NCBI GenBank assembly: GCA_031292305.1
Contig: JARLHJ010000034.1
Span: forward strand, 1-64,000
Direction of reading: 5' to 3'
DNA from: Candidatus Babeliales bacterium
Lineage (GTDB): Bacteria; Babelota; Babeliae; Babelales; JABDEC01
DNA: 64,000 nt
Made by a program: the position numbers and the translations under genes. The notes below the pieces were generated by a model. It ran no database searches. It saw nothing but the letters and a program-made list of their open reading frames with translations, and was not told the DNA's origin. Shown in pieces: positions 1-64,000 of this stretch; the first letter of the stretch is position 1, and every line of letters begins with the position of its first letter.

Positions 1-938
1 CCATTTGTAATGTAGATAATCCACAACCTTTAGAATATGTAAAGATAGATGAACCTACAGTTTCTATTTTTATAAGTGTAAACGACTCTCCATTCAACGG
101 TAGAGAAGGCACTATTTTAACATCTAGACACTTGAAAGAAAGATTTAATAAAGAATTAAAAACTAACGTTGCATTACGTGTTGACCCAACAGAATCAGCT
201 GAAGTGTTCAAGGTTTCTGGTCGTGGACCGTTGCATCTTAGTGTATTGATAGAAAACATGCGTCGTGAAGGTTTTGAACTTCAAGTTTCAGCGCCTGAAG
301 TGATTTATAAAACTATCAATGGCGAAAAATGTGAACCTATAGAATTCTCAGTTATTGATATCCCTGGTGAATACCAAGGTACAGTAATGGAAAGATTAGG
401 TAAAAAGAAAGCAGAATTATTAAACGTTGTTCAGTTTTCTAACGGTAGAATGCGTATGGAATTCAAAATCCCATCACGTGGTTTAATGGGTTTTAAAGGT
501 CAATTCTTAACAGATACTCGTGGAACTGGTATTGCAACCTTCAACTTCAATGGATATGAACCTTACAAAGGTGATATTCCTGGACGTGTAAAAGGTTCAT
601 TAGTTTCTATGGAAGCTGGTAAGGTTACTGCATTTGCTCTAGACACACTTCAAGAGCGCGGTACTTTATTTGTATATCCAACTTTAGAAGTTTACCAAGG
701 AATGATCGTTGGTGAAAACAGCAGAGACAATGATTTAGAAGTAAATCCATGCAAAGAAAAAAAACTTACAAACATGCGTGCTTCAGGTACGGATGATCAA
801 GTAAAATTACAACCACCAAAGATTATGGATTTAGAAACTTGTCTTGAATGGATTCAGCCGGATGAACTTATTGAAGTTACACCGAAGTCTATCAGACTAC
901 GTAAAAAGAAATTAAAAATTCACGAACGTAAAAAGTAA
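1..938 (+). CDS. typA: GTP-binding protein TypA/BipA, C-terminal part (5' end outside window)
   Basis: This is the C-terminal part of the ribosome-associated translational GTPase TypA/BipA, which acts in ribosome assembly and stress adaptation. The reading frame is open from base 3, so the gene enters from the left edge and its GTPase domain lies outside the window. The visible part starts in the EF-G domain III-like region (DEPTVS, then SPFNGREG), continues through the domain V-like region (VSGRGPLHLSVLIENMRREG) and ends in the BipA-specific C-terminal domain (PSRGLMGFKGQFLTDTRGTG, later NPCKEKKLTNMRASGTDD). These blocks match the family closely. A hairpin terminator follows directly. Nothing looks broken, and the truncation comes only from the window boundary. 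Confidence 0.96.
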   Translation, partial: ICNVDNPQPLEYVKIDEPTVSIFISVNDSPFNGREGTILTSRHLKERFNKELKTNVALRVDPTESAEVFKVSGRGPLHLSVLIENMRREGFELQVSAPEVIYKTINGEKCEPIEFSVIDIPGEYQGTVMERLGKKKAELLNVVQFSNGRMRMEFKIPSRGLMGFKGQFLTDTRGTGIATFNFNGYEPYKGDIPGRVKGSLVSMEAGKVTAFALDTLQERGTLFVYPTLEVYQGMIVGENSRDNDLEVNPCKEKKLTNMRASGTDDQVKLQPPKIMDLETCLEWIQPDELIEVTPKSIRLRKKKLKIHERKK

Positions 939-945
939 CCAAAAG

Positions 946-979
946 AGGGGATCGGCTTTAATTAGTCGGTCCCCTTTTT
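946..979 (+). terminator. Rho-independent terminator of typA
   Basis: A stem of about ten base pairs (AGGGGATCGGC against GTCGGTCCCCT, with G-U pairs) closes a short AT-rich loop and runs into a T tract, eight bases after the typA stop codon. Confidence 0.85.
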
Positions 980-996
980 AAATTTGAAGGAAAAGC

Positions 997-1425
997 ATGC
1001 ACATAAAGCATAGATCAATTTTAGAAATTGCCATTCTTACCGTCATTACTTTTGGTATATACCCATTTGTATGGCTTTTCAAAACAAGAAATGAAATAAA
1101 TAGTTTAGGTGCAGATATCCCAACTGCGTGGTTAATTTTTGTACCTTTTGGGAATATTTATTTTTATTATAAATATTGTGAAGGTTTTTCAACTTACGTC
1201 AAACGAAGCAACTCAACATTAGAATATTTTATACTGACTATAATTGTATTTATAGGAATTAAAAGTTTTGCATCTACAGCACCTATTGCGTGTAATTTTG
1301 TATTTCCGGCATGGATGTTCACGGCTTTTGCTATTTCTGGATATGCGTCTAATTTAATGTATTTATTTATACCCATGATGGTTTTCCAAATTGGGTTGAA
1401 CGAATTATTAGAAAGAAAAGATTAA
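997..1425 (+). CDS. DUF4234-like small membrane protein (copy 1)
   Basis: A 142-residue protein with about three to four hydrophobic segments. Its N-terminal block reads ILTVITFGIYPFVWLFKTRN, followed by EINSLGAD. This T-x-G-I/F-Y-x-x-x-W-x-F/Y-K/R pattern is typical of the DUF4234 family of small bacterial membrane proteins, whose function is unknown. GAAGGAAAAGC precedes the ATG as ribosome binding site. A diverged paralogue follows 26 bases downstream, so the two are probably co-transcribed. They share the LGADIPTA/LGADLPTA and YFYYKY blocks. The family call rests on motif recognition. A more precise function cannot be given. Confidence 0.8.
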   Translation: MHIKHRSILEIAILTVITFGIYPFVWLFKTRNEINSLGADIPTAWLIFVPFGNIYFYYKYCEGFSTYVKRSNSTLEYFILTIIVFIGIKSFASTAPIACNFVFPAWMFTAFAISGYASNLMYLFIPMMVFQIGLNELLERKD

Positions 1426-1451
1426 ACTAAAAAACAAAAGGAGAATTAGAT

Positions 1452-1862
1452 ATGGCAATTAAATATAGAAGCATTGTATCAATAGCTTTTTTAAATATTA
1501 TTACTTGTGGATTTTATCAAGTTTATTGGACATTCAAGACTACAAAAGAAATGGATCAGCTGGGTGCAGATTTACCTACAGCTTTTTTAATGTTTGTTCC
1601 ATTTTTAAATTTTTATTTTTATTATAAATATTCAGACGGTTTTGCTAAATTTGTAAAAAGAGATAATTACACTATTATTTATTTTATTTTAGCTATTCTA
1701 CCAATTTTATTTGGTTTAAACCGTTTAGTATTTTTTACAGGGTTTTTTAGCTACGCTGTACTTGGCTGGTTTCAAGCCTTGTTAATATCATTAATACCTA
1801 TGATTGTATTTCAATCTGGTTTAAATCAACTAATTACTGAAAACATAAATAGATCAAGATAA
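1452..1862 (+). CDS. DUF4234-like small membrane protein (copy 2)
   Basis: A 136-residue paralogue of the preceding gene. It has the same N-terminal layout (TCGFYQVYWTFKTTKEMDQL), the shared LGADLPTAFLMFVPF and YFYYKYSDGF blocks, and several hydrophobic segments up to the C-terminus. AAAAGGAGAATTAGAT gives a good ribosome binding site before the ATG. The tandem pair arose by duplication and has since diverged, since only these blocks remain clearly alike. A hairpin follows the stop codon. The protein probably lies in the inner membrane, and its function is unknown. Confidence 0.8.
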   Translation: MAIKYRSIVSIAFLNIITCGFYQVYWTFKTTKEMDQLGADLPTAFLMFVPFLNFYFYYKYSDGFAKFVKRDNYTIIYFILAILPILFGLNRLVFFTGFFSYAVLGWFQALLISLIPMIVFQSGLNQLITENINRSR

Positions 1863-1885
1863 GTTTTTGCAAATCTTCAATTAAT

Positions 1886-1914
1886 GTAAAGCCATTAATC
1901 TTTAATGGCTTTAC
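1886..1914 (+). terminator. Perfect hairpin after the DUF4234 pair
   Basis: GTAAAGCCATTAA pairs perfectly with TTAATGGCTTTAC around a three-base loop. A run of C rather than T follows, so this may be a weak intrinsic terminator or an RNA-stabilising hairpin. Confidence 0.6.
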
Positions 1915-2034
1915 CCCCCAATATAATAAAAATAACGATTAATTCTAGTTATTAATGCATATCTAATTGACAAATTTAGACTCTCCAATAATATTAAACA
2001 CAATTATTCAGTGTTATTTAAGTTGAGGTATATT

Positions 2035-2910
2035 ATGAAAAAAAGTTTGTTAATTGTTACTCTTCTTCTTTCATGTGCAAAAACTAATACCTTAGAACAA
2101 AGCTTTAAAGAAGTTGTTTTAAGAAAAGTCGCAGAACATAAAGTTGAAGTTGGTGGAGTAGCTGTTTTAGTTACTGGATATACTATTTGGCAGATTTATG
2201 AAGGATACTTGGAATATTTAAGAGTATGTGCTGAAAATGCGCGATTAAATGGTGTAGTATCAGAAAAAAATGTAGCTATAGAATCAGGTAGAACTAGCTA
2301 TCGAGAGTTATCCTATGAACTAGAGAGTCTTAGAATATCAAAAACAAATTTAGAAACTGTTAATAAAAGGTTGCAACTACACTCAAACAAAAAAGAAAAA
2401 GAACACAAAGAAGAATATAATTTAGTAGTATCAAATTTCCGAGAATTGCAGACTATTAACCTTGACTTGCAAAAAAAGCTAACAACCGCAGCAACCTTAG
2501 AGACACAATTAAGAGCTGAAATTGCAAGTTCTCAAGAGGCATTCACAGCTCAAATTGTACTTAAAGAAGGTGTATTACAAGAGTCTATGCTTATAAAACA
2601 GGATGAAATAACAGCACTAAAAGCTAAACAAGCTAAATTAGAATTTGTTGTAAAACAATTATGCTTAAAGTTTTATACAATAGTAACTAAAAATCCGATT
2701 TTAAGATTTGCGTTTAAGCATTACATACAAAAATTAAAACAAAATGATGCCCAACAAGCAGAAGTTGATTTATCAGCATCAGCACAATCACTGGTCGTGC
2801 CATCTGGAACATATGCAAGCCATGTAGGTATTCGAGCTTTATCTGGAATTTCAGCTCAAGCAGCTTCAAGCAACCAAGTTCAAGAGGAATCTAAAGAAGC
2901 ACAAAAATAA
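2035..2910 (+). CDS. Exported coiled-coil protein of unknown function
   Basis: The start at 2035 is chosen because TTGAGGTATATT precedes it as ribosome binding site and because it gives a proper signal peptide (MKKSLLIVTLLLSCAKTN). An upstream GTG at 2011 would bury that signal. An LLSC segment could alternatively be a lipobox. A second hydrophobic segment follows near residues 35-60 (VGGVAVLVTGYTIWQIYEGY). Residues from about 70 to 215 are rich in E, K, Q and L with heptad-like spacing, which indicates a long coiled coil. The tail is rich in Ala, Ser and Gln. No enzyme motif is visible. It is probably anchored in the envelope with the coiled coil in the periplasm. Confidence 0.75.
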   Translation: MKKSLLIVTLLLSCAKTNTLEQSFKEVVLRKVAEHKVEVGGVAVLVTGYTIWQIYEGYLEYLRVCAENARLNGVVSEKNVAIESGRTSYRELSYELESLRISKTNLETVNKRLQLHSNKKEKEHKEEYNLVVSNFRELQTINLDLQKKLTTAATLETQLRAEIASSQEAFTAQIVLKEGVLQESMLIKQDEITALKAKQAKLEFVVKQLCLKFYTIVTKNPILRFAFKHYIQKLKQNDAQQAEVDLSASAQSLVVPSGTYASHVGIRALSGISAQAASSNQVQEESKEAQK

Positions 2911-2947
2911 ACGAAATTTTTTGTTCTTTTAGCTAAAATAAAGATTT

Positions 2948-2990
2948 TAAAATATAAGACCGTTCCAAATTGGAGCGGTCTTATATTTTA
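2948..2990. terminator. Bidirectional terminator between convergent genes
   Basis: A nearly perfect stem of about 20 base pairs (centre TTCCAAATTGGA) is flanked by A-rich and T-rich arms on both sides. It can therefore serve the plus-strand coiled-coil gene and the minus-strand RING gene cluster. Confidence 0.85.
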
Positions 2991-3007
2991 ATGATTTCTC
3001 TTGCCGG

Positions 3008-3187
3008 TTATAAATTTTTAAAAACAGTATCTTTTAATTCTTCTTTTAAAAATTCAAAAAATTCTTTTCTCTCTTTATTAATATTTTCAGCGACTTTAGA
3101 TAATCGATTTAATCTTACAAGCTTGATATGCATAAGTTCTAATAAACATATTGAGATATAATTCTGAAATTTATCTAAACTTGTCAT
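3008..3187 (-). CDS. Small hypothetical protein, 59 residues, downstream of the RING genes
   Basis: A short minus-strand ORF begins five bases after the stop codon of the RING-variant gene and ends 17 bases before the bidirectional terminator. The translation starts MTSLDKFQNYISICLLELMH and ends FFEFLKEELKDTVFKNL. It is helix-prone, with a hydrophobic N-terminal part and a charged E/K-rich C-terminal part. An AAAGAGG sequence touches the ATG directly, so the spacing is too short for a good ribosome binding site and translation may depend on coupling. The frame is also open upstream. The position between the last operon gene and the terminator supports a real gene. No function can be proposed. 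Confidence 0.4.
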   Translation of the reverse strand: MTSLDKFQNYISICLLELMHIKLVRLNRLSKVAENINKERKEFFEFLKEELKDTVFKNL

Positions 3188-3192
3188 CCTCT

Positions 3193-3669
3193 TTAATAAA
3201 ATTCAATTCTCAAAGTTTCCGGTATAGAAGAAGTTGATAATAATTTATTTAATTGGTCAACAAGACTCTGTCGACCAGATTCAGAAAATTTTATTTGCGA
3301 TAATTTTTTTGCTAATTCTAAACATGTATAAAAAAGTTTATTTTTATAAGCTTTATAAAATTCTAGATATAAATTAAATGTATTGCCAATATACATTCCA
3401 CATACTGCACAATCTTTGCAATTAATTAGAGGTCTTTTTAATTGTAAAGCTTGAGAAGGGCTATCAAGATTATATTCATCATCATAGTCTTGATTTGCAA
3501 CCAAAACAGTTTCGGGCTCTAACCTTTTATCAGGCATGGAAAATTGTTTAATTAAGCATATTTCATGAAACTTACAGCGACAAGGTAACTCTATGAATCG
3601 ATTTTCTTCTATTTCTTCCAAACAAATTTGGCAATCGAACGAATTTATATTTGTGAAAATAAAGAGCAT
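3193..3669 (-). CDS. Exported RING-finger-like protein (variant zinc ligands)
   Basis: The predicted protein carries a RING-like cysteine/histidine pattern at residues 13-95: CQIC, then PCRCKFHEIC, then CAVCGMYIG. The final pair aligns with CPTCRFYIG of the neighbouring canonical RING protein, so the two are paralogues. Here the first His-type ligand is Cys (C-x-C-x-F-H-x-x-C), and an acidic insert (LVANQDYDDEYN region) separates the metal sites. The rest is helical and basic. The ATG at 3669 has no ribosome binding site and would give a signal peptide without a charged start. An in-frame ATT at 3690-3688 follows AAGGA and would give a proper signal peptide (see findings). A role as an exported E3-type ubiquitin ligase is inferred from the domain only. 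Confidence 0.75.
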   Translation of the reverse strand: MLFIFTNINSFDCQICLEEIEENRFIELPCRCKFHEICLIKQFSMPDKRLEPETVLVANQDYDDEYNLDSPSQALQLKRPLINCKDCAVCGMYIGNTFNLYLEFYKAYKNKLFYTCLELAKKLSQIKFSESGRQSLVDQLNKLLSTSSIPETLRIEFY

Positions 3670-3700
3670 TAAAAATATATAATTTTTAATATTTTCCTTA

Positions 3701-4456
3701 CTATGAATAAATACCCAGATATTGCTTAGTAATTATATTTAAATGTAATTTATTTTCTTTAAAATAATCAATACAATCCCTAAGAACCTGTTTATTTGTT
3801 ATATATTGAATGCAATGTTGTAGTAATGTGCAAATTAACATTTTAGTTTGGCGATTATTTTTAATATATCTGGAATTATATAAATTGAAATAAGTTTCTT
3901 TTAAGAAATTTAAACGTTTTAATGCTATATTCTTAATAGAATAAGGTAATATTGGGGTATTTCTTTTCTTAACTAGAAATGCATCATATTTATGACGAAT
4001 TAATGTACGTATATTTCTTGTTAAATAATGACCCCATTTTTTAGCACTAGATTCTAAGCCTTCAACTAATTGTCTATTTACATCATTATTTTCTAGTATG
4101 CCTAATTTAATATTAGATTTGATGTGATGAAGATACGTAGCTTTTTGAATATATAATCTATCAGCTTGATCTATTATTACAGATAATTCTTTGTTTTGTA
4201 ACGAGATTAAAAATTGTTTGTATAATTCATATGCTCCTTGATTACCAATGTAAAATCGACAAGTAGGGCATGTAGAATGCAAATGTGTTTGAACCCAACT
4301 ATCTAAACAAGTAGTGCAATAAATATGTGTACAAGGAAGTTTTGTAGATACTAGATTAAGTTCGCTAAGACAAATAATACAATCTTGAGAGTTAATTTGA
4401 AATGTGAATAAGAAAATAAAAATTAAAAATTTTTTATAACAATTTTTCCAATTCAT
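3701..4456 (-). CDS. Exported RING-HC finger protein, candidate E3 ubiquitin ligase effector
   Basis: Residues 1-24 form a Sec signal peptide (MNWKNCYKKFLIFIFLFTF, then QINSQ). A canonical C3HC4 RING follows at about residues 26-67: CIIC, LPCTHIYCTTCLDSW, STCPTCRFYIG. All eight zinc ligands are present. RING fingers recruit E2 enzymes for ubiquitin transfer in eukaryotes. Bacteria lack this pathway, so a signal peptide plus RING suggests action in a host cell. The remaining 180 residues are helical and basic with no recognised domain, and may be the substrate-binding part. The start lies inside the 3' end of pth (23-base overlap), which indicates translational coupling. The zinc ligands are seen directly; E3 activity is inferred. 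Confidence 0.85.
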   Translation of the reverse strand: MNWKNCYKKFLIFIFLFTFQINSQDCIICLSELNLVSTKLPCTHIYCTTCLDSWVQTHLHSTCPTCRFYIGNQGAYELYKQFLISLQNKELSVIIDQADRLYIQKATYLHHIKSNIKLGILENNDVNRQLVEGLESSAKKWGHYLTRNIRTLIRHKYDAFLVKKRNTPILPYSIKNIALKRLNFLKETYFNLYNSRYIKNNRQTKMLICTLLQHCIQYITNKQVLRDCIDYFKENKLHLNIITKQYLGIYS

Positions 4457-4961
4457 TAACAGATTCCTTTATAACGCTATTTAAATCTTGTTTAGGTTCA
4501 GAAAAATTAGAAAGTACATAATCAGGAACATCTTCTTTATTTTCCGGTCTTCCAATGCCCACACGAAGTCTATTAAAATCAGCACCCCATGTTGCAATTA
4601 TTGAACGTAAGCCATTGTGGCCACGTGCCCCGCCTGAAAATACATATTTAATTTTCCCAAACGCAACTTCCAGTTCATCATGTACTACAATAGTTTCTTC
4701 AGGCTTTATGCCTTTTTTTTGTAAATACCCAATTACTTGCCCTGAATTGTTCATAAATGTTTGGGGTTTTATTAGAATGATATTTTTGCCATTAACTTGT
4801 ATTTCAGCTTTTTCTAAGTTATTAGATGCTTGAAAGCTAGCATTATATTTTTCTGCTAATTCGTCTAAAACCAGAAAGCCAATATTGTGACGGGTTAAAT
4901 GAAATTTAGGGCCAGGATTACCTAGCCCTATTATTGCTTTTATATTTCTATTTTCAATCAT
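4434..4961 (-). CDS. pth: Peptidyl-tRNA hydrolase
   Basis: Pth releases peptides from peptidyl-tRNA that drops off the ribosome and so recycles tRNA. The family motifs are present in order: IIGLGNPGPKF with Asn15, LTRHNIGF with the catalytic His25, FMNNSGQ, VVHDELE with the catalytic-site Asp, and GGARGHNGLRSI. The length of 175 residues is slightly short of the usual 185-195, with a compact C-terminus. The gene lies eight bases after the OmpH-like gene and overlaps the start of the first RING gene. The housekeeping gene therefore probably shares a transcript with the exported RING proteins. Confidence 0.96.
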   Translation of the reverse strand: MIENRNIKAIIGLGNPGPKFHLTRHNIGFLVLDELAEKYNASFQASNNLEKAEIQVNGKNIILIKPQTFMNNSGQVIGYLQKKGIKPEETIVVHDELEVAFGKIKYVFSGGARGHNGLRSIIATWGADFNRLRVGIGRPENKEDVPDYVLSNFSEPKQDLNSVIKESVNELEKLL

Positions 4962-4969
4962 TAAAAAAC

Positions 4970-5569
4970 CTATGCACCTGGAGCTTTTACAGGAGCAGCT
5001 AACTTCTTAGCAGTTTCAGATTTTTCTTGTCTTCTTTTAGTGTCCAAAGCTTTTGTAATTTCAGGGCTGCCATTTGCTCTATCAGAAATATAAATAATTT
5101 CGCCTGAAGTTGTAGGTACAATATCCCAATTCAAGCTTTTCGCCTTTTGAATTGTAGTGTTAGCTACGCTAGTTTGAAATTTTGCAGTTTTTCTTTGTAC
5201 AGTTCTTTGGAATTCTTCTTGTGATGAAGTTAGCTTGGTTTCAAATTCTTTTTTCTTTCTCATGATACGTTCTTGTTCTTTTTCCAATACCTCTAAGCCT
5301 TCTTTATCATTTCCAATAATTCTTGCTTTGCTTCTTAATTCAGTCATATCTTTTTCAATATCAGCTTCCATTTTCTTAAAATCACTTTCAATTTTATTTC
5401 TTAAATTTCCTATTTCGGCTTCAAGTTCTTTGCCTTCAATAGAATTCATAGCTATTTCTCTAACATCAATAACTTTAATTACAAGTGGTTCTACAGAACT
5501 TTTTGGTTCATCAGCATTAATATTAGATAGCACTGAGCATATTGTTAGTACAATTAAATTCTTTTTCAT
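4970..5569 (-). CDS. OmpH/Skp-like periplasmic chaperone
   Basis: The protein has a signal peptide (MKKNLIVLTICSVLSNINADE), a short beta-type strand (IKVIDVREIAMNS) and then a long charged coiled coil (about residues 45-125, E/K-rich). It ends in the strand region NWDIVPTTSGEIIYISD. This order of strand, helical tentacles and strand matches the OmpH/Skp family, which holds unfolded outer-membrane proteins in the periplasm. The spacing to pth is eight bases. AAAAAGGGTACCC precedes the ATG. The C-terminal Ala/Pro/Lys tail is longer than usual. The family assignment is fairly secure from the overall layout, although sequence conservation in the family is low. Confidence 0.75.
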   Translation of the reverse strand: MKKNLIVLTICSVLSNINADEPKSSVEPLVIKVIDVREIAMNSIEGKELEAEIGNLRNKIESDFKKMEADIEKDMTELRSKARIIGNDKEGLEVLEKEQERIMRKKKEFETKLTSSQEEFQRTVQRKTAKFQTSVANTTIQKAKSLNWDIVPTTSGEIIYISDRANGSPEITKALDTKRRQEKSETAKKLAAPVKAPGA

Positions 5570-5702
5570 GGGTACCCTTTTTGTGTATACATAGAATAGA
5601 TTAAATATTTTGAATCTATATAAGAGTAATATTTATAAAATTTTTTACAAATATTGCCTTTAAATTTCTATAATGCGTATATTCAATAAAAAAGGTGGGC
5701 TT

Positions 5703-6902
5703 ATGAAGAAAATTATTTTATTTTTATTGTGTGTAATTAATTGCTTAAACGCCAATCTAAAACATGAAGATGAATTTGAAAAAATAAAAAAATGCGATAC
5801 TGATTGGTTAATTGTAGGTGCAGGCCCAGCAGGAATTGCCACCATAGGCGTCCTTTTAGATTTAGGCACTTTACCAAAACGTATCACTTGGGTTGATCCA
5901 GAGTTTAACGTTGGTAAATTATCTAACTACAAAAATGTAGACGCAAATACAAAAAATAAATTCTTTGTAAGGTTTTTAGAATCATGCAAAACATTTGCAG
6001 CGATGGTTCCAGATTCAATAGAAAAATTAAAAATGTTGAATCCTGAACAAGAATATTTATTAAGCAGTATAGTTGAACCTTTAGAAAAAATAACCAATGC
6101 CTTGATGAATAAAGTGAATGTAATACAAGGAAAAATGGATTCATTATATTTTGAAAATGACCTTTGGAATGTTGGAGTTAATGAAAAAAATATAACTGCA
6201 GATCATGTAGTTTTAGCGACCGGTTCATATGCAAAAAGATTAGAATATAATGAATACAAAGACAAAGAGATTAAGTTTGATGATGCTATTGATAAAGAAA
6301 TCTTAAAAACTATAGTAAAAAAAGATGACGTAGTTGCAGTGATCGGTAGTGCGCATTCAGCAATTTTATTATTAAAGTATTTAACAGAAGCCGGTGTTCA
6401 AAAAATATATAATTTTTATACTAAAGCAATTTGTTATCCAACAGATATGGGTGGTTGGGTATTGTATGATCAAATTGGGCTTACTGGTGTTGCAGCATAT
6501 TGGGCAAAAAATGTTTTAGAAAAAGGTCGAGCTCCCCATATAGAGCGTATATATAGTAATAAAGAAAATTTAGATAAAATTTTACCAATATGCACTAAAA
6601 TTATTTATGCAATTGGGTTTGAAAGAAATAAGTTGCCATTAATTCAACAAAATCCAAACTTAGAATATAATCAAAAAAATGGTGTTATCGGTAAACGTTT
6701 ATTTGGAATTGGAATCGCATTTCCAGAAATTAAAGTTTGTCCAGAAGGCACAGTAGAATATAGAATAGGATTACCAAGCTTTTTAGATTATGCACAACGT
6801 GTAGTTCCTACATGGGTTAAAAAGAACAATATTTTAGGTTATGAAAAACAAAGAGAGCTGTTAAAAACATTTGCAGAATTATTTACTATAGAAATTTTAT
6901 AA
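5703..6902 (+). CDS. Exported FAD-dependent oxidoreductase (FMO/Pyr_redox type)
   Basis: The start at 5703 is preceded by AAAGGTGGGCTT and opens with a hydrophobic signal peptide (MKKIILFLLCVINCLNANL). An upstream ATG at 5673 would displace it. Residues from about 35 contain the FAD-binding Rossmann motif WLIVGAGPAGIATIG and the acidic end of strand 2 (VDPEF). A second dinucleotide motif VVAVIGSAHSAILLLKYL lies near residue 215, and an ATGSY motif near 170. The layout matches flavin monooxygenases and related pyridine-nucleotide oxidoreductases. The substrate is unknown. A Sec signal on a cofactor-binding enzyme is unusual, since such enzymes more often use Tat. The methyltransferase gene follows after seven bases, so the two may act on one substrate. 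Confidence 0.78.
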   Translation: MKKIILFLLCVINCLNANLKHEDEFEKIKKCDTDWLIVGAGPAGIATIGVLLDLGTLPKRITWVDPEFNVGKLSNYKNVDANTKNKFFVRFLESCKTFAAMVPDSIEKLKMLNPEQEYLLSSIVEPLEKITNALMNKVNVIQGKMDSLYFENDLWNVGVNEKNITADHVVLATGSYAKRLEYNEYKDKEIKFDDAIDKEILKTIVKKDDVVAVIGSAHSAILLLKYLTEAGVQKIYNFYTKAICYPTDMGGWVLYDQIGLTGVAAYWAKNVLEKGRAPHIERIYSNKENLDKILPICTKIIYAIGFERNKLPLIQQNPNLEYNQKNGVIGKRLFGIGIAFPEIKVCPEGTVEYRIGLPSFLDYAQRVVPTWVKKNNILGYEKQRELLKTFAELFTIEIL

Positions 6903-6909
6903 GGTCAGC

Positions 6910-7662
6910 ATGGAATTGTATTCAGGTAAAATTGCTTTTTTTTATGATCTTTTTTTTGAACATATAAAAGAAGATGAATATTTTTATGAATATTTCATAA
7001 AGCTAAATGATGGTCCAGCATTAGAAATCGGTTCTGGTACAGGAAGGCTATTAATTCCTTACTTAAGATCAGGTTTGCGCGTATCGGGTGTTGAGCCAAG
7101 TGCGCAAATGATAGAAATTTGTAATCAAAAAGCAGAAAAGATAAATTTACACCCAACTGTATATCAACAATTTTTGCAAGATTTAGATATTCAAGAACAA
7201 TATAAAACTATTTATATGCCTTTATTTGTTTTTCAAAATATCATAAAAAGAGAAGATGCGATAAAAGCGTTAAATAAAGTGTATAAATATCTTTTGCCTG
7301 AAGGGCAAGTGCTGATATCTACTTATTTCCCTTGGAACGATCCTACAGGCACCTATGATCAAACTTGGCGTATAAATGCAATACGTGAAATAGAAGGTAG
7401 TACTACAGTTTTATCTGAGTCTATTTCTTTTGATAAATTTGAACAAATTCAAACTAAGTATTTTAAATTTGAAAGTTTTAAAAATAACAAGTTAGAAGAA
7501 AGTTTTATTGTTCCGGCTCATTTACGTTTTTATTCTAGATTTGAACTGGAAGGAATGTTAGAGAGTGCCGGATTTAAAGATATACAAGTTTATGGAGATT
7601 ATACATTTTATGAGGCTAGCTCTAATAGCAACGCATTAATATTTACAGCCAAAAAAGCGTAG
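6910..7662 (+). CDS. Class I SAM-dependent methyltransferase
   Basis: A 250-residue protein with the class I methyltransferase fold. Motif I is ALEIGSGTGRLLIPYLRSG at residues 35-55, followed by the acidic SAM-ribose residue in VSGVEPSAQMIEIC. A motif II-like stretch (KTIYMPLFVFQNI) and post-motif LLPEGQVLISTYFP come next. There is no signal peptide, so it works in the cytoplasm. TAAGGTCAGC, overlapping the stop of the flavoprotein gene, serves as ribosome binding site. The substrate cannot be read from the sequence; small-molecule or protein methylation is possible. Confidence 0.85.
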   Translation: MELYSGKIAFFYDLFFEHIKEDEYFYEYFIKLNDGPALEIGSGTGRLLIPYLRSGLRVSGVEPSAQMIEICNQKAEKINLHPTVYQQFLQDLDIQEQYKTIYMPLFVFQNIIKREDAIKALNKVYKYLLPEGQVLISTYFPWNDPTGTYDQTWRINAIREIEGSTTVLSESISFDKFEQIQTKYFKFESFKNNKLEESFIVPAHLRFYSRFELEGMLESAGFKDIQVYGDYTFYEASSNSNALIFTAKKA

Positions 7663-7680
7663 GGCATATTTAAATGCCCC
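7661..7680. terminator. Short hairpin between convergent genes
   Basis: GGGCAT pairs with ATGCCC around an AT loop directly at the methyltransferase stop codon. A C run and not a T run follows, so terminator activity is uncertain. Confidence 0.5.
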
Positions 7681-7701
7681 CCCCACACAAAATTAATGTT
7701 T

Positions 7702-8409
7702 TTATTCAATATCAGCATGTTTTTTTCTTTTGCAGCAATTCATTTTTTTCCATAATCTATTAAACCAGGGTGCTTTCCAAAGTCTTTCATATGCATAATA
7801 AAGAAAAAACTTACCAACAAGATCAACAGTGGTTGTGGCAAAAGCTTGAGCGAGAGTTATATTATGGGTTATAAATAAATATGTCATTAGTAATGAATCA
7901 AATGAAGCCATAACTCTATAAACGCCGGTTTTGGTGAATGTTTTACAAGACATATTTTGTCTAAAAGTAATCCATGCAAGATTAAGTTTGTTAAGAAGAG
8001 TTTTATCTGCTTCTAACAATATTAAGTCTTCTATTTCTTTAATATCAGCTTTAACACTTTCTTCCAAGATTGTTAATTCTTCCGCTGTTGGCATTCTGTC
8101 TCTGTTAAGATCGCCTACATTCTTAGTAAATTTTTCGTTTAACTCTTCTAGCTTCTCGGGTGGAATTATTAGTAAAAGTAATTTTTGCATTTCTATAAAT
8201 GCTTTAGCTGCGTTAACTCGTCTTTGTTCAGGTGTTAATTGTTCTATTCCTTCTTCAAGTTGTGCTTCATCTAAATTAAGATCATTAGGATGGGGATTAG
8301 CTTGTTTCATTTCAACCAATGCTAAATCATGTCCAGGCTCGGCTGGCTTTAAAAGCTGATTGTATGAAAATAATAATACAAGTAAAAATAGCTTAGAATT
8401 GCTTTGCAT
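7702..8409 (-). CDS. Exported or membrane protein with DUF2061-like C-terminal domain
   Basis: The N-terminus is hydrophobic (MQSNSKLFLLVLLFSYNQ) and looks like a signal peptide or anchor. A charged helical region with E/L-rich segments follows (about residues 35-145). The C-terminal part, about residues 155-225, reads TFTKTGVYRVMASFDSLLMT, then FITHNITLAQAFATTTVDLV, then GKFFLYYAYERLW. This resembles the DUF2061 small membrane domain (K-x-x-x-R-x-x-x-x-x-D, two membrane helices, YY-x-x-ERLW). The function is unknown. ACGAGGTT precedes the ATG. The DUF2061 match is by motif recall and should be treated as likely, not certain. Confidence 0.7.
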   Translation of the reverse strand: MQSNSKLFLLVLLFSYNQLLKPAEPGHDLALVEMKQANPHPNDLNLDEAQLEEGIEQLTPEQRRVNAAKAFIEMQKLLLLIIPPEKLEELNEKFTKNVGDLNRDRMPTAEELTILEESVKADIKEIEDLILLEADKTLLNKLNLAWITFRQNMSCKTFTKTGVYRVMASFDSLLMTYLFITHNITLAQAFATTTVDLVGKFFLYYAYERLWKAPWFNRLWKKMNCCKRKKHADIE

Positions 8410-8490
8410 AACCTCGTACCCTTCATTTAAATAAATTAATATATTTAATAGAATAGGTTAATGGCTAATAACTAAGCAATATTTGAAAGA

Positions 8491-8838
8491 TTAGGATTTA
8501 TAATTCTTGTTAAATTCGGCAACTGCTTGTAATACAGCTTCACGTTTTAAATTCTGCTTAATTAATTTGCTTTCTAGGGTAATCAATAATTCTAAATTAT
8601 GTTTTAAAATTTTATTGCCGGGATCGTTTGCCAGCATTGTTTGTGTTTCTTCAATTTTAGGAATTAGTTCTTGTTTTTGGGTATGAAATAAATTTTTGTA
8701 TAAATAAATACTTTGTTTAAAAGCTTCAAGTTGTTTAGCTTGAATTTCTATAATATTTTTACAACCACAAGCTTCTGATGAATTTATTATTTGATTTGAT
8801 GAAATAACTAAAATAAATAACAATATAGCTTTTTTCAT
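8491..8838 (-). CDS. Small exported helical protein of unknown function
   Basis: A 115-residue protein with a clear signal peptide (MKKAILLFILVISSNQIINS) and a CGC motif right after the cleavage region (SSEACGCKN). The mature part is helical and rich in Lys, Gln and Leu (IEIQAKQLEAFKQSIYLYKN). The ribosome binding site is excellent (ACGGAGGTAAT before ATG). Nothing recognisable remains to define a function. It stands alone between the DUF2061-like gene and tmRNA. Confidence 0.7.
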   Translation of the reverse strand: MKKAILLFILVISSNQIINSSEACGCKNIIEIQAKQLEAFKQSIYLYKNLFHTQKQELIPKIEETQTMLANDPGNKILKHNLELLITLESKLIKQNLKREAVLQAVAEFNKNYKS

Positions 8839-8980
8839 ATTACCTCCGTTTTAATATATTCTTATTATATCAAACGAATATTTCAAATTGCAATGATTTT
8901 GAGGGGGTTAAGGTGGGTAAATTGCGAAATTTAGCTTAAAATTCGGATTTTATGAATGAATATAGATAAAGTTTTTTTAT

Positions 8981-9369
8981 TGGAGGCGATGGGAATCGAA
9001 CCCATGTCCGCAAGACAAACAACCCGCAGTACTACATGTTTGTTCCTTGCTTATACGAATACCCAACTGCAAGGACACAGCATTAGGTATAAGTCAGTTT
9101 TGTATACGATTTAAGTTACAAAACCAAGTAACCTGACTTAAAAAGTCCTATTTTTTATAATACGTGTTAGAAGAATTTATAGGCAAATTCTGCTAACAAG
9201 AATCTGAGGTTCTTAAAGCTTACGCAAAAGCTGCGCAAGACATTGAGTAGTCAGATTGTGAAACCGTATGGTTTGCACTTATTGTTTAATTGATTGTTTA
9301 ACGAGCACCCAATAAACGCTCGACATGCACCACAAGCCCCTTGTAATACGTCGAAGCCAGTACGCCCCC
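8981..9369 (-). ncRNA. ssrA: tmRNA (SsrA)
   Basis: The RNA rescues stalled ribosomes by acting first as alanyl-tRNA and then as mRNA for a degradation tag. Its 5' end reads GGGGGCGTACTGGCTTCGAC on the minus strand. The 3' end is a tRNA-like T arm GGTTCGATTCCC followed by CGCCTCCA. GGGGGCG pairs with CGCCTCC as acceptor stem, and the next base is the discriminator A. CCA is not encoded. The tag frame lies at 9276-9220. A consensus promoter stands 32 bases upstream of the mature 5' end. Total length of 389 is within the normal range, and the RNA is a standard one-piece form. Confidence 0.95.
9220..9276 (-). other. tmRNA tag-peptide reading frame
   Basis: The resume codon GCA follows AATAAGT and opens the frame ANHTVSQSDYSMSCAAFA, ending in TAA, just before a hairpin. 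With the alanine from the charged tmRNA the tag is A plus these 18 residues. The typical C-terminal ALAA is replaced by AAFA, still a small hydrophobic end that ClpXP-type proteases may accept. Confidence 0.8.
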
Positions 9370-9400
9370 AAAAAATTTCAAAGACTTTCTATATATTCTA

Positions 9401-9429
9401 ATTGTAAAAATGCTATATAATTTTGTCAA
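9401..9429 (-). promoter_or_regulatory. Sigma-70-type promoter of ssrA
   Basis: On the minus strand, TTGACA (9429-9424) and TACAAT (9406-9401) are separated by 17 bases. The start of transcription would fall a few bases beyond, leaving a short leader that is removed before the mature 5' end at 9369. Confidence 0.85.
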
Positions 9430-9455
9430 TGTTTTACATGCTAGATCGCATTTTA

Positions 9456-10556
9456 TTAGCTGTTAATATAATTCATTGCCTGGAATATTTCTTCTAATTC
9501 AGACATTTGAAAAAAACCTCTATTTACAGAAGCTAAATTTATTCCAAATCTTTTATTAATTGTATTGTCTATTTCTTGCATTGTTTCTTCTTTGCTTATT
9601 CCCAAAGTCTTATTTATTTTAGCAATATATTTCAGAGAATCCTTGGGAAACTTATTTTCAGGTAAAATTCCAAATGAAGCATTGGCCACAATTAAAAAAA
9701 GTTTTTTTGCTTCAAGTAAATTTTTTTCTATCCCATAGCCATAGAAATTAAATTTACCTAGATAATATCGCGTATAAATTTTATGCACTTCTTCTGAATA
9801 AGGATTTTCTATTATTTCTCTAAATAATTTTAATGCTTCAGCAAAATGTTTACTTTTTTTATATTTGGTACCAAGCATCATTTGCGCAAATGACTTATGC
9901 TTTGCAAGTGCATAATCATTGCTAATCACTGATTTTAATAATTCAATTTGTTGATACGGATCTTTACTAGATGTTATGATGCTTATTTGCATTGCGGCTT
10001 TAAATGTAGGGTGTATATCTGTATTTATAATTTCTAACTTTTCTTCAACGCTTTTTTTAATATATAAATCAGACATATCATAACAATATCTAAAGTTTGC
10101 TTCATATAAATTATGAACAACAAAAAACTGAACTCCTGTAATAGGCAGTCCATTGTTCGGGTTTTTCTTTTTCGATAAATATTCATCTAAGCTATCTTTA
10201 TCTTCTAAAAAGGGATTAGCGTCTATATCGTTCATTAGGTGATTTCTTAAATGTGTCCCATCAAAATAATGAACAAAACCTTCAGTGGTTACTCGGGCGA
10301 GCAAGTAAGGGCCATAAGGAGAAGCCTCTTTGATTAACTCAGCAAAAGTGTAATTACTAAAAGTGTCTTGTTCGTTTAAATCTAATACTTCAATAGATTG
10401 TTTATTAATTCTATATTGTTCTGGAATAGACAAGAATTTTTCATTTAACATATCTTGCACCAAGATTGATCTTGGTTTAAAGAATTCAGCATCACTAGCA
10501 TTCAGGTTTAAACCTATAAAAAACAACAAAGCTAGTATAATCTTAATTTTTTTCAT
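9456..10556 (-). CDS. Exported Sel1/TPR-type repeat protein
   Basis: A signal peptide (MKKIKIILALLFFIGLNLNA) is followed by about 130 residues without a clear domain, then by helical repeats. The best repeat is YYLGKFNFYGYGIEKNLLEA plus KKLFLIVA near residues 265-295, which fits the Sel1 pattern (LG-x-x-x-x-G-x-G-x-x-x-x-x-x-EA). AQMMLGTKYKKSKHFAEALK is a TPR-like unit before it. The first half has a region with HYFDGTHLRNHL and NPNNGLPITG, which could be a degenerate U-box-like fold; this is a weak guess. TGAGGGAAAT precedes the ATG. Exported Sel1 proteins often mediate protein contacts, so a host-interaction role is possible. Confidence 0.65.
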   Translation of the reverse strand: MKKIKIILALLFFIGLNLNASDAEFFKPRSILVQDMLNEKFLSIPEQYRINKQSIEVLDLNEQDTFSNYTFAELIKEASPYGPYLLARVTTEGFVHYFDGTHLRNHLMNDIDANPFLEDKDSLDEYLSKKKNPNNGLPITGVQFFVVHNLYEANFRYCYDMSDLYIKKSVEEKLEIINTDIHPTFKAAMQISIITSSKDPYQQIELLKSVISNDYALAKHKSFAQMMLGTKYKKSKHFAEALKLFREIIENPYSEEVHKIYTRYYLGKFNFYGYGIEKNLLEAKKLFLIVANASFGILPENKFPKDSLKYIAKINKTLGISKEETMQEIDNTINKRFGINLASVNRGFFQMSELEEIFQAMNYINS

Positions 10557-10680
10557 ATTTCCCTCATTTGAACCCTAAGTTGACATTATATTTCTAATAG
10601 TATAAAAAATACAAAAAAAGTCAAATCAAGCCTAAGAGTTCATGGAAGATGTTGTTACTGAATAATCTTTAGATAAATTA

Positions 10681-11019
10681 TTAAGATCTCAGCTTAACTT
10701 TCATATCAATATCATCAGTTTTTAATTCAGCTAAATTTTCTAAGGTTATTAAGAATGTGGGGTTTAAAATTAGTTTTGATTGGCTGTTAGTTGTCTTTAA
10801 AACTTTAAGATCAATAACTCTTTGGTCTACTTCAAGATTTGTTGAGTTAATTAAGAATTCAAAATTAAGATCACTTTGTGTTAAATTAAAACTTTTAGTT
10901 TCGTCAGTAATTTCGAAAGTTTTTTTAATATTTTGGTTTAAACCATTAAATTCAAAATCAAAACTCAAAGAAAAAAGTTTAAACGAACTTAACAAAATGA
11001 TTGGTAATATTTTATTCAT
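10681..11019 (-). CDS. Small exported protein of unknown function
   Basis: A 112-residue protein with a short signal peptide (MNKILPIILLSSFKLFSLSF). The mature part alternates polar and hydrophobic residues (FEFNGLNQNIKKTFEITDET), which suggests beta structure. The start lies nine bases after the galE stop codon, and an AAGGAATAT ribosome binding site sits in that gap, so it is probably co-transcribed with galE. No family is recognised. Confidence 0.65.
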   Translation of the reverse strand: MNKILPIILLSSFKLFSLSFDFEFNGLNQNIKKTFEITDETKSFNLTQSDLNFEFLINSTNLEVDQRVIDLKVLKTTNSQSKLILNPTFLITLENLAELKTDDIDMKVKLRS

Positions 11020-11028
11020 ATATTCCTT

Positions 11029-12033
11029 TTATATTATAATGGTTTCATTGGGTTCGATTATATTTTTGGATCTTAATTGATTATCAAAAATATAAGCAGA
11101 CCGTAAGATAGTTTCTAAGTCAGAGCACTTAGCTTTCCATTTTAATAAAGCTTGAGCTTTTGTAGAATCGGCTATTAAAATAGGTGAATCTCCAGTGCGT
11201 CGTTCAGATGCAATTGTTCTTATTTCAGTTTTGCTTACATTTTCAACCGCTTGAATCATCTCTTTTACAGAAAAACCAGTTCCTGTTCCAAGATTAAAAA
11301 AACCAGAAGGGCGATCTTCGTTTAAATAACAAAGCGCTCGCCAATGTGCATCAGCAATATCCCAAGCGTGCAAATAATCACGTATGCAACTACCGTCTTT
11401 AGTTGGGTAATCTGTTCCAAAAATTGCAAAAGGCTTGCCTGTTTTTGCAGAATGTAATAATAGTGGAATTAAATGGGTTTCAGGAAAATGTTGTTCACCA
11501 AGGCCATATTCAGGAACTGCTCCAGCAGCATTAAAATATCTTAATGATACAAATTTTAAATCCGAAGTTTCACTCAAGTCTTGTAATAAATTTTCTACCA
11601 TTAATTTGCTTTTGCCATATGGGCTGACAGGATTTTTTGGATGTTCTTCAGTCACAGGTAAAAATTCTGGAATGCCATAAATGGCGCAACTAGAAGAGAA
11701 GATAAGTTTGTTAATTTGATTGTCTACCATTACTTCTAAAAGCTGTACAGTTTTAGAAACATTATTTGTATAAAATTTTAAAGGTTTTTTTACAGATTCA
11801 CCAACTTCAATATAGCCTGCAAGATGCATTACAGCTTCAATATTATATTGTTTAAAAATCTCATTTAATATGTCTTTGTCAGAAAAATCACCTTGAATGC
11901 TAGTAGCCCAATCACAATCCATTTTTTTATTATCAAGAATTACAACTCTATAACCTTTTTGAGCCATAAACAAAGCCGTATGAGACCCGATATATCCTGC
12001 ACCACCAGTAATTAATATTGTTGGTGAAATCAT
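11029..12033 (-). CDS. galE: UDP-glucose 4-epimerase
   Basis: GalE interconverts UDP-glucose and UDP-galactose with bound NAD, feeding envelope polysaccharide synthesis. The NAD motif GGAGYIGSH is at residues 9-17. HLAGYIEVGES, SSSCAIYG with the active-site Ser, the catalytic SPYGKSK motif and the substrate loop RYFNAAGA follow in order. The end of the family block is RDYLHAWDIADAH. The length of 334 residues matches the family. GGGGAATTTT precedes the ATG. The gene lies 15 bases after the interrupted exported-protein gene. Nothing is missing from the active site. Confidence 0.96.
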   Translation of the reverse strand: MISPTILITGGAGYIGSHTALFMAQKGYRVVILDNKKMDCDWATSIQGDFSDKDILNEIFKQYNIEAVMHLAGYIEVGESVKKPLKFYTNNVSKTVQLLEVMVDNQINKLIFSSSCAIYGIPEFLPVTEEHPKNPVSPYGKSKLMVENLLQDLSETSDLKFVSLRYFNAAGAVPEYGLGEQHFPETHLIPLLLHSAKTGKPFAIFGTDYPTKDGSCIRDYLHAWDIADAHWRALCYLNEDRPSGFFNLGTGTGFSVKEMIQAVENVSKTEIRTIASERRTGDSPILIADSTKAQALLKWKAKCSDLETILRSAYIFDNQLRSKNIIEPNETIII

Positions 12034-12048
12034 AAAATTCCCCTAAGT

Positions 12049-12960
12049 TTAGAACTGTATTCCAAATTTGGCCCAGGCCATCCATTTATGCAATGCATTG
12101 TTTCGTGCTGAAAATTCATATGATACTCCAAGGCCAGTATATTTAGGATGATTAATATTATCCCAATGCCAAGCAACTGATCCGTACAATATATGCGAAA
12201 TTAAAGCAGGATGCGATGCGGATTCTAAATCTAAATCAGATTCATTAATTTCTTTATAAACCTCAACGCCATTTACAGTGTCATTAGCTATACCAGTATA
12301 TTGATTTATTGTTGCATTATTTCTGCTCACTTGTCCTAGTGTGAATTTTCCATCTTTGGTAATTGCAGCAATTGCAGGACCCTTTACCCATTTATGTGTA
12401 AGCCTTACATCTTCTGCTTGGCGAGAAAAGAAGTGATAACCAGCTTCGGCTTCAAAACCTAAATCAGTTTTTAAAATAAATGCTGTATTTAAATCTCTTG
12501 CAGTGCCTTGAGACACTTGAAGTGGTCTTGTAAATACATTAATACCAGGAGATGTTGTTGTTGATTTATTATCTAAGTAAACCCACATGTATCTACTCCA
12601 TGGCTTAGCTTTAAGATCAAATGATCGTGTTTGTGTATTTTCTATATACATTGTTCCCATTGTGTCAATTTGATAATATATTGAACTGCTACAAGTTGAC
12701 CAAACTTTAAAGCCAGCTGATATGCCTGAAAATATTGTATAATGATTATTATTACCAACTCTAGGTTCCCACAGGAATTCAGCAGTAGCACGAGCTTCTG
12801 TTGGAGCACTAAGTCCTATAAAACTTTCCAGATTATAAACTTCTTCTTTTTTAGTAAGATAACCAAGACTAATATAAATATCAGAAAATCCGCTTTTTGA
12901 AGGTAAATTATTTTTTATTTTTCCAAACATCCAAGATTGTTGTTGAAGAGCTTGTGTCAT
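12049..12960 (-). CDS. C-terminal part of an exported protein gene split by an in-frame stop
   Basis: This 303-residue frame continues the preceding one after TAA plus three codons (GTT GCA AAT), in the same reading frame. It has no signal peptide and no ribosome binding site before ATG 12960, so it is unlikely to be an independent exported gene. It is rich in aromatic residues and alternating strands (FSGISAGFKVWSTCSSSIYY, later TGLGVSYEFSARN) and ends in W-x-K-F-G-I-Q-F, a terminal-aromatic pattern typical of outer-membrane beta-barrels. Together with the upstream part it would form a 529-residue exported barrel protein. If the stop is real and not read through, this part is a pseudogene fragment. 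Confidence 0.6.
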   Translation of the reverse strand: MTQALQQQSWMFGKIKNNLPSKSGFSDIYISLGYLTKKEEVYNLESFIGLSAPTEARATAEFLWEPRVGNNNHYTIFSGISAGFKVWSTCSSSIYYQIDTMGTMYIENTQTRSFDLKAKPWSRYMWVYLDNKSTTTSPGINVFTRPLQVSQGTARDLNTAFILKTDLGFEAEAGYHFFSRQAEDVRLTHKWVKGPAIAAITKDGKFTLGQVSRNNATINQYTGIANDTVNGVEVYKEINESDLDLESASHPALISHILYGSVAWHWDNINHPKYTGLGVSYEFSARNNALHKWMAWAKFGIQF

Positions 12961-12969
12961 ATTTGCAAC

Positions 12970-13638
12970 TTAACCCGCTGGAACAATTGGATCATCGCCA
13001 TTGGCCCCGCCTTTATGTATTATTTTTTCTGTAATTCCAATATTATTTTTTACTGTTAAAAAAGGTATTGTAAGGCTATACCAAAAGCCATTGTTTGCGT
13101 ATCTATCAGCGTGGTGTTTAAAAACTAATCCGAAGCCTACAAATTTTTGAGTAGGATGTAATGATACTTCACTTTCAAAAGTATTATCGCTAAAATTTAC
13201 CGCTGTTCCTGATTTGAATGGTGCTGATGTCATAACTCCAAAATAATTTGCAACAACATCAACTTCTCCTTGTTTTACCCAATTGGAGCCTAATTCGCCT
13301 GCGCGGATAAATATTCTGTCATTAAAATTGTTTTGACATTTAGCATCATTTTCAGGCCGTATTGTTTTTTCAAATGGTAAAAAATAGGTCGCTAAATCAT
13401 GTGCGTTTACAGATTGTCCACCAAGTGCAGTAACTTCTAAAGTAAATTTTTTATTTTCTTCAATTACACGCATTTGCGTGCGACCTATAGAAATAGTTTC
13501 TGGTGATATTGGCTTGAATATTGGTTGTACTGAAAAATATGTTTTGCTTGAAACCTTGCTGAATCCACTTGAAAAAATTCCACAAAAACTACGCGAGATA
13601 GTTAGCAATAAAACTAATATTAAATATCTTTTTTTCAT
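12970..13638 (-). CDS. N-terminal part of the same interrupted exported protein, probable outer-membrane protein
   Basis: A signal peptide (MKKRYLILVLLLTISRSFCG) opens a 222-residue frame that ends GGANGDDPIVPAG and TAA. The mature part is rich in Phe, Ser, Gly and Asn with beta-type alternation (ISIGRTQMRVIEENKKFTLE, then VGFGLVFKHHADRYANNGFW). The tail PIVPAG-stop-VANMTQALQQQS reads through smoothly into the next frame. AAAAAGGAAAAA precedes the ATG. A porin-like or surface-protein role is inferred from composition only; no family is recognised. Confidence 0.65.
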   Translation of the reverse strand: MKKRYLILVLLLTISRSFCGIFSSGFSKVSSKTYFSVQPIFKPISPETISIGRTQMRVIEENKKFTLEVTALGGQSVNAHDLATYFLPFEKTIRPENDAKCQNNFNDRIFIRAGELGSNWVKQGEVDVVANYFGVMTSAPFKSGTAVNFSDNTFESEVSLHPTQKFVGFGLVFKHHADRYANNGFWYSLTIPFLTVKNNIGITEKIIHKGGANGDDPIVPAG

Positions 13639-13777
13639 TTTTTCCTTTTTGCTTGTGAAACAAATTATATCTTTTAAGCAAATATAATCAACTGCAAGGA
13701 AAAAATTGGATATTGTAATGAAAAATCAAATTGTTAAAATTAGAATTATAAAGTTTGATTATATGAAGGACAAGAAT

Positions 13778-14788
13778 ATGAATGACATGATGTTAGAAAA
13801 AAATACAAAATTAAATACGCCGGAATTAACAGAGGAAATTGCTGTCTCATCACAAGCATTTGATTTATTAAAGCGTGAAATTTCTAAAGTAATAATAGGT
13901 AACGAAGAAATTATAAATTTTATTTGCATAGCAATAATATGTAATGGACACATATTATTAGAAGGCGTACCAGGTGTAGCAAAAACTACAATGATAAAAG
14001 CATTTTCAAACGCATTGGGTTTAGTGTTTAAACGTATTCAATTTACACCGGATTTATTGCCAACAGATTTAATCGGAACATTAATTTATAATCAAAAAAC
14101 TCAAGAATTTGAAACTAAAAAAGGTCCAATTTTTGCAAATATTATTTTAGCAGATGAAATTAATAGAGCATCTGCCAAGGTGCAATCGGCACTATTAGAA
14201 TGCATGCAAGAACATCAAGTTACTATTGGTTCACAAACATATAAATTAGATGAACCATTTTTTGTTTTTGCAACACAAAACCCAGTAGAGCAAGAAGGTA
14301 CTTACCAACTTCCAGAAGCGCAACTTGATAGATTTATGTTTAAGCTAATGGTTAATTATCCTTCTATACAAGAAGAAAAAAAAATAGTTACTAATATTGG
14401 ATTGCATAATGTTATTAACCAAGTTTTAAGTAAAGAAAATATATTTAAAGCACAAGAATTGGTGAACAGTATTTATCTAGATGAAAAAATTCTTGATTAC
14501 ATTGTGAGCATTGTAGCAGCTACGCGAGACCCGGAAAAATTTAATATAAAAAACATAAAAGAATATATTAGTTATGGTGTTTCTCCACGTGCTACTATAG
14601 CTCTTTACCAAGCAAGTAAAGCGCAAGCATTTTTAAAGCATAGACATTTTGTAATACCAGATGATGTGAAATTTATTGCATTTGCAATAATAAGACATAG
14701 ATTAATACTAAGTTATGAAGCCCAAGCAGATAATATAAATGCTGATGATATTGTAAAAAAAATATTAGAAACTTTGCCATCTCCTTGA
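13778..14788 (+). CDS. MoxR-family AAA+ ATPase
   Basis: The start at 13778 is chosen because AAGGACAAGAAT stands directly before it. The long upstream extension from 13706 lacks a binding site and is not like the family. The protein of 336 residues has Walker A GVPGVAKTTM, Walker B ILADEINRA, the MoxR block KVQSALLECMQEHQVTIG, sensor 1 FFVFATQNPVEQEGTYQLPE and the arginine region LPEAQLDRFMFKL. A sensor 2-type block GVSPRATIALYQASKAQAFL ends the domain. MoxR ATPases act as chaperones, often with VWA proteins, but no VWA gene is nearby. It precedes the type II secretion operon, although a separate promoter lies in between. Confidence 0.93.
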   Translation: MNDMMLEKNTKLNTPELTEEIAVSSQAFDLLKREISKVIIGNEEIINFICIAIICNGHILLEGVPGVAKTTMIKAFSNALGLVFKRIQFTPDLLPTDLIGTLIYNQKTQEFETKKGPIFANIILADEINRASAKVQSALLECMQEHQVTIGSQTYKLDEPFFVFATQNPVEQEGTYQLPEAQLDRFMFKLMVNYPSIQEEKKIVTNIGLHNVINQVLSKENIFKAQELVNSIYLDEKILDYIVSIVAATRDPEKFNIKNIKEYISYGVSPRATIALYQASKAQAFLKHRHFVIPDDVKFIAFAIIRHRLILSYEAQADNINADDIVKKILETLPSP

Positions 14789-14796
14789 ATTTTAAC

Positions 14797-14857
14797 TTGA
14801 CAAGAAATTATATGCAGATGTATGGTTTGACATATCCTTTATTTGGTTCGCTAGTAT
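14797..14857 (+). promoter_or_regulatory. Candidate promoters of the type II secretion operon
   Basis: Two -35 boxes TTGACA occur at 14797-14802 and 14827-14832. The first is followed after 18 bases by TATGGT, the second after 19 bases by TAGTAT. They lie just upstream of gspC in the gap after moxR. Either could start the operon. Confidence 0.5.
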
Positions 14858-14872
14858 AAAAAAGGACTTTGA

Positions 14873-15973
14873 ATGAAGCAATCATTATGGATTGTAAATA
14901 GTATTCTGTTTTGTTTATTTTTAGGTGTTATTTTATTTATTGCTTTTTCAAAAGTAAAAATTGCTTCAAGAAAGTCAATTGTTCCGGAGGTTGTTTCAAC
15001 TAAAGGAGAAGTAATAACAAAAATGGATACAACTGCAATTTATAAAAATGATTTATTTGGCACAACGCAGCCTATGCAAATAAAAAATCAAGAAACTACT
15101 GAATTAGAAATAGCAATGCCAGCAGCACCACAAGCAGTTAGGGCAGAAGTTCCAGAAGTAGAAAATCCTAATTTTCTTGAACCGTTACCATTAACATTAA
15201 CTGGAATAATAGTGGTTAGTGATGAAAGTAATAATCAAGCCATAATAATGGACAATAGAACCAATAAGCAAAAGAATTATAAATTAGGTGATGAAATTGA
15301 AGATGCTCAAATAGCTAGCATATTTAAAGAAAAAATAATTTTAATAAGGTCTAATGGCCAACAAGAAGTATTATACCTAAGAACAGCAGACGTGAAACAA
15401 GATAGTCCTATGGAGCAAAAAGATTGGAAGAAGATTATTAAAAAAAATGGTGAAAATGAATACGATGTTGACTATGAAAAATTTGCTGAAAATGTAAAAA
15501 GCATTGGTTCGTTTACAGATTTAATGAATCTAACTTCTGCCTATAAAGATGGTAAAAATATTGGTGTAAAAGTTGGAAAAGTAGAAACAGGTAGTTTAGC
15601 AGCTGAACTAGGGTTGCAACCAGGCGATATTATTCAAAAAGTTGATGGAATCGAAGTTGATAATACTCAAAATAGATATGAAGCATATTCAAAAGCAATT
15701 TGTAAGCAAGATGAAGATTTTATAAATGTTGAAGTTTTAAGAAGTGATAAAACACAAACAATAAAATATAGACTTTCAACCGCTAAGGATCTAATTATAA
15801 AATCTGAGATTAAACCAAAAGAGATTAATGAAGAGAATATAATTAAAGAAAAAATGAAAGTGCTGCAAGAAAAGCATAAGTTTGCTCCAAGTTATAAAGA
15901 AATAAAATCACAAGAAAGATCAAAATTATTTAAAAAGATGGCAGACTATAAACCTAATGATGTTAATAAATAG
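14873..15973 (+). CDS. gspC: Type II secretion system protein C-like, with PDZ domain
   Basis: GspC links the inner-membrane platform to the outer-membrane secretin. Residues 4-27 form a single N-terminal membrane anchor (LWIVNSILFCLFLGVILFIA). The HR domain follows near residues 105-165 (LPLTLTGIIVVSDESNNQ, then NYKLGDEI). A PDZ domain is present around residues 230-305 (VETGSLAAELGLQPGDIIQK, then VDGIEV). The order anchor-HR-PDZ is diagnostic. The gene is first in the operon, 12 bases before the first secretin. AAAAAGGACTTTGA precedes the ATG. The C-terminal 45-residue charged tail is extra. Confidence 0.88.
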   Translation: MKQSLWIVNSILFCLFLGVILFIAFSKVKIASRKSIVPEVVSTKGEVITKMDTTAIYKNDLFGTTQPMQIKNQETTELEIAMPAAPQAVRAEVPEVENPNFLEPLPLTLTGIIVVSDESNNQAIIMDNRTNKQKNYKLGDEIEDAQIASIFKEKIILIRSNGQQEVLYLRTADVKQDSPMEQKDWKKIIKKNGENEYDVDYEKFAENVKSIGSFTDLMNLTSAYKDGKNIGVKVGKVETGSLAAELGLQPGDIIQKVDGIEVDNTQNRYEAYSKAICKQDEDFINVEVLRSDKTQTIKYRLSTAKDLIIKSEIKPKEINEENIIKEKMKVLQEKHKFAPSYKEIKSQERSKLFKKMADYKPNDVNK

Positions 15974-15984
15974 GTAATGACAAT

Positions 15985-18231
15985 ATGAATTCAATAAAAT
16001 TGCTCTTTTTAGCAGGTTCATTTTTAATTAAAATTCAAGCGGATGCTCCCAATAGCAATTTGATTGGGATGTTAGAAAAAATTTCAGAACAACCTACAAA
16101 AGATTTAGTAAAAAGCGATGATGATCGTCAGGTTAATCCTGAAATGACGACAGCTTTAGAAAAAAAAGTATTAGAACTTCCTGAAAAATTTGAAGATCTA
16201 GAAAAACTAAAAGAAAATAAAGAAGAATTAAAATATGATCTCAACTTTGAAAACGCTTCTGTAAAAAATGTTTTAGATTATGTGCAAGGCATATTCAATA
16301 TTATTTTTTTCTCAGACGATCAGGTAATTAGTGAGAAAAAACCAAAAGGAGTTGGTGACCTTAAGGTAACCTATAAAACTAATAAAAAAATTTCACAAAA
16401 AGAAATTTTGAATTTTATAGATTTAATATTAGAGCTTGCTGATCTTGCACGTATAAAAATGGCTGGAGTGGAAAATACATATAGAATTACCAATATTGTA
16501 AATGCAAATAAATCTAATTTGCCAACCTATATTGGAATAGATTCAAATGATCTTCCAGATGAAGGCAGAATACGTTATGTATACTTCTTTCAAAATAGAC
16601 CTGTAAATCAATTAGCAGAAATAATAAGAAAATTACAAAGTAGAACAGGACAAATTAATACATTTCCTGACTCAAATGCAATGATATTTACTGACGAGGC
16701 ATTCAACATTAAATATCTAATGAATGTTATAAAAATAATGGATTCAAAAGATTTGCCAGAGGTTCTATCTATCTTAAAGCTAAAAAATGCTGATGCAGGC
16801 GAAGTAGCCAAGCTATATGAAACTTTAAAGGGCAAAGATGATATATTCAATCCATTTGCAGAAAAAAAGGGTCCAAAGCTTACACAAACTCTGAAAGTAA
16901 TTACAGAGCCAAGAATGAATGCATTAATATTATTTGGTCCGCGGGATCAAGTCCAACAAATAGAAAAATTCATAATAGACCATGTAGATATAGAGCTTCA
17001 AGAGATACCAGCAAAAATATTCACACGTAAATTAAATTATGCCCCAGCAGAACAAGTAGCTAAAATATTAAGTTCTGTAGTTGGTTATGGTGCAGAAACA
17101 GAAGCTGCTAAATATGGTGGCATAAAAGCCGGAGAAAAATATTTAAGCAATATGTCTTTTGAAGCAGATAAACAAGGAAATATTTTAATTATTCGTGGAA
17201 GCTTGGAAGATTATAATTTAATTAAGCCGTCTATTGATGAACTAGATAAGCCTCAAAGACAAGTAGCCGTGGAAGTCTTATTAGTGACTATGAGTTTAGA
17301 TGATACTAGAGAAATTCAAAATCAAATAAGAAATAAAAACCCAGGCAAACTAGACTTTCAATTACTTAATCAAATAACACCAACAGTAGTTACTGATACA
17401 GGTAGACTTACAGGGAATTTATTAAATAACGTAGTTAATGGCTCTTATGTAGGTACTGGATGGAACCTGTTTTCTTTAGGTAAAAGCGATGCTTGGTCAT
17501 TGTTAGATGTGTTACATTTTCCAAATCGTACAAACACCTTAGCGCATCCATTTTTGGTTGCTACAAATAAATACACTGCTACAGTTTCTATAGGTACAAA
17601 GCGTAACGTTGTAATAGGTAATATCACCAGTAGTGGACAAAATACAGATGAAAAAGATTTTGTTGAAGCATCAACAACAGTTAAAGTTACTCCTCAAATA
17701 AATTCGTTTGGAGTAATCAATTTAGATATTGATATTTTAATAGAGCAATTTACTTCAGCTGATCCTAACAGTCCAAATAGAAGTATTCAAAAAGTTCGCA
17801 CAAATACAAGTGTTGCTGAAAATGAAATTATAGCACTTGGTGGAATAATAGATAAAACACGTACTAATGATGAAGTTGGGTTGCCAATAATTTCTAGGAT
17901 TCCATTTATTGGTTCACTATTTAGAGGTAAAATAACCGATTTAACAACAGATTGTTTAATGGTATTTATTTGCCCTAAAATTATTAATCCGCATGCTAAT
18001 TTATTAACACCATTTACACAAAGTAAGTTAGATGATGTTGGTAATTTGATGACGGAAATGGATAGTTACGAAAATCCACGTGACCCTATTAGTAGATGGT
18101 TCTTTAAAGAGCCACATAAAGAAATGAATAAAATGGTGGATGATTTTGTTTATAAAAATATAGAGAAGCCAAAAACACAGATAAATACAAAATCAAAAAC
18201 GGGTTCTAATAAAATAGATGGCAAGAAATAA
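15985..18231 (+). CDS. Secretin (GspD-like), copy A1
   Basis: Secretins form the outer-membrane channel of type II secretion. The protein has a signal peptide (MNSIKLLFLAGSFLIKIQAD), a charged spacer, an N0-like domain (LNFENASVKNVLDYVQGIFN), and N1 to N3 domains (RIRYVYFFQNRPVNQLAEII; IIRGSLEDYNLIKPSIDELD). The C-terminal secretin domain begins at PQRQVAVEVLLVTM and carries VGLPIISRIPFIGSLFRGK, the family signature. Length is 748. It overlaps the next secretin by 14 bases and is a close paralogue of it. A conserved DPISRWFF block stands near the C-terminus. Whether both copies assemble together is unknown. Confidence 0.9.
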   Translation: MNSIKLLFLAGSFLIKIQADAPNSNLIGMLEKISEQPTKDLVKSDDDRQVNPEMTTALEKKVLELPEKFEDLEKLKENKEELKYDLNFENASVKNVLDYVQGIFNIIFFSDDQVISEKKPKGVGDLKVTYKTNKKISQKEILNFIDLILELADLARIKMAGVENTYRITNIVNANKSNLPTYIGIDSNDLPDEGRIRYVYFFQNRPVNQLAEIIRKLQSRTGQINTFPDSNAMIFTDEAFNIKYLMNVIKIMDSKDLPEVLSILKLKNADAGEVAKLYETLKGKDDIFNPFAEKKGPKLTQTLKVITEPRMNALILFGPRDQVQQIEKFIIDHVDIELQEIPAKIFTRKLNYAPAEQVAKILSSVVGYGAETEAAKYGGIKAGEKYLSNMSFEADKQGNILIIRGSLEDYNLIKPSIDELDKPQRQVAVEVLLVTMSLDDTREIQNQIRNKNPGKLDFQLLNQITPTVVTDTGRLTGNLLNNVVNGSYVGTGWNLFSLGKSDAWSLLDVLHFPNRTNTLAHPFLVATNKYTATVSIGTKRNVVIGNITSSGQNTDEKDFVEASTTVKVTPQINSFGVINLDIDILIEQFTSADPNSPNRSIQKVRTNTSVAENEIIALGGIIDKTRTNDEVGLPIISRIPFIGSLFRGKITDLTTDCLMVFICPKIINPHANLLTPFTQSKLDDVGNLMTEMDSYENPRDPISRWFFKEPHKEMNKMVDDFVYKNIEKPKTQINTKSKTGSNKIDGKK

Positions 18232-20287
18232 AAATTTATTAATTATTACATGTTTTTTAATTTTTAAAATTTTTGGTGATGAGCCAAAAGTTGAGCTTAA
18301 TTTTGAAAGTGCTTCTTTAGAAAATGTCTTAAGTTACATCGAAGAATCTTTTAATATAAAGCTTTTGCCAGATGATGCAATAGTTACAGACAAGAAAATA
18401 AAAGGTGTAAAAGATGTTAAAATTACATTTAAATCTAATAGACCATTTAATAAAACACAAGTTCTTGAATTTCTTGATCTGTTATTAGAAGTTTCAGAAT
18501 TGGCGCGTATTCCAGCTCCTGGAGTACCAGACCTATTTAGAATAACCAATGTTGCAAATTCTAATAAAGCTTACTTGCCTACTTTCATATCTAAAGAAAT
18601 TGATGAATTACCTAATGAAGGCAGAATTCGTTATCTTTATTTTTCTAAAAATAGGCCAATTAATCAATTAAAAGATATTATTCAAAAATTACAAAGTAAA
18701 AATGCTCAAGTTAATATTTTTCCAGATTCGAATGCTTTGATAATTGTAGATGAAGCTTATAATGTTAAATCGTTATTAAAGATTATTAAAGAATTAGATA
18801 CCTTAGATTCTCCAGAAATCTTAACAATTATTAAATTAAAAAATAGTGATGTAAATGACATAATTAAAATTTATGATTCACTAAAAGGTAAAAATGAGAC
18901 ACATAATCCATTTGTAGATACAAAAGGTACTAATCTTGCGCAAGAAGTAAAAGCTATAGCAGATAATAGAACTAATTCTTTAATTTTATTTGGTCCCAAG
19001 AATGAAGTTAGAAAAATTGAAAAATTTATTACTGAACATATAGATATCGAACTAAACGTAACGTCTAAAAATATTCATTTTTATAAATTAAATTATGCGT
19101 CTGCAGAACAAGTTGCCAAAATTATGAATTCAGTTTCTCAGTATGGTGCTGCAACTCAAACAGGACAAGCTCAAGGAGTTAAATCTGGTGAACAATTTAT
19201 CAATAATTTATATTTTGAAGCTGACAAAAGTGGAAATAATTTAATTATTAAGGGACCTTTAAAAGAATATAACTTAATTAAAAATACCATTGAACAATTG
19301 GATGCTCCTCAACCTCAGGTTGCGCTAGAGGTTTATATTGTAACAGTTGATTTAACAGAATCAAAATCTATTCAATCTCAAATCAGAAATAAAAACTTAG
19401 GCCAATTAAATTATCAATTTGTTAACTCTAATACCGTAGTTAGTCCAACTGGTTCATTAGTTGCTAATTTAATTTCTTTGGCTACTAATTCAACAGTTTA
19501 TCCGGCTGGCAGTACTCTTATTTCTTTAGGCAAGGTGGATGTTTGGGCTTTAATTGGAATTTTACAAAAAGAAGTTTCTACGAATGTGATAAGCAATCCT
19601 TTTTTGGTAACGGCAAATGGTACACCTGCAAAATTAACATTTGGAACACAACGAAGAGTAACTACTAGTAATATTGTAACTACTGGACAGACAACACAAA
19701 ACTCATTTGGTACTGCCGAAGCAAATATATCTGTTAGTGTTACACCGCAGATAAATGCTTCTGGATTTATTAGTTTAACTATTGATATACGTATTGAAAG
19801 TTTTACAAGTACTGATCCATCTTCACCTGATATGAATAAAAGCCAAATTTCATCTAAGATTAAAGTTGCTGATGGTGAATCTGTTGCTTTAGCAGGCCTT
19901 ACGATGAATACGCGTACTTATTCTAAGATTGGTATACCCATTTTAGAAAATATACCAATTCTGGGGCATTTATTTAGTTCTACATATAGTGATTTAGAAA
20001 AAAGTAATGTCATGGTATTTGTATCTCCAAAGATTATTAATAATACTTTTTCTAAAAATCCAATGAATAGTTTTACTAAAAATAAAACAAATGATATTAA
20101 TCAATTAATAGATGAATCACAAAGTTATTTAAATGTGCGTGATCCTATAAATAAATGGTTCTTTAATGAACCGGATAATGAACTTAAAAATATGTTTAAT
20201 GATTTTGTTAAAATTGATAATAAAGAAATTAATAAAAAGAACAAACCAGTAAAAAAGTCAAAATTAATGGCTAGCGTTGGGGGTTAA
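18218..20287 (+). CDS. Secretin (GspD-like), copy A2
   Basis: A paralogue of copy A1 with the same domains: signal peptide (MARNKNLLIITCFLIFKIFG), N0-like LNFESASLENVLSYIEESFN, N1 RIRYLYFSKNRPINQLKDII, and a secretin domain from PQPQVALEVYIVTV to IGIPILENIPILGHLFSSTY. It lacks the 60-residue charged spacer of A1. The start codon lies inside the end of A1 in another frame, so translation is probably coupled. The C-terminal blocks DPINKWFFNEPDNELKNMF and DPISRWFFKEPHKEMNKMV of A1 correspond. The central strand region LGKVDVWALIGILQKEV matches A1 LGKSDAWSLLDVLHFPN. The duplication is old, as identity is only moderate. Confidence 0.9.
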   Translation: MARNKNLLIITCFLIFKIFGDEPKVELNFESASLENVLSYIEESFNIKLLPDDAIVTDKKIKGVKDVKITFKSNRPFNKTQVLEFLDLLLEVSELARIPAPGVPDLFRITNVANSNKAYLPTFISKEIDELPNEGRIRYLYFSKNRPINQLKDIIQKLQSKNAQVNIFPDSNALIIVDEAYNVKSLLKIIKELDTLDSPEILTIIKLKNSDVNDIIKIYDSLKGKNETHNPFVDTKGTNLAQEVKAIADNRTNSLILFGPKNEVRKIEKFITEHIDIELNVTSKNIHFYKLNYASAEQVAKIMNSVSQYGAATQTGQAQGVKSGEQFINNLYFEADKSGNNLIIKGPLKEYNLIKNTIEQLDAPQPQVALEVYIVTVDLTESKSIQSQIRNKNLGQLNYQFVNSNTVVSPTGSLVANLISLATNSTVYPAGSTLISLGKVDVWALIGILQKEVSTNVISNPFLVTANGTPAKLTFGTQRRVTTSNIVTTGQTTQNSFGTAEANISVSVTPQINASGFISLTIDIRIESFTSTDPSSPDMNKSQISSKIKVADGESVALAGLTMNTRTYSKIGIPILENIPILGHLFSSTYSDLEKSNVMVFVSPKIINNTFSKNPMNSFTKNKTNDINQLIDESQSYLNVRDPINKWFFNEPDNELKNMFNDFVKIDNKEINKKNKPVKKSKLMASVGG

Positions 20288-20289
20288 TA

Positions 20290-21897
20290 ATGATAAAAAA
20301 TATTCTTCTTCCTGAAAAGATAGGTAATTATTTTATATTTCCTAAAAGAATTATTGGATTTTTTTTAGGCAAAAACATAATAAAAGCTACCCAATTAAAT
20401 GTTTCTGGTTCCAGAAAAACTATTGTAGAAAAATATTTTGAAGAACATTTAGAAATAGGAAGCAATTTATCTAGGGCTATAGAAAAAATTATACAAAAAA
20501 CTGATAAATATGATGGTATAAAAGTATCATTACCAGGATCTTTAGTAATTTTTAAAGAATTAACATTGCCGTTTACAGATCTTGATAAAATAAGAATGGT
20601 ATTGGATTTTGAAGTAGAAGCAGCTTTGCCATTTTCTATAGATGAAGCTGTTGTAGATTTTATAGTTATAAAAAAAGATTTGCTTAAGAAAGAATCAACA
20701 ATATTGGCTTGTGTGGCAAGAAAAAAAGATATTTATGAATTAATAGATACTTTTAAAAATGCTGGCTTACAAATTACTAATGTAGGCGTTGATGTAATAG
20801 ATATTTATGGTCTTTATAAATCTATTTATGCTTTGAATACTGGTACAGATATTATTTTGGATATAGAATTTGCATATACAAATGTAATATATGTTCAAAA
20901 TGGTGAATTAAGACTAGCAAGAACTATACATCAGGGAATATCAACTATAGCTAAAAGCATTTCTGAGCATATGAAAATAGATAATAATAAAGCATTAGAA
21001 TATTTGATAAGATTTGGATTAGAGATCAGTGAAGATCAAGAATATAATAGAGCAGTTAACAATGCGATGTCGGAATTTATTGGCTCTATTCAATTTACAT
21101 TAAACTCATTTAAGAGTTTATATTCTAGTTTTTCTGAAATAACAAGAATAATAGTGACCGGCAATGAAATAAAAAAGTTTTCAGAATTTTTAGAAACGAA
21201 ATTGAATATTAAGTCTGAATATTTAAATACGACAAAAATTTTACAAAATAATAATATAACATTTAAAGAAAAGCATTTTCCTAATTCAGGAATAATTAGC
21301 TTAGCGGCAGCACTACCGGTACCACAAACTGAAGAATTTAATTTATTGCGTAAAGATCTTGAACCTAAAGATATTAATTTATTAAATAAGCAAATAATTG
21401 CGTTTATAGCATTATTTATTTTAGCATTTGCACCACTATTAGGTTATAGTTATTTTCAAAAATCTAAATTAGAGACTGAAGTTAATAATTCAAAAAAAGA
21501 AGTTATAGCTATATTAAAAAATGAATTCGAAATAACAGATCCAAAAATACTAAAGAACCTTACTGAAGTTATTCAAACAGCTAAAAGCAAATTAGATGAA
21601 GAAAAAAACATTTGGTATGCCTTTTCACCCCAAACTAGATTGTCTTTTTTGAAGTATTTAAATGAATTGAGTGAAATAATAGATAAAGATGCAATTGGGT
21701 TAAAATTAAAAAAATTGACCATTTTTACTACCGCACCCGATGTTATTACATTAGATGGGGAAGTTAGAGATTTTGCAGCTCTTGGAATATTAGAAAAAGA
21801 ACTAGATGAATCTAAATTATTTAGCCATGTTTCTGCGCCTCAGGAAACAAAATTTAATATTGATATAACTACTAAGAAAAATGAGGAGCTTGAATAA
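20290..21897 (+). CDS. gspL: GspL/PilM-like actin-fold platform protein
   Basis: The cytoplasmic part (residues 1-330) has an actin-like fold of the PilM/GspL type: FFLGKNIIKATQLNVSG at the start, then KIRMVLDFEVEAALPFSIDE, and DIILDIEFAYTNVIYVQNGE. A membrane helix lies near residues 370-388 (QIIAFIALFILAFAPLLGYS), followed by a coiled, then alpha/beta periplasmic part. GspL anchors the secretion ATPase to the membrane and pairs with GspM. The gene lies two bases after secretin A2 and overlaps gspM by one base (TAATG). No GspE or GspF gene is present in this window. Confidence 0.85.
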   Translation: MIKNILLPEKIGNYFIFPKRIIGFFLGKNIIKATQLNVSGSRKTIVEKYFEEHLEIGSNLSRAIEKIIQKTDKYDGIKVSLPGSLVIFKELTLPFTDLDKIRMVLDFEVEAALPFSIDEAVVDFIVIKKDLLKKESTILACVARKKDIYELIDTFKNAGLQITNVGVDVIDIYGLYKSIYALNTGTDIILDIEFAYTNVIYVQNGELRLARTIHQGISTIAKSISEHMKIDNNKALEYLIRFGLEISEDQEYNRAVNNAMSEFIGSIQFTLNSFKSLYSSFSEITRIIVTGNEIKKFSEFLETKLNIKSEYLNTTKILQNNNITFKEKHFPNSGIISLAAALPVPQTEEFNLLRKDLEPKDINLLNKQIIAFIALFILAFAPLLGYSYFQKSKLETEVNNSKKEVIAILKNEFEITDPKILKNLTEVIQTAKSKLDEEKNIWYAFSPQTRLSFLKYLNELSEIIDKDAIGLKLKKLTIFTTAPDVITLDGEVRDFAALGILEKELDESKLFSHVSAPQETKFNIDITTKKNEELE

Positions 21898-22457
21898 TGC
21901 AAATTTTTGATAAAGTTAGAAGCTTTTTTATTTACATGCAAGAGAATGATTTTAAAAAATATTTAATGATTTTTTTAACAATAATATTTTTGGCTGTTGG
22001 TTTTATTCTATATCAATATTTTTCCAGAATTTCCTATTTAAAAAAAGAAATTCAACGTATTAATGCATCACGCGAAGAAGCTCAAAAGATTTTAACAAAA
22101 CATCAACAGGTAAAAAAACAAAAAGCAATAGTTGCTGAATTGTTAGAAAGAGGCAAAGTTTTTAAAATCTTAGATTTTTTTAATTCAGTGGTTGAAAAAT
22201 TAAATCTTTCCAATAAAGTTAAAGAAACTAAAATAACAGTGAATGGTTTGGAAAATTCTGCTACGCAAGAATATGAAGAAATTAAATTAGAGGTTGATCT
22301 TACTTCAATGAATATGAAAGAATTAACCGATTTATTAAATGAAATAGAAGAAAATGAAAGAGTTTATATTAAGGGTTTAGAAATAACTCATCCTAAAGCT
22401 ATTCCTGCAGTTGATGTTAATATAAGTATTGCAACATTACAGTTAAAGGCAGAATAA
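21897..22457 (+). CDS. gspM: GspM/PilO-like platform protein
   Basis: A bitopic protein of 186 residues. Residues 22-45 form one membrane helix (YLMIFLTIIFLAVGFILYQY), followed by a coiled coil (YLKKEIQRINASREEAQKIL) and an alpha/beta periplasmic domain ending in VDVNISIATLQLKAE. This layout, with position directly after GspL, is typical of GspM or PilO. It overlaps the gspL stop by one base, and the next secretin begins directly after its stop codon, so translation of the cluster is tightly linked. Sequence conservation in this family is low, so the call relies on layout and context. Confidence 0.75.
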   Translation: MQIFDKVRSFFIYMQENDFKKYLMIFLTIIFLAVGFILYQYFSRISYLKKEIQRINASREEAQKILTKHQQVKKQKAIVAELLERGKVFKILDFFNSVVEKLNLSNKVKETKITVNGLENSATQEYEEIKLEVDLTSMNMKELTDLLNEIEENERVYIKGLEITHPKAIPAVDVNISIATLQLKAE

Positions 22458-24737
22458 ATGATAAAACTATTTATGTGCTTATTTTTTTTAACAAGTTATT
22501 TAATCTGTGATGCACCAAAAAATGAAGTAGTTATTTGCAAGCAAAAAAAAATACTATTCAATGAAAAAGATGAACCAGAAGATCTAGCTATTCTAATCGG
22601 TAAATTGGCAAAACTAAGCAATATAAATATTTTATTTCCACAAGATGAAAAATTTTCAGTTAAATTAAATTATCCACAAACAGAAGTAACATTAGATGAA
22701 GCTTGGAATATAGTTTTAAATGCACTGGATATTGCAGGCTATTCTAGAGTAAAAAAAAGAGATGAATACCAAATAGTTAATAATACAAATGTATTAAAGC
22801 AACCCCTTGAAGTTTACATAAATATAGATCCTGAAAAATTACCGGGAACAGTTCAAAGAATTAGATACTTATATTATTTTCAAAATATAACTCTAACAGC
22901 TAATAGTCCAGTTTTAACCAACTTAGATCAAATATTAAAAGATATGTTAACACCTGAACCAGAAGGTAATTATTTATTGGATCCTGCTACAAATTCTTTA
23001 TTAATATCACATAGGTCAAATGATATTAAAGGTGTTATGCGTATAATATCAGAACTAGATAAAACAGGTTTTAGAGAGACCATAGAAGTTATACCATTAT
23101 TGCATACAAATGCAGATTATATTTCAAAAATTATAACTCAATTAGTGGCACCTCCAGAAGATCAAAAATTTGGATTTTTTCCCAAGCAACAAAAAGCTGG
23201 TTTATATTTTTCAGAAAATACTAAAGTGGTCGGCATAGACAGAATAAATGCAGTAGCAATTTTAGGTCCAAATGATTCAGTACAACGTGTGAAAAAATTT
23301 ATAGTAAAGCATTTAGATAAACCAATAGAATCAGCCAAATCAGTAATTCATGTAAGGCCCCTTGAATATATAGATGCAACTGATATTGCACCAATTATTC
23401 AAAATATAATAAAAGCAAAATCTGCGGGAGCTCAAGCAGAATCAAAAGATGAGTTATCAAGCGCAATAATAATAGCAGAACAACAAGTCACAACCGAAGG
23501 TTTAAAACCTACAGTCTCAGGTGAACCGTCTGCTACCACAGGTGCAGATCAACCACAAACCGACCAGGCTGTTACTTTGTCTACGGGTTCGAACTCTTTA
23601 ATAGTTGCAGCTCGCGAACAAGATTGGCGAGAAATAAAAAAATTAATAGATCAATTAGATGTACCTCAAATGCAAGTGGCAGTAGAAATTCTAATAGTGC
23701 AATTAGATCTTCAAGATAATAAAGATGTTGGATCACAGTTAAGAAATATAGTTAACAATGGGCAACCACAAAACTTCAACTTCCAATTGGGTAATTTAGA
23801 GAGTCCATTTTTAAATTACAATGCTGATGGAACTCCTAATTTTGCACAAGGTTTAGCTGCAGATTTATTAGAACCGTCTCCTGCAGGTATAGTTTTTGCT
23901 AATTCAGAACCGCCACCAGTCAATTTTGTTGACCCTGCATTGGATCAACCAGGTACTTTTTGGGCATCTGTGGCAGATGGCAATGGGATAGCTTATGTGT
24001 ATCATCAATTAAATAATATTGTGCACAATAAAGTATTATCTAACCCATATATTATTGTTAAAAATAATGTGCAAGCAACAATCACAAATGAACAATTACA
24101 ATTCTTCACAGGTCCTGTTTCAGTAGCATCTGCAGCAGCAGTTGTTGTAAAACAACAACCAATATCTGAAGGTTTAGTAATCGATATAAAGCCAAGAATT
24201 AGTGACGCAGATACTGTAAGTTTAGAGCTATCAGTAAAAATAAACGCTTTTCAGGAATTAATACAAAATACAATTGTAAAACGTGAATTTAGATCGAATG
24301 TATACTTAAAAGATAAAGAGGTATTTGCATTTGGTGGTATGTTAACTGATGATGATAGACAAAGTGAATCAAAGCTCCCATTGTTCGAACGTATTCCACT
24401 TATTGGTTGGTTATTTAAACGCAGAGTAAGTTTTAAAGAAAAAACAGTTTTATATACATTTATTTCTCCTACAATTATTAGACCTAAGCGTGGTGGGGGG
24501 ATTTCTGATTTTTCTAAAGATAAAGTTAATGTACTTAAAAATACTTTAAGAGAATGTGAGCAAGCTTTACTGGGTACAAACTTTGAAAGATTAAAAGATC
24601 CAATTACTAAGTTTTTCTTGCCTACAGGTTATAATGAGTTTAATTATAAGATAGATACATTTGCGACTGATAATACCCACGCGTCGCCTTTAGATAAGGC
24701 GGGAACTGCACAAAATACTCCTGAAAAAGCAGCTTAA
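22458..24737 (+). CDS. Secretin (GspD-like), copy B1
   Basis: The protein has a signal peptide (MIKLFMCLFFLTSYLICDAP), an N0 domain (INILFPQDEKFSVKLNY, then LDEAWNIVLNALDIAGYSRV), N1 to N3 domains (RIRYLYYFQNITLTANS; IHVRPLEYIDATDIAPIIQN), and a secretin domain from PQMQVAVEILIVQL to ESKLPLFERIPLIGWLFKRR. An Ala/Thr/Gln-rich insertion interrupts N3 (about residues 325-380). The C-terminus has DPITKFFLPTGYNE. This is a second type of secretin, different from copies A1/A2 in N0 and in the C-terminal block. It follows gspM without a gap. Confidence 0.9.
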   Translation: MIKLFMCLFFLTSYLICDAPKNEVVICKQKKILFNEKDEPEDLAILIGKLAKLSNINILFPQDEKFSVKLNYPQTEVTLDEAWNIVLNALDIAGYSRVKKRDEYQIVNNTNVLKQPLEVYINIDPEKLPGTVQRIRYLYYFQNITLTANSPVLTNLDQILKDMLTPEPEGNYLLDPATNSLLISHRSNDIKGVMRIISELDKTGFRETIEVIPLLHTNADYISKIITQLVAPPEDQKFGFFPKQQKAGLYFSENTKVVGIDRINAVAILGPNDSVQRVKKFIVKHLDKPIESAKSVIHVRPLEYIDATDIAPIIQNIIKAKSAGAQAESKDELSSAIIIAEQQVTTEGLKPTVSGEPSATTGADQPQTDQAVTLSTGSNSLIVAAREQDWREIKKLIDQLDVPQMQVAVEILIVQLDLQDNKDVGSQLRNIVNNGQPQNFNFQLGNLESPFLNYNADGTPNFAQGLAADLLEPSPAGIVFANSEPPPVNFVDPALDQPGTFWASVADGNGIAYVYHQLNNIVHNKVLSNPYIIVKNNVQATITNEQLQFFTGPVSVASAAAVVVKQQPISEGLVIDIKPRISDADTVSLELSVKINAFQELIQNTIVKREFRSNVYLKDKEVFAFGGMLTDDDRQSESKLPLFERIPLIGWLFKRRVSFKEKTVLYTFISPTIIRPKRGGGISDFSKDKVNVLKNTLRECEQALLGTNFERLKDPITKFFLPTGYNEFNYKIDTFATDNTHASPLDKAGTAQNTPEKAA

Positions 24738-24739
24738 AA

Positions 24740-27100
24740 ATGATCTGGTTATTATTAGTTTTGTTTTTATGCAACATAAATATTCAAGCAAGCCCAGCAA
24801 GTATGGGCTTGCTTGATACGTGTAAACAAAAAAAAATATTATTAGATTATAAAAGTGAAGACTTAATAATTATAGCCAATAAAATTGCGGCATTAAAAGA
24901 TATTAATATAATGTTTCCGCAAGATGAAAAATTTTCAGTCAAATTAACTTATTCCAATAAACATGCAATTACAGTAAATGAAGCTTGGAATTTTATTTTA
25001 ACAATATTAGATATTGCTGGTTATAATGGTGTTTTAAAAAATGGTATATATCAAGTCGTTAAAAATACTGATTCCCTAAAAGAACCATTTGAAGTATATG
25101 TAAATACAGATCCTGATAAGTTGTCGGATTCAAGTCAAAAAATAAGATATTTATATAATTTTGAAAATTTAACAATCGCAGCCGGAAGTACAATATTTAC
25201 AAATTTAGACCAGATGTTAAAGGAAATGTTAATCTCAGGTACAGAAGGTAATTACCTTTTAGATCCAGCTACAAATAGTTTGTTAATTACTAATAGATCG
25301 GCGGATATAAAAGCAGTAATGAACATAATAACAGAACTAGATAAAACAGGAATAAGAGAAGTAATAGAAGTTATACCATTATTACATACTAAACCAGATT
25401 ATATTTCAAAAATAGTTGCTCAATTGGCTTCATCACCAAAAGAACAAAAATTTGGTTTTTTCCCCCAAAAGCAAAACCCCGGTTTATATTTTTCAGAAAA
25501 TTTAAAAGTATTACCAATAGATAGAATAAATTCGGTTGCAATATTAGGTCCAAAAAATTCAGTGAATAACGTAAAAAATTTAATTGTAAAATATTTAGAT
25601 AGGCCTATAGATTCTGCTAAATCAACAATTCATGTAAGGGCATTAGATTATATAGATTCTAATGATATAGCACCGGTGATTCAAAATTTAGTAAAAGGAA
25701 AATTGCCATTCGCACAAGCGCAAGTAAAAGATGAATTAGCAAATTCAATAATAATCACAGAGCAACAAGTAACTACAGATGCATTAAAGCCTACTGAATC
25801 AGGTGATCCAACTGCAAATACAGGAACCGATCCAATTCCAGGTGAAGATGCAACTTCCAACAATAAACAACAACTTGCTTCCGGATCCAATTCATTAATA
25901 GTTTCGGCACGCGATAAAGATTGGTTAGAGCTTAAAAATTTAATAGATCAATTAGATACTCAGCCATTACAGGTTGCAGTAGATATACTCATTGTTGAAT
26001 TGAATTTAAATTTTAACAAAAATTTAGGTGCACAAACACGTAATATTAATAATAGTGCGGGTGAGCCACAAACTTTGAATTACCAAAATGCAATGGCTCC
26101 TAGTACAATTGAGAGAACAAATAGTACAGTTGCAGCACCTGTTTTAAATTTTAATAGTGATGGAACAATTAATAGCGTAAGGGGACTTGCTGCAGATTTA
26201 TTGGCGCCCGTTCAAAATGAATCTTCAGGTGCTTCCGCAATAAGTAATTTGGCCACAAATTTAGCATTAGGTTCTTTTATGGCATCATACCAAGATTCAA
26301 ATGGAGTTGCTTATTTTCTTGCAGGGTTAGATCGTAGAAAAGATTCGCAAATTATGTATCATGCATATTCTTATATTAAAAATGGTCAAAAAGCTACCTT
26401 GTCATCAACAGTTGAAAGATTCTTCCCAGGTGAAGCACAAGCCCAAATGGCAGGTTCTTTCAGAATTGTTAATAAACCAATTAAAGCTACAATATCTATT
26501 GATATTTTACCCACAATTAGTAAAACTGAAACTATTACTATGGATGTCAAAGTAAGTGCAAATGTTTTTGATACAGTAATTCCTGATCAGGTTAATAAAA
26601 GAGAATTATCTGTGAAAACATCTGTAAATAATAAAGAAGTTCTGGTAATAGGTGGCTTGATGACATTAACAGATTCTATTACAGTTTATGAAACCCCGAT
26701 TTTATCTAAAATTCCCATACTCGGCACCTTCTTTAGAAACGTACAATATAATAAAGAAAAGAATCCAATTTATATTTTTATTTTACCTACAATTATAAGA
26801 CCAAAAATGCATGGTGGTTATAATGCTTATACAGAAAATAAAATTAACACATTGCGACACAATCTTAATTTCAGTGAAGAATGTTTATTGGGTAGTAATT
26901 TCACTCGATTAAAAGATCCGATTACCAAATTCTTTTTACCGACTGGTTATAATGAAATTAATAATAAAATAGATAATTTTATTGGAGAAAAAGAAATAAA
27001 TTCTCAAGATCCTAATTTGGGAAATAAAATTGATAAAATTAAACAAAACTTGCTAGACGATGATAGTTTAGCATTATTAAAAGATAGTAAAAAAAATTAA
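24740..27100 (+). CDS. Secretin (GspD-like), copy B2
   Basis: A paralogue of copy B1 with signal peptide (MIWLLLVLFLCNINIQASPA), N0 (INIMFPQDEKFSVKLTY), N1 (KIRYLYNFENLTIAAGS), N3 with the same Thr/Gly/Asp insertion, and a secretin domain from PLQVAVDILIVELN to ETPILSKIPILGTFFRNVQY. DPITKFFLPTGYNEINNKID is shared almost exactly with B1. It has an extra stretch in the secretin domain (LADLLAPVQNESSGAS region). It is the last gene of the operon, and its stop codon abuts the stop codon of the convergent gene. No obvious terminator lies in between. Confidence 0.9.
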   Translation: MIWLLLVLFLCNINIQASPASMGLLDTCKQKKILLDYKSEDLIIIANKIAALKDINIMFPQDEKFSVKLTYSNKHAITVNEAWNFILTILDIAGYNGVLKNGIYQVVKNTDSLKEPFEVYVNTDPDKLSDSSQKIRYLYNFENLTIAAGSTIFTNLDQMLKEMLISGTEGNYLLDPATNSLLITNRSADIKAVMNIITELDKTGIREVIEVIPLLHTKPDYISKIVAQLASSPKEQKFGFFPQKQNPGLYFSENLKVLPIDRINSVAILGPKNSVNNVKNLIVKYLDRPIDSAKSTIHVRALDYIDSNDIAPVIQNLVKGKLPFAQAQVKDELANSIIITEQQVTTDALKPTESGDPTANTGTDPIPGEDATSNNKQQLASGSNSLIVSARDKDWLELKNLIDQLDTQPLQVAVDILIVELNLNFNKNLGAQTRNINNSAGEPQTLNYQNAMAPSTIERTNSTVAAPVLNFNSDGTINSVRGLAADLLAPVQNESSGASAISNLATNLALGSFMASYQDSNGVAYFLAGLDRRKDSQIMYHAYSYIKNGQKATLSSTVERFFPGEAQAQMAGSFRIVNKPIKATISIDILPTISKTETITMDVKVSANVFDTVIPDQVNKRELSVKTSVNNKEVLVIGGLMTLTDSITVYETPILSKIPILGTFFRNVQYNKEKNPIYIFILPTIIRPKMHGGYNAYTENKINTLRHNLNFSEECLLGSNFTRLKDPITKFFLPTGYNEINNKIDNFIGEKEINSQDPNLGNKIDKIKQNLLDDDSLALLKDSKKN

Positions 27101-27469
27101 TTATTCAAAACTAAAAATTTTTGCCGGCTCGCTTGATAAAAGTAAGCCGTCTTGCAGTAATCCATCTCCCCAAGAATCATCTAAATAAATTCCATCGTCT
27201 TTTATGTTAAAAACGTAGTTTAAAGTTTTTTTAGTTTCATAATAAAATTCAAAGTCGTTTATAGAAAATTGTAAAACTATTTTCTTGTTATCAGGAATAT
27301 TATAAGTTTCATTAAGTTGTAAAATATTAGCGTTGCCTTTGCCACAAATTTTTTTATAATATGACGCTATTGTAATATTTGAAAACTGAGATTCATTCTT
27401 GATTATCAGCGTAGTTGCTTGATTAGAAATTACATTCAATAATAAAATTATTATCATTGCTAGCATCAT
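27101..27469 (-). CDS. Small exported protein of unknown function
   Basis: A 122-residue protein with a signal peptide (MMLAMIIILLLNVISNQATT). The mature part reads as beta-rich (LIIKNESQFSNITIASYYKK; KIVLQFSINDFEFYYETKKT) and ends in an acidic Gly/Leu stretch (DSWGDGLLQDGLLLSSEP). TAAAGGATAATT precedes two successive ATG codons. It lies tail to tail with secretin B2. No family is recognised. Confidence 0.65.
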   Translation of the reverse strand: MMLAMIIILLLNVISNQATTLIIKNESQFSNITIASYYKKICGKGNANILQLNETYNIPDNKKIVLQFSINDFEFYYETKKTLNYVFNIKDDGIYLDDSWGDGLLQDGLLLSSEPAKIFSFE

Positions 27470-27548
27470 AATTATCCTTTATTAATATTTAAATTGTTTA
27501 GTTATATAAAATAAATTGTAAACAATCTAATATAAGAATTAAAATGGA

Positions 27549-27585
27549 ATACAGGTGGATGTGCGTGTTGTGCACCCACCTGTAT
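27549..27585 (-). terminator. Terminator of the ruvA-agcS-eno cluster
   Basis: ATACAGGTGG pairs with CCACCTGTAT, with an inner GTGC/GCAC stem around a seven-base loop. It lies 11 bases after the enolase stop codon on the minus strand. Confidence 0.8.
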
Positions 27586-27595
27586 ATTTAATTAC

Positions 27596-28849
27596 TTATT
27601 CGCTCATTACCAATCCATTAAGCTCAGCTTCAATTTCTAACAATCTATTATATTTTTCTACACGTTCACCACGAGATAAACCACCGCATTTGATGTAATT
27701 TGTGCTCGCTCCAACAGCTAAGTCAACAATAAATGTATCATTAGTTTCACCGGATCTATGTGATGCAATAGTAGAAAGTCCACTTTCTTTGCAAAGTTGT
27801 ATAGCTTGTAAGGTTTCAGTAATGGTACCAATTTGATTTGGTTTAATAATTACAGAATTGCCAATATTATATTCTAAACCTTTTGCAATGCGGGCAGGGT
27901 TGGTTGCAAAAATATCATCAGCAACTATACACATTTTGTTGCCAAAAGTTTTTGTTAACTTAATCCAACCAGCAAGATCGTCTTGTTGTAAGCCATCTTC
28001 TAAAGAATATAAATTATATTGTTTTAGTAATGTTGCGTACCATTCAATCATTTCATCAGCGTTCTTGTATTCGGAATTTATCAAATATAATTCTTTTTTT
28101 GGGTCATAAAACTGAGAGGCTGCAACATCAATTCCCAACAAGAATTTTTCCGGTTCAAAACCAGCGCCTTCAATTGCTTGTAATATAAAATCGAATGGTT
28201 CTGTATTATTTTCAAAGTTAGCGGCAAAGCCGCCTTCTAAGCCAAATACTGTTGATTTGCAATTAGATTTTAATAAGTTTTTTAGTTTATAAAAAACTTC
28301 TAAAGAAGATTCAATAGATGTTTTTACATTTTGTGCAGCATAAGGTATTAGTAAATATTCTTGAATATCCAAATTATTGTCAGCATGCGCCCCACCATTT
28401 ATTAAATTTATCATGGGTATTGGAAGAGAAACAGTGCTAGCGCCTGATACCATTGCTATAAAATTATATAGATCAATTTCTAGTAATTGCGCATGTGCTC
28501 TATATAGTGCCATACTAACTGCAAGTGTACTATTTGCACCTAATTCAGCTTTTTCTAAAGTACTGTCCATTTGCATCATTTCTAAATCCATTTGTACAGC
28601 ATTAGGTTCTTTGCCAATAAAATTCGGGCCTATTATATTGTTAATTATATCAACAGCTTTTAATACACCCTGACCTTCTAATCTAGAACCGCCATCTCGT
28701 TTTTCTATAGCCTCATATTTACCTGTTGATGTACCTGAAGGTACAGATGCTTCAACATATGAATTATCATCTAATGTAATAGCACAACTTATTGTTGGAA
28801 TGCCGCGTGAATCTATAATTTCTTTTGCCTGAATATTAGTGATTTCCAT
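27596..28849 (-). CDS. eno: Enolase
   Basis: Enolase converts 2-phosphoglycerate to phosphoenolpyruvate in glycolysis. Motifs in order: EIIDSRGIPTI, VPSGTSTGKYEA (active-site loop), PIPMINLINGGAHADNNLDI, the Mg-ligand segments LYSLEDGL and IVADDIF, the catalytic Lys in IIKPNQIGTITET, and the C-terminal SHRSGETNDTFI. Length is 417, close to the usual 420-435. The usual G-D-E-G-G motif reads GLEGG here, with the key Glu kept and the preceding Asp replaced by Leu. The start overlaps the symporter gene by 14 bases. With tpiA at 41880 it shows that lower glycolysis is present. Confidence 0.95.
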   Translation of the reverse strand: MEITNIQAKEIIDSRGIPTISCAITLDDNSYVEASVPSGTSTGKYEAIEKRDGGSRLEGQGVLKAVDIINNIIGPNFIGKEPNAVQMDLEMMQMDSTLEKAELGANSTLAVSMALYRAHAQLLEIDLYNFIAMVSGASTVSLPIPMINLINGGAHADNNLDIQEYLLIPYAAQNVKTSIESSLEVFYKLKNLLKSNCKSTVFGLEGGFAANFENNTEPFDFILQAIEGAGFEPEKFLLGIDVAASQFYDPKKELYLINSEYKNADEMIEWYATLLKQYNLYSLEDGLQQDDLAGWIKLTKTFGNKMCIVADDIFATNPARIAKGLEYNIGNSVIIKPNQIGTITETLQAIQLCKESGLSTIASHRSGETNDTFIVDLAVGASTNYIKCGGLSRGERVEKYNRLLEIEAELNGLVMSE

Positions 28850-30188
28850 TACTATCTCTTTCTTTTTTAATCTTTAATACATGTGGATATTTAAATGCTA
28901 ATATTATAAGACCAATTAGGTTTGGTATTGCAACTAAAGCAAGAAATATATCCATGATTTCCCATATTAAACGTACATCACTTATAGCACCTAAAAAGGT
29001 AATGCATACTGCAAAAATATAATAATAATTTATTCCACGATGTTTTGTAAAAGATGCAAGACTTTGTCCACCATTAAAACAATCACCTAATGCAGTAGTG
29101 AATGCAAAAAGTCCTATAATTAAAATTAATATATATTTTCCAATTAATGGAACATTTAATTTAAATGCTTGGTAAATTAATGTATTGTTCCAAGAATTTG
29201 CATCAACAGTTGTCCATACTCCCGTGACCAATATACTTAATCCGGAAAGTAAGCATAAAAAAGTTTCTGCAAATGAACCAAACATAGCAAGTATTCCTTG
29301 ATCTGTCGGAACTTTGGTATCAGCTAAAGCATGTGCGAAACCTGACGTTCCTGTACCTGATTCAGTTATATAAATTGCTCTATATGTTCCCCAACGTATT
29401 GCTTGAAATATGGTAGCGCCTAAAAATCCACCAACAGCTGCTGCAGGACTAAAGATATTATTAAAAATTAAAATAAATGCAGCTTTAAGAGCAGTTAAAT
29501 CTTTAAATAAAATAAAAAATGAAAGTGATACATAAAGTATGAACATTAATGGGACTAATTTACTTGCCCATGATCCGACGCGTTTTGCACCACCAAATAA
29601 TATTAATAAAAGTATTATTACTAGTCCTAAGCCTGTTACCCAATCTGCTATAGATTCTTGTTCTAAAATTTTTGCCAAAGTATTAGATTGTAGCCCTGAC
29701 CAACCTGCAAAAAGTAAAATTGTTACTAAACCATACCATTTTGCAAGCCAGGGGTGTACCAATTTAAGATATTCTGTTGGGCCACCGATTATATCACCAT
29801 TTTCAGTTTCTCTACGTGTTTGTAAAGAAAAAGTTACTTCAGCAAATTTTATTGCAGCCCCTAAAATATTATAAAGTAATAACCAAAATAATGCGCCAGG
29901 CCCACCTGTTGCTATTGCCATTGTGGGTCCAACTATATTGCCAATACCTATAGTTGCGGCCATTGCAGTAAAAAGTGCATGAAATGGATTTATAGCTTTT
30001 ATGTTCGTATCTTTTAATTGTGCATGCTTGTAAAAAATTAGAGACAAGAATTTTTTAAAACCAAATATTTGTAAAAAACCTGTTCTTATTGTAAAAAAAA
30101 CTGCAGTAGATAAAAAAATAATTGTAGCCGGAAATGCAAAAAAAGAATTTATAATGATGCAATAATTGGTAAAGCATTCAATTAACAT
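28836..30188 (-). CDS. Alanine/glycine:cation symporter (AGCS family)
   Basis: An inner-membrane transporter of 450 residues with about ten to eleven membrane helices. Family marks are FFTIRTGFLQIFGFKKFL near the start, ALFTAMAATIGIGNIVGPTM, AIATGGPGALFWL, the conserved YITESGTGTSGFAHA region, and ALGDCFNGGQSLASF. AGCS proteins import alanine or glycine with Na+ or H+. This fits an organism that takes amino acids from its host, which is inference. ATTTAAGGAACTAAC precedes the ATG. It lies between ruvA and eno, probably in one transcript. Confidence 0.92.
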   Translation of the reverse strand: MLIECFTNYCIIINSFFAFPATIIFLSTAVFFTIRTGFLQIFGFKKFLSLIFYKHAQLKDTNIKAINPFHALFTAMAATIGIGNIVGPTMAIATGGPGALFWLLLYNILGAAIKFAEVTFSLQTRRETENGDIIGGPTEYLKLVHPWLAKWYGLVTILLFAGWSGLQSNTLAKILEQESIADWVTGLGLVIILLLILFGGAKRVGSWASKLVPLMFILYVSLSFFILFKDLTALKAAFILIFNNIFSPAAAVGGFLGATIFQAIRWGTYRAIYITESGTGTSGFAHALADTKVPTDQGILAMFGSFAETFLCLLSGLSILVTGVWTTVDANSWNNTLIYQAFKLNVPLIGKYILILIIGLFAFTTALGDCFNGGQSLASFTKHRGINYYYIFAVCITFLGAISDVRLIWEIMDIFLALVAIPNLIGLIILAFKYPHVLKIKKERDSNGNH

Positions 30189-30202
30189 GTTAGTTCCTTA
30201 AA

Positions 30203-30793
30203 TTATGGTCTTTTTGATAAAAATGATAAAGCATGTCGTAACATTTGATCAAAAGTAATATCGGGTTGAGTATGGTTCTTTCTTAAAAAATCTAATGTAT
30301 GTGTAATCTCTGTGCGATTATAGTTTAATGAATTAAGAACATCATTAATATTTTTTAAATGCTTATTTTCTAAGTTTTCAAATTCGGTATCCATTAGACC
30401 AGATATTTTGTGTTTTAATTGCATAATAATTTGTTCGGCCTTTTTGGCACCAATGCCATGAACAGCACTTAAACCTTTATGATCTTGTTCATTTATTATA
30501 CGAATAAATACCTGAGGCTGGAGTTCTGATAATATTGTTAAACCTAGTTTAGGTCCTACACCTGAACAGCTAATTGCTAACATAAAAAGCTGTTTTTCAG
30601 CTTCTGTTAAAAAACCAAATAAAGTTGGTCCTTGTTCTGGATTCCAATGTAAATGTGTATAAAACCCAACCTCATTATTATGTGGTAATAAATTGGCGTT
30701 TGGAACATTTATTTCAAATCCCATTCCTGGATTTATTAATAAAGTTAATGGATTTTTATTTCCAATAAGCGTCCCTTTTAAGTAGCTAATCAT
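30203..30793 (-). CDS. ruvA: Holliday junction helicase subunit RuvA
   Basis: RuvA binds four-way junctions and directs RuvB branch migration. The N-terminal OB-fold is visible (MISYLKGTLIGNKNPLTLLI, then GFEINVP). Two helix-hairpin-helix motifs follow (ISCSGVGPKLGLTILSELQP; LSAVHGIGAKKAEQIIMQLK), and the C-terminal domain III, which contacts RuvB, occupies about residues 150-196. The length of 196 is normal. It is the first gene of the ruvA-agcS-eno group, 14 bases before the symporter. RuvB and RuvC are not in the window. Confidence 0.95.
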   Translation of the reverse strand: MISYLKGTLIGNKNPLTLLINPGMGFEINVPNANLLPHNNEVGFYTHLHWNPEQGPTLFGFLTEAEKQLFMLAISCSGVGPKLGLTILSELQPQVFIRIINEQDHKGLSAVHGIGAKKAEQIIMQLKHKISGLMDTEFENLENKHLKNINDVLNSLNYNRTEITHTLDFLRKNHTQPDITFDQMLRHALSFLSKRP

Positions 30794-30898
30794 GATTTAT
30801 CTCGCGACCAGTAGGTTTAATTGAATAAAAATTTACCCAACTAATTCTTACATTTTTCCTCTTTGTAGGCAACAAATATTAGATTAAATATTTAAGAA

Positions 30899-30926
30899 TT
30901 GACATTACATGCAGTTTTGATAAATT
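30899..30926 (+). promoter_or_regulatory. Candidate promoter of tRNA-Gly
   Basis: TTGACA (30899-30904) is followed after 16 bases by TAAATT (30921-30926), with TGA directly before it as an extended -10 element. Transcription would start about ten bases before the tRNA. Confidence 0.6.
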
Positions 30927-30942
30927 ATAACATATATTTTAT

Positions 30943-31018
30943 GCGGGAATAGCTCAGCTGGTAGAGCGTTGCCTTGCCAAGGCAAAGGTCGCGGGTTCGA
31001 ATCCCGTTTCCCGCTCCA
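30943..31018 (+). tRNA. tRNA-Gly (anticodon GCC)
   Basis: A 76-base tRNA with acceptor GCGGGAA pairing with TTCCCGC, D arm AGCTCAGCTGGTAGAGC, anticodon stem TTGCC/GGCAA with loop TTGCCAA (GCC at the centre), T arm GCGGG/TCCCGT around TTCGAA, and an encoded CCA. The GCC anticodon reads GGC and GGT codons. Confidence 0.96.
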
Positions 31019-31254
31019 TCCTTTTCTTAGTCTTACTACGCATGGCTTGTAAGACTAAATAGCAAAAAGCTATAAAAAAGGTAAGAATATAGAAATCATT
31101 CTTCTCCAATAAAATCAAAAATTTGAATTTTAAGCTGTCGTTAGAGATAATTTTTAAAACACCTAGTTTTTTTATGCAAACTCTGTTAAACCTATAAATA
31201 CAAATGCAAATCAAACAAGACACTATTATTTATGCCAGAAAGGTTAATTAAAAA

Positions 31255-31698
31255 ATGAAATCTATTATAGAAGAAGGCTCATCGATATCTAAAGCAATAG
31301 AAACAGGATGGTTAAAAGCTGGTAAGCCAAAAGAGTTCACAGTAAAGATATTTCAAGAAGCTAAAAAAAATTTCTTTGGATTTACAAAAGTTGCAGCAAA
31401 AGTTGCTATTTTCTTTCAAGAAGAAGTAAAAGAAAAATCTCAATATAGACCAAGGCCAAATAATCAAAATAATCAGAGAGCTGATGGGCAAAGAATAGAT
31501 ACTAGACCAAATCCACGTCCATTTAATAATAACCCTCCTAGACCCAATAATAACCCAAACAACAATCCTAATAAGCCAAGTAATCCTAACAATAACCCGA
31601 ATAATCCAAACAGAAATCCGGCTAGACCTCCACAAAAATTTGTAAAAAAACCTGACTTCGTCAAGACGGACAAGGACGACAACATAAAGCCAAAATAA
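31255..31698 (+). CDS. Jag-N domain protein with Asn/Pro-rich tail
   Basis: Residues 1-55 match the Jag N-terminal domain: SIIEEGSSISKAIETGWLKA, then FTVKIFQEAKKNFFGFTKVA. It is followed by about 85 residues that consist almost only of Asn, Pro, Arg and Gln (RPNNQNNQRADGQR, then repeats of N-N-P). In normal Jag/KhpB a KH and an R3H RNA-binding domain follow the N-domain; both are absent here. The gene lies directly before mnmE, two bases apart, which recalls the conserved rnpA-yidC-jag-mnmE order, so it is probably a remodelled jag. A role in RNA binding is uncertain because the RNA-binding domains are missing. GAAAGG stands before the ATG. Confidence 0.75.
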   Translation: MKSIIEEGSSISKAIETGWLKAGKPKEFTVKIFQEAKKNFFGFTKVAAKVAIFFQEEVKEKSQYRPRPNNQNNQRADGQRIDTRPNPRPFNNNPPRPNNNPNNNPNKPSNPNNNPNNPNRNPARPPQKFVKKPDFVKTDKDDNIKPK

Positions 31699-31700
31699 GT

Positions 31701-33098
31701 ATGATAGGTTATGATACAATAATTGCTCAATGCACTCCAAAAGGCAGTGGTGCAATTGCTTTGTTGCGCATTTCTGGCCTGCAAGCTTTTGAAGTTGCTA
31801 ATAAATTTAGTCAATTAGCTTCAAAAGAAAAAATCAGTGATGTGCAATCGCATACTATTCATTATGGTCAAATTTTAGATTTAAATAATGAAGTAGTTGA
31901 TCAAGTAATGTTTATAGTAATGAGAGGTCCTCGAACTTTTACTGGCGAAAATGTTATAGAAATAACATGTCATAATAATCCATTTATTATTGAAAAAATT
32001 ATATCATTATCTATAGAAAATGGCGCTCGATTAGCGCAGCCAGGCGAATTTGCAAAACGATCATTTTTAAATGGTAAAATTGATCTTATAGAAGCAGAAG
32101 CCATAAATGAACTTTTAAATGCACATACACAGGAAGCTTTAAAAAAATCTCTTTCAAATTTAGAAGGTAGTTTTTCTAATTTCATTCAAAAAATAGAAAT
32201 AAAATTAATGCATTGCTTAGCATTATGTAATGCTAGTTTTGAATTTTTGGACGATGAAATCGAATTTGAATTGCAAATAAAAGATGAACTATCTCATATT
32301 TTACAAGATATAACTGCGCTCAAAAAAACTTTTAATAAAAGACAACAAATAAAAGAGGGGATACGAATTGCTTTAATTGGCTCTGTCAATGCGGGCAAAT
32401 CTTCTTTATTTAATGCGTTGTTAAGCAAAGAGCGTGCAATTGTAAGTAGCATTGCCGGCACCACGCGTGATTCTATTGAAGCGGGTGTTTTTACTTCTGA
32501 TTATTATATGACATTAGTGGACACTGCTGGTTTGCGACAAACGCAAGACGTTATTGAACAACAGGGCATTAAGCGTTCATTAGATGAAGCTGCTACTGCT
32601 GATATTATTTTATTAGTGATTGATGGTTCTCGTGAAGTTACTTCTCAAGAAGTTGAGATATATTCAAAAATTCTTTTTGACTATCCTGACAAAGTAATTA
32701 CTGTTATTAACAAAAGCGATTTGATAAATAAATTTTCCTCTTGCACCCTTCGCCCTGAAGGAAGCGAGTTTAAGAGCGAACTTGAAGGGTCAGTCCAAAT
32801 CTCCTCCAAAACAAAAACAAACATAAATGTGCTAGAAGAAAAAATAGCACAAAAAATAACAAATTTATTTGGCAGCAACAACTCGCCATTTTTATTAAAT
32901 CAAAGACAATTTAATTTATTGCTCGAATTTGAACGTTCGCTTTTCACAATTCAAGAAATGTTTACAAATCAAATAGAATACGAACTGCTTTCAATTCACA
33001 TAAATGAAGCGCTTGCAAGTATTTCAGAACTTACAGGTAAGACTATTAGTGAAAAAAGTATGGATACAATTTTTAAAGAATTCTGCGTCGGAAAATAA
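31701..33098 (+). CDS. mnmE: tRNA modification GTPase MnmE
   Basis: MnmE and MnmG install the 5-carboxymethylaminomethyl group on U34 of certain tRNAs. The N-terminal folate-binding domain starts TIIAQCTPKGSGAIALLRIS and continues with RGPRTFTGENVIEITCHNN and GEFAKRSFLNGKIDLIEAEA. The GTPase domain has G1 GSVNAGKSSLFNAL, G2 AGTTRDSIE, G3 DTAGLRQT and G4 NKSD. The C-terminal FCVGK supplies the catalytic Cys. The length of 465 is normal. A GC-richer palindromic stretch at 32744-32790 adds residues after the G4 motif (SSCTLRPEGSEFKSELEGS); see findings. The start is two bases after the Jag-N stop codon. Confidence 0.96.
   Translation: MIGYDTIIAQCTPKGSGAIALLRISGLQAFEVANKFSQLASKEKISDVQSHTIHYGQILDLNNEVVDQVMFIVMRGPRTFTGENVIEITCHNNPFIIEKIISLSIENGARLAQPGEFAKRSFLNGKIDLIEAEAINELLNAHTQEALKKSLSNLEGSFSNFIQKIEIKLMHCLALCNASFEFLDDEIEFELQIKDELSHILQDITALKKTFNKRQQIKEGIRIALIGSVNAGKSSLFNALLSKERAIVSSIAGTTRDSIEAGVFTSDYYMTLVDTAGLRQTQDVIEQQGIKRSLDEAATADIILLVIDGSREVTSQEVEIYSKILFDYPDKVITVINKSDLINKFSSCTLRPEGSEFKSELEGSVQISSKTKTNINVLEEKIAQKITNLFGSNNSPFLLNQRQFNLLLEFERSLFTIQEMFTNQIEYELLSIHINEALASISELTGKTISEKSMDTIFKEFCVGK
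32744..32790. repeat. Palindromic element inside mnmE
   Basis: ACCCTTC at the left end pairs with GAAGGGT at the right end around a GC-richer core. The reading frame is kept. The first nine bases (CACCCTTCG) recur in the intergenic palindrome at 42603-42611, so both may belong to one family of small dispersed repeats. Confidence 0.5.
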
Positions 33099-33167
33099 AT
33101 TACTATTCTAATCTAGGATTTAGAGTTTAAGTCTATTTACTTGTCTATAAAAGTTTTACACAAAGTT

Positions 33168-33659
33168 TCATGACTGTTGAATTGCAAGAATTTGGTCAAT
33201 TTCATTAATTCTCTCTTGTGCAGCAAATCTAATAATAGAACTTGAGTTTGCCGCCTGTTGATAAAAGGCTTTTGCTGTTTGATAGTCTAGATGATGAAAA
33301 TCTAATTCGCCTAAATAATAATTAACCCAGATATTCCATATTGAACCTTCAGGATCGTATTGTTCGTTTGCTTCTTGAAAACTACCTTCATCATAATATG
33401 TATCTGCGAGTATAGAATGTATATGTGTCACTTGTTCTTGTGTAGGATCTAAATCAAGCAGTGGCAATAATATTTGACGTGTTCTAACAAAATCACGGTT
33501 TACCATATACATATTATTAGCAAAATCTATTAATTCATCAATATTTTCAGCTGGCTGAGCAATTGCATCATGTTCTGCATTATTATTTTGTCTTTGTGCA
33601 TAAGCAACCAAGTTGCCATTTAGGCATATCGTAAGAAACATAACTATTATTTTAAACAA
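33168..33659 (-). CDS. Small exported TPR-like protein
   Basis: TTG at 33659 is the start: GAGGAG stands six bases before it and it gives a signal peptide (residues 1-21, ending VAYAQ). An internal ATG seven codons on would shorten it and lacks a binding site. The mature part has helical tandem units typical of TPR repeats, such as ILADTYYDEGSFQEANEQYD and YLGELDFHHLDYQTAKAFYQ (A-x-x-x-Y-x-x-G...A-x-x-x-Y). It is probably periplasmic or secreted and mediates protein contacts. No neighbour hints at a partner. Confidence 0.7.
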   Translation of the reverse strand: MFKIIVMFLTICLNGNLVAYAQRQNNNAEHDAIAQPAENIDELIDFANNMYMVNRDFVRTRQILLPLLDLDPTQEQVTHIHSILADTYYDEGSFQEANEQYDPEGSIWNIWVNYYLGELDFHHLDYQTAKAFYQQAANSSSIIRFAAQERINEIDQILAIQQS

Positions 33660-33807
33660 TTTATTCTCCTCAAATATTAAAAATTCATGATTTTTTAAGT
33701 ATAACCCAGTTGATTATGAAAAATCAACGCTTTTTTCAATTTGAAACTAGTCTCTTTGATAAAATTTGCTTTAAAAAAAGGGAGTGTTTTTATTTATTTA
33801 CAAATGG

Positions 33808-33837
33808 TTGATATTTAATCTCTGGATTTGTTAACCT
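33808..33837 (+). promoter_or_regulatory. Candidate promoter of the cysteine-rich pair
   Basis: TTGATA (33808-33813) and TAACCT (33832-33837) are separated by 18 bases, the same spacing and -35 type as the two promoters at 34826 and 35129. GGATTTGT precedes the -10 box, much like AAATTTGT there. Confidence 0.55.
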
Positions 33838-33865
33838 GTGATTAGATATTAAATATGAGGTTGTT

Positions 33866-34333
33866 ATGAAGAAGTTATTAATATTGTTAGCGATTTTATT
33901 CCTATATTTTCAAACAAAGCCCTTTGGATCAAAGAAATTCTCAAAGAGCCCAGATGGAACTTTTTGGTGCAGGGATAGAGTAAATCACCCAGGAAGGCAA
34001 TGTTGCAAATATGTAAGTGAAGAACTTATAACTGCGCCAAAAATATTAGCAAGTAAAAGTGGAAAAATTAATGTTATAGATCGTGGCTTTGGTTCTCAGT
34101 GTGACTTAAATTGTGTTTGTAAGGTACCAGAAAAAAAATGTATAAATAATCAGGATTGCAAAACTCAAGGTAAAGGTTTTATTTGCCGTGATAAAAAGGG
34201 AAATAAAAAATGCCAGCTGCCTTGTGCAAAAGATATCGAATGTGTTAAAAAATTTGGTGCTGAATATGGTTGTCAAAATGGTTTTTGTTCACAGCTAAAA
34301 ATTACAAAGGTTAAAGGGAAGGGTGATTCATGA
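33866..34333 (+). CDS. Exported cysteine-rich protein (copy 1)
   Basis: A 155-residue protein with a signal peptide (MKKLLILLAILFLYFQTKPF) and 14 cysteines in the mature part. The first block FWCRDRVNHPGRQCC is shared with the next gene. Then comes QCDLNCVCK, and a series of small disulfide-type units (KKCINNQDCKTQGKGFICRD; CAKDIECVKKFGAEYGC). The spacing C-x(4)-D/E-C-x(6-8)-G-x(2)-C resembles EGF-like or knottin-like extracellular domains, although no specific family can be named. Many disulfides suggest an oxidised, extracytoplasmic location. Overlaps the next gene by four bases (ATGA). Perhaps secreted toward the host. Confidence 0.72.
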   Translation: MKKLLILLAILFLYFQTKPFGSKKFSKSPDGTFWCRDRVNHPGRQCCKYVSEELITAPKILASKSGKINVIDRGFGSQCDLNCVCKVPEKKCINNQDCKTQGKGFICRDKKGNKKCQLPCAKDIECVKKFGAEYGCQNGFCSQLKITKVKGKGDS

Positions 34334-34812
34334 AGAATGCATTGCTAAGTATGATCGTAACGATCGTTAGTATTTCATCAGGATTGCATGGAGTTGGGCC
34401 CAAGCTATTTGTAAAAGAAGGTTGGAACTATTGCAGAAACAGAGAATCACATCCAGGACGACAATGTTGTTATTCAGTAGGTGCTTCACCATTAGAAATT
34501 CCAGCTTTAGGTGCAGTAAATTCAAATTTACGGGAAATAACAGGTTATGGTTCAGACTGTTGGACAACATGTGAATGTAATACTATTTTACCAGCAGCTA
34601 CATGTAGATTAGCTAAAGAATGTGCTCAAAAAGTTGGGCCATATTTTCTTTGTCATAAAGGTCAATGTAAATTTAGATGTTTAACTAATGATGATTGTAA
34701 TGCACATTTTGGCAAGGGATATGAATGTCTTTGTGGTGAATATAATAAACAGACTTCAAGTTGTAAAAATAACGATCATTTTTGTGTACCAAAAAAAGTA
34801 CCCACCAAGTAA
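34330..34812 (+). CDS. Exported cysteine-rich protein (copy 2)
   Basis: The paralogue of the preceding gene, 160 residues. The signal peptide is MKNALLSMIVTIVSISSGLHG. The shared block is NYCRNRESHPGRQCC. Sixteen cysteines follow in the same order (GSDCWTTCECN; TCRLAKECAQKVGPYFLCHK; RCLTNDDCNAHFGKGYECLC). The ATGA overlap with the first copy indicates a co-translated pair, perhaps of partner proteins. The duplication is old, because outside the cysteine framework the two have little identity. Confidence 0.72.
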   Translation: MKNALLSMIVTIVSISSGLHGVGPKLFVKEGWNYCRNRESHPGRQCCYSVGASPLEIPALGAVNSNLREITGYGSDCWTTCECNTILPAATCRLAKECAQKVGPYFLCHKGQCKFRCLTNDDCNAHFGKGYECLCGEYNKQTSSCKNNDHFCVPKKVPTK

Positions 34813-34814
34813 AT

Positions 34815-34855
34815 AATTCAAACTGTTGATTTTTAGTATTTAAATTTGTTATTCT
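34815..34855 (+). repeat. Duplicated upstream region, copy 1
   Basis: About 40 bases (AATTCA, then CTGTTGATTTTTA to TTATTCTAG) recur with few changes at 35117-35160. Both copies contain the same promoter and precede a tiny exported-peptide gene, so a promoter-plus-gene unit was probably duplicated. Confidence 0.7.
34826..34855 (+). promoter_or_regulatory. Candidate promoter of the first small exported peptide
   Basis: TTGATT and TATTCT are separated by 18 bases. The same boxes and nearly identical spacer occur at 35129-35158, which supports that they are functional. Confidence 0.65.
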
Positions 34856-34911
34856 AGAGGCATATATATTTCAGGGTGAAATATGACTTTAATAACGAAT
34901 TAGGAGATTTT

Positions 34912-35106
34912 ATGAAGAAATTAGTATTGTTTATTTTAAGCTTAGTATCATCTGTCTTAGTAAACGCAAAACCAGGAGAAACTGCATCATTGTTTACTAA
35001 AAAAGGTACTGCAAAAGTTACTCCAGTACGTTCGGTCTATGCATCTCATGCAGCACACACTGATGCTGTGGCGCCTATTGTTACAACAAGTAAAACCTCA
35101 CATTAA
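34912..35106 (+). CDS. Tiny exported peptide of unknown function
   Basis: A 64-residue peptide. The start at 34912 is preceded by TTAGGAGATTTT and opens a signal peptide (MKKLVLFILSLVSSVLVNAK), while a frame opening upstream at 34876 has no such signals. The mature part of about 44 residues is rich in Thr, Ala, Val and His (SHAAHTDAVAPIVTTSKTSH). It has no cysteines and no known motif. With its own promoter and strong ribosome binding site it is probably a well-expressed small exported protein. Confidence 0.6.
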   Translation: MKKLVLFILSLVSSVLVNAKPGETASLFTKKGTAKVTPVRSVYASHAAHTDAVAPIVTTSKTSH

Positions 35107-35116
35107 GACATACTAT

Positions 35117-35160
35117 TAATTCAGACTGTTGATTTTTAATATTTAAATTTGTTATTCTAG
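35117..35160 (+). repeat. Duplicated upstream region, copy 2
   Basis: The second copy of the block at 34815-34855. It reads TAATTCAGACTGTTGATT at the left and ends GTTATTCTAG, with about four differences in 40 bases. Confidence 0.7.
35129..35158 (+). promoter_or_regulatory. Candidate promoter of the second small exported peptide
   Basis: TTGATT (35129-35134) and TATTCT (35153-35158) with an 18-base spacer, conserved with the promoter at 34826. Confidence 0.65.
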
Positions 35161-35209
35161 AAACTGAGATATTTCAATGTGAAATATTAGTATAAAAAAG
35201 GAGGTTTTT

Positions 35210-35425
35210 ATGAAAAAGTTATTATTTACAGGTTTAGTTCTATTGTCTGTAGCGTCTGTGTCTGCTAAAGGTCACAAAAAAGTATGTTCTGATTTCTCAA
35301 AACATATCCACACAGTAGTAGGTGTTAAAGCTACAGGTAAACATAATGAAAAAGGCGGTTTAACTAACGCTGAGTACGATAACTGTGTAAAAACAGGTAA
35401 GGCAACTGTTACCTTAGCTAAGTAA
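35210..35425 (+). CDS. Small exported protein of unknown function
   Basis: A 71-residue protein with a textbook signal peptide (MKKLLFTGLVLLSVASVSAK) and an ideal ribosome binding site (AAAGGAGGTTTTT before ATG). The mature 52 residues are basic and contain two cysteines (VCSDFSKHIH, then EYDNCVKTGK) that could form one disulfide. A hairpin terminator follows. The strong expression signals suggest an abundant product. No family is recognised. Confidence 0.7.
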   Translation: MKKLLFTGLVLLSVASVSAKGHKKVCSDFSKHIHTVVGVKATGKHNEKGGLTNAEYDNCVKTGKATVTLAK

Positions 35426-35433
35426 AATAATAT

Positions 35434-35462
35434 AATTGGGGCTAGCATTACTAGCCCCAATT
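35434..35462. terminator. Terminator between the small exported protein and the Pal-like gene
   Basis: AATTGGGGCTAG pairs perfectly with CTAGCCCCAATT around a five-base loop. AT-rich flanks on both sides allow action in both directions between these convergent genes. Confidence 0.8.
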
Positions 35463-35478
35463 GTAAGTTTAATCTTTT

Positions 35479-36072
35479 TTAATCACTCAAAATTTCGGTT
35501 TCGACACGTCTATTAGGTGCTTGGCCTTCAATGCCTTCAGCATCAGTAACGCGATTAGAATCTCCAAAACCTACAGCTTTTACTTGATTTGCTGGAACGC
35601 CTGCATTTTCATAGTTTTTTGCTATTCTATGAGCACGTTCTTGTGATAATGTGTAATTATATTCTTTATTCTTTGCAATTTTGCAAGAATGTCCTTTGCA
35701 AACTACTTTTGAATTTTTATTATTTCTTAACTTATCTTTAACCAACTTAGAATTTTCGTTTATTTTAGCCTTTTGTTCTGGTCTAATTTTTGAACTGTTA
35801 TAGTCAAATTGTATTGTTTTGCCGCGTTCTTGTGGTCTTTCTTGTAAGCTGTCTAAAGAAATTTCATCATCTGAGCCTGAATTGTCAGATTCAAAGACAT
35901 TTACATTAGAATCGTCTTCTAATACAAATTCTTCAGCATCTTCGCTAAATAGTTGTCCATTTTTTTTATTAGCATATGTTGTTTTTTTAGATGTAGTTGT
36001 ACCACATTTTTTCTTAAAACAAGCAGGAATTGTAATACTAATTAGTAATATTAGTGCAAAAACTTTTTTCAC
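35479..36072 (-). CDS. Pal/OmpA-family lipoprotein
   Basis: The start is GTG at 36072, preceded by GAGGAGCTAG. The signal peptide ends in a lipobox (LISITIPAC), so the protein is probably lipid-anchored. An acidic linker follows (FVLEDDSNVNVFESDNSGSD). The OmpA-like peptidoglycan-binding domain covers about residues 85-195: IQFDYNSSKIRPEQ, LSQERAHRIAKNYENAGV, VKAVGFGDSN and APNRRVETEI. The domain ties the outer membrane to peptidoglycan. An extra KVVCKGHSCKIAKN segment adds two cysteines. This is good evidence for an outer membrane and some peptidoglycan. No TolB gene is adjacent. Confidence 0.88.
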   Translation of the reverse strand: MKKVFALILLISITIPACFKKKCGTTTSKKTTYANKKNGQLFSEDAEEFVLEDDSNVNVFESDNSGSDDEISLDSLQERPQERGKTIQFDYNSSKIRPEQKAKINENSKLVKDKLRNNKNSKVVCKGHSCKIAKNKEYNYTLSQERAHRIAKNYENAGVPANQVKAVGFGDSNRVTDAEGIEGQAPNRRVETEILSD

Positions 36073-36263
36073 CCTAGCTCCTCTATGATGTTTAAATTTA
36101 ACTTTTTAAAAGAATCTATACACTTTTACCACATTTTTTTCATGTTTTCCAGCTAATATTACTATTTTCTATTAATCAATCTAATTAATGAGCTATACTA
36201 TAGATATATAAAAAATTAATTTTGAAAAATAAAATTTAAAAAAATGTTAAAAGCGGAGTGTTT

Positions 36264-37778
36264 ATGTCAAAGTTTATGAAAAAGATTCTTATTAATAAGA
36301 ATCCGTGGGAAACAAGGGCAGCAATTCTAAGAAATAATAAATTACTTAATGTGTTTTTTTCTTCACATTCAGTAAAAATATTAGAACGTTGTTTTTTTAA
36401 AGGTGTAGTGACTAAGGTTTTACCAGGTATACAAACAGCTTTTGTAGATATAGGCCAAGAACGATCAGGTTTTTTACATATAACAGAAATAGATAGAGAT
36501 TTGGCTGTTTCTAGAATGTTAGATACAGTGCAACTAGAAGATTCAGAAGTTAAAGAAATTAAAAGACATACTCCTTTAGATATTGGTAAAATTTTTAAAG
36601 AAGGCGAGCCAGTTTTAGTTCAGGTAAGCAAAGAGCCTATTTATGAAAAAGGGGCTAAGCTAACTACCTGTTTTACTTTACCAGGCAGATTCATAGTTTT
36701 GATGCCAAATATACCAAGAGTAGGTATTTCTAAGAAAATTGAAGATAAAGATGAAAAACAAAGACTTAAAGACTTAGTAAAAAGTTTATTGCCAGAAGGC
36801 ATGGGCGCAATTATAAGAACATCATCAGATAAAATGAGTGAAAAAGAAATATCAAAAGATGTAGCTTTTTTAGTAGGTACATGGAACTCAATTTTAGAAA
36901 AATACAATAAAGCAAAAAATACAGAAAAAGTGTATGAAGATATCCCGCTATCATTACAGATAGTTAGAGATAACTTAGATGATGATATTGAAGAAGTTTT
37001 AATTGATGATAGAGATTTACAACATAAGGTTTATAAATTTGTACAAGGTATAGCACCAAATTATAGTCATAAAATAAGATTTTGGGAAAGTCCACCAAGT
37101 TTATTTGAATACTATGATGTAGAAAAGCAGATAGAAGGCGCATTGCACAAAAAAGTATCATTAAAATCTGGTAGTTCAATAATAGTTGAATCTACAGAAG
37201 CTATGACTGTTATTGATGTTAACACTGGTAAGTTTATTGGTAAAAGTAATTTAGAAGATACTATTCTACAGACTAATCTAGAAGCTTCAGAAGAGATTGT
37301 AAGACAACTAAGACTTCGCAATATTGGTGGTTTAATAGTTATAGATTTTATTGATATGGCAACACCTGCCAATAGACAAAAACTTTTCACTTTCTTTGAA
37401 CAAACCCTTAAAGAACAGGATAAGTTTCAATCGGTTGTTCTTAAAGTATCTGAATTTGGGTTATTGCAGATGACAAGAAAGCGTTCAGGTAAGACGCTAA
37501 TTCAACAGCTCATGGATACTTGTTATACATGTTGTGGTCTTGGTGTTGTTAAAACGGTACGCACTATTGCTTATGCGATATTAATTAAGTTTAAAGATGA
37601 ATTTAAATCTGCAAAATCTAAAAATGTAGCTTTAATTGTAAATCCTGCAATTTTCCAATTTCTTTCTCATATTGAATTCAATTCAATACTAGAATTAGAA
37701 AAACTATATGGCGGAAAAATTACTCTTAATTCTAAGAATGATCTTGAATTGAGTGAATATAAAATGGAAGTTCAATAG
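36264..37778 (+). CDS. rng: Ribonuclease G/E family endoribonuclease
   Basis: The start at 36264 is preceded by GCGGAGTGTTT. RNase G/E cuts single-stranded RNA in rRNA and mRNA processing. The S1 domain is at residues 35-125 (FKGVVTKVLPGIQTAFVDIG, then ERSGFLH). The catalytic DNase I-like domain carries the two Mg-binding Asp residues in TVIDVNTGKF and VIDFIDM. MTRKRSGKTL follows, and then the Zn-link CYTCCGLGVV. The length of 504 matches RNase G and not the long RNase E, so no degradosome tail is present. A hairpin embraces the stop codon. Confidence 0.94.
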   Translation: MSKFMKKILINKNPWETRAAILRNNKLLNVFFSSHSVKILERCFFKGVVTKVLPGIQTAFVDIGQERSGFLHITEIDRDLAVSRMLDTVQLEDSEVKEIKRHTPLDIGKIFKEGEPVLVQVSKEPIYEKGAKLTTCFTLPGRFIVLMPNIPRVGISKKIEDKDEKQRLKDLVKSLLPEGMGAIIRTSSDKMSEKEISKDVAFLVGTWNSILEKYNKAKNTEKVYEDIPLSLQIVRDNLDDDIEEVLIDDRDLQHKVYKFVQGIAPNYSHKIRFWESPPSLFEYYDVEKQIEGALHKKVSLKSGSSIIVESTEAMTVIDVNTGKFIGKSNLEDTILQTNLEASEEIVRQLRLRNIGGLIVIDFIDMATPANRQKLFTFFEQTLKEQDKFQSVVLKVSEFGLLQMTRKRSGKTLIQQLMDTCYTCCGLGVVKTVRTIAYAILIKFKDEFKSAKSKNVALIVNPAIFQFLSHIEFNSILELEKLYGGKITLNSKNDLELSEYKMEVQ

Positions 37779-37796
37779 TTTTGGCTATTGAACTTC
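37767..37796 (+). terminator. Perfect hairpin containing the rng stop codon
   Basis: GAAGTTCAATAG pairs perfectly with CTATTGAACTTC around TTTTGG. The TAG stop codon is the last part of the left arm. No T tract follows, so this may be a weak terminator or a 3'-end stabiliser. Confidence 0.55.
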
Positions 37797-37803
37797 TAGG
37801 TAA

Positions 37804-38550
37804 TTATCTTGACTGTGATTCAATGAATAATTCAGCTGATCTTGGATTGTTTTGTGCTATTTGTTGTCTTGCATCAATATAAACTTGGGTTTGATTTTGC
37901 AATCCTTCTTTAAATTTTTCCCACTCTGTTTTTTGTTTTTTTCTTCTAAGAATTTTTGAAATTGATTTTGATAGTTTTTCTTCTGTAAGATTGTTTGTTA
38001 AAAATTTAAGTGTTGCATCACCAGCTATTTCAAGCTGTTTTGCTATTTTTAGTGTAAAGAGGAAACCTATAAAACCGAATGTTATATAAGACATTGCCTT
38101 AACTGGGTTGGTGTCGAATATTTCATAACCTTTATAGATTGCAAAGCCAAATATTGCAGTTAATACAGATATATTTCTTACATCGATTAATGTCTGTGTA
38201 AATGTGTTACTAAAAATATTTGACACATTTTGAGCTGTAATTTCCCCACGAGTTAATAATTTTTGAGAACTGTTATCAAATATTTGATCTGTCCCTGTTA
38301 ATAAAGCAGAAGTGAGCTTAGCAACGTGTGCAGCAACTTTTAGACTACCTTCAGTACAATCGGCAGGGAATTTCTCAAGAATTCCAGGTAAAGCCCCTAA
38401 GTTTGCAGGAATTAATATTTTTGTGTCTGAGCTATTAGCTACTGGATTACCTTCAGCTAGATTTAGAAAGCTTTGAGGTAACATATGTTCTAGGGAATGC
38501 AAACTATAATTTAAAAATAATAATATTAATACGATAATTTTTTTATACAT
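37804..38550 (-). CDS. Exported or membrane protein of unknown function
   Basis: A 248-residue protein with a signal peptide (MYKKIIVLILLFLNYSLHSL), a soluble stretch of about 105 residues, and two membrane helices near residues 130-175 (VLTAIFGFAIYKGYEIF; SYITFGFIGFLFTLKIAKQL). The C-terminal tail is helical and basic (KLSKSISKILRRKKQKTEWE). It lies three bases after the similarly built membrane protein gene upstream, so the two probably form an operon. No family is recognised. Confidence 0.65.
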   Translation of the reverse strand: MYKKIIVLILLFLNYSLHSLEHMLPQSFLNLAEGNPVANSSDTKILIPANLGALPGILEKFPADCTEGSLKVAAHVAKLTSALLTGTDQIFDNSSQKLLTRGEITAQNVSNIFSNTFTQTLIDVRNISVLTAIFGFAIYKGYEIFDTNPVKAMSYITFGFIGFLFTLKIAKQLEIAGDATLKFLTNNLTEEKLSKSISKILRRKKQKTEWEKFKEGLQNQTQVYIDARQQIAQNNPRSAELFIESQSR

Positions 38551-38553
38551 ATT

Positions 38554-39072
38554 TTATACCTTCTTATAGTTGTAAATTAGATTAAATATTTCCTTACTTA
38601 AAACAGTTCTAGATACTTCTTTATGAAAGCATGCAACTAGTATAGAGATCAAGCTGACTCCACCATATTTTTTATTATAAATATATGTTAATATTGGATT
38701 GCCCGCCAGTGAGACTAATGAAGCAAATAAGAACTTGCTACGCATAGGCGTCTTTTTTATCAAAAATGCACGTGCTGAAATAATAGTAAAAATAGCTGAT
38801 GTAATTAGTAAAACCATGCCATTGGCATTAGATTTCCATTCTTTTTTCCAACTCTTTAAGACCTTGTCCATTCCTTTTATTACAAGTTCATTATCTTTTG
38901 GTGTGTCTGAAGAATTAGGAATAAAAACACGACCCCTGCTTTTTTGGGTATTAATTTGGTCAATCTCTTTATGTACATCCCCTAATGCAGTGTTTAAACC
39001 TGCAAATGGGTCTTTTTCTGCACCAAAGCAGCTGGCGAATATAAAAAGCGATAATAATAGTTTTTTTATCAT
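38554..39072 (-). CDS. Membrane protein of unknown function
   Basis: A 172-residue protein with a signal peptide (MIKKLLLSLFIFASCFGAEK), a charged linker and two membrane helices at about residues 85-132 (GMVLLITSAIFTIISARAFL; FLFASLVSLAGNPILTYIYN). The layout resembles the downstream neighbour, with which it is probably co-transcribed. AATTGGAAGGTTAAAA precedes the ATG. The function is unknown. Confidence 0.65.
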   Translation of the reverse strand: MIKKLLLSLFIFASCFGAEKDPFAGLNTALGDVHKEIDQINTQKSRGRVFIPNSSDTPKDNELVIKGMDKVLKSWKKEWKSNANGMVLLITSAIFTIISARAFLIKKTPMRSKFLFASLVSLAGNPILTYIYNKKYGGVSLISILVACFHKEVSRTVLSKEIFNLIYNYKKV

Positions 39073-39244
39073 TTTTAACCTTCCAATTTATTAATCTATT
39101 TAAAGTTTAACAGATTTAAAACAAATTTCAAGTGAGATTTTGGGTTAAATTCCATCTGAAACTTAATAATTTAAATTTTATGATCGTTAAATTTCTGATA
39201 TATTAGATTAATCGACAAGTTTTTAACATTTCTGGAGTACAAAA

Positions 39245-40702
39245 GTGTCAAACATTTCTATCTTGCAACAATACCCTGAATATGAAGTAAATATAGGTAT
39301 AGAAGTTCATGTTCAATTAAATACTAAAACAAAGATTTTTTGCACTTGTGCAAATGAAGTAGCACAGCAACCAAATACTAATATTTGCCCTATTTGTGCT
39401 GGTTATCCAGGTGTATTACCTGTTTTAAATGAACAAGTAGTTAATTCTGCTATTTTAGCAGGCTTGGGAACCCAATCAGAAATAACTCCAGTTTCTATCT
39501 TTGCAAGAAAGCATTATTTTTATCCAGATTTGCCAAAGGGTTATCAAATTACCCAGCATACGGAGCCAATTTGTACAGAAGGTAAGGTTAATATACGTTT
39601 AGAAGATGGTTCTACCAAAGCTATTAGACTAATCAGAATTCATATAGAAGAAGATGCAGGTAAAAATATTCATTCCCCATTTTCTAATGAAAGCTTTGTT
39701 GATTTAAATAGAGCAGGAACCCCACTATTAGAAACCGTAACTTACCCTGATATCTCTAGTGCCTATGAAGCAAAAGAATATTTAAAAAACCTTAGATCTA
39801 TCATGATGTATTTAGGTATTTGCTCCGGTAACATGGAAGATGGAGCATTTAGAGCCGATACTAATATTTCTGTGCGCAAAAAAACAGCAAAAGAGCTTGG
39901 CACCAGATGTGAATTAAAGAATATTAACTCATTTAAGTTCATTGGTGATGCCATAGAATATGAAATTGAACGTCAAATAACCACGCTAGAAGAAGGTGGC
40001 ATGATTGTTCAGCAAACCCGCCTATGGGATGAAAAAAATAGAAAAACTATAATAATGCGCTCAAAAGAAGAAGCTGCTGATTACAGATATTTCCCAGACC
40101 CTGATTTGCCGTTAATTGAAGTAACTAAGGCTAAGATTGAGCAAATGAAAGAACAATTGCCTGAGTTGCCAGAACAAAAGGTTAAAAGATTGGTTAGCGA
40201 CAATGGTCTTAGCTTGTATGAAGCTGATATTATTGTAAATGACATTGAACTTGCTAATTACTATGACAGGGCTGCCAAAATTAACTCAAGCAAGCAGGTA
40301 TTAAATTGGATCTTGCGTGATGTGCTTGGATACTTAAAAGAGTCTAAAGAAAATTTGTTAGAATTTAAAGTAACACCTGAAAAACTAGCAGGCCTAATTA
40401 CACTTCTAGAAACAGGAAAAATTAATAACCATGCAGCAAGAGAGGTTTTTGAAGAAGTTGCAAAAACCGGCAAAGAACCAGTAGATATAGTAAAAGAAAA
40501 AGGCTTAGAACAAATTGGTTCATCAGAAGAACTAGAGATAATAATTAAAGCGATAATTGATGAAAATCCTGATGTGGTTCAAAAATATAAGGCAGGTAAT
40601 GAAAGACTATTTGGTTTCTTTGTAGGTGAAGCTATGAAGCGCACTAAAGGCAAAGGAAGCCCGAATGTTATTCAAGATTTGTTAAAGAAATATTTAAAAT
40701 AA
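39245..40702 (+). CDS. gatB: Aspartyl/glutamyl-tRNA amidotransferase subunit B
   Basis: GatB activates Glu-tRNA(Gln) or Asp-tRNA(Asn) for amidation in the GatCAB complex. The start is GTG at 39245 with TGGAGTACAAAA before it. Motifs: EVNIGIEVHVQLNTKTKIFC, CPICAGYPGVLPVLN, the ARKHYFYPDLPKGYQITQ block, and HIEEDAGKN. The GatB/YqeY C-terminal helical domain follows (about residues 330-485), ending IQDLLKKYLK. The length of 485 is normal. GatA and GatC are not in the window, so the genes are scattered. The organism thus uses indirect Gln-tRNA or Asn-tRNA synthesis. Confidence 0.96.
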   Translation: MSNISILQQYPEYEVNIGIEVHVQLNTKTKIFCTCANEVAQQPNTNICPICAGYPGVLPVLNEQVVNSAILAGLGTQSEITPVSIFARKHYFYPDLPKGYQITQHTEPICTEGKVNIRLEDGSTKAIRLIRIHIEEDAGKNIHSPFSNESFVDLNRAGTPLLETVTYPDISSAYEAKEYLKNLRSIMMYLGICSGNMEDGAFRADTNISVRKKTAKELGTRCELKNINSFKFIGDAIEYEIERQITTLEEGGMIVQQTRLWDEKNRKTIIMRSKEEAADYRYFPDPDLPLIEVTKAKIEQMKEQLPELPEQKVKRLVSDNGLSLYEADIIVNDIELANYYDRAAKINSSKQVLNWILRDVLGYLKESKENLLEFKVTPEKLAGLITLLETGKINNHAAREVFEEVAKTGKEPVDIVKEKGLEQIGSSEELEIIIKAIIDENPDVVQKYKAGNERLFGFFVGEAMKRTKGKGSPNVIQDLLKKYLK

Positions 40703-40714
40703 GAATATATAAAC

Positions 40715-40755
40715 TAAAAAAGGGACTTAGTATCAAATACTAAGTCCCTTTTTTA
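40715..40755. terminator. Terminator after gatB, bidirectional
   Basis: AAAAAAGGGACTTAGTAT pairs perfectly with ATACTAAGTCCCTTTTTT around a CAA loop, with a T tract on both strands. It separates gatB from the convergent small exported protein gene. Confidence 0.9.
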
Positions 40756-40765
40756 GTGAATTATT

Positions 40766-41104
40766 TTAATAACCCATATATTGTAAAATATTTTTTCCTG
40801 GTATTAAAAGTGCTGGCCCTACAAGTCCTGAGTCTTCCTCAGAGCATCCCATAACTCCTAGATAGACTGCCCAGCCCAACAATTTACCAAAATGTTTATT
40901 TCCATAATGGCTTACATTATATTCGTTCGAGTTATTTTTTTTGCCCAAAGACCAGAAAGCTGTATAAGCTACTAATGCTGAATAATAAGGTTTGTTTTGA
41001 ATGAATTTTTTAGCTTTATTCAGGTCTGTGCAGTTAGTTTTGATATTAAACAATGCCAATATAATAAAAACTGCAAAAAAAGCTGAAAACTTATTTTTAT
41101 TCAT
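40766..41104 (-). CDS. Small exported or membrane protein of unknown function
   Basis: A 112-residue protein with a hydrophobic N-terminus (KFSAFFAVFIILALFNIKTN), followed by moderately hydrophobic segments (SALVAYTAFWSLGKK; GKLLGWAVYLGVMGC). It may be anchored at two or three places. ATAAGGGGATTTT precedes the ATG. It stands alone between gatB and the phosphatase gene. No family is recognised. Confidence 0.6.
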   Translation of the reverse strand: MNKNKFSAFFAVFIILALFNIKTNCTDLNKAKKFIQNKPYYSALVAYTAFWSLGKKNNSNEYNVSHYGNKHFGKLLGWAVYLGVMGCSEEDSGLVGPALLIPGKNILQYMGY

Positions 41105-41182
41105 AAAATCCCCTTATATTACTAAAATTTGATATTATTAGTATAAATAAAATTTTATTAAGTTACAAATGGTGTTTTTGAA

Positions 41183-41818
41183 TTAGTATAAATAATTCGG
41201 CAATTTTATCTTAAATCCTGTGTTTCCACCTTCAAAATCTTTGTCGCTATCACTTATAGAAGCTACAATATTATATTTCTGAGCTAGTTCAGCGCGTTTT
41301 TCTGCTTTCCATTCTTCATGCTTTACGCCCGCATTAAATAATTCTATAGGTAATAGAATAAGCTGCTCGTAATCTGTATAGCCTTCTTTTTGGAGGTTTT
41401 TTTCAGTAGCTTCTTGTAGAGTTGACCTGCGTGAGGTTATAAAAATTACTTTAAAACCTAAGTTTCTAACTGCAGTATAAAAATCGAAGACTGGTTTTAT
41501 GGCTGCTGAAGTTGAAGATTTTCTAAATTGAAAAGCATCTTCTATGGTCCAATCAAAGTTTTGAGATTTAAAGAAATAATAATCTGTTAAGGCCGTTTCA
41601 TCTATATCAAAAATTATTACACTATTGTTGTCTGGGTTATATAAATTTGACAGGCTGCTTTTACAAATAGCTTGTAATTCTTTTTCATAATCACCTTGCT
41701 CATAATAGCTTGCTAAGTTTTGTAATTTTTTTTTAAATTCTTTAGTTGCATCTTTTAGATGATCTACTTGGGTATAAGAATTAAAAACAAATAAAAATAA
41801 TAAATATAGTAGTTTCAT
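41183..41818 (-). CDS. Exported class B acid phosphatase-like HAD protein
   Basis: A signal peptide (MKLLYLLFLFVFNSYTQVD) leads into a HAD-superfamily domain. Motif I is IIFDIDETALTDYYF with both catalytic Asp residues, motif II is IFITSRR, the Lys motif is in EEWKAEKRAEL, and motif IV is ISDSDKDFEG. The order and the early loop (KSQNFDW) match the class B acid phosphatase/vegetative storage protein group, which hydrolyses phosphomonoesters outside the cytoplasm. It could scavenge phosphate or nucleosides from a host. TAACGGGAGTTTAT precedes the ATG. It is divergent from tpiA. Confidence 0.85.
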   Translation of the reverse strand: MKLLYLLFLFVFNSYTQVDHLKDATKEFKKKLQNLASYYEQGDYEKELQAICKSSLSNLYNPDNNSVIIFDIDETALTDYYFFKSQNFDWTIEDAFQFRKSSTSAAIKPVFDFYTAVRNLGFKVIFITSRRSTLQEATEKNLQKEGYTDYEQLILLPIELFNAGVKHEEWKAEKRAELAQKYNIVASISDSDKDFEGGNTGFKIKLPNYLY

Positions 41819-41879
41819 ATAAACTCCCGTTAAAATATGTTAACATGTTAAAAACCTTCAATAACTTAAAATAATTAAT

Positions 41880-42578
41880 ATGAAAAAACAATATTTCTTT
41901 GTTGCTAATTTTAAAAGCTATTTAACCTTTAAAGAAGAGATTAAATGGTGCTCTAATAATGTTAAAGAATTAGCGATACTGTCACAAGATAACAAAATTA
42001 TAATCTGTCCTTCATTTGTTTCTATGGGTTTAGTTAAGGGAATAGAATTAGGTGCGCAAAATTGTTCAAACTTTGGTGTTGGTGCATATACAGGTGAAAT
42101 ATCTGCAGAATCTTTGGCCCAATTAGATATTAAATATTGCCTTGTTGGCCATAGTGAACGCAGACAATACTTTAATGAAACCAATGAAAATCTTGAAAAA
42201 AAGATTGAACAATTATTTAAAAATAATATTGTCCCAATTTTATGTATTGGTGAATCACATCAAGAATATTTAACTGGTAAAACTCAGGAGGTTTTACTTG
42301 CTCAACTAAATGTCTTGAAGAAGGTTTCAAAAGAAATAATAATTGCATATGAACCGATATGGGCGATAGGGACAGGTCTAACGCCAGAAGTAGAATATAT
42401 AGATAAAATTTATAATTTTATTAATAAATTAATGGATAATAAGTACAAAATTTTGTATGGTGGTAGTGTTAATCAGGATTTAGCTCAAAAATTGAAACAA
42501 TTTACAAAAATTGATGGTTTTTTGATAGGAAAAGCTAGTACTAGTTTTCAAGAGTTCAAAAAAATAGTATTATCTTAA
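41880..42578 (+). CDS. tpiA: Triosephosphate isomerase
   Basis: TpiA interconverts dihydroxyacetone phosphate and glyceraldehyde 3-phosphate in glycolysis. Residues are visible for the whole active site: Asn/Lys in VANFKSY, the catalytic His near residue 91 in CLVGHSERR, and the catalytic Glu near residue 157 in IIAYEPIWAIGTG with the flexible loop GTGLTPE. The phosphate-binding YGGSVN and GFLIGKAS also stand. The length of 232 is slightly short of the usual 250. There is little ribosome binding site before the ATG; transcription may start very close to it. Confidence 0.96.
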   Translation: MKKQYFFVANFKSYLTFKEEIKWCSNNVKELAILSQDNKIIICPSFVSMGLVKGIELGAQNCSNFGVGAYTGEISAESLAQLDIKYCLVGHSERRQYFNETNENLEKKIEQLFKNNIVPILCIGESHQEYLTGKTQEVLLAQLNVLKKVSKEIIIAYEPIWAIGTGLTPEVEYIDKIYNFINKLMDNKYKILYGGSVNQDLAQKLKQFTKIDGFLIGKASTSFQEFKKIVLS

Positions 42579-42595
42579 GGTGGATAGTTAATATG

Positions 42596-42632
42596 ATGCT
42601 CTCACCCTTCGACAAACTCAGGGCGAGCTGAT
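42596..42632. repeat. Intergenic palindromic element
   Basis: CTCACCCTTCGAC and ACTCAGGGCGAG form an imperfect hairpin, GC-rich compared with its surroundings, in the gap between tpiA and secG. It shares CACCCTTCG with the palindrome inside mnmE. It may be a REP-like element. Confidence 0.55.
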
Positions 42633-42695
42633 AAAAAATAGTACAATGCTAACTTGGTGAGTTTCGAACCATGCAAGCAATCACTCGGAGAAAAA

Positions 42696-43004
42696 ATGTT
42701 AAACGGTTTAATTTCTTTCGCGTTCTCATCTTCATGCATCCTTTTAATTCTTATGATATTAATCCAAAAAGGTAAAGGCAGTATGGGTCTAGGCCAAATG
42801 GGTGGACAAAGCCAGATGCTATTTGGTAGCAGTGGTGGTCAAGATATAATGCAAAAAACCACTTGGGTTTTAGGCGTAATTTTAATTTTTGGATCATTAG
42901 GTATTGCACTTTTAAAATCAAGACAACACCAAGTTACAGGTTTTGCTCCACAAGAACAAACAATGCCAATTAATAATGCTCAAGAACCTATAGAACAAGA
43001 ATAA
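42696..43004 (+). CDS. secG: Preprotein translocase subunit SecG
   Basis: SecG assists SecYE and SecA in moving proteins across the inner membrane. The start at 42696 follows CTCGGAGAAAAA and fits the family; the frame upstream from 42654 is not conserved. Two membrane helices (ISFAFSSSCILLILMILIQK; TTWVLGVILIFGSLGIALLK) flank the typical glycine-rich loop GKGSMGLGQMGGQSQMLFGS. The C-terminal 25 residues are polar. The length of 102 is normal. The gene precedes mlaE by nine bases, a probable co-transcript of export and lipid-transport genes. Confidence 0.93.
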   Translation: MLNGLISFAFSSSCILLILMILIQKGKGSMGLGQMGGQSQMLFGSSGGQDIMQKTTWVLGVILIFGSLGIALLKSRQHQVTGFAPQEQTMPINNAQEPIEQE

Positions 43005-43013
43005 GGAGCAGCT

Positions 43014-43826
43014 TTGGTGGTAAAGCTACGTGTCCTTGCAAGCCTTGGCTTAGTAGGATTAGATTTTATTGGTAGCTCTGCAATCAAAGCCTTTGATATT
43101 GTAGGTGATTTTAGTTTATTTTTACTTGATATGTTTAAAACATTGTTTGGTACAAAATTAAAATTTTCTAAATTTCTTTTTCATATGGAAAAAATAGGTG
43201 TTAACTCATTTGCTATATCAGCAATAACCGGTTGTTTTGCAGGTGCAGTTTTAACTATTCAAAGTTATAAAGGCTTTAAGCAATTTGGTGGAGAACAGTT
43301 TATTGGACCAGTTGTATCTTTGGCAATGGCTCGTGAGCTTGGGCCAGTTTTGACAGGTTTTATGGTTGCAGGAAGAGCTGGTTCTGCAATTGCAGCAGAA
43401 ATTGCTACAATGCAAATTACGGAACAAATTGATGCATTAAAAACACTATGCATTAATGTACAACAATATTTAATTGTGCCGCGCATTTTGGCGGGTGCAG
43501 TGATTTTGCCATTTTTAGCATTGTTTTCTATGATGTTTGGCGTTGCAGGTGGATATTTAGTTTCTGTGTATACATTGGGTATAAATCCAGAAGAATATAC
43601 TTCAGGTATAAAATCGCTTGTGGAATTTTCAGACATTATAGGTGGATTAATAAAAGCTAGTGTTTTTGGATTTATTCTAACAGCTGTTGGTTCTTATAAA
43701 GGTTATACTGCAAAAGATGGTGCACGTGGTGTGGGAATTGCTACTACACAAAGCGTAGTAGTGAGCTCTATTTTAATAATTATAGCTAACTATTTTTTAG
43801 CAGTGATTTTGTTTGGGCCATCATGA
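43014..43826 (+). CDS. mlaE: MlaE/YrbE-family ABC transporter permease
   Basis: MlaE-type permeases, with an MlaF-type ATPase, move phospholipids between the membranes. The start is TTG at 43014, or the next codon GTG at 43017; AAGGAG stands directly upstream of both. The family blocks are ISAITGCFAGAVLTIQSYKG, the signature ARELGPVLTGFMVAGRAGSA, AEIATMQITEQIDALKTL and VPRILAGAVILPFLALFS. Five to six membrane helices are visible. The four-base overlap with the ATPase gene is typical. No MlaD substrate-binding gene follows, and a small exported protein gene stands in its place. Confidence 0.93.
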   Translation: MVVKLRVLASLGLVGLDFIGSSAIKAFDIVGDFSLFLLDMFKTLFGTKLKFSKFLFHMEKIGVNSFAISAITGCFAGAVLTIQSYKGFKQFGGEQFIGPVVSLAMARELGPVLTGFMVAGRAGSAIAAEIATMQITEQIDALKTLCINVQQYLIVPRILAGAVILPFLALFSMMFGVAGGYLVSVYTLGINPEEYTSGIKSLVEFSDIIGGLIKASVFGFILTAVGSYKGYTAKDGARGVGIATTQSVVVSSILIIIANYFLAVILFGPS

Positions 43827-44578
43827 TAGAAATAAAAAAATTAAAAAAAGAATTTAATAATAGGTGGATCACTAAGGGCGTTGACTTGGTAATTCCTGCG
43901 CATCAGATGACAGTTATTATTGGTAGATCTGGCGAAGGAAAATCTGTTCTTTTAAAACAGATAATCGGTCTTATAAAACCAACATCGGGCAATATTATTA
44001 TAGATGGTAAAGATATAACTTTATTGCATAAACATAAATGTGAAGAAGTCTTCAGAAAAGTTGGTTATGTCTTTCAGTTTGCTGCATTATTAGACTCTTT
44101 AAATGTTTATGAAAATGTGGGAATTACATTAATAGAAAATGGAGTCCCCCACGACAACGTATTGCGTATTGTAAAAGAAAAGCTTGCGTTGGTTAATTTA
44201 AAGCAAGATATTCTTTATAAATATCCATCAGAGCTTTCCGGTGGTATGAAAAAGCGAGTAGGTTTAGCAAGAACATTGGTCACTAGTCCAGAAATAATTT
44301 TATATGATGAGCCAACAACAGGGTTAGATCCAATAACGGTGCGCATTATACATGAGCTTATGTTTGATATGCAAAAAAAATTAAATTTAACTTCTGTAGT
44401 AATTTCTCATGACATAGAAATTTTTAAATTTGCTGACAATGTGGCGTTGCTTCAAGACGGCCAGATTAAATTTTTTGGAGATTCTAAAACAATTTGGGAA
44501 TCTACAAATCCATATATTTATCAATTCATTAGAGGTCTTCCTGAAGGACCTATAAAAAATGAAGTACAAGAAGATTAA
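43823..44578 (+). CDS. mlaF: MlaF-family ABC transporter ATP-binding protein
   Basis: The ATPase partner of the MlaE-like permease. Walker A is IIGRSGEGKSVLLKQIIG, the Q-loop is YVFQFAALLDSLNVYENV, the ABC signature is LSGGMKKRVGLARTL, Walker B is IILYDEPTTGLDP, and the H-loop is VVISHDIE. FDMQKKLNLTSVVISHD is characteristic of the Mla group. The length of 251 is normal. The start overlaps mlaE by ATGA. The system would maintain outer-membrane lipid balance, or import host lipids; the direction cannot be read from the sequence. Confidence 0.94.
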   Translation: MIEIKKLKKEFNNRWITKGVDLVIPAHQMTVIIGRSGEGKSVLLKQIIGLIKPTSGNIIIDGKDITLLHKHKCEEVFRKVGYVFQFAALLDSLNVYENVGITLIENGVPHDNVLRIVKEKLALVNLKQDILYKYPSELSGGMKKRVGLARTLVTSPEIILYDEPTTGLDPITVRIIHELMFDMQKKLNLTSVVISHDIEIFKFADNVALLQDGQIKFFGDSKTIWESTNPYIYQFIRGLPEGPIKNEVQED

Positions 44579-44581
44579 ACA

Positions 44582-45118
44582 ATGAAAATAATTATATTGT
44601 TATTATGTATTGCTAGCACTTTGTTTGTTGCTGCATCAGAAAATTTAAATTGTAAGATTTGCAATATAAATGTTCAAGAAATTAAAATGTTGCATGATCG
44701 GGATTCTCATCTTGAAGCTACTGATTTGTTATTATATTTATTAAAAAATAATAATTATTCAGAACTTTACGTACGATTAGTTGATTATGGTTTAATGCCT
44801 CATGATTTTGTAATTGAACTACAAATATCAAATCATAAAATCTCTAAAAAAATACAACAAAAATTACAAGGTATTACCCTAAGAAGAATTTATAGAAGTA
44901 TTGATGCTTGGTTTAATGCTTATAATTCTAAAAATTTAATACCATATATAAAATTATTTAGGTACTGTAAAAGATATTACAAATTATGTAATTCGTTTAA
45001 AGTTATTCATCATGATATATCTAAAATAAGTAGAAAAATTATATGTAAATTAATAATTGCATTAGAACAAGGCGATCAACAAGCAATTGATTTTTTTAAT
45101 GGCAATATACCTAAATAA
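44582..45118 (+). CDS. Exported protein of unknown function
   Basis: A 178-residue protein with a signal peptide (MKIIILLLCIASTLFVAASE) and a CKIC motif directly after it (NLNCKICNINVQE). The rest is helical and basic (ISRKIICKLIIALEQGD; LIPYIKLFRYCKRYYKLCN). The CKIC and the basic helical tail recall the exported RING proteins at 3193-4456, but the other zinc ligands are absent, so it may be a degenerate relative; this is speculation. It starts three bases after mlaF, at the place where mlaD usually stands, but it has no MCE domain. Confidence 0.6.
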   Translation: MKIIILLLCIASTLFVAASENLNCKICNINVQEIKMLHDRDSHLEATDLLLYLLKNNNYSELYVRLVDYGLMPHDFVIELQISNHKISKKIQQKLQGITLRRIYRSIDAWFNAYNSKNLIPYIKLFRYCKRYYKLCNSFKVIHHDISKISRKIICKLIIALEQGDQQAIDFFNGNIPK

Positions 45119-45218
45119 ATAATATATGTTTATATTTAGCAGTTATTGTAAGTTAATGTGGTGGTAACTGTTAATTTTTTTAAATCAAATAATAATTAGA
45201 AGATCAAGGCATAATACT

Positions 45219-46493
45219 ATGATTCAAAAAGTTAAAGGTACGCAAGATTTTATAGATTTAACATTATTTAATTTTATTAGAAATCAAACAGAAAAACATT
45301 TAGCAGAATATAATTACACACAAATTGCTACGCCAATTATAGAACATACTGAGTTGTTTTTAAGGTCATTAGGGCAACATACTGATGTTGTCAGCAAAGA
45401 AATGTTTATAATTCAGCCAAAGACTGAGTCTCAGGAATTAAATAGCCTAAAAGAACAAATCTGTTTGCGCCCAGAAGCTACAGCTGCAACAGTACGTGCA
45501 TTTATAGAAAATAGCATTACAGATTTGCCTTGGAAAGTTTTTGTAATGGGACCAATGTTCCGTTACGAACGTCCACAAAAAGGTAGATTTAGACAATTTC
45601 ATCAAATAAGCATTGAAATTATTGGCGCGAAGTCCATATCACAGGATGCGTTATTAATAAAAATGCTTGATCAATTGTTCAAAAAGAAATTTTTGTTAGA
45701 TAATTATGCAATATTGTTAAACTTTTTGGGTTGCTATGACGATAGAGCAAAATTTAACGAAGTTTTAAAAGCATTTTTAAAAACAGTAGACGATAAAATT
45801 TGTGATACTTGTCGTGAACGTAAAAATAAAAACCCATTGCGTATTTTTGACTGTAAGAACCCAGTTTGTAAAGAGATTTATAAAGATGCTCCAAAGACTA
45901 CAGATGTACTGTGTGCATCTTGTCAGGCAGAATGGGAATCGTTAAAAACCACTTTAGAGTTAATTGCAGTTTCTTATGCATTTGCGCCAACTTTAGTGCG
46001 TGGCTTAGATTATTACGATAAAACAGTTTTTGAATTCGTCAGTGATAACTTAGGGGCACAGAATGCTTTCTGCGGTGGCGGTAGATACGACAGATTAATT
46101 AGTGAAATAAGTGAAAACAAACAAGACCACCCTGCAATTGGCGCAGCTATAGGTGTTGAAAGATTAATTTTACTCTTAGAGCTGATAAAAGATAAATTAC
46201 CTATTGCACATCAAACAGAGCTAAATGTTATTTTACCATTGTCAACTAAACAACACATTTTAGCCTTGTTATTAACAAACGAACTACATGCTAAAGGTCT
46301 AAATTGTGACGTATTATTAGAAGATACATCAGTTAAAAATTTAATGCGTAAGGCAAATAAGCTAGGCGCTAAGCATTGTTTAATCCTAGGTGAAGACGAA
46401 CAGGCAAATTTAGAGGTTACTGTAAAAAATATGATGACCGGTGAAGAAAAACGGGTTAAGCAATCTGATGTTGCTGTCTATTTAAAAGGTTAA
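45219..46493 (+). CDS. hisS: Histidine--tRNA ligase
   Basis: HisRS charges tRNA-His. Class II motifs are visible: motif 1 YNYTQIATPIIEHTELFLR, motif 2 KVFVMGPMFRYERPQKGRF, then RQFHQISIEIIG, the HisRS-specific LVRGLDYYDKTVFEF (HisA) and FCGGGRYDRLI, and motif 3 PAIGAAIGVERLILLLEL. The C-terminal anticodon-binding domain covers about residues 335-420. The four cysteines in CDTCRERKNK, FDCKNPVCK and LCASC form a zinc-type insertion, as seen in many bacterial HisRS. The length of 424 is normal. AAGATCAAGGCATAATACT precedes the ATG. Confidence 0.97.
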   Translation: MIQKVKGTQDFIDLTLFNFIRNQTEKHLAEYNYTQIATPIIEHTELFLRSLGQHTDVVSKEMFIIQPKTESQELNSLKEQICLRPEATAATVRAFIENSITDLPWKVFVMGPMFRYERPQKGRFRQFHQISIEIIGAKSISQDALLIKMLDQLFKKKFLLDNYAILLNFLGCYDDRAKFNEVLKAFLKTVDDKICDTCRERKNKNPLRIFDCKNPVCKEIYKDAPKTTDVLCASCQAEWESLKTTLELIAVSYAFAPTLVRGLDYYDKTVFEFVSDNLGAQNAFCGGGRYDRLISEISENKQDHPAIGAAIGVERLILLLELIKDKLPIAHQTELNVILPLSTKQHILALLLTNELHAKGLNCDVLLEDTSVKNLMRKANKLGAKHCLILGEDEQANLEVTVKNMMTGEEKRVKQSDVAVYLKG

Positions 46494-46503
46494 AAAATTA
46501 ATG

Positions 46504-46524
46504 CCCCGCAATGTTGCGGGGTTT
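46504..46524 (+). terminator. Rho-independent terminator of hisS
   Basis: CCCCGCAA pairs perfectly with TTGCGGGG around a TG loop and is followed by TTT and an AT-rich tail. It stands ten bases after the hisS stop codon. Confidence 0.9.
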
Positions 46525-46610
46525 CATTTTCTTCTTAACTTTTCTGCTAAAATAATTTACTCTTAGATAATAATTATGAATATTAACATTTATCTAGGGC
46601 GTTTTTAATA

Positions 46611-49600
46611 ATGAAAAAAATATTTAATTTTCTTGTTTTAATTCTGAGTTTACAAGTATATAGTCTCTTTGCCAATCCAATGCATGAAGCTGCAGCACGT
46701 GGTGACGTGCAAAGTCTTAAGTTGTTGACGCAAGATGAAATTGATATGTTTAAAGATGAATTTGACGCGAATGGAGATTGTCCAATTCATTGTGCTGCAA
46801 AAAATTTACAAATTAGCGTAATTGCTTTTTTGTTACATAATGACGTATTAATAAATAGTCTAAATAAAAATGGTGAGACAATATTACATATATTTGCCGA
46901 TGATGTTAAAAAAGACAACTCAGAGGCTATTTATTTTGCATTAAATAGAGGTGCATTTATAAATGCGCAAGATGGTATTTATAACTCTACGGCAATGCAT
47001 AGAGCCATTTCTGCTAATAATAGTGCACATGTAAACGCCTTTTTAAATTTTAGAACAAGTAACCCTCAAAATCATTTAAATTTAACTGTTCAAAATAAAT
47101 TTGGGCAAACAGCATTAATGTTAGCCCATGCATTTCACTCACAAGGTTATGATAGATCTGCAATTATAAGTATTATTGATTCTGTGCTTGCGTCTGGGCA
47201 TGTTGCAATGCCAATGCAATTTAATCCATCGATGTTTCCGGCTTCAGCAGAAATGCCATATACTCCTATGTATTATCCGGCACCTATGCCTTATCAAACA
47301 ATACAGAATTATGGACAAGATCTTGCAAACAAAGCACCTAAAAGAAATCGTCGCAAGATAAAAGCTCCTGTCGTTGCACAAGAACAAGTGGCGTTAGATT
47401 TATCTGAAAAAAAAGAACAAGAGCAAGTTCAACCAGAGAATGCACAACTGGTAGAGCAACTAGTGGCTACGCCAGCAGTTGAAGACGCTCAACCAAATAT
47501 GATTGTCGATCAGTCTGAGATCAAAGTTGAATTATCACAAGAAGAATATCCACCATTATCAGCTCTGAAATCTAAAGAATCGCCAATTATAAAGAAAAAA
47601 TCCAAAGTAGGAAACGCTAAAAAGAAAGCTGTGAAACCAGAGCCAGAAGTGGTTGTGCCTATCGTTATGTCTCAAGTTGAGCTTGAAGAAGTTGCAAATG
47701 CTCAAGTTCATGCAGTGCAAGTTAGTAAGTCTAATCCTGTTTTGACGCAAAAAGTTTCATCGAATTCAGATGAAGAGTTTGCAAAAGAAGCAATAGAAAA
47801 AGTAGATAAAGTTAAATCTGGATTAAGTAAGCATAAGTTAGAAAAGCAAAAAAAATTAGCGGCTAAAGCAAAAATATTATTAGCAAAAAGTAAAAAGAGC
47901 AAACAAGCTCCTAAGCTTAAAGCAGTAAGTAGCTCTGTAAGCTTATCTGGTTCAGAAAGTAGTTTTGAAGACTTTGAAAATAATGACTCAGGCCCAGAAG
48001 ATTTTGAACTTGTTGAAGCATATGATGCAACTGACGAATCCAAAAAGCAAATACTACAAGTTAAAAAAGACTTAAGATTGCATGATGCAATTAGCAAGCT
48101 TAAATCTTTTGAAGAAATTGAGCCGTTAGTTACAATGCAAGCTATAAACACACCTGATAATGATGTTAATTTCCCAGTACACCTTGCATCAATATTTAAA
48201 AATATAGAAGTATGTAAAAAGATAGTTCAGGTATTAGTAGAAAATATTGCTGATAAAGATGAATTAAAAGAAAAAATAAACGTAGCGAATGGAGCAGGTA
48301 GAACTGCACTTTATTATGCAATTGAAAAAAAGGATATGGAAATAGTAGATTACTTGTTATCAAAAGACGCAGATCGTGATTTATTGCCAGAAAAAACTAA
48401 TAATAAACTTATTGTTATGGAGCATGCAAGAGAACTTAAAGCATTGCAAGATGCATCAGAAGAATCACAATCTGCTTTTGTTGCAGCGAGTTCAGTTGCT
48501 GCAAGTTCATCATCTAAGCATGAAGATTTAAGCAATGAACAAGTTAAATTATTAAAAAATAATATCCAAGATTCTCAAACAACAGAAGAAGAAAGTTTTA
48601 ATAATTATTTCATAGCATTTATAATGTCTATTATCGCCGGTAAATATAAAGAAGTAAAAGCATGGGTTGATAATTTCCCAGTTTTAGCAACGATGCGCGA
48701 TGGCAATGAAATGAGTGCATTGCATGTTGCTGTTATAAACAATTCTCATAAAAATAGTTTTAAAATCATCAAATTATTAGCTGATCGTAATCCAAAAGCA
48801 ATACTTCTAGATATTGATTCAACTGAATTGCATCCACTGAATTATGCCATTTCTTTGGGTGATGTTGAAGTTTGTAAATACTTTTGTTTCAAATTAAGGT
48901 CAGTACCAATAATGAACTATGCTGTTATTTTTGAAGAGTTAATTGTTTTTGCTAACCAAGAAATGGAACAAAGTAAAAATGCTAAAAAAAATAATAAAAT
49001 TAAAGACATTATAAGATTATTACAAGATGCTTTAAAATTTTTTAAAGTGATGCATAAAAATAATACACTGGCACATGCATTGATTAATGGAACTCAAGTC
49101 GGTAAATATAATTATATTGATAAGAGCAAATTAAATTCACTTTTGGTGGGCCATGTTAAGCAATATGTCAAATCTAAATTGCCGGTTGTTCGCGAAGAAA
49201 TTAAAGAAATAATTTCAGCAGGCGCTAATTTAAAAGAAATTAATGATAATGGATGGTATTGCTTGCATATATTTGCAGCATTGGGCGATGCAGATATAGT
49301 GGAGCTTTTGCTTAAGCATGGAGCAGATCCAGCAGCGCAAGATAATTTAGGAAATACACCATTGCATGTTGCTCTGGAACATGAAAACAAAGAGGTTGTA
49401 GCTAAATTAAGTTATCCAGGGGAACATCTTTTAGTCAAAAATAACGAGTTTCTTACTCCTATGTTATTGTCAGAAGTTAAGGCACCAGAATATTTCGACT
49501 TACTTACAAAACATGCAGATGTAAGCCATAAGCAATTGCTACAAGATATCCATGATGTTAGAGCTCATGATGTAGATAATAAATATGCAAAATTGGATGA

Positions 49601-49730
49601 TTTAAAACAATTTGTCTTAAATGTTTTAGCAAATTCATCAGAAGAATTTGATACGCATCAAGTTGTTTTTCATGAAGCAGAGTCAGAAGATGATCAAAAA
49701 GAACATTCTCAAGCATTAATTGAGCAATAA
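46611..49730 (+). CDS. Exported ankyrin-repeat protein 1 of 6
   Basis: A 1039-residue protein. A signal peptide (MKKIFNFLVLILSLQVYSLF) leads into an N-terminal ankyrin domain (residues 24-180; PMHEAAARGDVQSLKLL, GETILHIFADDV, TAMHRAISANN). A Pro/Tyr/Met-rich linker (MFPASAEMPYTPMYYPAPMP) and a long acidic/Gln-rich stretch follow, then a basic block (SGLSKHKLEKQKKLAAKAK). A second ankyrin block opens at about residue 484 (KKDLRLHDAISK), then comes a Ser run (ASSVAASSSS), a third (MSALHVAVINNSHKN), and a fourth at about 870-965 (LHIFAALGDADIVELLLKHG). Ankyrin repeats bind proteins. TAGGGCGTTTTTAATA precedes the ATG, a sequence that recurs before ankyrin protein 4. Host-protein binding is inferred. 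Confidence 0.88.
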   Translation: MKKIFNFLVLILSLQVYSLFANPMHEAAARGDVQSLKLLTQDEIDMFKDEFDANGDCPIHCAAKNLQISVIAFLLHNDVLINSLNKNGETILHIFADDVKKDNSEAIYFALNRGAFINAQDGIYNSTAMHRAISANNSAHVNAFLNFRTSNPQNHLNLTVQNKFGQTALMLAHAFHSQGYDRSAIISIIDSVLASGHVAMPMQFNPSMFPASAEMPYTPMYYPAPMPYQTIQNYGQDLANKAPKRNRRKIKAPVVAQEQVALDLSEKKEQEQVQPENAQLVEQLVATPAVEDAQPNMIVDQSEIKVELSQEEYPPLSALKSKESPIIKKKSKVGNAKKKAVKPEPEVVVPIVMSQVELEEVANAQVHAVQVSKSNPVLTQKVSSNSDEEFAKEAIEKVDKVKSGLSKHKLEKQKKLAAKAKILLAKSKKSKQAPKLKAVSSSVSLSGSESSFEDFENNDSGPEDFELVEAYDATDESKKQILQVKKDLRLHDAISKLKSFEEIEPLVTMQAINTPDNDVNFPVHLASIFKNIEVCKKIVQVLVENIADKDELKEKINVANGAGRTALYYAIEKKDMEIVDYLLSKDADRDLLPEKTNNKLIVMEHARELKALQDASEESQSAFVAASSVAASSSSKHEDLSNEQVKLLKNNIQDSQTTEEESFNNYFIAFIMSIIAGKYKEVKAWVDNFPVLATMRDGNEMSALHVAVINNSHKNSFKIIKLLADRNPKAILLDIDSTELHPLNYAISLGDVEVCKYFCFKLRSVPIMNYAVIFEELIVFANQEMEQSKNAKKNNKIKDIIRLLQDALKFFKVMHKNNTLAHALINGTQVGKYNYIDKSKLNSLLVGHVKQYVKSKLPVVREEIKEIISAGANLKEINDNGWYCLHIFAALGDADIVELLLKHGADPAAQDNLGNTPLHVALEHENKEVVAKLSYPGEHLLVKNNEFLTPMLLSEVKAPEYFDLLTKHADVSHKQLLQDIHDVRAHDVDNKYAKLDDLKQFVLNVLANSSEEFDTHQVVFHEAESEDDQKEHSQALIEQ
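48291..48378 (+). repeat. Near-identical DNA block shared with ankyrin gene 2 (copy 1)
   Basis: Eighty-eight bases encoding GRTALYYAIEKKDMEIVDYL and the following residues match 51420-51507 with a single difference, third-codon positions included. The rest of the two genes is much more diverged. This points to recent gene conversion or duplication. Confidence 0.85.
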
Positions 49731-52700
49731 ATGTTAAGAAAATATAAAAAACTATACCGGGACAATTTTGTTATGCATTATACTTCTTCGAGGCTACAAA
49801 TAAAAGGTAAAAGATTAATTTTTTTATTTGTTTTTATTTTAAGTATTCATAATTTTATTATAGCGCATGCAATACATGATGCTGCATCAAAAGGTGATAT
49901 TGCTACTATAGAAGAACTTATTAAATTTAAAGACGAGATCAATGAAAATGGCGATGCGCCAATTCATTGTTCCGCAAGAAATGTGCAAATTACAGCAATT
50001 GGTATTTTAATAAAGTCAGGTGTATTAGTAGATATCCACAATAGCAAAGGTGAAACTGCATTGCATATTGTGTCAAGTGATGCAAGCCGAGATAATTCAG
50101 CTGCTATTCGTTTTCTATTAAACCGTGGCTCATGTATAAATGCGCAAGATGGCAATGACCATTATACGCCTATGCATCGTGCAATTTGTTCAAATAATAT
50201 TGCACATGTAGAAGCACTTCTAAACTACCAAACTAATAATCACAATAATAGATTAAATCTAAATATTGCAGATAAATATAATAGAACGCCATTAATGTTA
50301 GCTCAAGCTCATCAAGAACAAGACATTGATCGCGTAGCAATAATAAAACTTTTAACACCTCAAAATCTAGACCCACAATTTAATTATGCTATGCCAGCGC
50401 CAATGCCGTATACGCAACTGCCATATTATCAACTACCTATGCCTTTGCCATATCCGCCTATGCCAGCAATGTACAATCCAGCAATGTTTGGATTTTCACC
50501 AGTTCCAATTCCTTATTCCCAATTTCCATTTCCACAGCAGCCTATGAATATACAAAATCAATTCCCTTTAGATCCGGCAATTCTTTTTGCTCAACCAATG
50601 TCCCAGCAAATTCTACCTGCGCCTGTGCAAGACAATCAGCAGCATGAAGTGGCTCCAATTGTTTCAGAATTACAAGAAAGAAAAGAAGAGTATCAAGAAC
50701 AAGTTCAACAGCAAGAAGTAGTAGAAGAGTTAGCGCAAGCTGCAGAGCACGCTGCGCAGGTTATTCAAGTAGATGAACAATCGTGCAATAACTCAAATAT
50801 TAGTACCTCAGGGGTTGAAGTTCCTACGGCAGAAGAAATTGAAGATGAAGAAGTTTTTCAAGAATCTGTCAATTCTCAAGATGAAGTTGCTGTTCGGCAA
50901 GAAACGCTAGACGAGCAAAAAGAAAGCGATAGTGAGGATATTCAAGATTTTGTTCAAGCAGAAATGAAAAAAGAAAAATCTGGGTTAAGTAAGCATAAAT
51001 TAGAAAAGCAAAAAAAAGCTGACAGAGCTAAAGCCTTGGCAGCAGCCCGTAAAAAGAATCAAGCTAAGTCTAATTTAAAAGTTGCTCTCCCAAAACAAGT
51101 TCAAGCTAAGGTTGTCCAGCAAAGCAATACTGAAGATTATCAAGCAGAGGCAGATCTTATAGAACAAGAACAAATAGAAGTGCCACAAGTAAAAAAAGAC
51201 TTGAGGTTGCATGATGCAATTAGTAAAAATAAAAAGTTTGAAGAAGTTGAGCCTTTAGTTACATTGCAAGGTATAAACACATCTGATAATGAAGGTAATT
51301 TTCCATTGCATTTGTCAGTTATGTTTAAAAATATAGACGCTTGCAAAAAGATTGTTGAGATTTTTGCTGACAATATTGCGGATAAAGATGAATTAAAAGA
51401 AAAAACAAACGCAGTGAATGGAGCGGGTAGAACTGCACTTTATTATGCAATTGAAAAAAAGGATATGGAAATAGTAGATTACTTGTTATCAAAAGACGCA
51501 GATCGTGCTTTATTGCCTAAAAAAACTAATAATAAACTTACGGCTTTAGCTGAACTGCATGCAAGAGAACTTAAAGCATTGCAAAATGCATCAGAAGAAT
51601 CACAAGCTGCTTCTGTTGTTGAGATTTCAGTTGCGGCAAGTTCAAGCGAAGAATGCAAAGAATCAGGTCAGTCAGAAAAATTAAAATACGACCAAGCTAA
51701 TTTGCAAGAAATTTTAAACGAGCAGCTTAAACAAGCAGAAGAAATGTTTGTAGTGGGATTTGCAGGAGCAGCAGATAGAGAATATGGTAAATTTATTAAA
51801 GCTATTAACGATGGTAAATATAATGCGGTTAAAAATTATGTTTATAAGAACGAAGACTATGTCTGTTGGTTAGGTGAAAAAGGAACTGCTTTACATTGTG
51901 CTGTTGCAAGTGATTCTAAAAGACTGGATAAAGATTTTAAAATTACTAAATTTTTAGTTGAAGGTGATTTGAAATCTAATTTTAAAGGTTTACCTCAAAT
52001 TATTTTTCAAGAAGACGAAAATGGGATTACGCCTTTTCATTTAGCTATATCTTTTAGTAATTTAAATATCTGTAGCTATTTTTTATCTATAATACAAAAA
52101 ACAAATGATATAATTTTTTTAAAAGATTTTGTTATGAAATTAAAAATCTTCAGCATGAAAGGAATGGTTAAAAACCCAAGAGATATTAACATTCAGCAAA
52201 TTGTTGGACTTTTACAAAATGAGCAACAAAGAATTAAAAAAGAGCAAAAACCTAAGCAACCTGAAGTTGTAGCGCTTGGTAGTCAGTCTAATAAGTATTT
52301 GCAAATGGACAAAGCAGAATTGGACAAAGCTTTATGGGAGCATGTTCAACATTATCTAAGATTAAAATTAGATAATCTTAGAATAGATATAATTAACATG
52401 ATTATTGCAGGTGCTGATTTAAGCAAATGCATTATAAATGAAATGACTTATTTACATATTTTCTCACAATTAGGAGATTGTGTAATTGTAGACTTATTGC
52501 TTATTCATAAAGCAAATACTCAAGCTCTTGATGCAAGAGGTAATATACCATTACACTATGCAGCTGCTCGTGGATTTTTAAAAATAATTGATTTATTAGT
52601 GGCAAAAGATCCAGAAACTAAAAATGCAGTTAATAAAGAAGGCAATACGCCATTACATGTTTGCATTAGGCACAAATTAGCAGTTGCAAGATTAATAGAA

Positions 52701-53129
52701 TTGGGTGTTGATACCCAAATAAAAAATCATGAACTTTTGACACCATTGTTATTTGCTATGATGAATAATGAAGAGAGCTATAAATTGCTTTCAAATGATT
52801 TATTAGATAAAGGCTTAACTTGGCAGAAGCATGTGATGCAAGATGTGTATCTTGTTAGGCATGATGATCATGATAATAAATTCAAGGCGTTAGACGATCG
52901 TATGAAAACCATTTTAGAAGTAATTGCTAAATCAAAAGGTATAATTTCTGATGAAAGCTCCTATCTTGACTTAGATTTTAGCGGGGAAAAACCAAAAGCT
53001 ATTCTAAAGAAGAAATCACCAGAAGGCCTACAGGCTGCGCAATTAAATCGTTATAAAATCGATTATAGTGGTACAGAGCCTAAGATTCTATTTAATGGCG
53101 AAGATGCTTTAGCTGAGGCTCAACAATAA
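49731..53129 (+). CDS. Exported ankyrin-repeat protein 2 of 6
   Basis: A paralogue of protein 1, 1132 residues. The ATG follows the previous stop codon directly (TAAATG); a second in-frame ATG at 49773 has no better signals. The signal peptide follows a basic stretch (RLIFLFVFILSIHNFIIAHA). The N-terminal ankyrin domain (IHDAASKGDIATIEELIKFK; TPMHRAICSNNIAHV) is followed by a Pro/Met/Tyr-rich linker (MPAPMPYTQLPYYQLPMPLP) and Gln/Glu-rich repeats. The basic block SGLSKHKLEKQKKADRAK and the block KKDLRLHDAISKNKKFEEVE match protein 1. The C-terminal ankyrin units are clear (NIPLHYAAARGFLKIIDLLV). The tail has a repeated DLDFSGEKPKAIL/KIDYSGTEPKIL pattern. Confidence 0.88.
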   Translation: MLRKYKKLYRDNFVMHYTSSRLQIKGKRLIFLFVFILSIHNFIIAHAIHDAASKGDIATIEELIKFKDEINENGDAPIHCSARNVQITAIGILIKSGVLVDIHNSKGETALHIVSSDASRDNSAAIRFLLNRGSCINAQDGNDHYTPMHRAICSNNIAHVEALLNYQTNNHNNRLNLNIADKYNRTPLMLAQAHQEQDIDRVAIIKLLTPQNLDPQFNYAMPAPMPYTQLPYYQLPMPLPYPPMPAMYNPAMFGFSPVPIPYSQFPFPQQPMNIQNQFPLDPAILFAQPMSQQILPAPVQDNQQHEVAPIVSELQERKEEYQEQVQQQEVVEELAQAAEHAAQVIQVDEQSCNNSNISTSGVEVPTAEEIEDEEVFQESVNSQDEVAVRQETLDEQKESDSEDIQDFVQAEMKKEKSGLSKHKLEKQKKADRAKALAAARKKNQAKSNLKVALPKQVQAKVVQQSNTEDYQAEADLIEQEQIEVPQVKKDLRLHDAISKNKKFEEVEPLVTLQGINTSDNEGNFPLHLSVMFKNIDACKKIVEIFADNIADKDELKEKTNAVNGAGRTALYYAIEKKDMEIVDYLLSKDADRALLPKKTNNKLTALAELHARELKALQNASEESQAASVVEISVAASSSEECKESGQSEKLKYDQANLQEILNEQLKQAEEMFVVGFAGAADREYGKFIKAINDGKYNAVKNYVYKNEDYVCWLGEKGTALHCAVASDSKRLDKDFKITKFLVEGDLKSNFKGLPQIIFQEDENGITPFHLAISFSNLNICSYFLSIIQKTNDIIFLKDFVMKLKIFSMKGMVKNPRDINIQQIVGLLQNEQQRIKKEQKPKQPEVVALGSQSNKYLQMDKAELDKALWEHVQHYLRLKLDNLRIDIINMIIAGADLSKCIINEMTYLHIFSQLGDCVIVDLLLIHKANTQALDARGNIPLHYAAARGFLKIIDLLVAKDPETKNAVNKEGNTPLHVCIRHKLAVARLIELGVDTQIKNHELLTPLLFAMMNNEESYKLLSNDLLDKGLTWQKHVMQDVYLVRHDDHDNKFKALDDRMKTILEVIAKSKGIISDESSYLDLDFSGEKPKAILKKKSPEGLQAAQLNRYKIDYSGTEPKILFNGEDALAEAQQ
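51420..51507 (+). repeat. Near-identical DNA block shared with ankyrin gene 1 (copy 2)
   Basis: The partner of 48291-48378. The single change is A to G at the sixth base. High similarity continues on both sides at a lower level, for example GATAAAGATGAATTAAAAGA upstream and TGCAAGAGAACTTAAAGCAT downstream. Confidence 0.85.
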
Positions 53130-53152
53130 AATTAATAAAGATATTAAACATT

Positions 53153-56100
53153 ATGCATAAAAAAATTATATTACTAGTTTTTATATTTTCGATAAACACA
53201 CTTTTAGCAGGACCGGTTCATGATGCTGCCAGAAATGGAAATTTGGCAGAGTTAAAAAAACATATTGCAGAAATAAATGCAGTAGATGAACAAGGTAACC
53301 AGCCAATACATATTGCTGCTTTATCCCAGCAAATGGGCATTATTGAGTTTTTGTTAACTCAAAATGTTCCAATAGATACTAAAAATGGCATAGGGCAAAC
53401 AGCATTGCACTTAATGGCAATTAAAGGTACTCAGCCAAACATAAAAAAATTATTAGATATGGGCGCAGGAATTAATTGTAGAGATACATTAAAAAATTTG
53501 ACGCCATTGCATACAGCTATTTTTTATAATAACATAGATGCTTTTTATGCACTTTTGGCACATGAATCTGAAAATAATAAACTAGATATTAACCTTGTTA
53601 ATGGTGATGCACAAACACCTTTACATTTTGCAATTCAATTTAGAAGATTTGCAATGATAGAAGTATTATTCGATGAACCAAGAACTCAAATAAATTTACC
53701 AGATGGTCAAAAAAGAACACCGTTTATACTGGTCGAAGAAGCATATTTTTCAGGTTTTGGATCAATTGCACCAATACTAAACTCTCTGGTTTTAAGACTT
53801 GATATTGATTTTAGCGGATCAAATTATTTAAGACAATTAAACCCAAGTTATGATCAAGTGCAATTTGCTTTTCAGGTTCCTATTTTGCCAGATTTACCTA
53901 CTGGGCTTAATTTGCCAGCTCCTACTATTCAAGAGCAGGCTGCACAAGCCAGTGAAAATAAAAAAGAAACAGAACAGGCACCACAGCAAGCAGCTAGCGC
54001 GGTTGAACCTATGCATAGTTCTGAGAACTTGCTAGCAAAATATAATTATGTAAAAAATTTAAAATTACAAGTTCCAGCACCAAGACATCACAATAAAACT
54101 GAATTATCTCTAAAAAAGTCTATAGAAAAACCTCAAGAGACATTAGATGAGGTTGAATTAGAAGAAGTGGTCGTGCAAGAAAATGAGAGCAAGCAAGGCG
54201 TTGAAGAATTTGTAAATACCGAACAAATAAATACTAGATTAAGTATTGCTGCAAAAAAAAGATTAAAAAAAAGAGAGAAAGAGCAAGCTCTTAAAACTGC
54301 TGGACCAGCAAGCGCTCCAGTAAAAAGTTTTTCAAAAAAAGATTTAGATGAGAAATTACAAGATTTGTTTGAAGGTTCTAGTGTTAATACTGCGCCACTA
54401 AATGTTTTACAAAAAGATAATACAGTTAAAGAAAAAACCAAAAAACCTAAAAAGAAACAAGATCTTGGCAATACACCATTGCATTTAGCTATTTTAAATA
54501 AAGCAGAGAATGTACATGAATTAATAAATGCAGAAACTGTTTTAGTTGCAAATAATGATGGTAATTTTCCGCTACACTATGCTGCTATTCATAGAAATTT
54601 ACTTGTATGTCAAAAAATAATTGCCCTTAACGTTGTTGATATTAATGCAGAAAATAATAATCATTTACGGGCATTAGACTATGCAATAAAAAATAGAGAC
54701 ATTCCAATTATAGATTTTCTATGCTGTTCAGGTGCAAATGAAGAATTATTAGCGCAAGTAACAATGCAAGATCTCAGAGTTATAGTAAATAGCATAAAAG
54801 ACATTAATACTTTAAATTCAGATAAGTTAAAAAAATTAATTAAACCTCAAGAACAAGCTTCGAGCTCAAGTGCTTCTTCAAGTTCTTCATTACCAAGTAA
54901 TGAAAGGCAAATTCAAAATTTTTATAGAGCGATAGATGAAAATGATTATGAGCATGTTAAAGAGTTATATGGACATAATAAACGACTTATCTATGCAGTT
55001 AAAAGTAACAAACTAACACCTTTGCACCAAGCAGTATGTGCAGCACATAAAAGAAAAGATAAAGATTTTAGAGTTATCCAATTTTTAATTGAGCGTGATT
55101 TAGAAATATTGTTTACCCCGGGTCCTCAAAATTTAACCTCATTTCATTTTGCTATAAATTTAGAAATGGTTGAATTGTGTAAATATTTATTAACTTTAAA
55201 TTTACAACATGCAAAGCCGTTTTTAAAAGAGGTTATTAAATATTATCTATTGCCATTAGAAACTCAGTTTAATGAAAATATTGCTAAAATTGTAAAATTA
55301 GTGCTCGCTAAATTAGAAACTTTAGCACCAACACAGATAGAAGATATTGATATTTTTGGTGCAATTGCAACGCAAGATTTAGATGTTGTTCAAGCTGTTT
55401 TTAACAAAAAGCCTGAATGTTTATATGACTTATCAGATGGTTTTATTCCTTTACATCTTGCAATTAGTCAAGATGATATGCACGATAAATTAGAATTTAA
55501 AATTACAAAGTTTTTGGCTGTGCAATACCCAGATTCAATTTTTAGTGTTTGTGGTGAAAATAAAATAACGGCTCTTGATGTTGCAATTGGTATTGAAAAC
55601 TTCGATATTTGTAAATATTTTATTTCATTAATTTTTAAGCATGAAATAAAAGGCGCACTGTTTTTTTTAACTAAGTTTAATCGAGGTTGTTTAGAAAGAT
55701 TAGAAAAATCTCCTGACAATGAATTCTATATAAAAATTTCTGAGCTATTAAATAAAACTATAAATTTTTTAAAGGCTAAGAAGCAAAAACAATTAAATCT
55801 GCTTGAAGGTAGTTCAACAGAAGATAAGAAATTATATGAACTTTTTGACCAATATAGAATTTTGGGCTTTAAGACAAGAAGCATCGAAGCTTCATTTAGA
55901 CAAGAGATTTTCGATTTAATTTCACCAGAAAGAAATTTAAATATAGTCAATAATGAAGGTGAAACCTACGTGCATATTGCAGCTGCAATAGGCGATGTTG
56001 GAATAGCCCATAAACTAATAACAAATGGCGCTGCGATAAATTTGCCAGATAAGAAAGGGAATTTACCAATACATTTTGCAGCAACCTACGCAAGAAACAA

Positions 56101-56491
56101 CTGTATTTCATTGACAAGCAATAAAGAAACTTTAAATGCGATAAATATGCTAGGTAATACAGCACTGCACCAAGCAGCGGGGAAACCAAATGAGATAGCG
56201 ATACGTATGTTAATTGGTTTTGGAGCCAATACTCAATTAAAAAATAGAGACGGGTTAACTCCACTTTTGGTAGCAGTTAATTATGACCAACTAGAAAATC
56301 TTAATATTTTATTTCCAGATGCAATGGAAAGAAACAAGAAGACTCATAGAGATATTCTGGAAGATATTAATGAAGTTGAGTCTCTAAACCCAGACAAATA
56401 TCCAAATTTACTAAGCTATGCAAAGAGCTTACAAAAGGACAATGCGTTGAAAATAGCGGCTAAAAAACAAAGTAAAAAACTTATAAAATAA
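53153..56491 (+). CDS. Exported ankyrin-repeat protein 3 of 6
   Basis: An 1112-residue protein with signal peptide MHKKIILLVFIFSINTLLAG, then an N-terminal ankyrin domain (PVHDAARNGNLAELKKHIAE; QPIHIAALSQQMGIIEFLLT; TPLHTAIFYNNIDAFYALLA). The Pro-rich linker is shorter than in proteins 1 and 2 and the SKHKLEKQKK block is replaced by RLSIAAKKRLKKREKEQALK. The second ankyrin block starts at KKQDLGNTPLHLAILNKAEN. A Ser run (ASSSSASSSSSLPSN) stands before the third part (TPLHQAVCAAHKRKDK). The fourth part ends with NTALHQAAGKPNEIAIRMLI. It starts 23 bases after protein 2, so the first three form a possible operon. The function is inferred to be host-protein binding. Confidence 0.88.
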   Translation: MHKKIILLVFIFSINTLLAGPVHDAARNGNLAELKKHIAEINAVDEQGNQPIHIAALSQQMGIIEFLLTQNVPIDTKNGIGQTALHLMAIKGTQPNIKKLLDMGAGINCRDTLKNLTPLHTAIFYNNIDAFYALLAHESENNKLDINLVNGDAQTPLHFAIQFRRFAMIEVLFDEPRTQINLPDGQKRTPFILVEEAYFSGFGSIAPILNSLVLRLDIDFSGSNYLRQLNPSYDQVQFAFQVPILPDLPTGLNLPAPTIQEQAAQASENKKETEQAPQQAASAVEPMHSSENLLAKYNYVKNLKLQVPAPRHHNKTELSLKKSIEKPQETLDEVELEEVVVQENESKQGVEEFVNTEQINTRLSIAAKKRLKKREKEQALKTAGPASAPVKSFSKKDLDEKLQDLFEGSSVNTAPLNVLQKDNTVKEKTKKPKKKQDLGNTPLHLAILNKAENVHELINAETVLVANNDGNFPLHYAAIHRNLLVCQKIIALNVVDINAENNNHLRALDYAIKNRDIPIIDFLCCSGANEELLAQVTMQDLRVIVNSIKDINTLNSDKLKKLIKPQEQASSSSASSSSSLPSNERQIQNFYRAIDENDYEHVKELYGHNKRLIYAVKSNKLTPLHQAVCAAHKRKDKDFRVIQFLIERDLEILFTPGPQNLTSFHFAINLEMVELCKYLLTLNLQHAKPFLKEVIKYYLLPLETQFNENIAKIVKLVLAKLETLAPTQIEDIDIFGAIATQDLDVVQAVFNKKPECLYDLSDGFIPLHLAISQDDMHDKLEFKITKFLAVQYPDSIFSVCGENKITALDVAIGIENFDICKYFISLIFKHEIKGALFFLTKFNRGCLERLEKSPDNEFYIKISELLNKTINFLKAKKQKQLNLLEGSSTEDKKLYELFDQYRILGFKTRSIEASFRQEIFDLISPERNLNIVNNEGETYVHIAAAIGDVGIAHKLITNGAAINLPDKKGNLPIHFAATYARNNCISLTSNKETLNAINMLGNTALHQAAGKPNEIAIRMLIGFGANTQLKNRDGLTPLLVAVNYDQLENLNILFPDAMERNKKTHRDILEDINEVESLNPDKYPNLLSYAKSLQKDNALKIAAKKQSKKLIK

Positions 56492-56628
56492 TGATTTCTA
56501 AATGAGTTTACAGGGTAAAAGGCTTGCTGCGCTAAGTTCTACTTGTAATAAACCTGGTTTTTGATAAGATGGTAAAATACACAATAAGGTAATTTTTTTG
56601 GGGTAATTTAGGAAAATAGGGCGTTTTT

Positions 56629-59600
56629 ATGAAAAAAATAAATTTTATAGGTTTTTTAAGCCTAGTTATATCGGTTAATTCTATATTTTGTGCAGAACCA
56701 TTTATCGCAACTCCAAAAAAGATGGATAATGCTGCTAGTATGGGTGATATTTCAGGTATAGATGCAAATATCAGGTTTAAAGATGAGTTAAATGTTGAAG
56801 GCGATAGACCGATACATTCTGCAGCTAGAAATTTAAAGATCAAAGCAATAGAGCATTTAGTATCCAAAGGTGTATCAATTGATAGCACAAATGGTCTAGG
56901 TATCACTGCATTGCATTTAGTTGCTTCATTAGGTTCTGGCGAAGATGTTCAAGCTTTGCTAGAGTTACACCCTAAAGTTAATCTACAAGATAGAATATTA
57001 CAATCTGCAGCTATACATTATGCAGTATTTAATCAAAATATTGATGCATTAATTCCTTTATTATCTACATCTAATATAGATTTGCAAAATAAATTTGGTC
57101 AAACTGCTTTGCACTTAGCGGTTATAAAAGTTAATTTACCAATAGTTAAGCTTTTATTGCAAGCAGGTATAAATAGAGATTTACCAGATTATGATAACAA
57201 AACAGCATTAATGTCAGCTCAAGAAAATATTGCAGTTAAAGGTATGCAAGCAATAATAAATGAACTAAATCCTGTGCCACAAGTGGCTTATAATCCAAAT
57301 TTTATACAAATGCCTTTTACTCCGCAATTTCAACCTTACAATATTGCACAAATGCAATTCCCACAATATCAACAGCCCGTTAATGCATCACAGTTTCAAC
57401 AGTTATTAGGGGATTATCTTGGTAGCCAAAATAACATGCTGCAACCAGTTGTAATGCCTCTTGCAGTTGCAAATCCTACAGTTGAACAAGCTGAACCGCA
57501 GCCTGTTGCTATTTCATTAGAACCTGTAATTTCTGTACCACAGCAAGAGCCAGTTTTACAAAAACAGCCAATTGTGCAGCAAGAACCAGTTGCAGCTAGC
57601 GCACCTTCACCAAAAGCAATTGCAGTTACTGTAGATAAAGTACAATCAAAAAAAACAGTTAATCAAAATGCTGGTTTGGCAAGATTAATACAAGAAATTA
57701 CACAGGTACAACCCCCTGCAGCTAGTCATGCTTCAATCGCGTCAAATATAGACGCAGAGCAAAAAGAAAAAGCTGTAATTGTACAAAGTGAAACTAAAGA
57801 ACCAGAAGTTCAAAAAAAAGAAGTTCAAAAAGCTGCAAGCTCTTCAATTCCGGAAGATAAAAATAAAGAGCAAGTAAGTAAGCATAAATTAAAAAAGCAA
57901 AAAGAAGCTGATCTTAAAGCTAGAGTGTTATTGGCAAAAAAACAAAAAGCAAAACAAGAAGCAGAACAAAAAAGACAGCTTAAAGCAGCAAATAGTTCAT
58001 CTAACTTAAGTGATGCTTCTCAAGAAAGCTTTGAGAATGTGGATAATCCAGAAGAGTTTGTACAGGTTGAAGCAGAAGAAGAATCACAAGAACCTGCAAA
58101 AGAAAAAAAAGACCTCAGCTTGCACAAAGCTATTAGTAAGAATAAATCAATAGAAGAAATTACCGCATTAATCACACCACAAAGAGTTGTAATTACAAAT
58201 GAAAAAGGTGATTGTCCATTACATATTGCTGCAGAGCGTAAAAACACTTCAGTCTGTATAGCGTTAATGACCGCTGGTGCAATAGTGGATGCACTTAATG
58301 ATCTTAAGCTTACAGCATTGCATTTTGCAGTAGCTACAGAAAATTTTGAACTTGTAGATTATTTATTATCATGTGGATCAAATCCTAATATTTTACCAGC
58401 AAAAACAAATAAAAAGATTGTGGCTTTGGCAAACCAATGCAAAAAAGATCAATTTTTAAATTTAAGAAAATTCAGAACTTTGCCTGAAGAAACTGCCTTG
58501 CAAACTTTAGCAATAGTTGCCGAATCAAGTTCAGCAGCTGCAGCCAGTTCAAGCGTTCAAGAAAAACCTCAAGAGATTAATGAGAGTTTAGATTATACTT
58601 TATTTATTGCTGCTGTATTAGAAGGCAATGCTTTATTAATTACAGATTATCTAAATTTTAACCCTGAATGGCTTTATGTTGAAACTATGGAAAATGTCTC
58701 ACCATTATATAAGGCAATTTTAGGAGATAGTGAGAGGCAAGATAAGAACTTTACATCAACTAAATTGTTAATAGAGCGTGATCATAAAATAATTGTTGCA
58801 AGAAATAAACAAGATAATTCAACTCCTTTTCATTTTGCTATAAATCTTGGCAATGTTGGTATATGTATATATTTATTATCCAAAATAAATAAAATAGCAG
58901 ATTTAGATTTAGAAGATTTTTTAAAAGATTCAATAGTTTATTGCCAACAACAAATTGCTAAAGATAGTGATAATACAAATTTTAAAACAATTTTAAAATT
59001 ACTTCAAAATTCTTTATCCAATCTTAAAACAATTAAGCAAGATGCTCAAGCAACATCAAGTTCAATTTCTAATTCAAAAACTAATCAATATTTGGGTTGT
59101 GATAAAGCAGCATTAAGCAATATTTTACATATTTTGGCCCAACAATATGGTATGTCACCCACGCCTGCGAATCGTCAAGAAATGAAAAATCTTATAGAAG
59201 CAGGTGCTGACGTAACTACGTTAAATGGTGCGCAAGCAACTTATTTACATTTATTTGCATCGCTAGGTGATGAAGAAATGGTAACTCTTTTATTATCAAA
59301 AGGTCTTAAGCCAGAAATTGTAGATATCTCAGGCAATTTAGCGCTACACGATGCAGTATTGGGTGGATTTTTTAAATTAGTCGTTATCTTAATAAAAGCT
59401 AATAAAGAGACAAGAAGTGCAACTAATGAAGAAGGTGATACTCCATTGCATTTAGCATGTGCATGTGGACATGTTAAAATAATTGAATTATTAATTTCTT
59501 TAAAAATTGATACACAAGCAAAAAATAAAGATGGATTAACTCCATTTTTGATGGCTGTTAATAATGACCAAAGAGAAGCCATGCAAATCTTATTAGATTG

Positions 59601-60408
59601 GACGCTTATGAAAGCAAAAAGAACTCATGCAGACATATTAAAAGATTTGCAAGATGTTCTATCTGCAGATAGAGAAAATAAATACCCAGATTTTGTTGCA
59701 AATTATAACGTGATCGAAAAAATGTTACGACAGCATGATAAATTAAACTTGGCGGCTTCAGTCGCATCTTCTCCAGCATGTTCTAGTCAATCAGTAGAAA
59801 ATAATTCTGAATTTGCAGCTCAACTAATTGCAAATTTCTTTAAAGCAATATCCAAAGGTAAATTAAAAGATATTAGCAGGTTATTAAAATGTAGTCCTAC
59901 ATTAATTTATACTAAATATAAAACTATGTTGCCGTTACACGCGGCTATTATAAGCCAAGCTGAGCCGCACTTAAAAATAAAAATGATACGTCTTTTTGCT
60001 AAGTATGCTACGCAAGATTCACAAACTAATATATCTTTTGTTAATACTAATGAAAAAACGCCTTTGCAATTAGCTGTTGATACTCAATTAGAGAATGAAT
60101 GCTTTATGGCATTATTAGAAAAAATTATGGAATCTGATCTTCCAAAAGCACAGATTTTATATGAATTAAGATTATATTGCAATGATTTAAGAACAAATAC
60201 ACAAGATGAACAAAAAAAGCTTTACTGTAATAGTGTCATAGCTTTAATTAATGAACATTCAAAGAGTTTAAATCAAGGACAGATGCCAAGTTTCGAACAA
60301 ATAATGGATGAAACTGTAAAAGGGCTTGATCAGTTATCTTCTGAAGAATTAAAGAGGCTTGAAGAAGACATCCCAGCAGATTTCGGCGAAGGTTGTATTG
60401 TACAATAG
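56629..60408 (+). CDS. Exported ankyrin-repeat protein 4 of 6
   Basis: The longest of the group, 1259 residues. Signal peptide: MKKINFIGFLSLVISVNSIF. The N-terminal ankyrin domain (DRPIHSAARNLKIKAIEHLV; TALHLAVIKVNLPIVKLLLQ) is followed by a Pro/Gln/Phe/Tyr-rich linker (FTPQFQPYNIAQMQFPQYQQ), and then by Gln/Pro/Val-rich repeats. The basic block QVSKHKLKKQKEADLKARVL and the block KKDLSLHKAISKNKSIEEIT follow, and later ankyrin parts include GDTPLHLACACGHVKIIELL and LPLHAAIISQAEPHL. The tail is acidic. A 137-base gap precedes it, and AATAGGGCGTTTTT before the ATG recalls the leader of gene 1, so a separate promoter is likely. Confidence 0.88.
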   Translation: MKKINFIGFLSLVISVNSIFCAEPFIATPKKMDNAASMGDISGIDANIRFKDELNVEGDRPIHSAARNLKIKAIEHLVSKGVSIDSTNGLGITALHLVASLGSGEDVQALLELHPKVNLQDRILQSAAIHYAVFNQNIDALIPLLSTSNIDLQNKFGQTALHLAVIKVNLPIVKLLLQAGINRDLPDYDNKTALMSAQENIAVKGMQAIINELNPVPQVAYNPNFIQMPFTPQFQPYNIAQMQFPQYQQPVNASQFQQLLGDYLGSQNNMLQPVVMPLAVANPTVEQAEPQPVAISLEPVISVPQQEPVLQKQPIVQQEPVAASAPSPKAIAVTVDKVQSKKTVNQNAGLARLIQEITQVQPPAASHASIASNIDAEQKEKAVIVQSETKEPEVQKKEVQKAASSSIPEDKNKEQVSKHKLKKQKEADLKARVLLAKKQKAKQEAEQKRQLKAANSSSNLSDASQESFENVDNPEEFVQVEAEEESQEPAKEKKDLSLHKAISKNKSIEEITALITPQRVVITNEKGDCPLHIAAERKNTSVCIALMTAGAIVDALNDLKLTALHFAVATENFELVDYLLSCGSNPNILPAKTNKKIVALANQCKKDQFLNLRKFRTLPEETALQTLAIVAESSSAAAASSSVQEKPQEINESLDYTLFIAAVLEGNALLITDYLNFNPEWLYVETMENVSPLYKAILGDSERQDKNFTSTKLLIERDHKIIVARNKQDNSTPFHFAINLGNVGICIYLLSKINKIADLDLEDFLKDSIVYCQQQIAKDSDNTNFKTILKLLQNSLSNLKTIKQDAQATSSSISNSKTNQYLGCDKAALSNILHILAQQYGMSPTPANRQEMKNLIEAGADVTTLNGAQATYLHLFASLGDEEMVTLLLSKGLKPEIVDISGNLALHDAVLGGFFKLVVILIKANKETRSATNEEGDTPLHLACACGHVKIIELLISLKIDTQAKNKDGLTPFLMAVNNDQREAMQILLDWTLMKAKRTHADILKDLQDVLSADRENKYPDFVANYNVIEKMLRQHDKLNLAASVASSPACSSQSVENNSEFAAQLIANFFKAISKGKLKDISRLLKCSPTLIYTKYKTMLPLHAAIISQAEPHLKIKMIRLFAKYATQDSQTNISFVNTNEKTPLQLAVDTQLENECFMALLEKIMESDLPKAQILYELRLYCNDLRTNTQDEQKKLYCNSVIALINEHSKSLNQGQMPSFEQIMDETVKGLDQLSSEELKRLEEDIPADFGEGCIVQ

Positions 60409-60427
60409 ATTTTAAATGGAGAAAATT

Positions 60428-64000: not shown

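Follow-up and report, generated by a model that had tools for sequence, protein, structure and literature searches.

The window analysed here is a stretch of 64,000 nucleotides at the start of contig JARLHJ010000034.1. At positions 14873-27100 it carries seven open reading frames, all on the plus strand, in the order gspC-A1-A2-gspL-gspM-B1-B2, where A1, A2, B1 and B2 are secretin genes (Table 1); this is exactly the order, and these are the positions, given in an earlier note on this DNA. Successive genes are spaced by +11, -14, +2, -1, 0 and +2 bases, and with gaps of at most 11 bases or overlaps the locus is, by its layout, predicted to be a single transcription unit. It is flanked on one side by a gene for a MoxR-type ATPase and on the other by the convergent pair orf122 and enolase. 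The MoxR gene is found immediately 5' of gspC in nearly all loci of the relatives as well, where it opens the conserved block. Elsewhere the window encodes proteins with ankyrin repeats and proteins with RING fingers, whose N-termini resemble signal sequences.

Table 1. Genes and motif of the type II secretion (T2SS) locus, with positions in the window.
Feature	Position	Strand	Evidence and remarks
MoxR-family AAA+ ATPase	13706..14788	+	PF07726 AAA_3 8e-66; true start uncertain
gspC (inner-membrane segment, HR region, PDZ domain)	14873..15973	+	PF11356 T2SSC 38.4 bits (cut-off 27); PDZ domains; NCBIfam GspC_delta 8e-29
Secretin A1, A lineage, 748 aa	15985..18231	+	Secretin 97 bits; three Secretin_N stretches; GspD model 221 bits; sister of A2
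Secretin A2, A lineage, 689 aa	18218..20287	+	Secretin 120 bits; GspD model 263 bits; start overlaps end of A1
DPIxRWFF box in A2 (DPINKWFF, residues 642-649)	20141..20164	+	sequence
gspL (PilM-like cytoplasmic domain, membrane segment, PilN-like periplasmic part)	20290..21897	+	PF11104 PilM_2 50.8 bits; weak T2SSL 19.1 bits
gspM-like, one membrane segment	21897..22457	+	weak NCBIfam GspM_XpsM 1.6e-4; position; occurs in relatives
Secretin B1, B lineage, 759 aa	22458..24737	+	Secretin 102 bits; GspD model 255 bits
Secretin B2, B lineage, 786 aa	24740..27100	+	Secretin 86 bits; GspD model 197 bits; sister of B1

All four secretins are matched by the Pfam models Secretin (PF00263; 86-120 bits, cut-off 27.5) and Secretin_N (69-90 bits, cut-off 28.2), while the Pfam N0 model gives a match below its cut-off (18.3 against 27) in A2 only. 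The top NCBIfam model for each of them is GspD, which scores 197-263 bits, begins to match at model position 1-7 and extends from N0 through the end of the barrel; A1 has an additional stretch of about 60 amino acids ahead of N0. The strict GspD equivalog cut-off of NCBIfam (351 bits) is reached neither by these four proteins nor by the A and B proteins of relatives, the best of which has 316 bits, so that all of them are divergent GspD proteins and are called GspD-like in this work. Like PilQ of type IVa pili, of which the same genome holds a separate PilQ-like copy, they belong to the secretin superfamily. A and B are however closer to GspD, since the PilQ model of NCBIfam gives 96-136 bits against the 197-263 bits of GspD, and their genes have no PilQ-type neighbours and lie beside gspC, gspL and gspM. 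Profiles built from the A proteins and from the B proteins both have solved GspD structures as their best match, far ahead of PilQ, type III secretion and phage secretins. These matches start in N0, the region which binds GspC in the 3oss complex, and include the N-domain structures 3oss and 3ezj.

In the AlphaFold2 models made for A2 and B1, the domains N0, N1, N2 and N3, the barrel strands and the C-terminal helices follow one another in the expected order. The pLDDT is modest (60-66; means of 65 for A2 and 60 for B1) and whole-chain TM-scores are 0.2-0.3, the latter being low on account of uncertain domain orientations, and from these models only the domain order and the 3Di matches were used. 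The Foldseek top match is PulD (6hcg) for both A2 (1.5e-27) and B1 (8.8e-26), and other GspD structures are also among the best matches.

The conserved core is largely kept in all four copies. Out of 56 columns with a conservation of 90% or more among the other A proteins, A1 retains 51 and A2 50; for B the figures are 35 (B1) and 34 (B2) of 42 columns, compared to 37 in the least conserved relatives, and the changes are mostly conservative. At the level of sequence there is no sign of decay in any of the four, and the statement of the earlier note that none looks broken agrees with the HMM scans, which show N-domains and a full barrel in each, and with the conserved columns. Its division into two pairs also holds, with 48% identity between A1 and A2, 50% between B1 and B2 and 22-25% between A and B. 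An artefact of assembly or annotation was rejected as an explanation, as the copies are about 50% diverged, have open frames and a conserved core, and as the pair of A and B recurs in dozens of independent assemblies.

The tail that follows the barrel is built alike in A and B, with a helix and then, some 54 residues beyond IPxxGxLF, a DPIxRWFF-type box. Besides the form in A2 listed in Table 1, the box reads DPISRWFF in A1 and DPITKFFL in both B1 and B2. The earlier note has the two pairs differ in their C-terminal block; these blocks are not unrelated, as the same box is present in both pairs. The pattern is present in 61 of 70 secretin tails of the phylum (shuffled tails give 0.01 each), is absent from E. 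coli GspD-alpha and from the PilQ-like protein of the same genome, and a representative tail had no match in the PDB. This distribution suggests a putative outer-membrane targeting or anchoring partner common to A and B.

In the phylum of this locus, the Dependentiae, secretin domains were searched in 100 relatives, 95 of which have secretins. Two secretin genes share a contig and a strand in 81 of the 95, at a spacing of 4.2-5.8 kb that is set by the gspL and gspM genes in between; in the remaining 14 the secretins are separated by contig ends or incomplete. The gene order was read in 34 operons, which represent 15 of the 19 families sampled in the phylum; about twenty further loci add three families. 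The standard order, where the contig is long enough, is MoxR-gspC-A-gspL-gspM-B, usually followed by the convergent enolase gene; exceptions are a locus without a recognised gspM (L102) and two genomes in which a secretin is split into two ORFs. A search with the A alignment found 13 related loci, several of them from Dependentiae/Babeliales/TM6, and in all of these loci the order is unchanged up to the contig ends. The five relatives without secretins (G008, G017, G073, G078 and G087) also lack gspL, meaning that the whole operon is missing or unassembled, and they were rejected as single-secretin cases. In none of the 95 secretin-bearing relatives was an unbroken operon with only one gspD found. 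The earlier note had held that a single gspD at this place in related genomes would indicate a strain-specific accident; every unbroken operon has A and B flanking gspL-gspM, and an accident was rejected for the A+B pair and kept only to account for the additional copies in the window. More than one secretin gene within one T2SS operon, as the note had it, is thus seen both here, with four, and in the relatives, with A and B. The one operon compared outside the Dependentiae, that of E. coli K-12, has a single gspD.

Two further arrangements exist. Three genomes of family f2 (G004, G011 and G012), and probably a fourth in which the locus is in pieces (G007), have A-L-M-B-B, and the arrangement A-A-L-M-B-B is found among the relatives surveyed only in the genome of the window. 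A tree built from 73 secretins separates A and B almost perfectly, which places the divergence of the two lineages before that of the sampled families. Each of the two comes out as two sets, because the backbone between the sets has no resolution, and the starred branches are compatible with a single origin of each lineage. A1 and A2 are sisters (support 100/99), as are B1 and B2 (100/100), and each of the two pairs is sister to the single A or B of G041, which belongs to another genus of the same family. Alternative topologies grouping A1 or B1 with G041 were rejected (p 0.001 and 2e-6). It follows that A and B were doubled in the lineage of the window after its split from G041, separately at each position, and that f2 doubled B alone. 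Since every relative with an unbroken operon has both A and B, the four genes should not be read as four versions of a single kind; judged from sequence comparison, they represent the A+B pair of the whole phylum, each member of which was doubled recently in the lineage of the window.

Tandem, lineage-specific duplicates such as A1/A2 and B1/B2, and the doubling of B in f2, could also be read as an amplification for dose or for diversity of surface loops, giving interchangeable channels with no division of labour. We regard this as improbable, because A and B have stayed distinct throughout the sampled families, the copies in the window are about 50% diverged with their core retained, and the ancient A+B pair would be left unexplained.

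The remaining components of the secretion machinery were searched in the genome of the window (1.53 Mb in 47 contigs). That no gene for GspE, GspF or a pseudopilin is present is correct for the window itself; beyond it, however, the contig goes on to a gene for a GspE-type ATPase (L043:4364; C21:68889), which starts about 4.4 kb after the window end and is broken off by the contig end, and contig C9 carries GspF followed by a GspG-like pseudopilin. The genome therefore contains what is expected of a T2SS, namely a GspC with HR and PDZ regions, GspE, GspF and a pseudopilin, and departs from the rule of exactly one gspD per system, with two per system phylum-wide and four in this genome. It has a single copy of gspC and a single copy of gspL (one place matched in the profile search). 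There are five secretins, the four of the operon and one of 518 residues on contig C34. The gene of this PilQ-like protein (L044:10902-12458) is preceded by two small genes, one resembling PilP and the other PilO in size and character, calls which were made by eye with no library match, and it looks like a pilus secretin. A second GspE is present as two ORFs and a second GspF is split across contigs C24 and C7 by a contig break. As gspC and gspL are single, and as the second GspE and GspF fit a pilus set with the PilQ-like gene, the idea of a missing second T2SS platform was rejected.

A pilus also has to be considered as the user of one of the two lineages: A would then serve the T2SS and B a type IV pilus, or the other way round, and the T2SS operon would house the secretin of the pilus. 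In families f11 and f19, among others, ATPases and GspF/PilC proteins are each present twice, and A and B are the only secretins; there a pilus may share A or B. In fifteen genomes of at least 90% completeness (G013, G014, G016, G018, G020, G022-G025, G027, G028, G030, G031, G034 and G035, of which G024 is a single contig), exactly one GspE-type ATPase and one GspF are accompanied by both A and B, the GspF count of one standing for two domain matches of one protein. In these genomes A and B cannot be parts of two different machines, and the split is refuted for them. Where the second ATPase and platform occur in the genome of the window and in families f1, f8, f12 and f15-f18, a separate PilQ-like secretin is found besides A and B, and the profiles of both A and B favour GspD over PilQ. 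A division between T2SS and pilus is thus very unlikely as the general explanation and could apply in some lineages only.

The genes of the operon were further compared by correlation of evolutionary distances in the 28 genomes which carry all of them. A and B are the most strongly coupled pair of the operon, with a correlation of 0.88, which remains at 0.72 after removing the contributions of MoxR, enolase and the other operon genes, compared to 0.39 for the next pairs; A and B being homologous outer-membrane proteins, these values may be inflated. Between the barrel half of A and that of B the correlation (r 0.83) is higher than between the two halves of A (0.77) or the two halves of B (0.68). 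When each gene is reduced to 150 columns the A-B value is only 0.37, equal to that of gspC and gspM, so part of the signal is due to length and to the shared outer-membrane setting. The data support a probable interdependence of A and B; coupling is not proof of contact. For gspC the partial correlation is 0.34 with A and -0.12 with B and is highest with the N-terminal half of A, which makes A the probable canonical partner of the platform.

In its gene content the T2SS of the Dependentiae shows one platform with two obligate GspD-like secretins throughout the phylum, both of them duplicated in the genome studied here. For its working we propose that the inner-membrane platform, composed of GspC, L, M, E, F and the pseudopilins, is present as one set for both A and B, that A assembles into one GspD-like homomeric ring and B into another, and that the shared C-terminal tail targets both. 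The single platform would dock on either ring, with GspC tied more closely to A as its probable canonical partner, and the two channels would divide a large exported proteome between them, by substrate or by stage of infection. The tandem duplication in the window lineage may then have produced two specialised versions of each role. The models of A2 and B1, each with its own full set of N-domains and barrel, have what a self-sufficient homomeric ring requires. To separate rings served by one platform, with A as the closer partner of GspC, we assign a probability of about one half.

The main rival to separate rings is a single hetero-oligomeric ring containing both A and B, for instance in alternation, which in the window lineage could have up to four kinds of subunit. 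The evolution of A and B in step fits such a ring equally well: their branch lengths are coupled above those of any other pair, most of all in the barrel halves, they are never apart in an unbroken operon, they have the C-terminal box in common, and a single platform is available for both. We nevertheless consider it rather doubtful, since A and B are just 22-25% identical and since f2 has doubled B without A, against a fixed A:B ratio. Canonical systems moreover have one GspD, with rings solved as 15-fold homomers (PMC6882859), and an odd number of subunits excludes strict alternation. The stacked rings that the earlier note also suggested have no specific support here.

Comparison with the canonical systems (Klebsiella Pul, Vibrio Eps and E. 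coli K-12 gsp) shows the same elements, i.e. gspC beside gspD, the gspL-gspM pair, a secretin of N0-N3 and barrel, and one GspE/GspF platform. The Dependentiae operon differs in its two secretin lineages, with four genes in the present case, in E, F and the pseudopilins being encoded elsewhere, in a PilM-like GspL and in the phylum-wide C-terminal DPIxRWFF box. Secretins are taken to be homomeric, with one per machine, and we know of no mixed secretin channel. Pseudomonas aeruginosa has, besides XcpQ, an extra secretin XqhA which can work with the existing T2SS platform; it is encoded by an orphan or partial locus of a single species, unlike the obligate operon partner conserved across the Dependentiae. 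E. coli likewise has two types of T2SS secretin in one species, but these are found in two separate complete operons, each with its own platform (PMC10329019), whereas the Dependentiae have two in one operon with one platform. Published work on the Dependentiae refers to a T2SS or to "a derived pulD channel" and to no secretin pair (PMC4378268; PMC6561590). In open-access papers we found nothing relevant on two secretins, or a second one, in one T2SS; subscription papers were outside the scope of the search and may contain an earlier notice.

A phylum which keeps two diverged secretins per platform is a natural test of whether one T2SS can feed two channels or whether a secretin ring can be mixed; a hetero-oligomeric ring of A and B, if true, would be without precedent among the secretin channels known to us. 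In Babela massiliensis the T2SS is reported as the only secretion system, with no mention of its secretins (PMC4378268), and the exported proteome of the phylum is unusually large, with signal peptides on 44% of the proteins in Chromulinavorax (PMC6561590), from which the paired channels are probably the main delivery route. The Dependentiae are parasites of protists, and it is through these channels that most of their host-modifying proteins are probably delivered.

The MoxR-type ATPase encoded next to the type II secretion operon lies ahead of gspC in nearly all relatives examined, and is possibly a phylum-specific accessory of the Dependentiae type II system; no obvious MoxR partner gene was found in the loci examined. 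The two adjoining ORFs on its other side (222 and 303 aa) have as counterpart a single ORF of 528-576 aa beside MoxR in the relatives' loci L049/L096 and L076; in the window this gene is split or interrupted.

Features of the window discussed in the text
Feature	Coordinates	Strand	Remark
RING-type zinc finger protein	3193-3669	-	weak match
RING-type zinc finger protein	3701-4456	-	clear match
Two adjoining ORFs	12049-13638	-	
MoxR-type AAA+ ATPase	13706-14788	+	upstream of gspC
Run of six adjoining large ORFs	46611-63904	+	536-1259 aa
Sixth ORF of this run	56629-60408	+	

The tails of both secretin lineages, A and B, carry in relatives a conserved C-terminal DPIxRWFF box, found in the window for example at residues 642-649 of copy A2. 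Secretin A is in two ORFs in L073/L094 (TM6 GW2011_GWF2_38_10) and secretin B in L077, which reflects either decay or sequencing error. In two genomes (G017 and G087, 96-97% complete) GspE and GspF are retained and genome searches found neither secretin nor gspL; the envelope components of the type II system may have been lost there, or the assemblies may have a gap.

All six ORFs of the large run have a signal-peptide-like N-terminal stretch. Five are ankyrin-repeat proteins by domain scan, the sixth being similar as judged by eye, and the six are candidate type II cargo. The two small neighbouring RING-finger proteins (3193-4456), also with signal-like N-termini, are eukaryote-like and possibly exported.

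The second GspE/PilB-type ATPase of the window's own genome is spread over two ORFs (locus L045, contig C29, 8206-10001), an N-terminal part of 209 aa with MshEN and an ATPase part of 390 aa. Many members of the phylum encode their second ATPase in an ORF of 386-457 aa, so this split may be ancestral. Families f11 and f19 have two ATPases, two GspF/PilC proteins and, as secretins, A and B only; their pilus may borrow a type II secretin.
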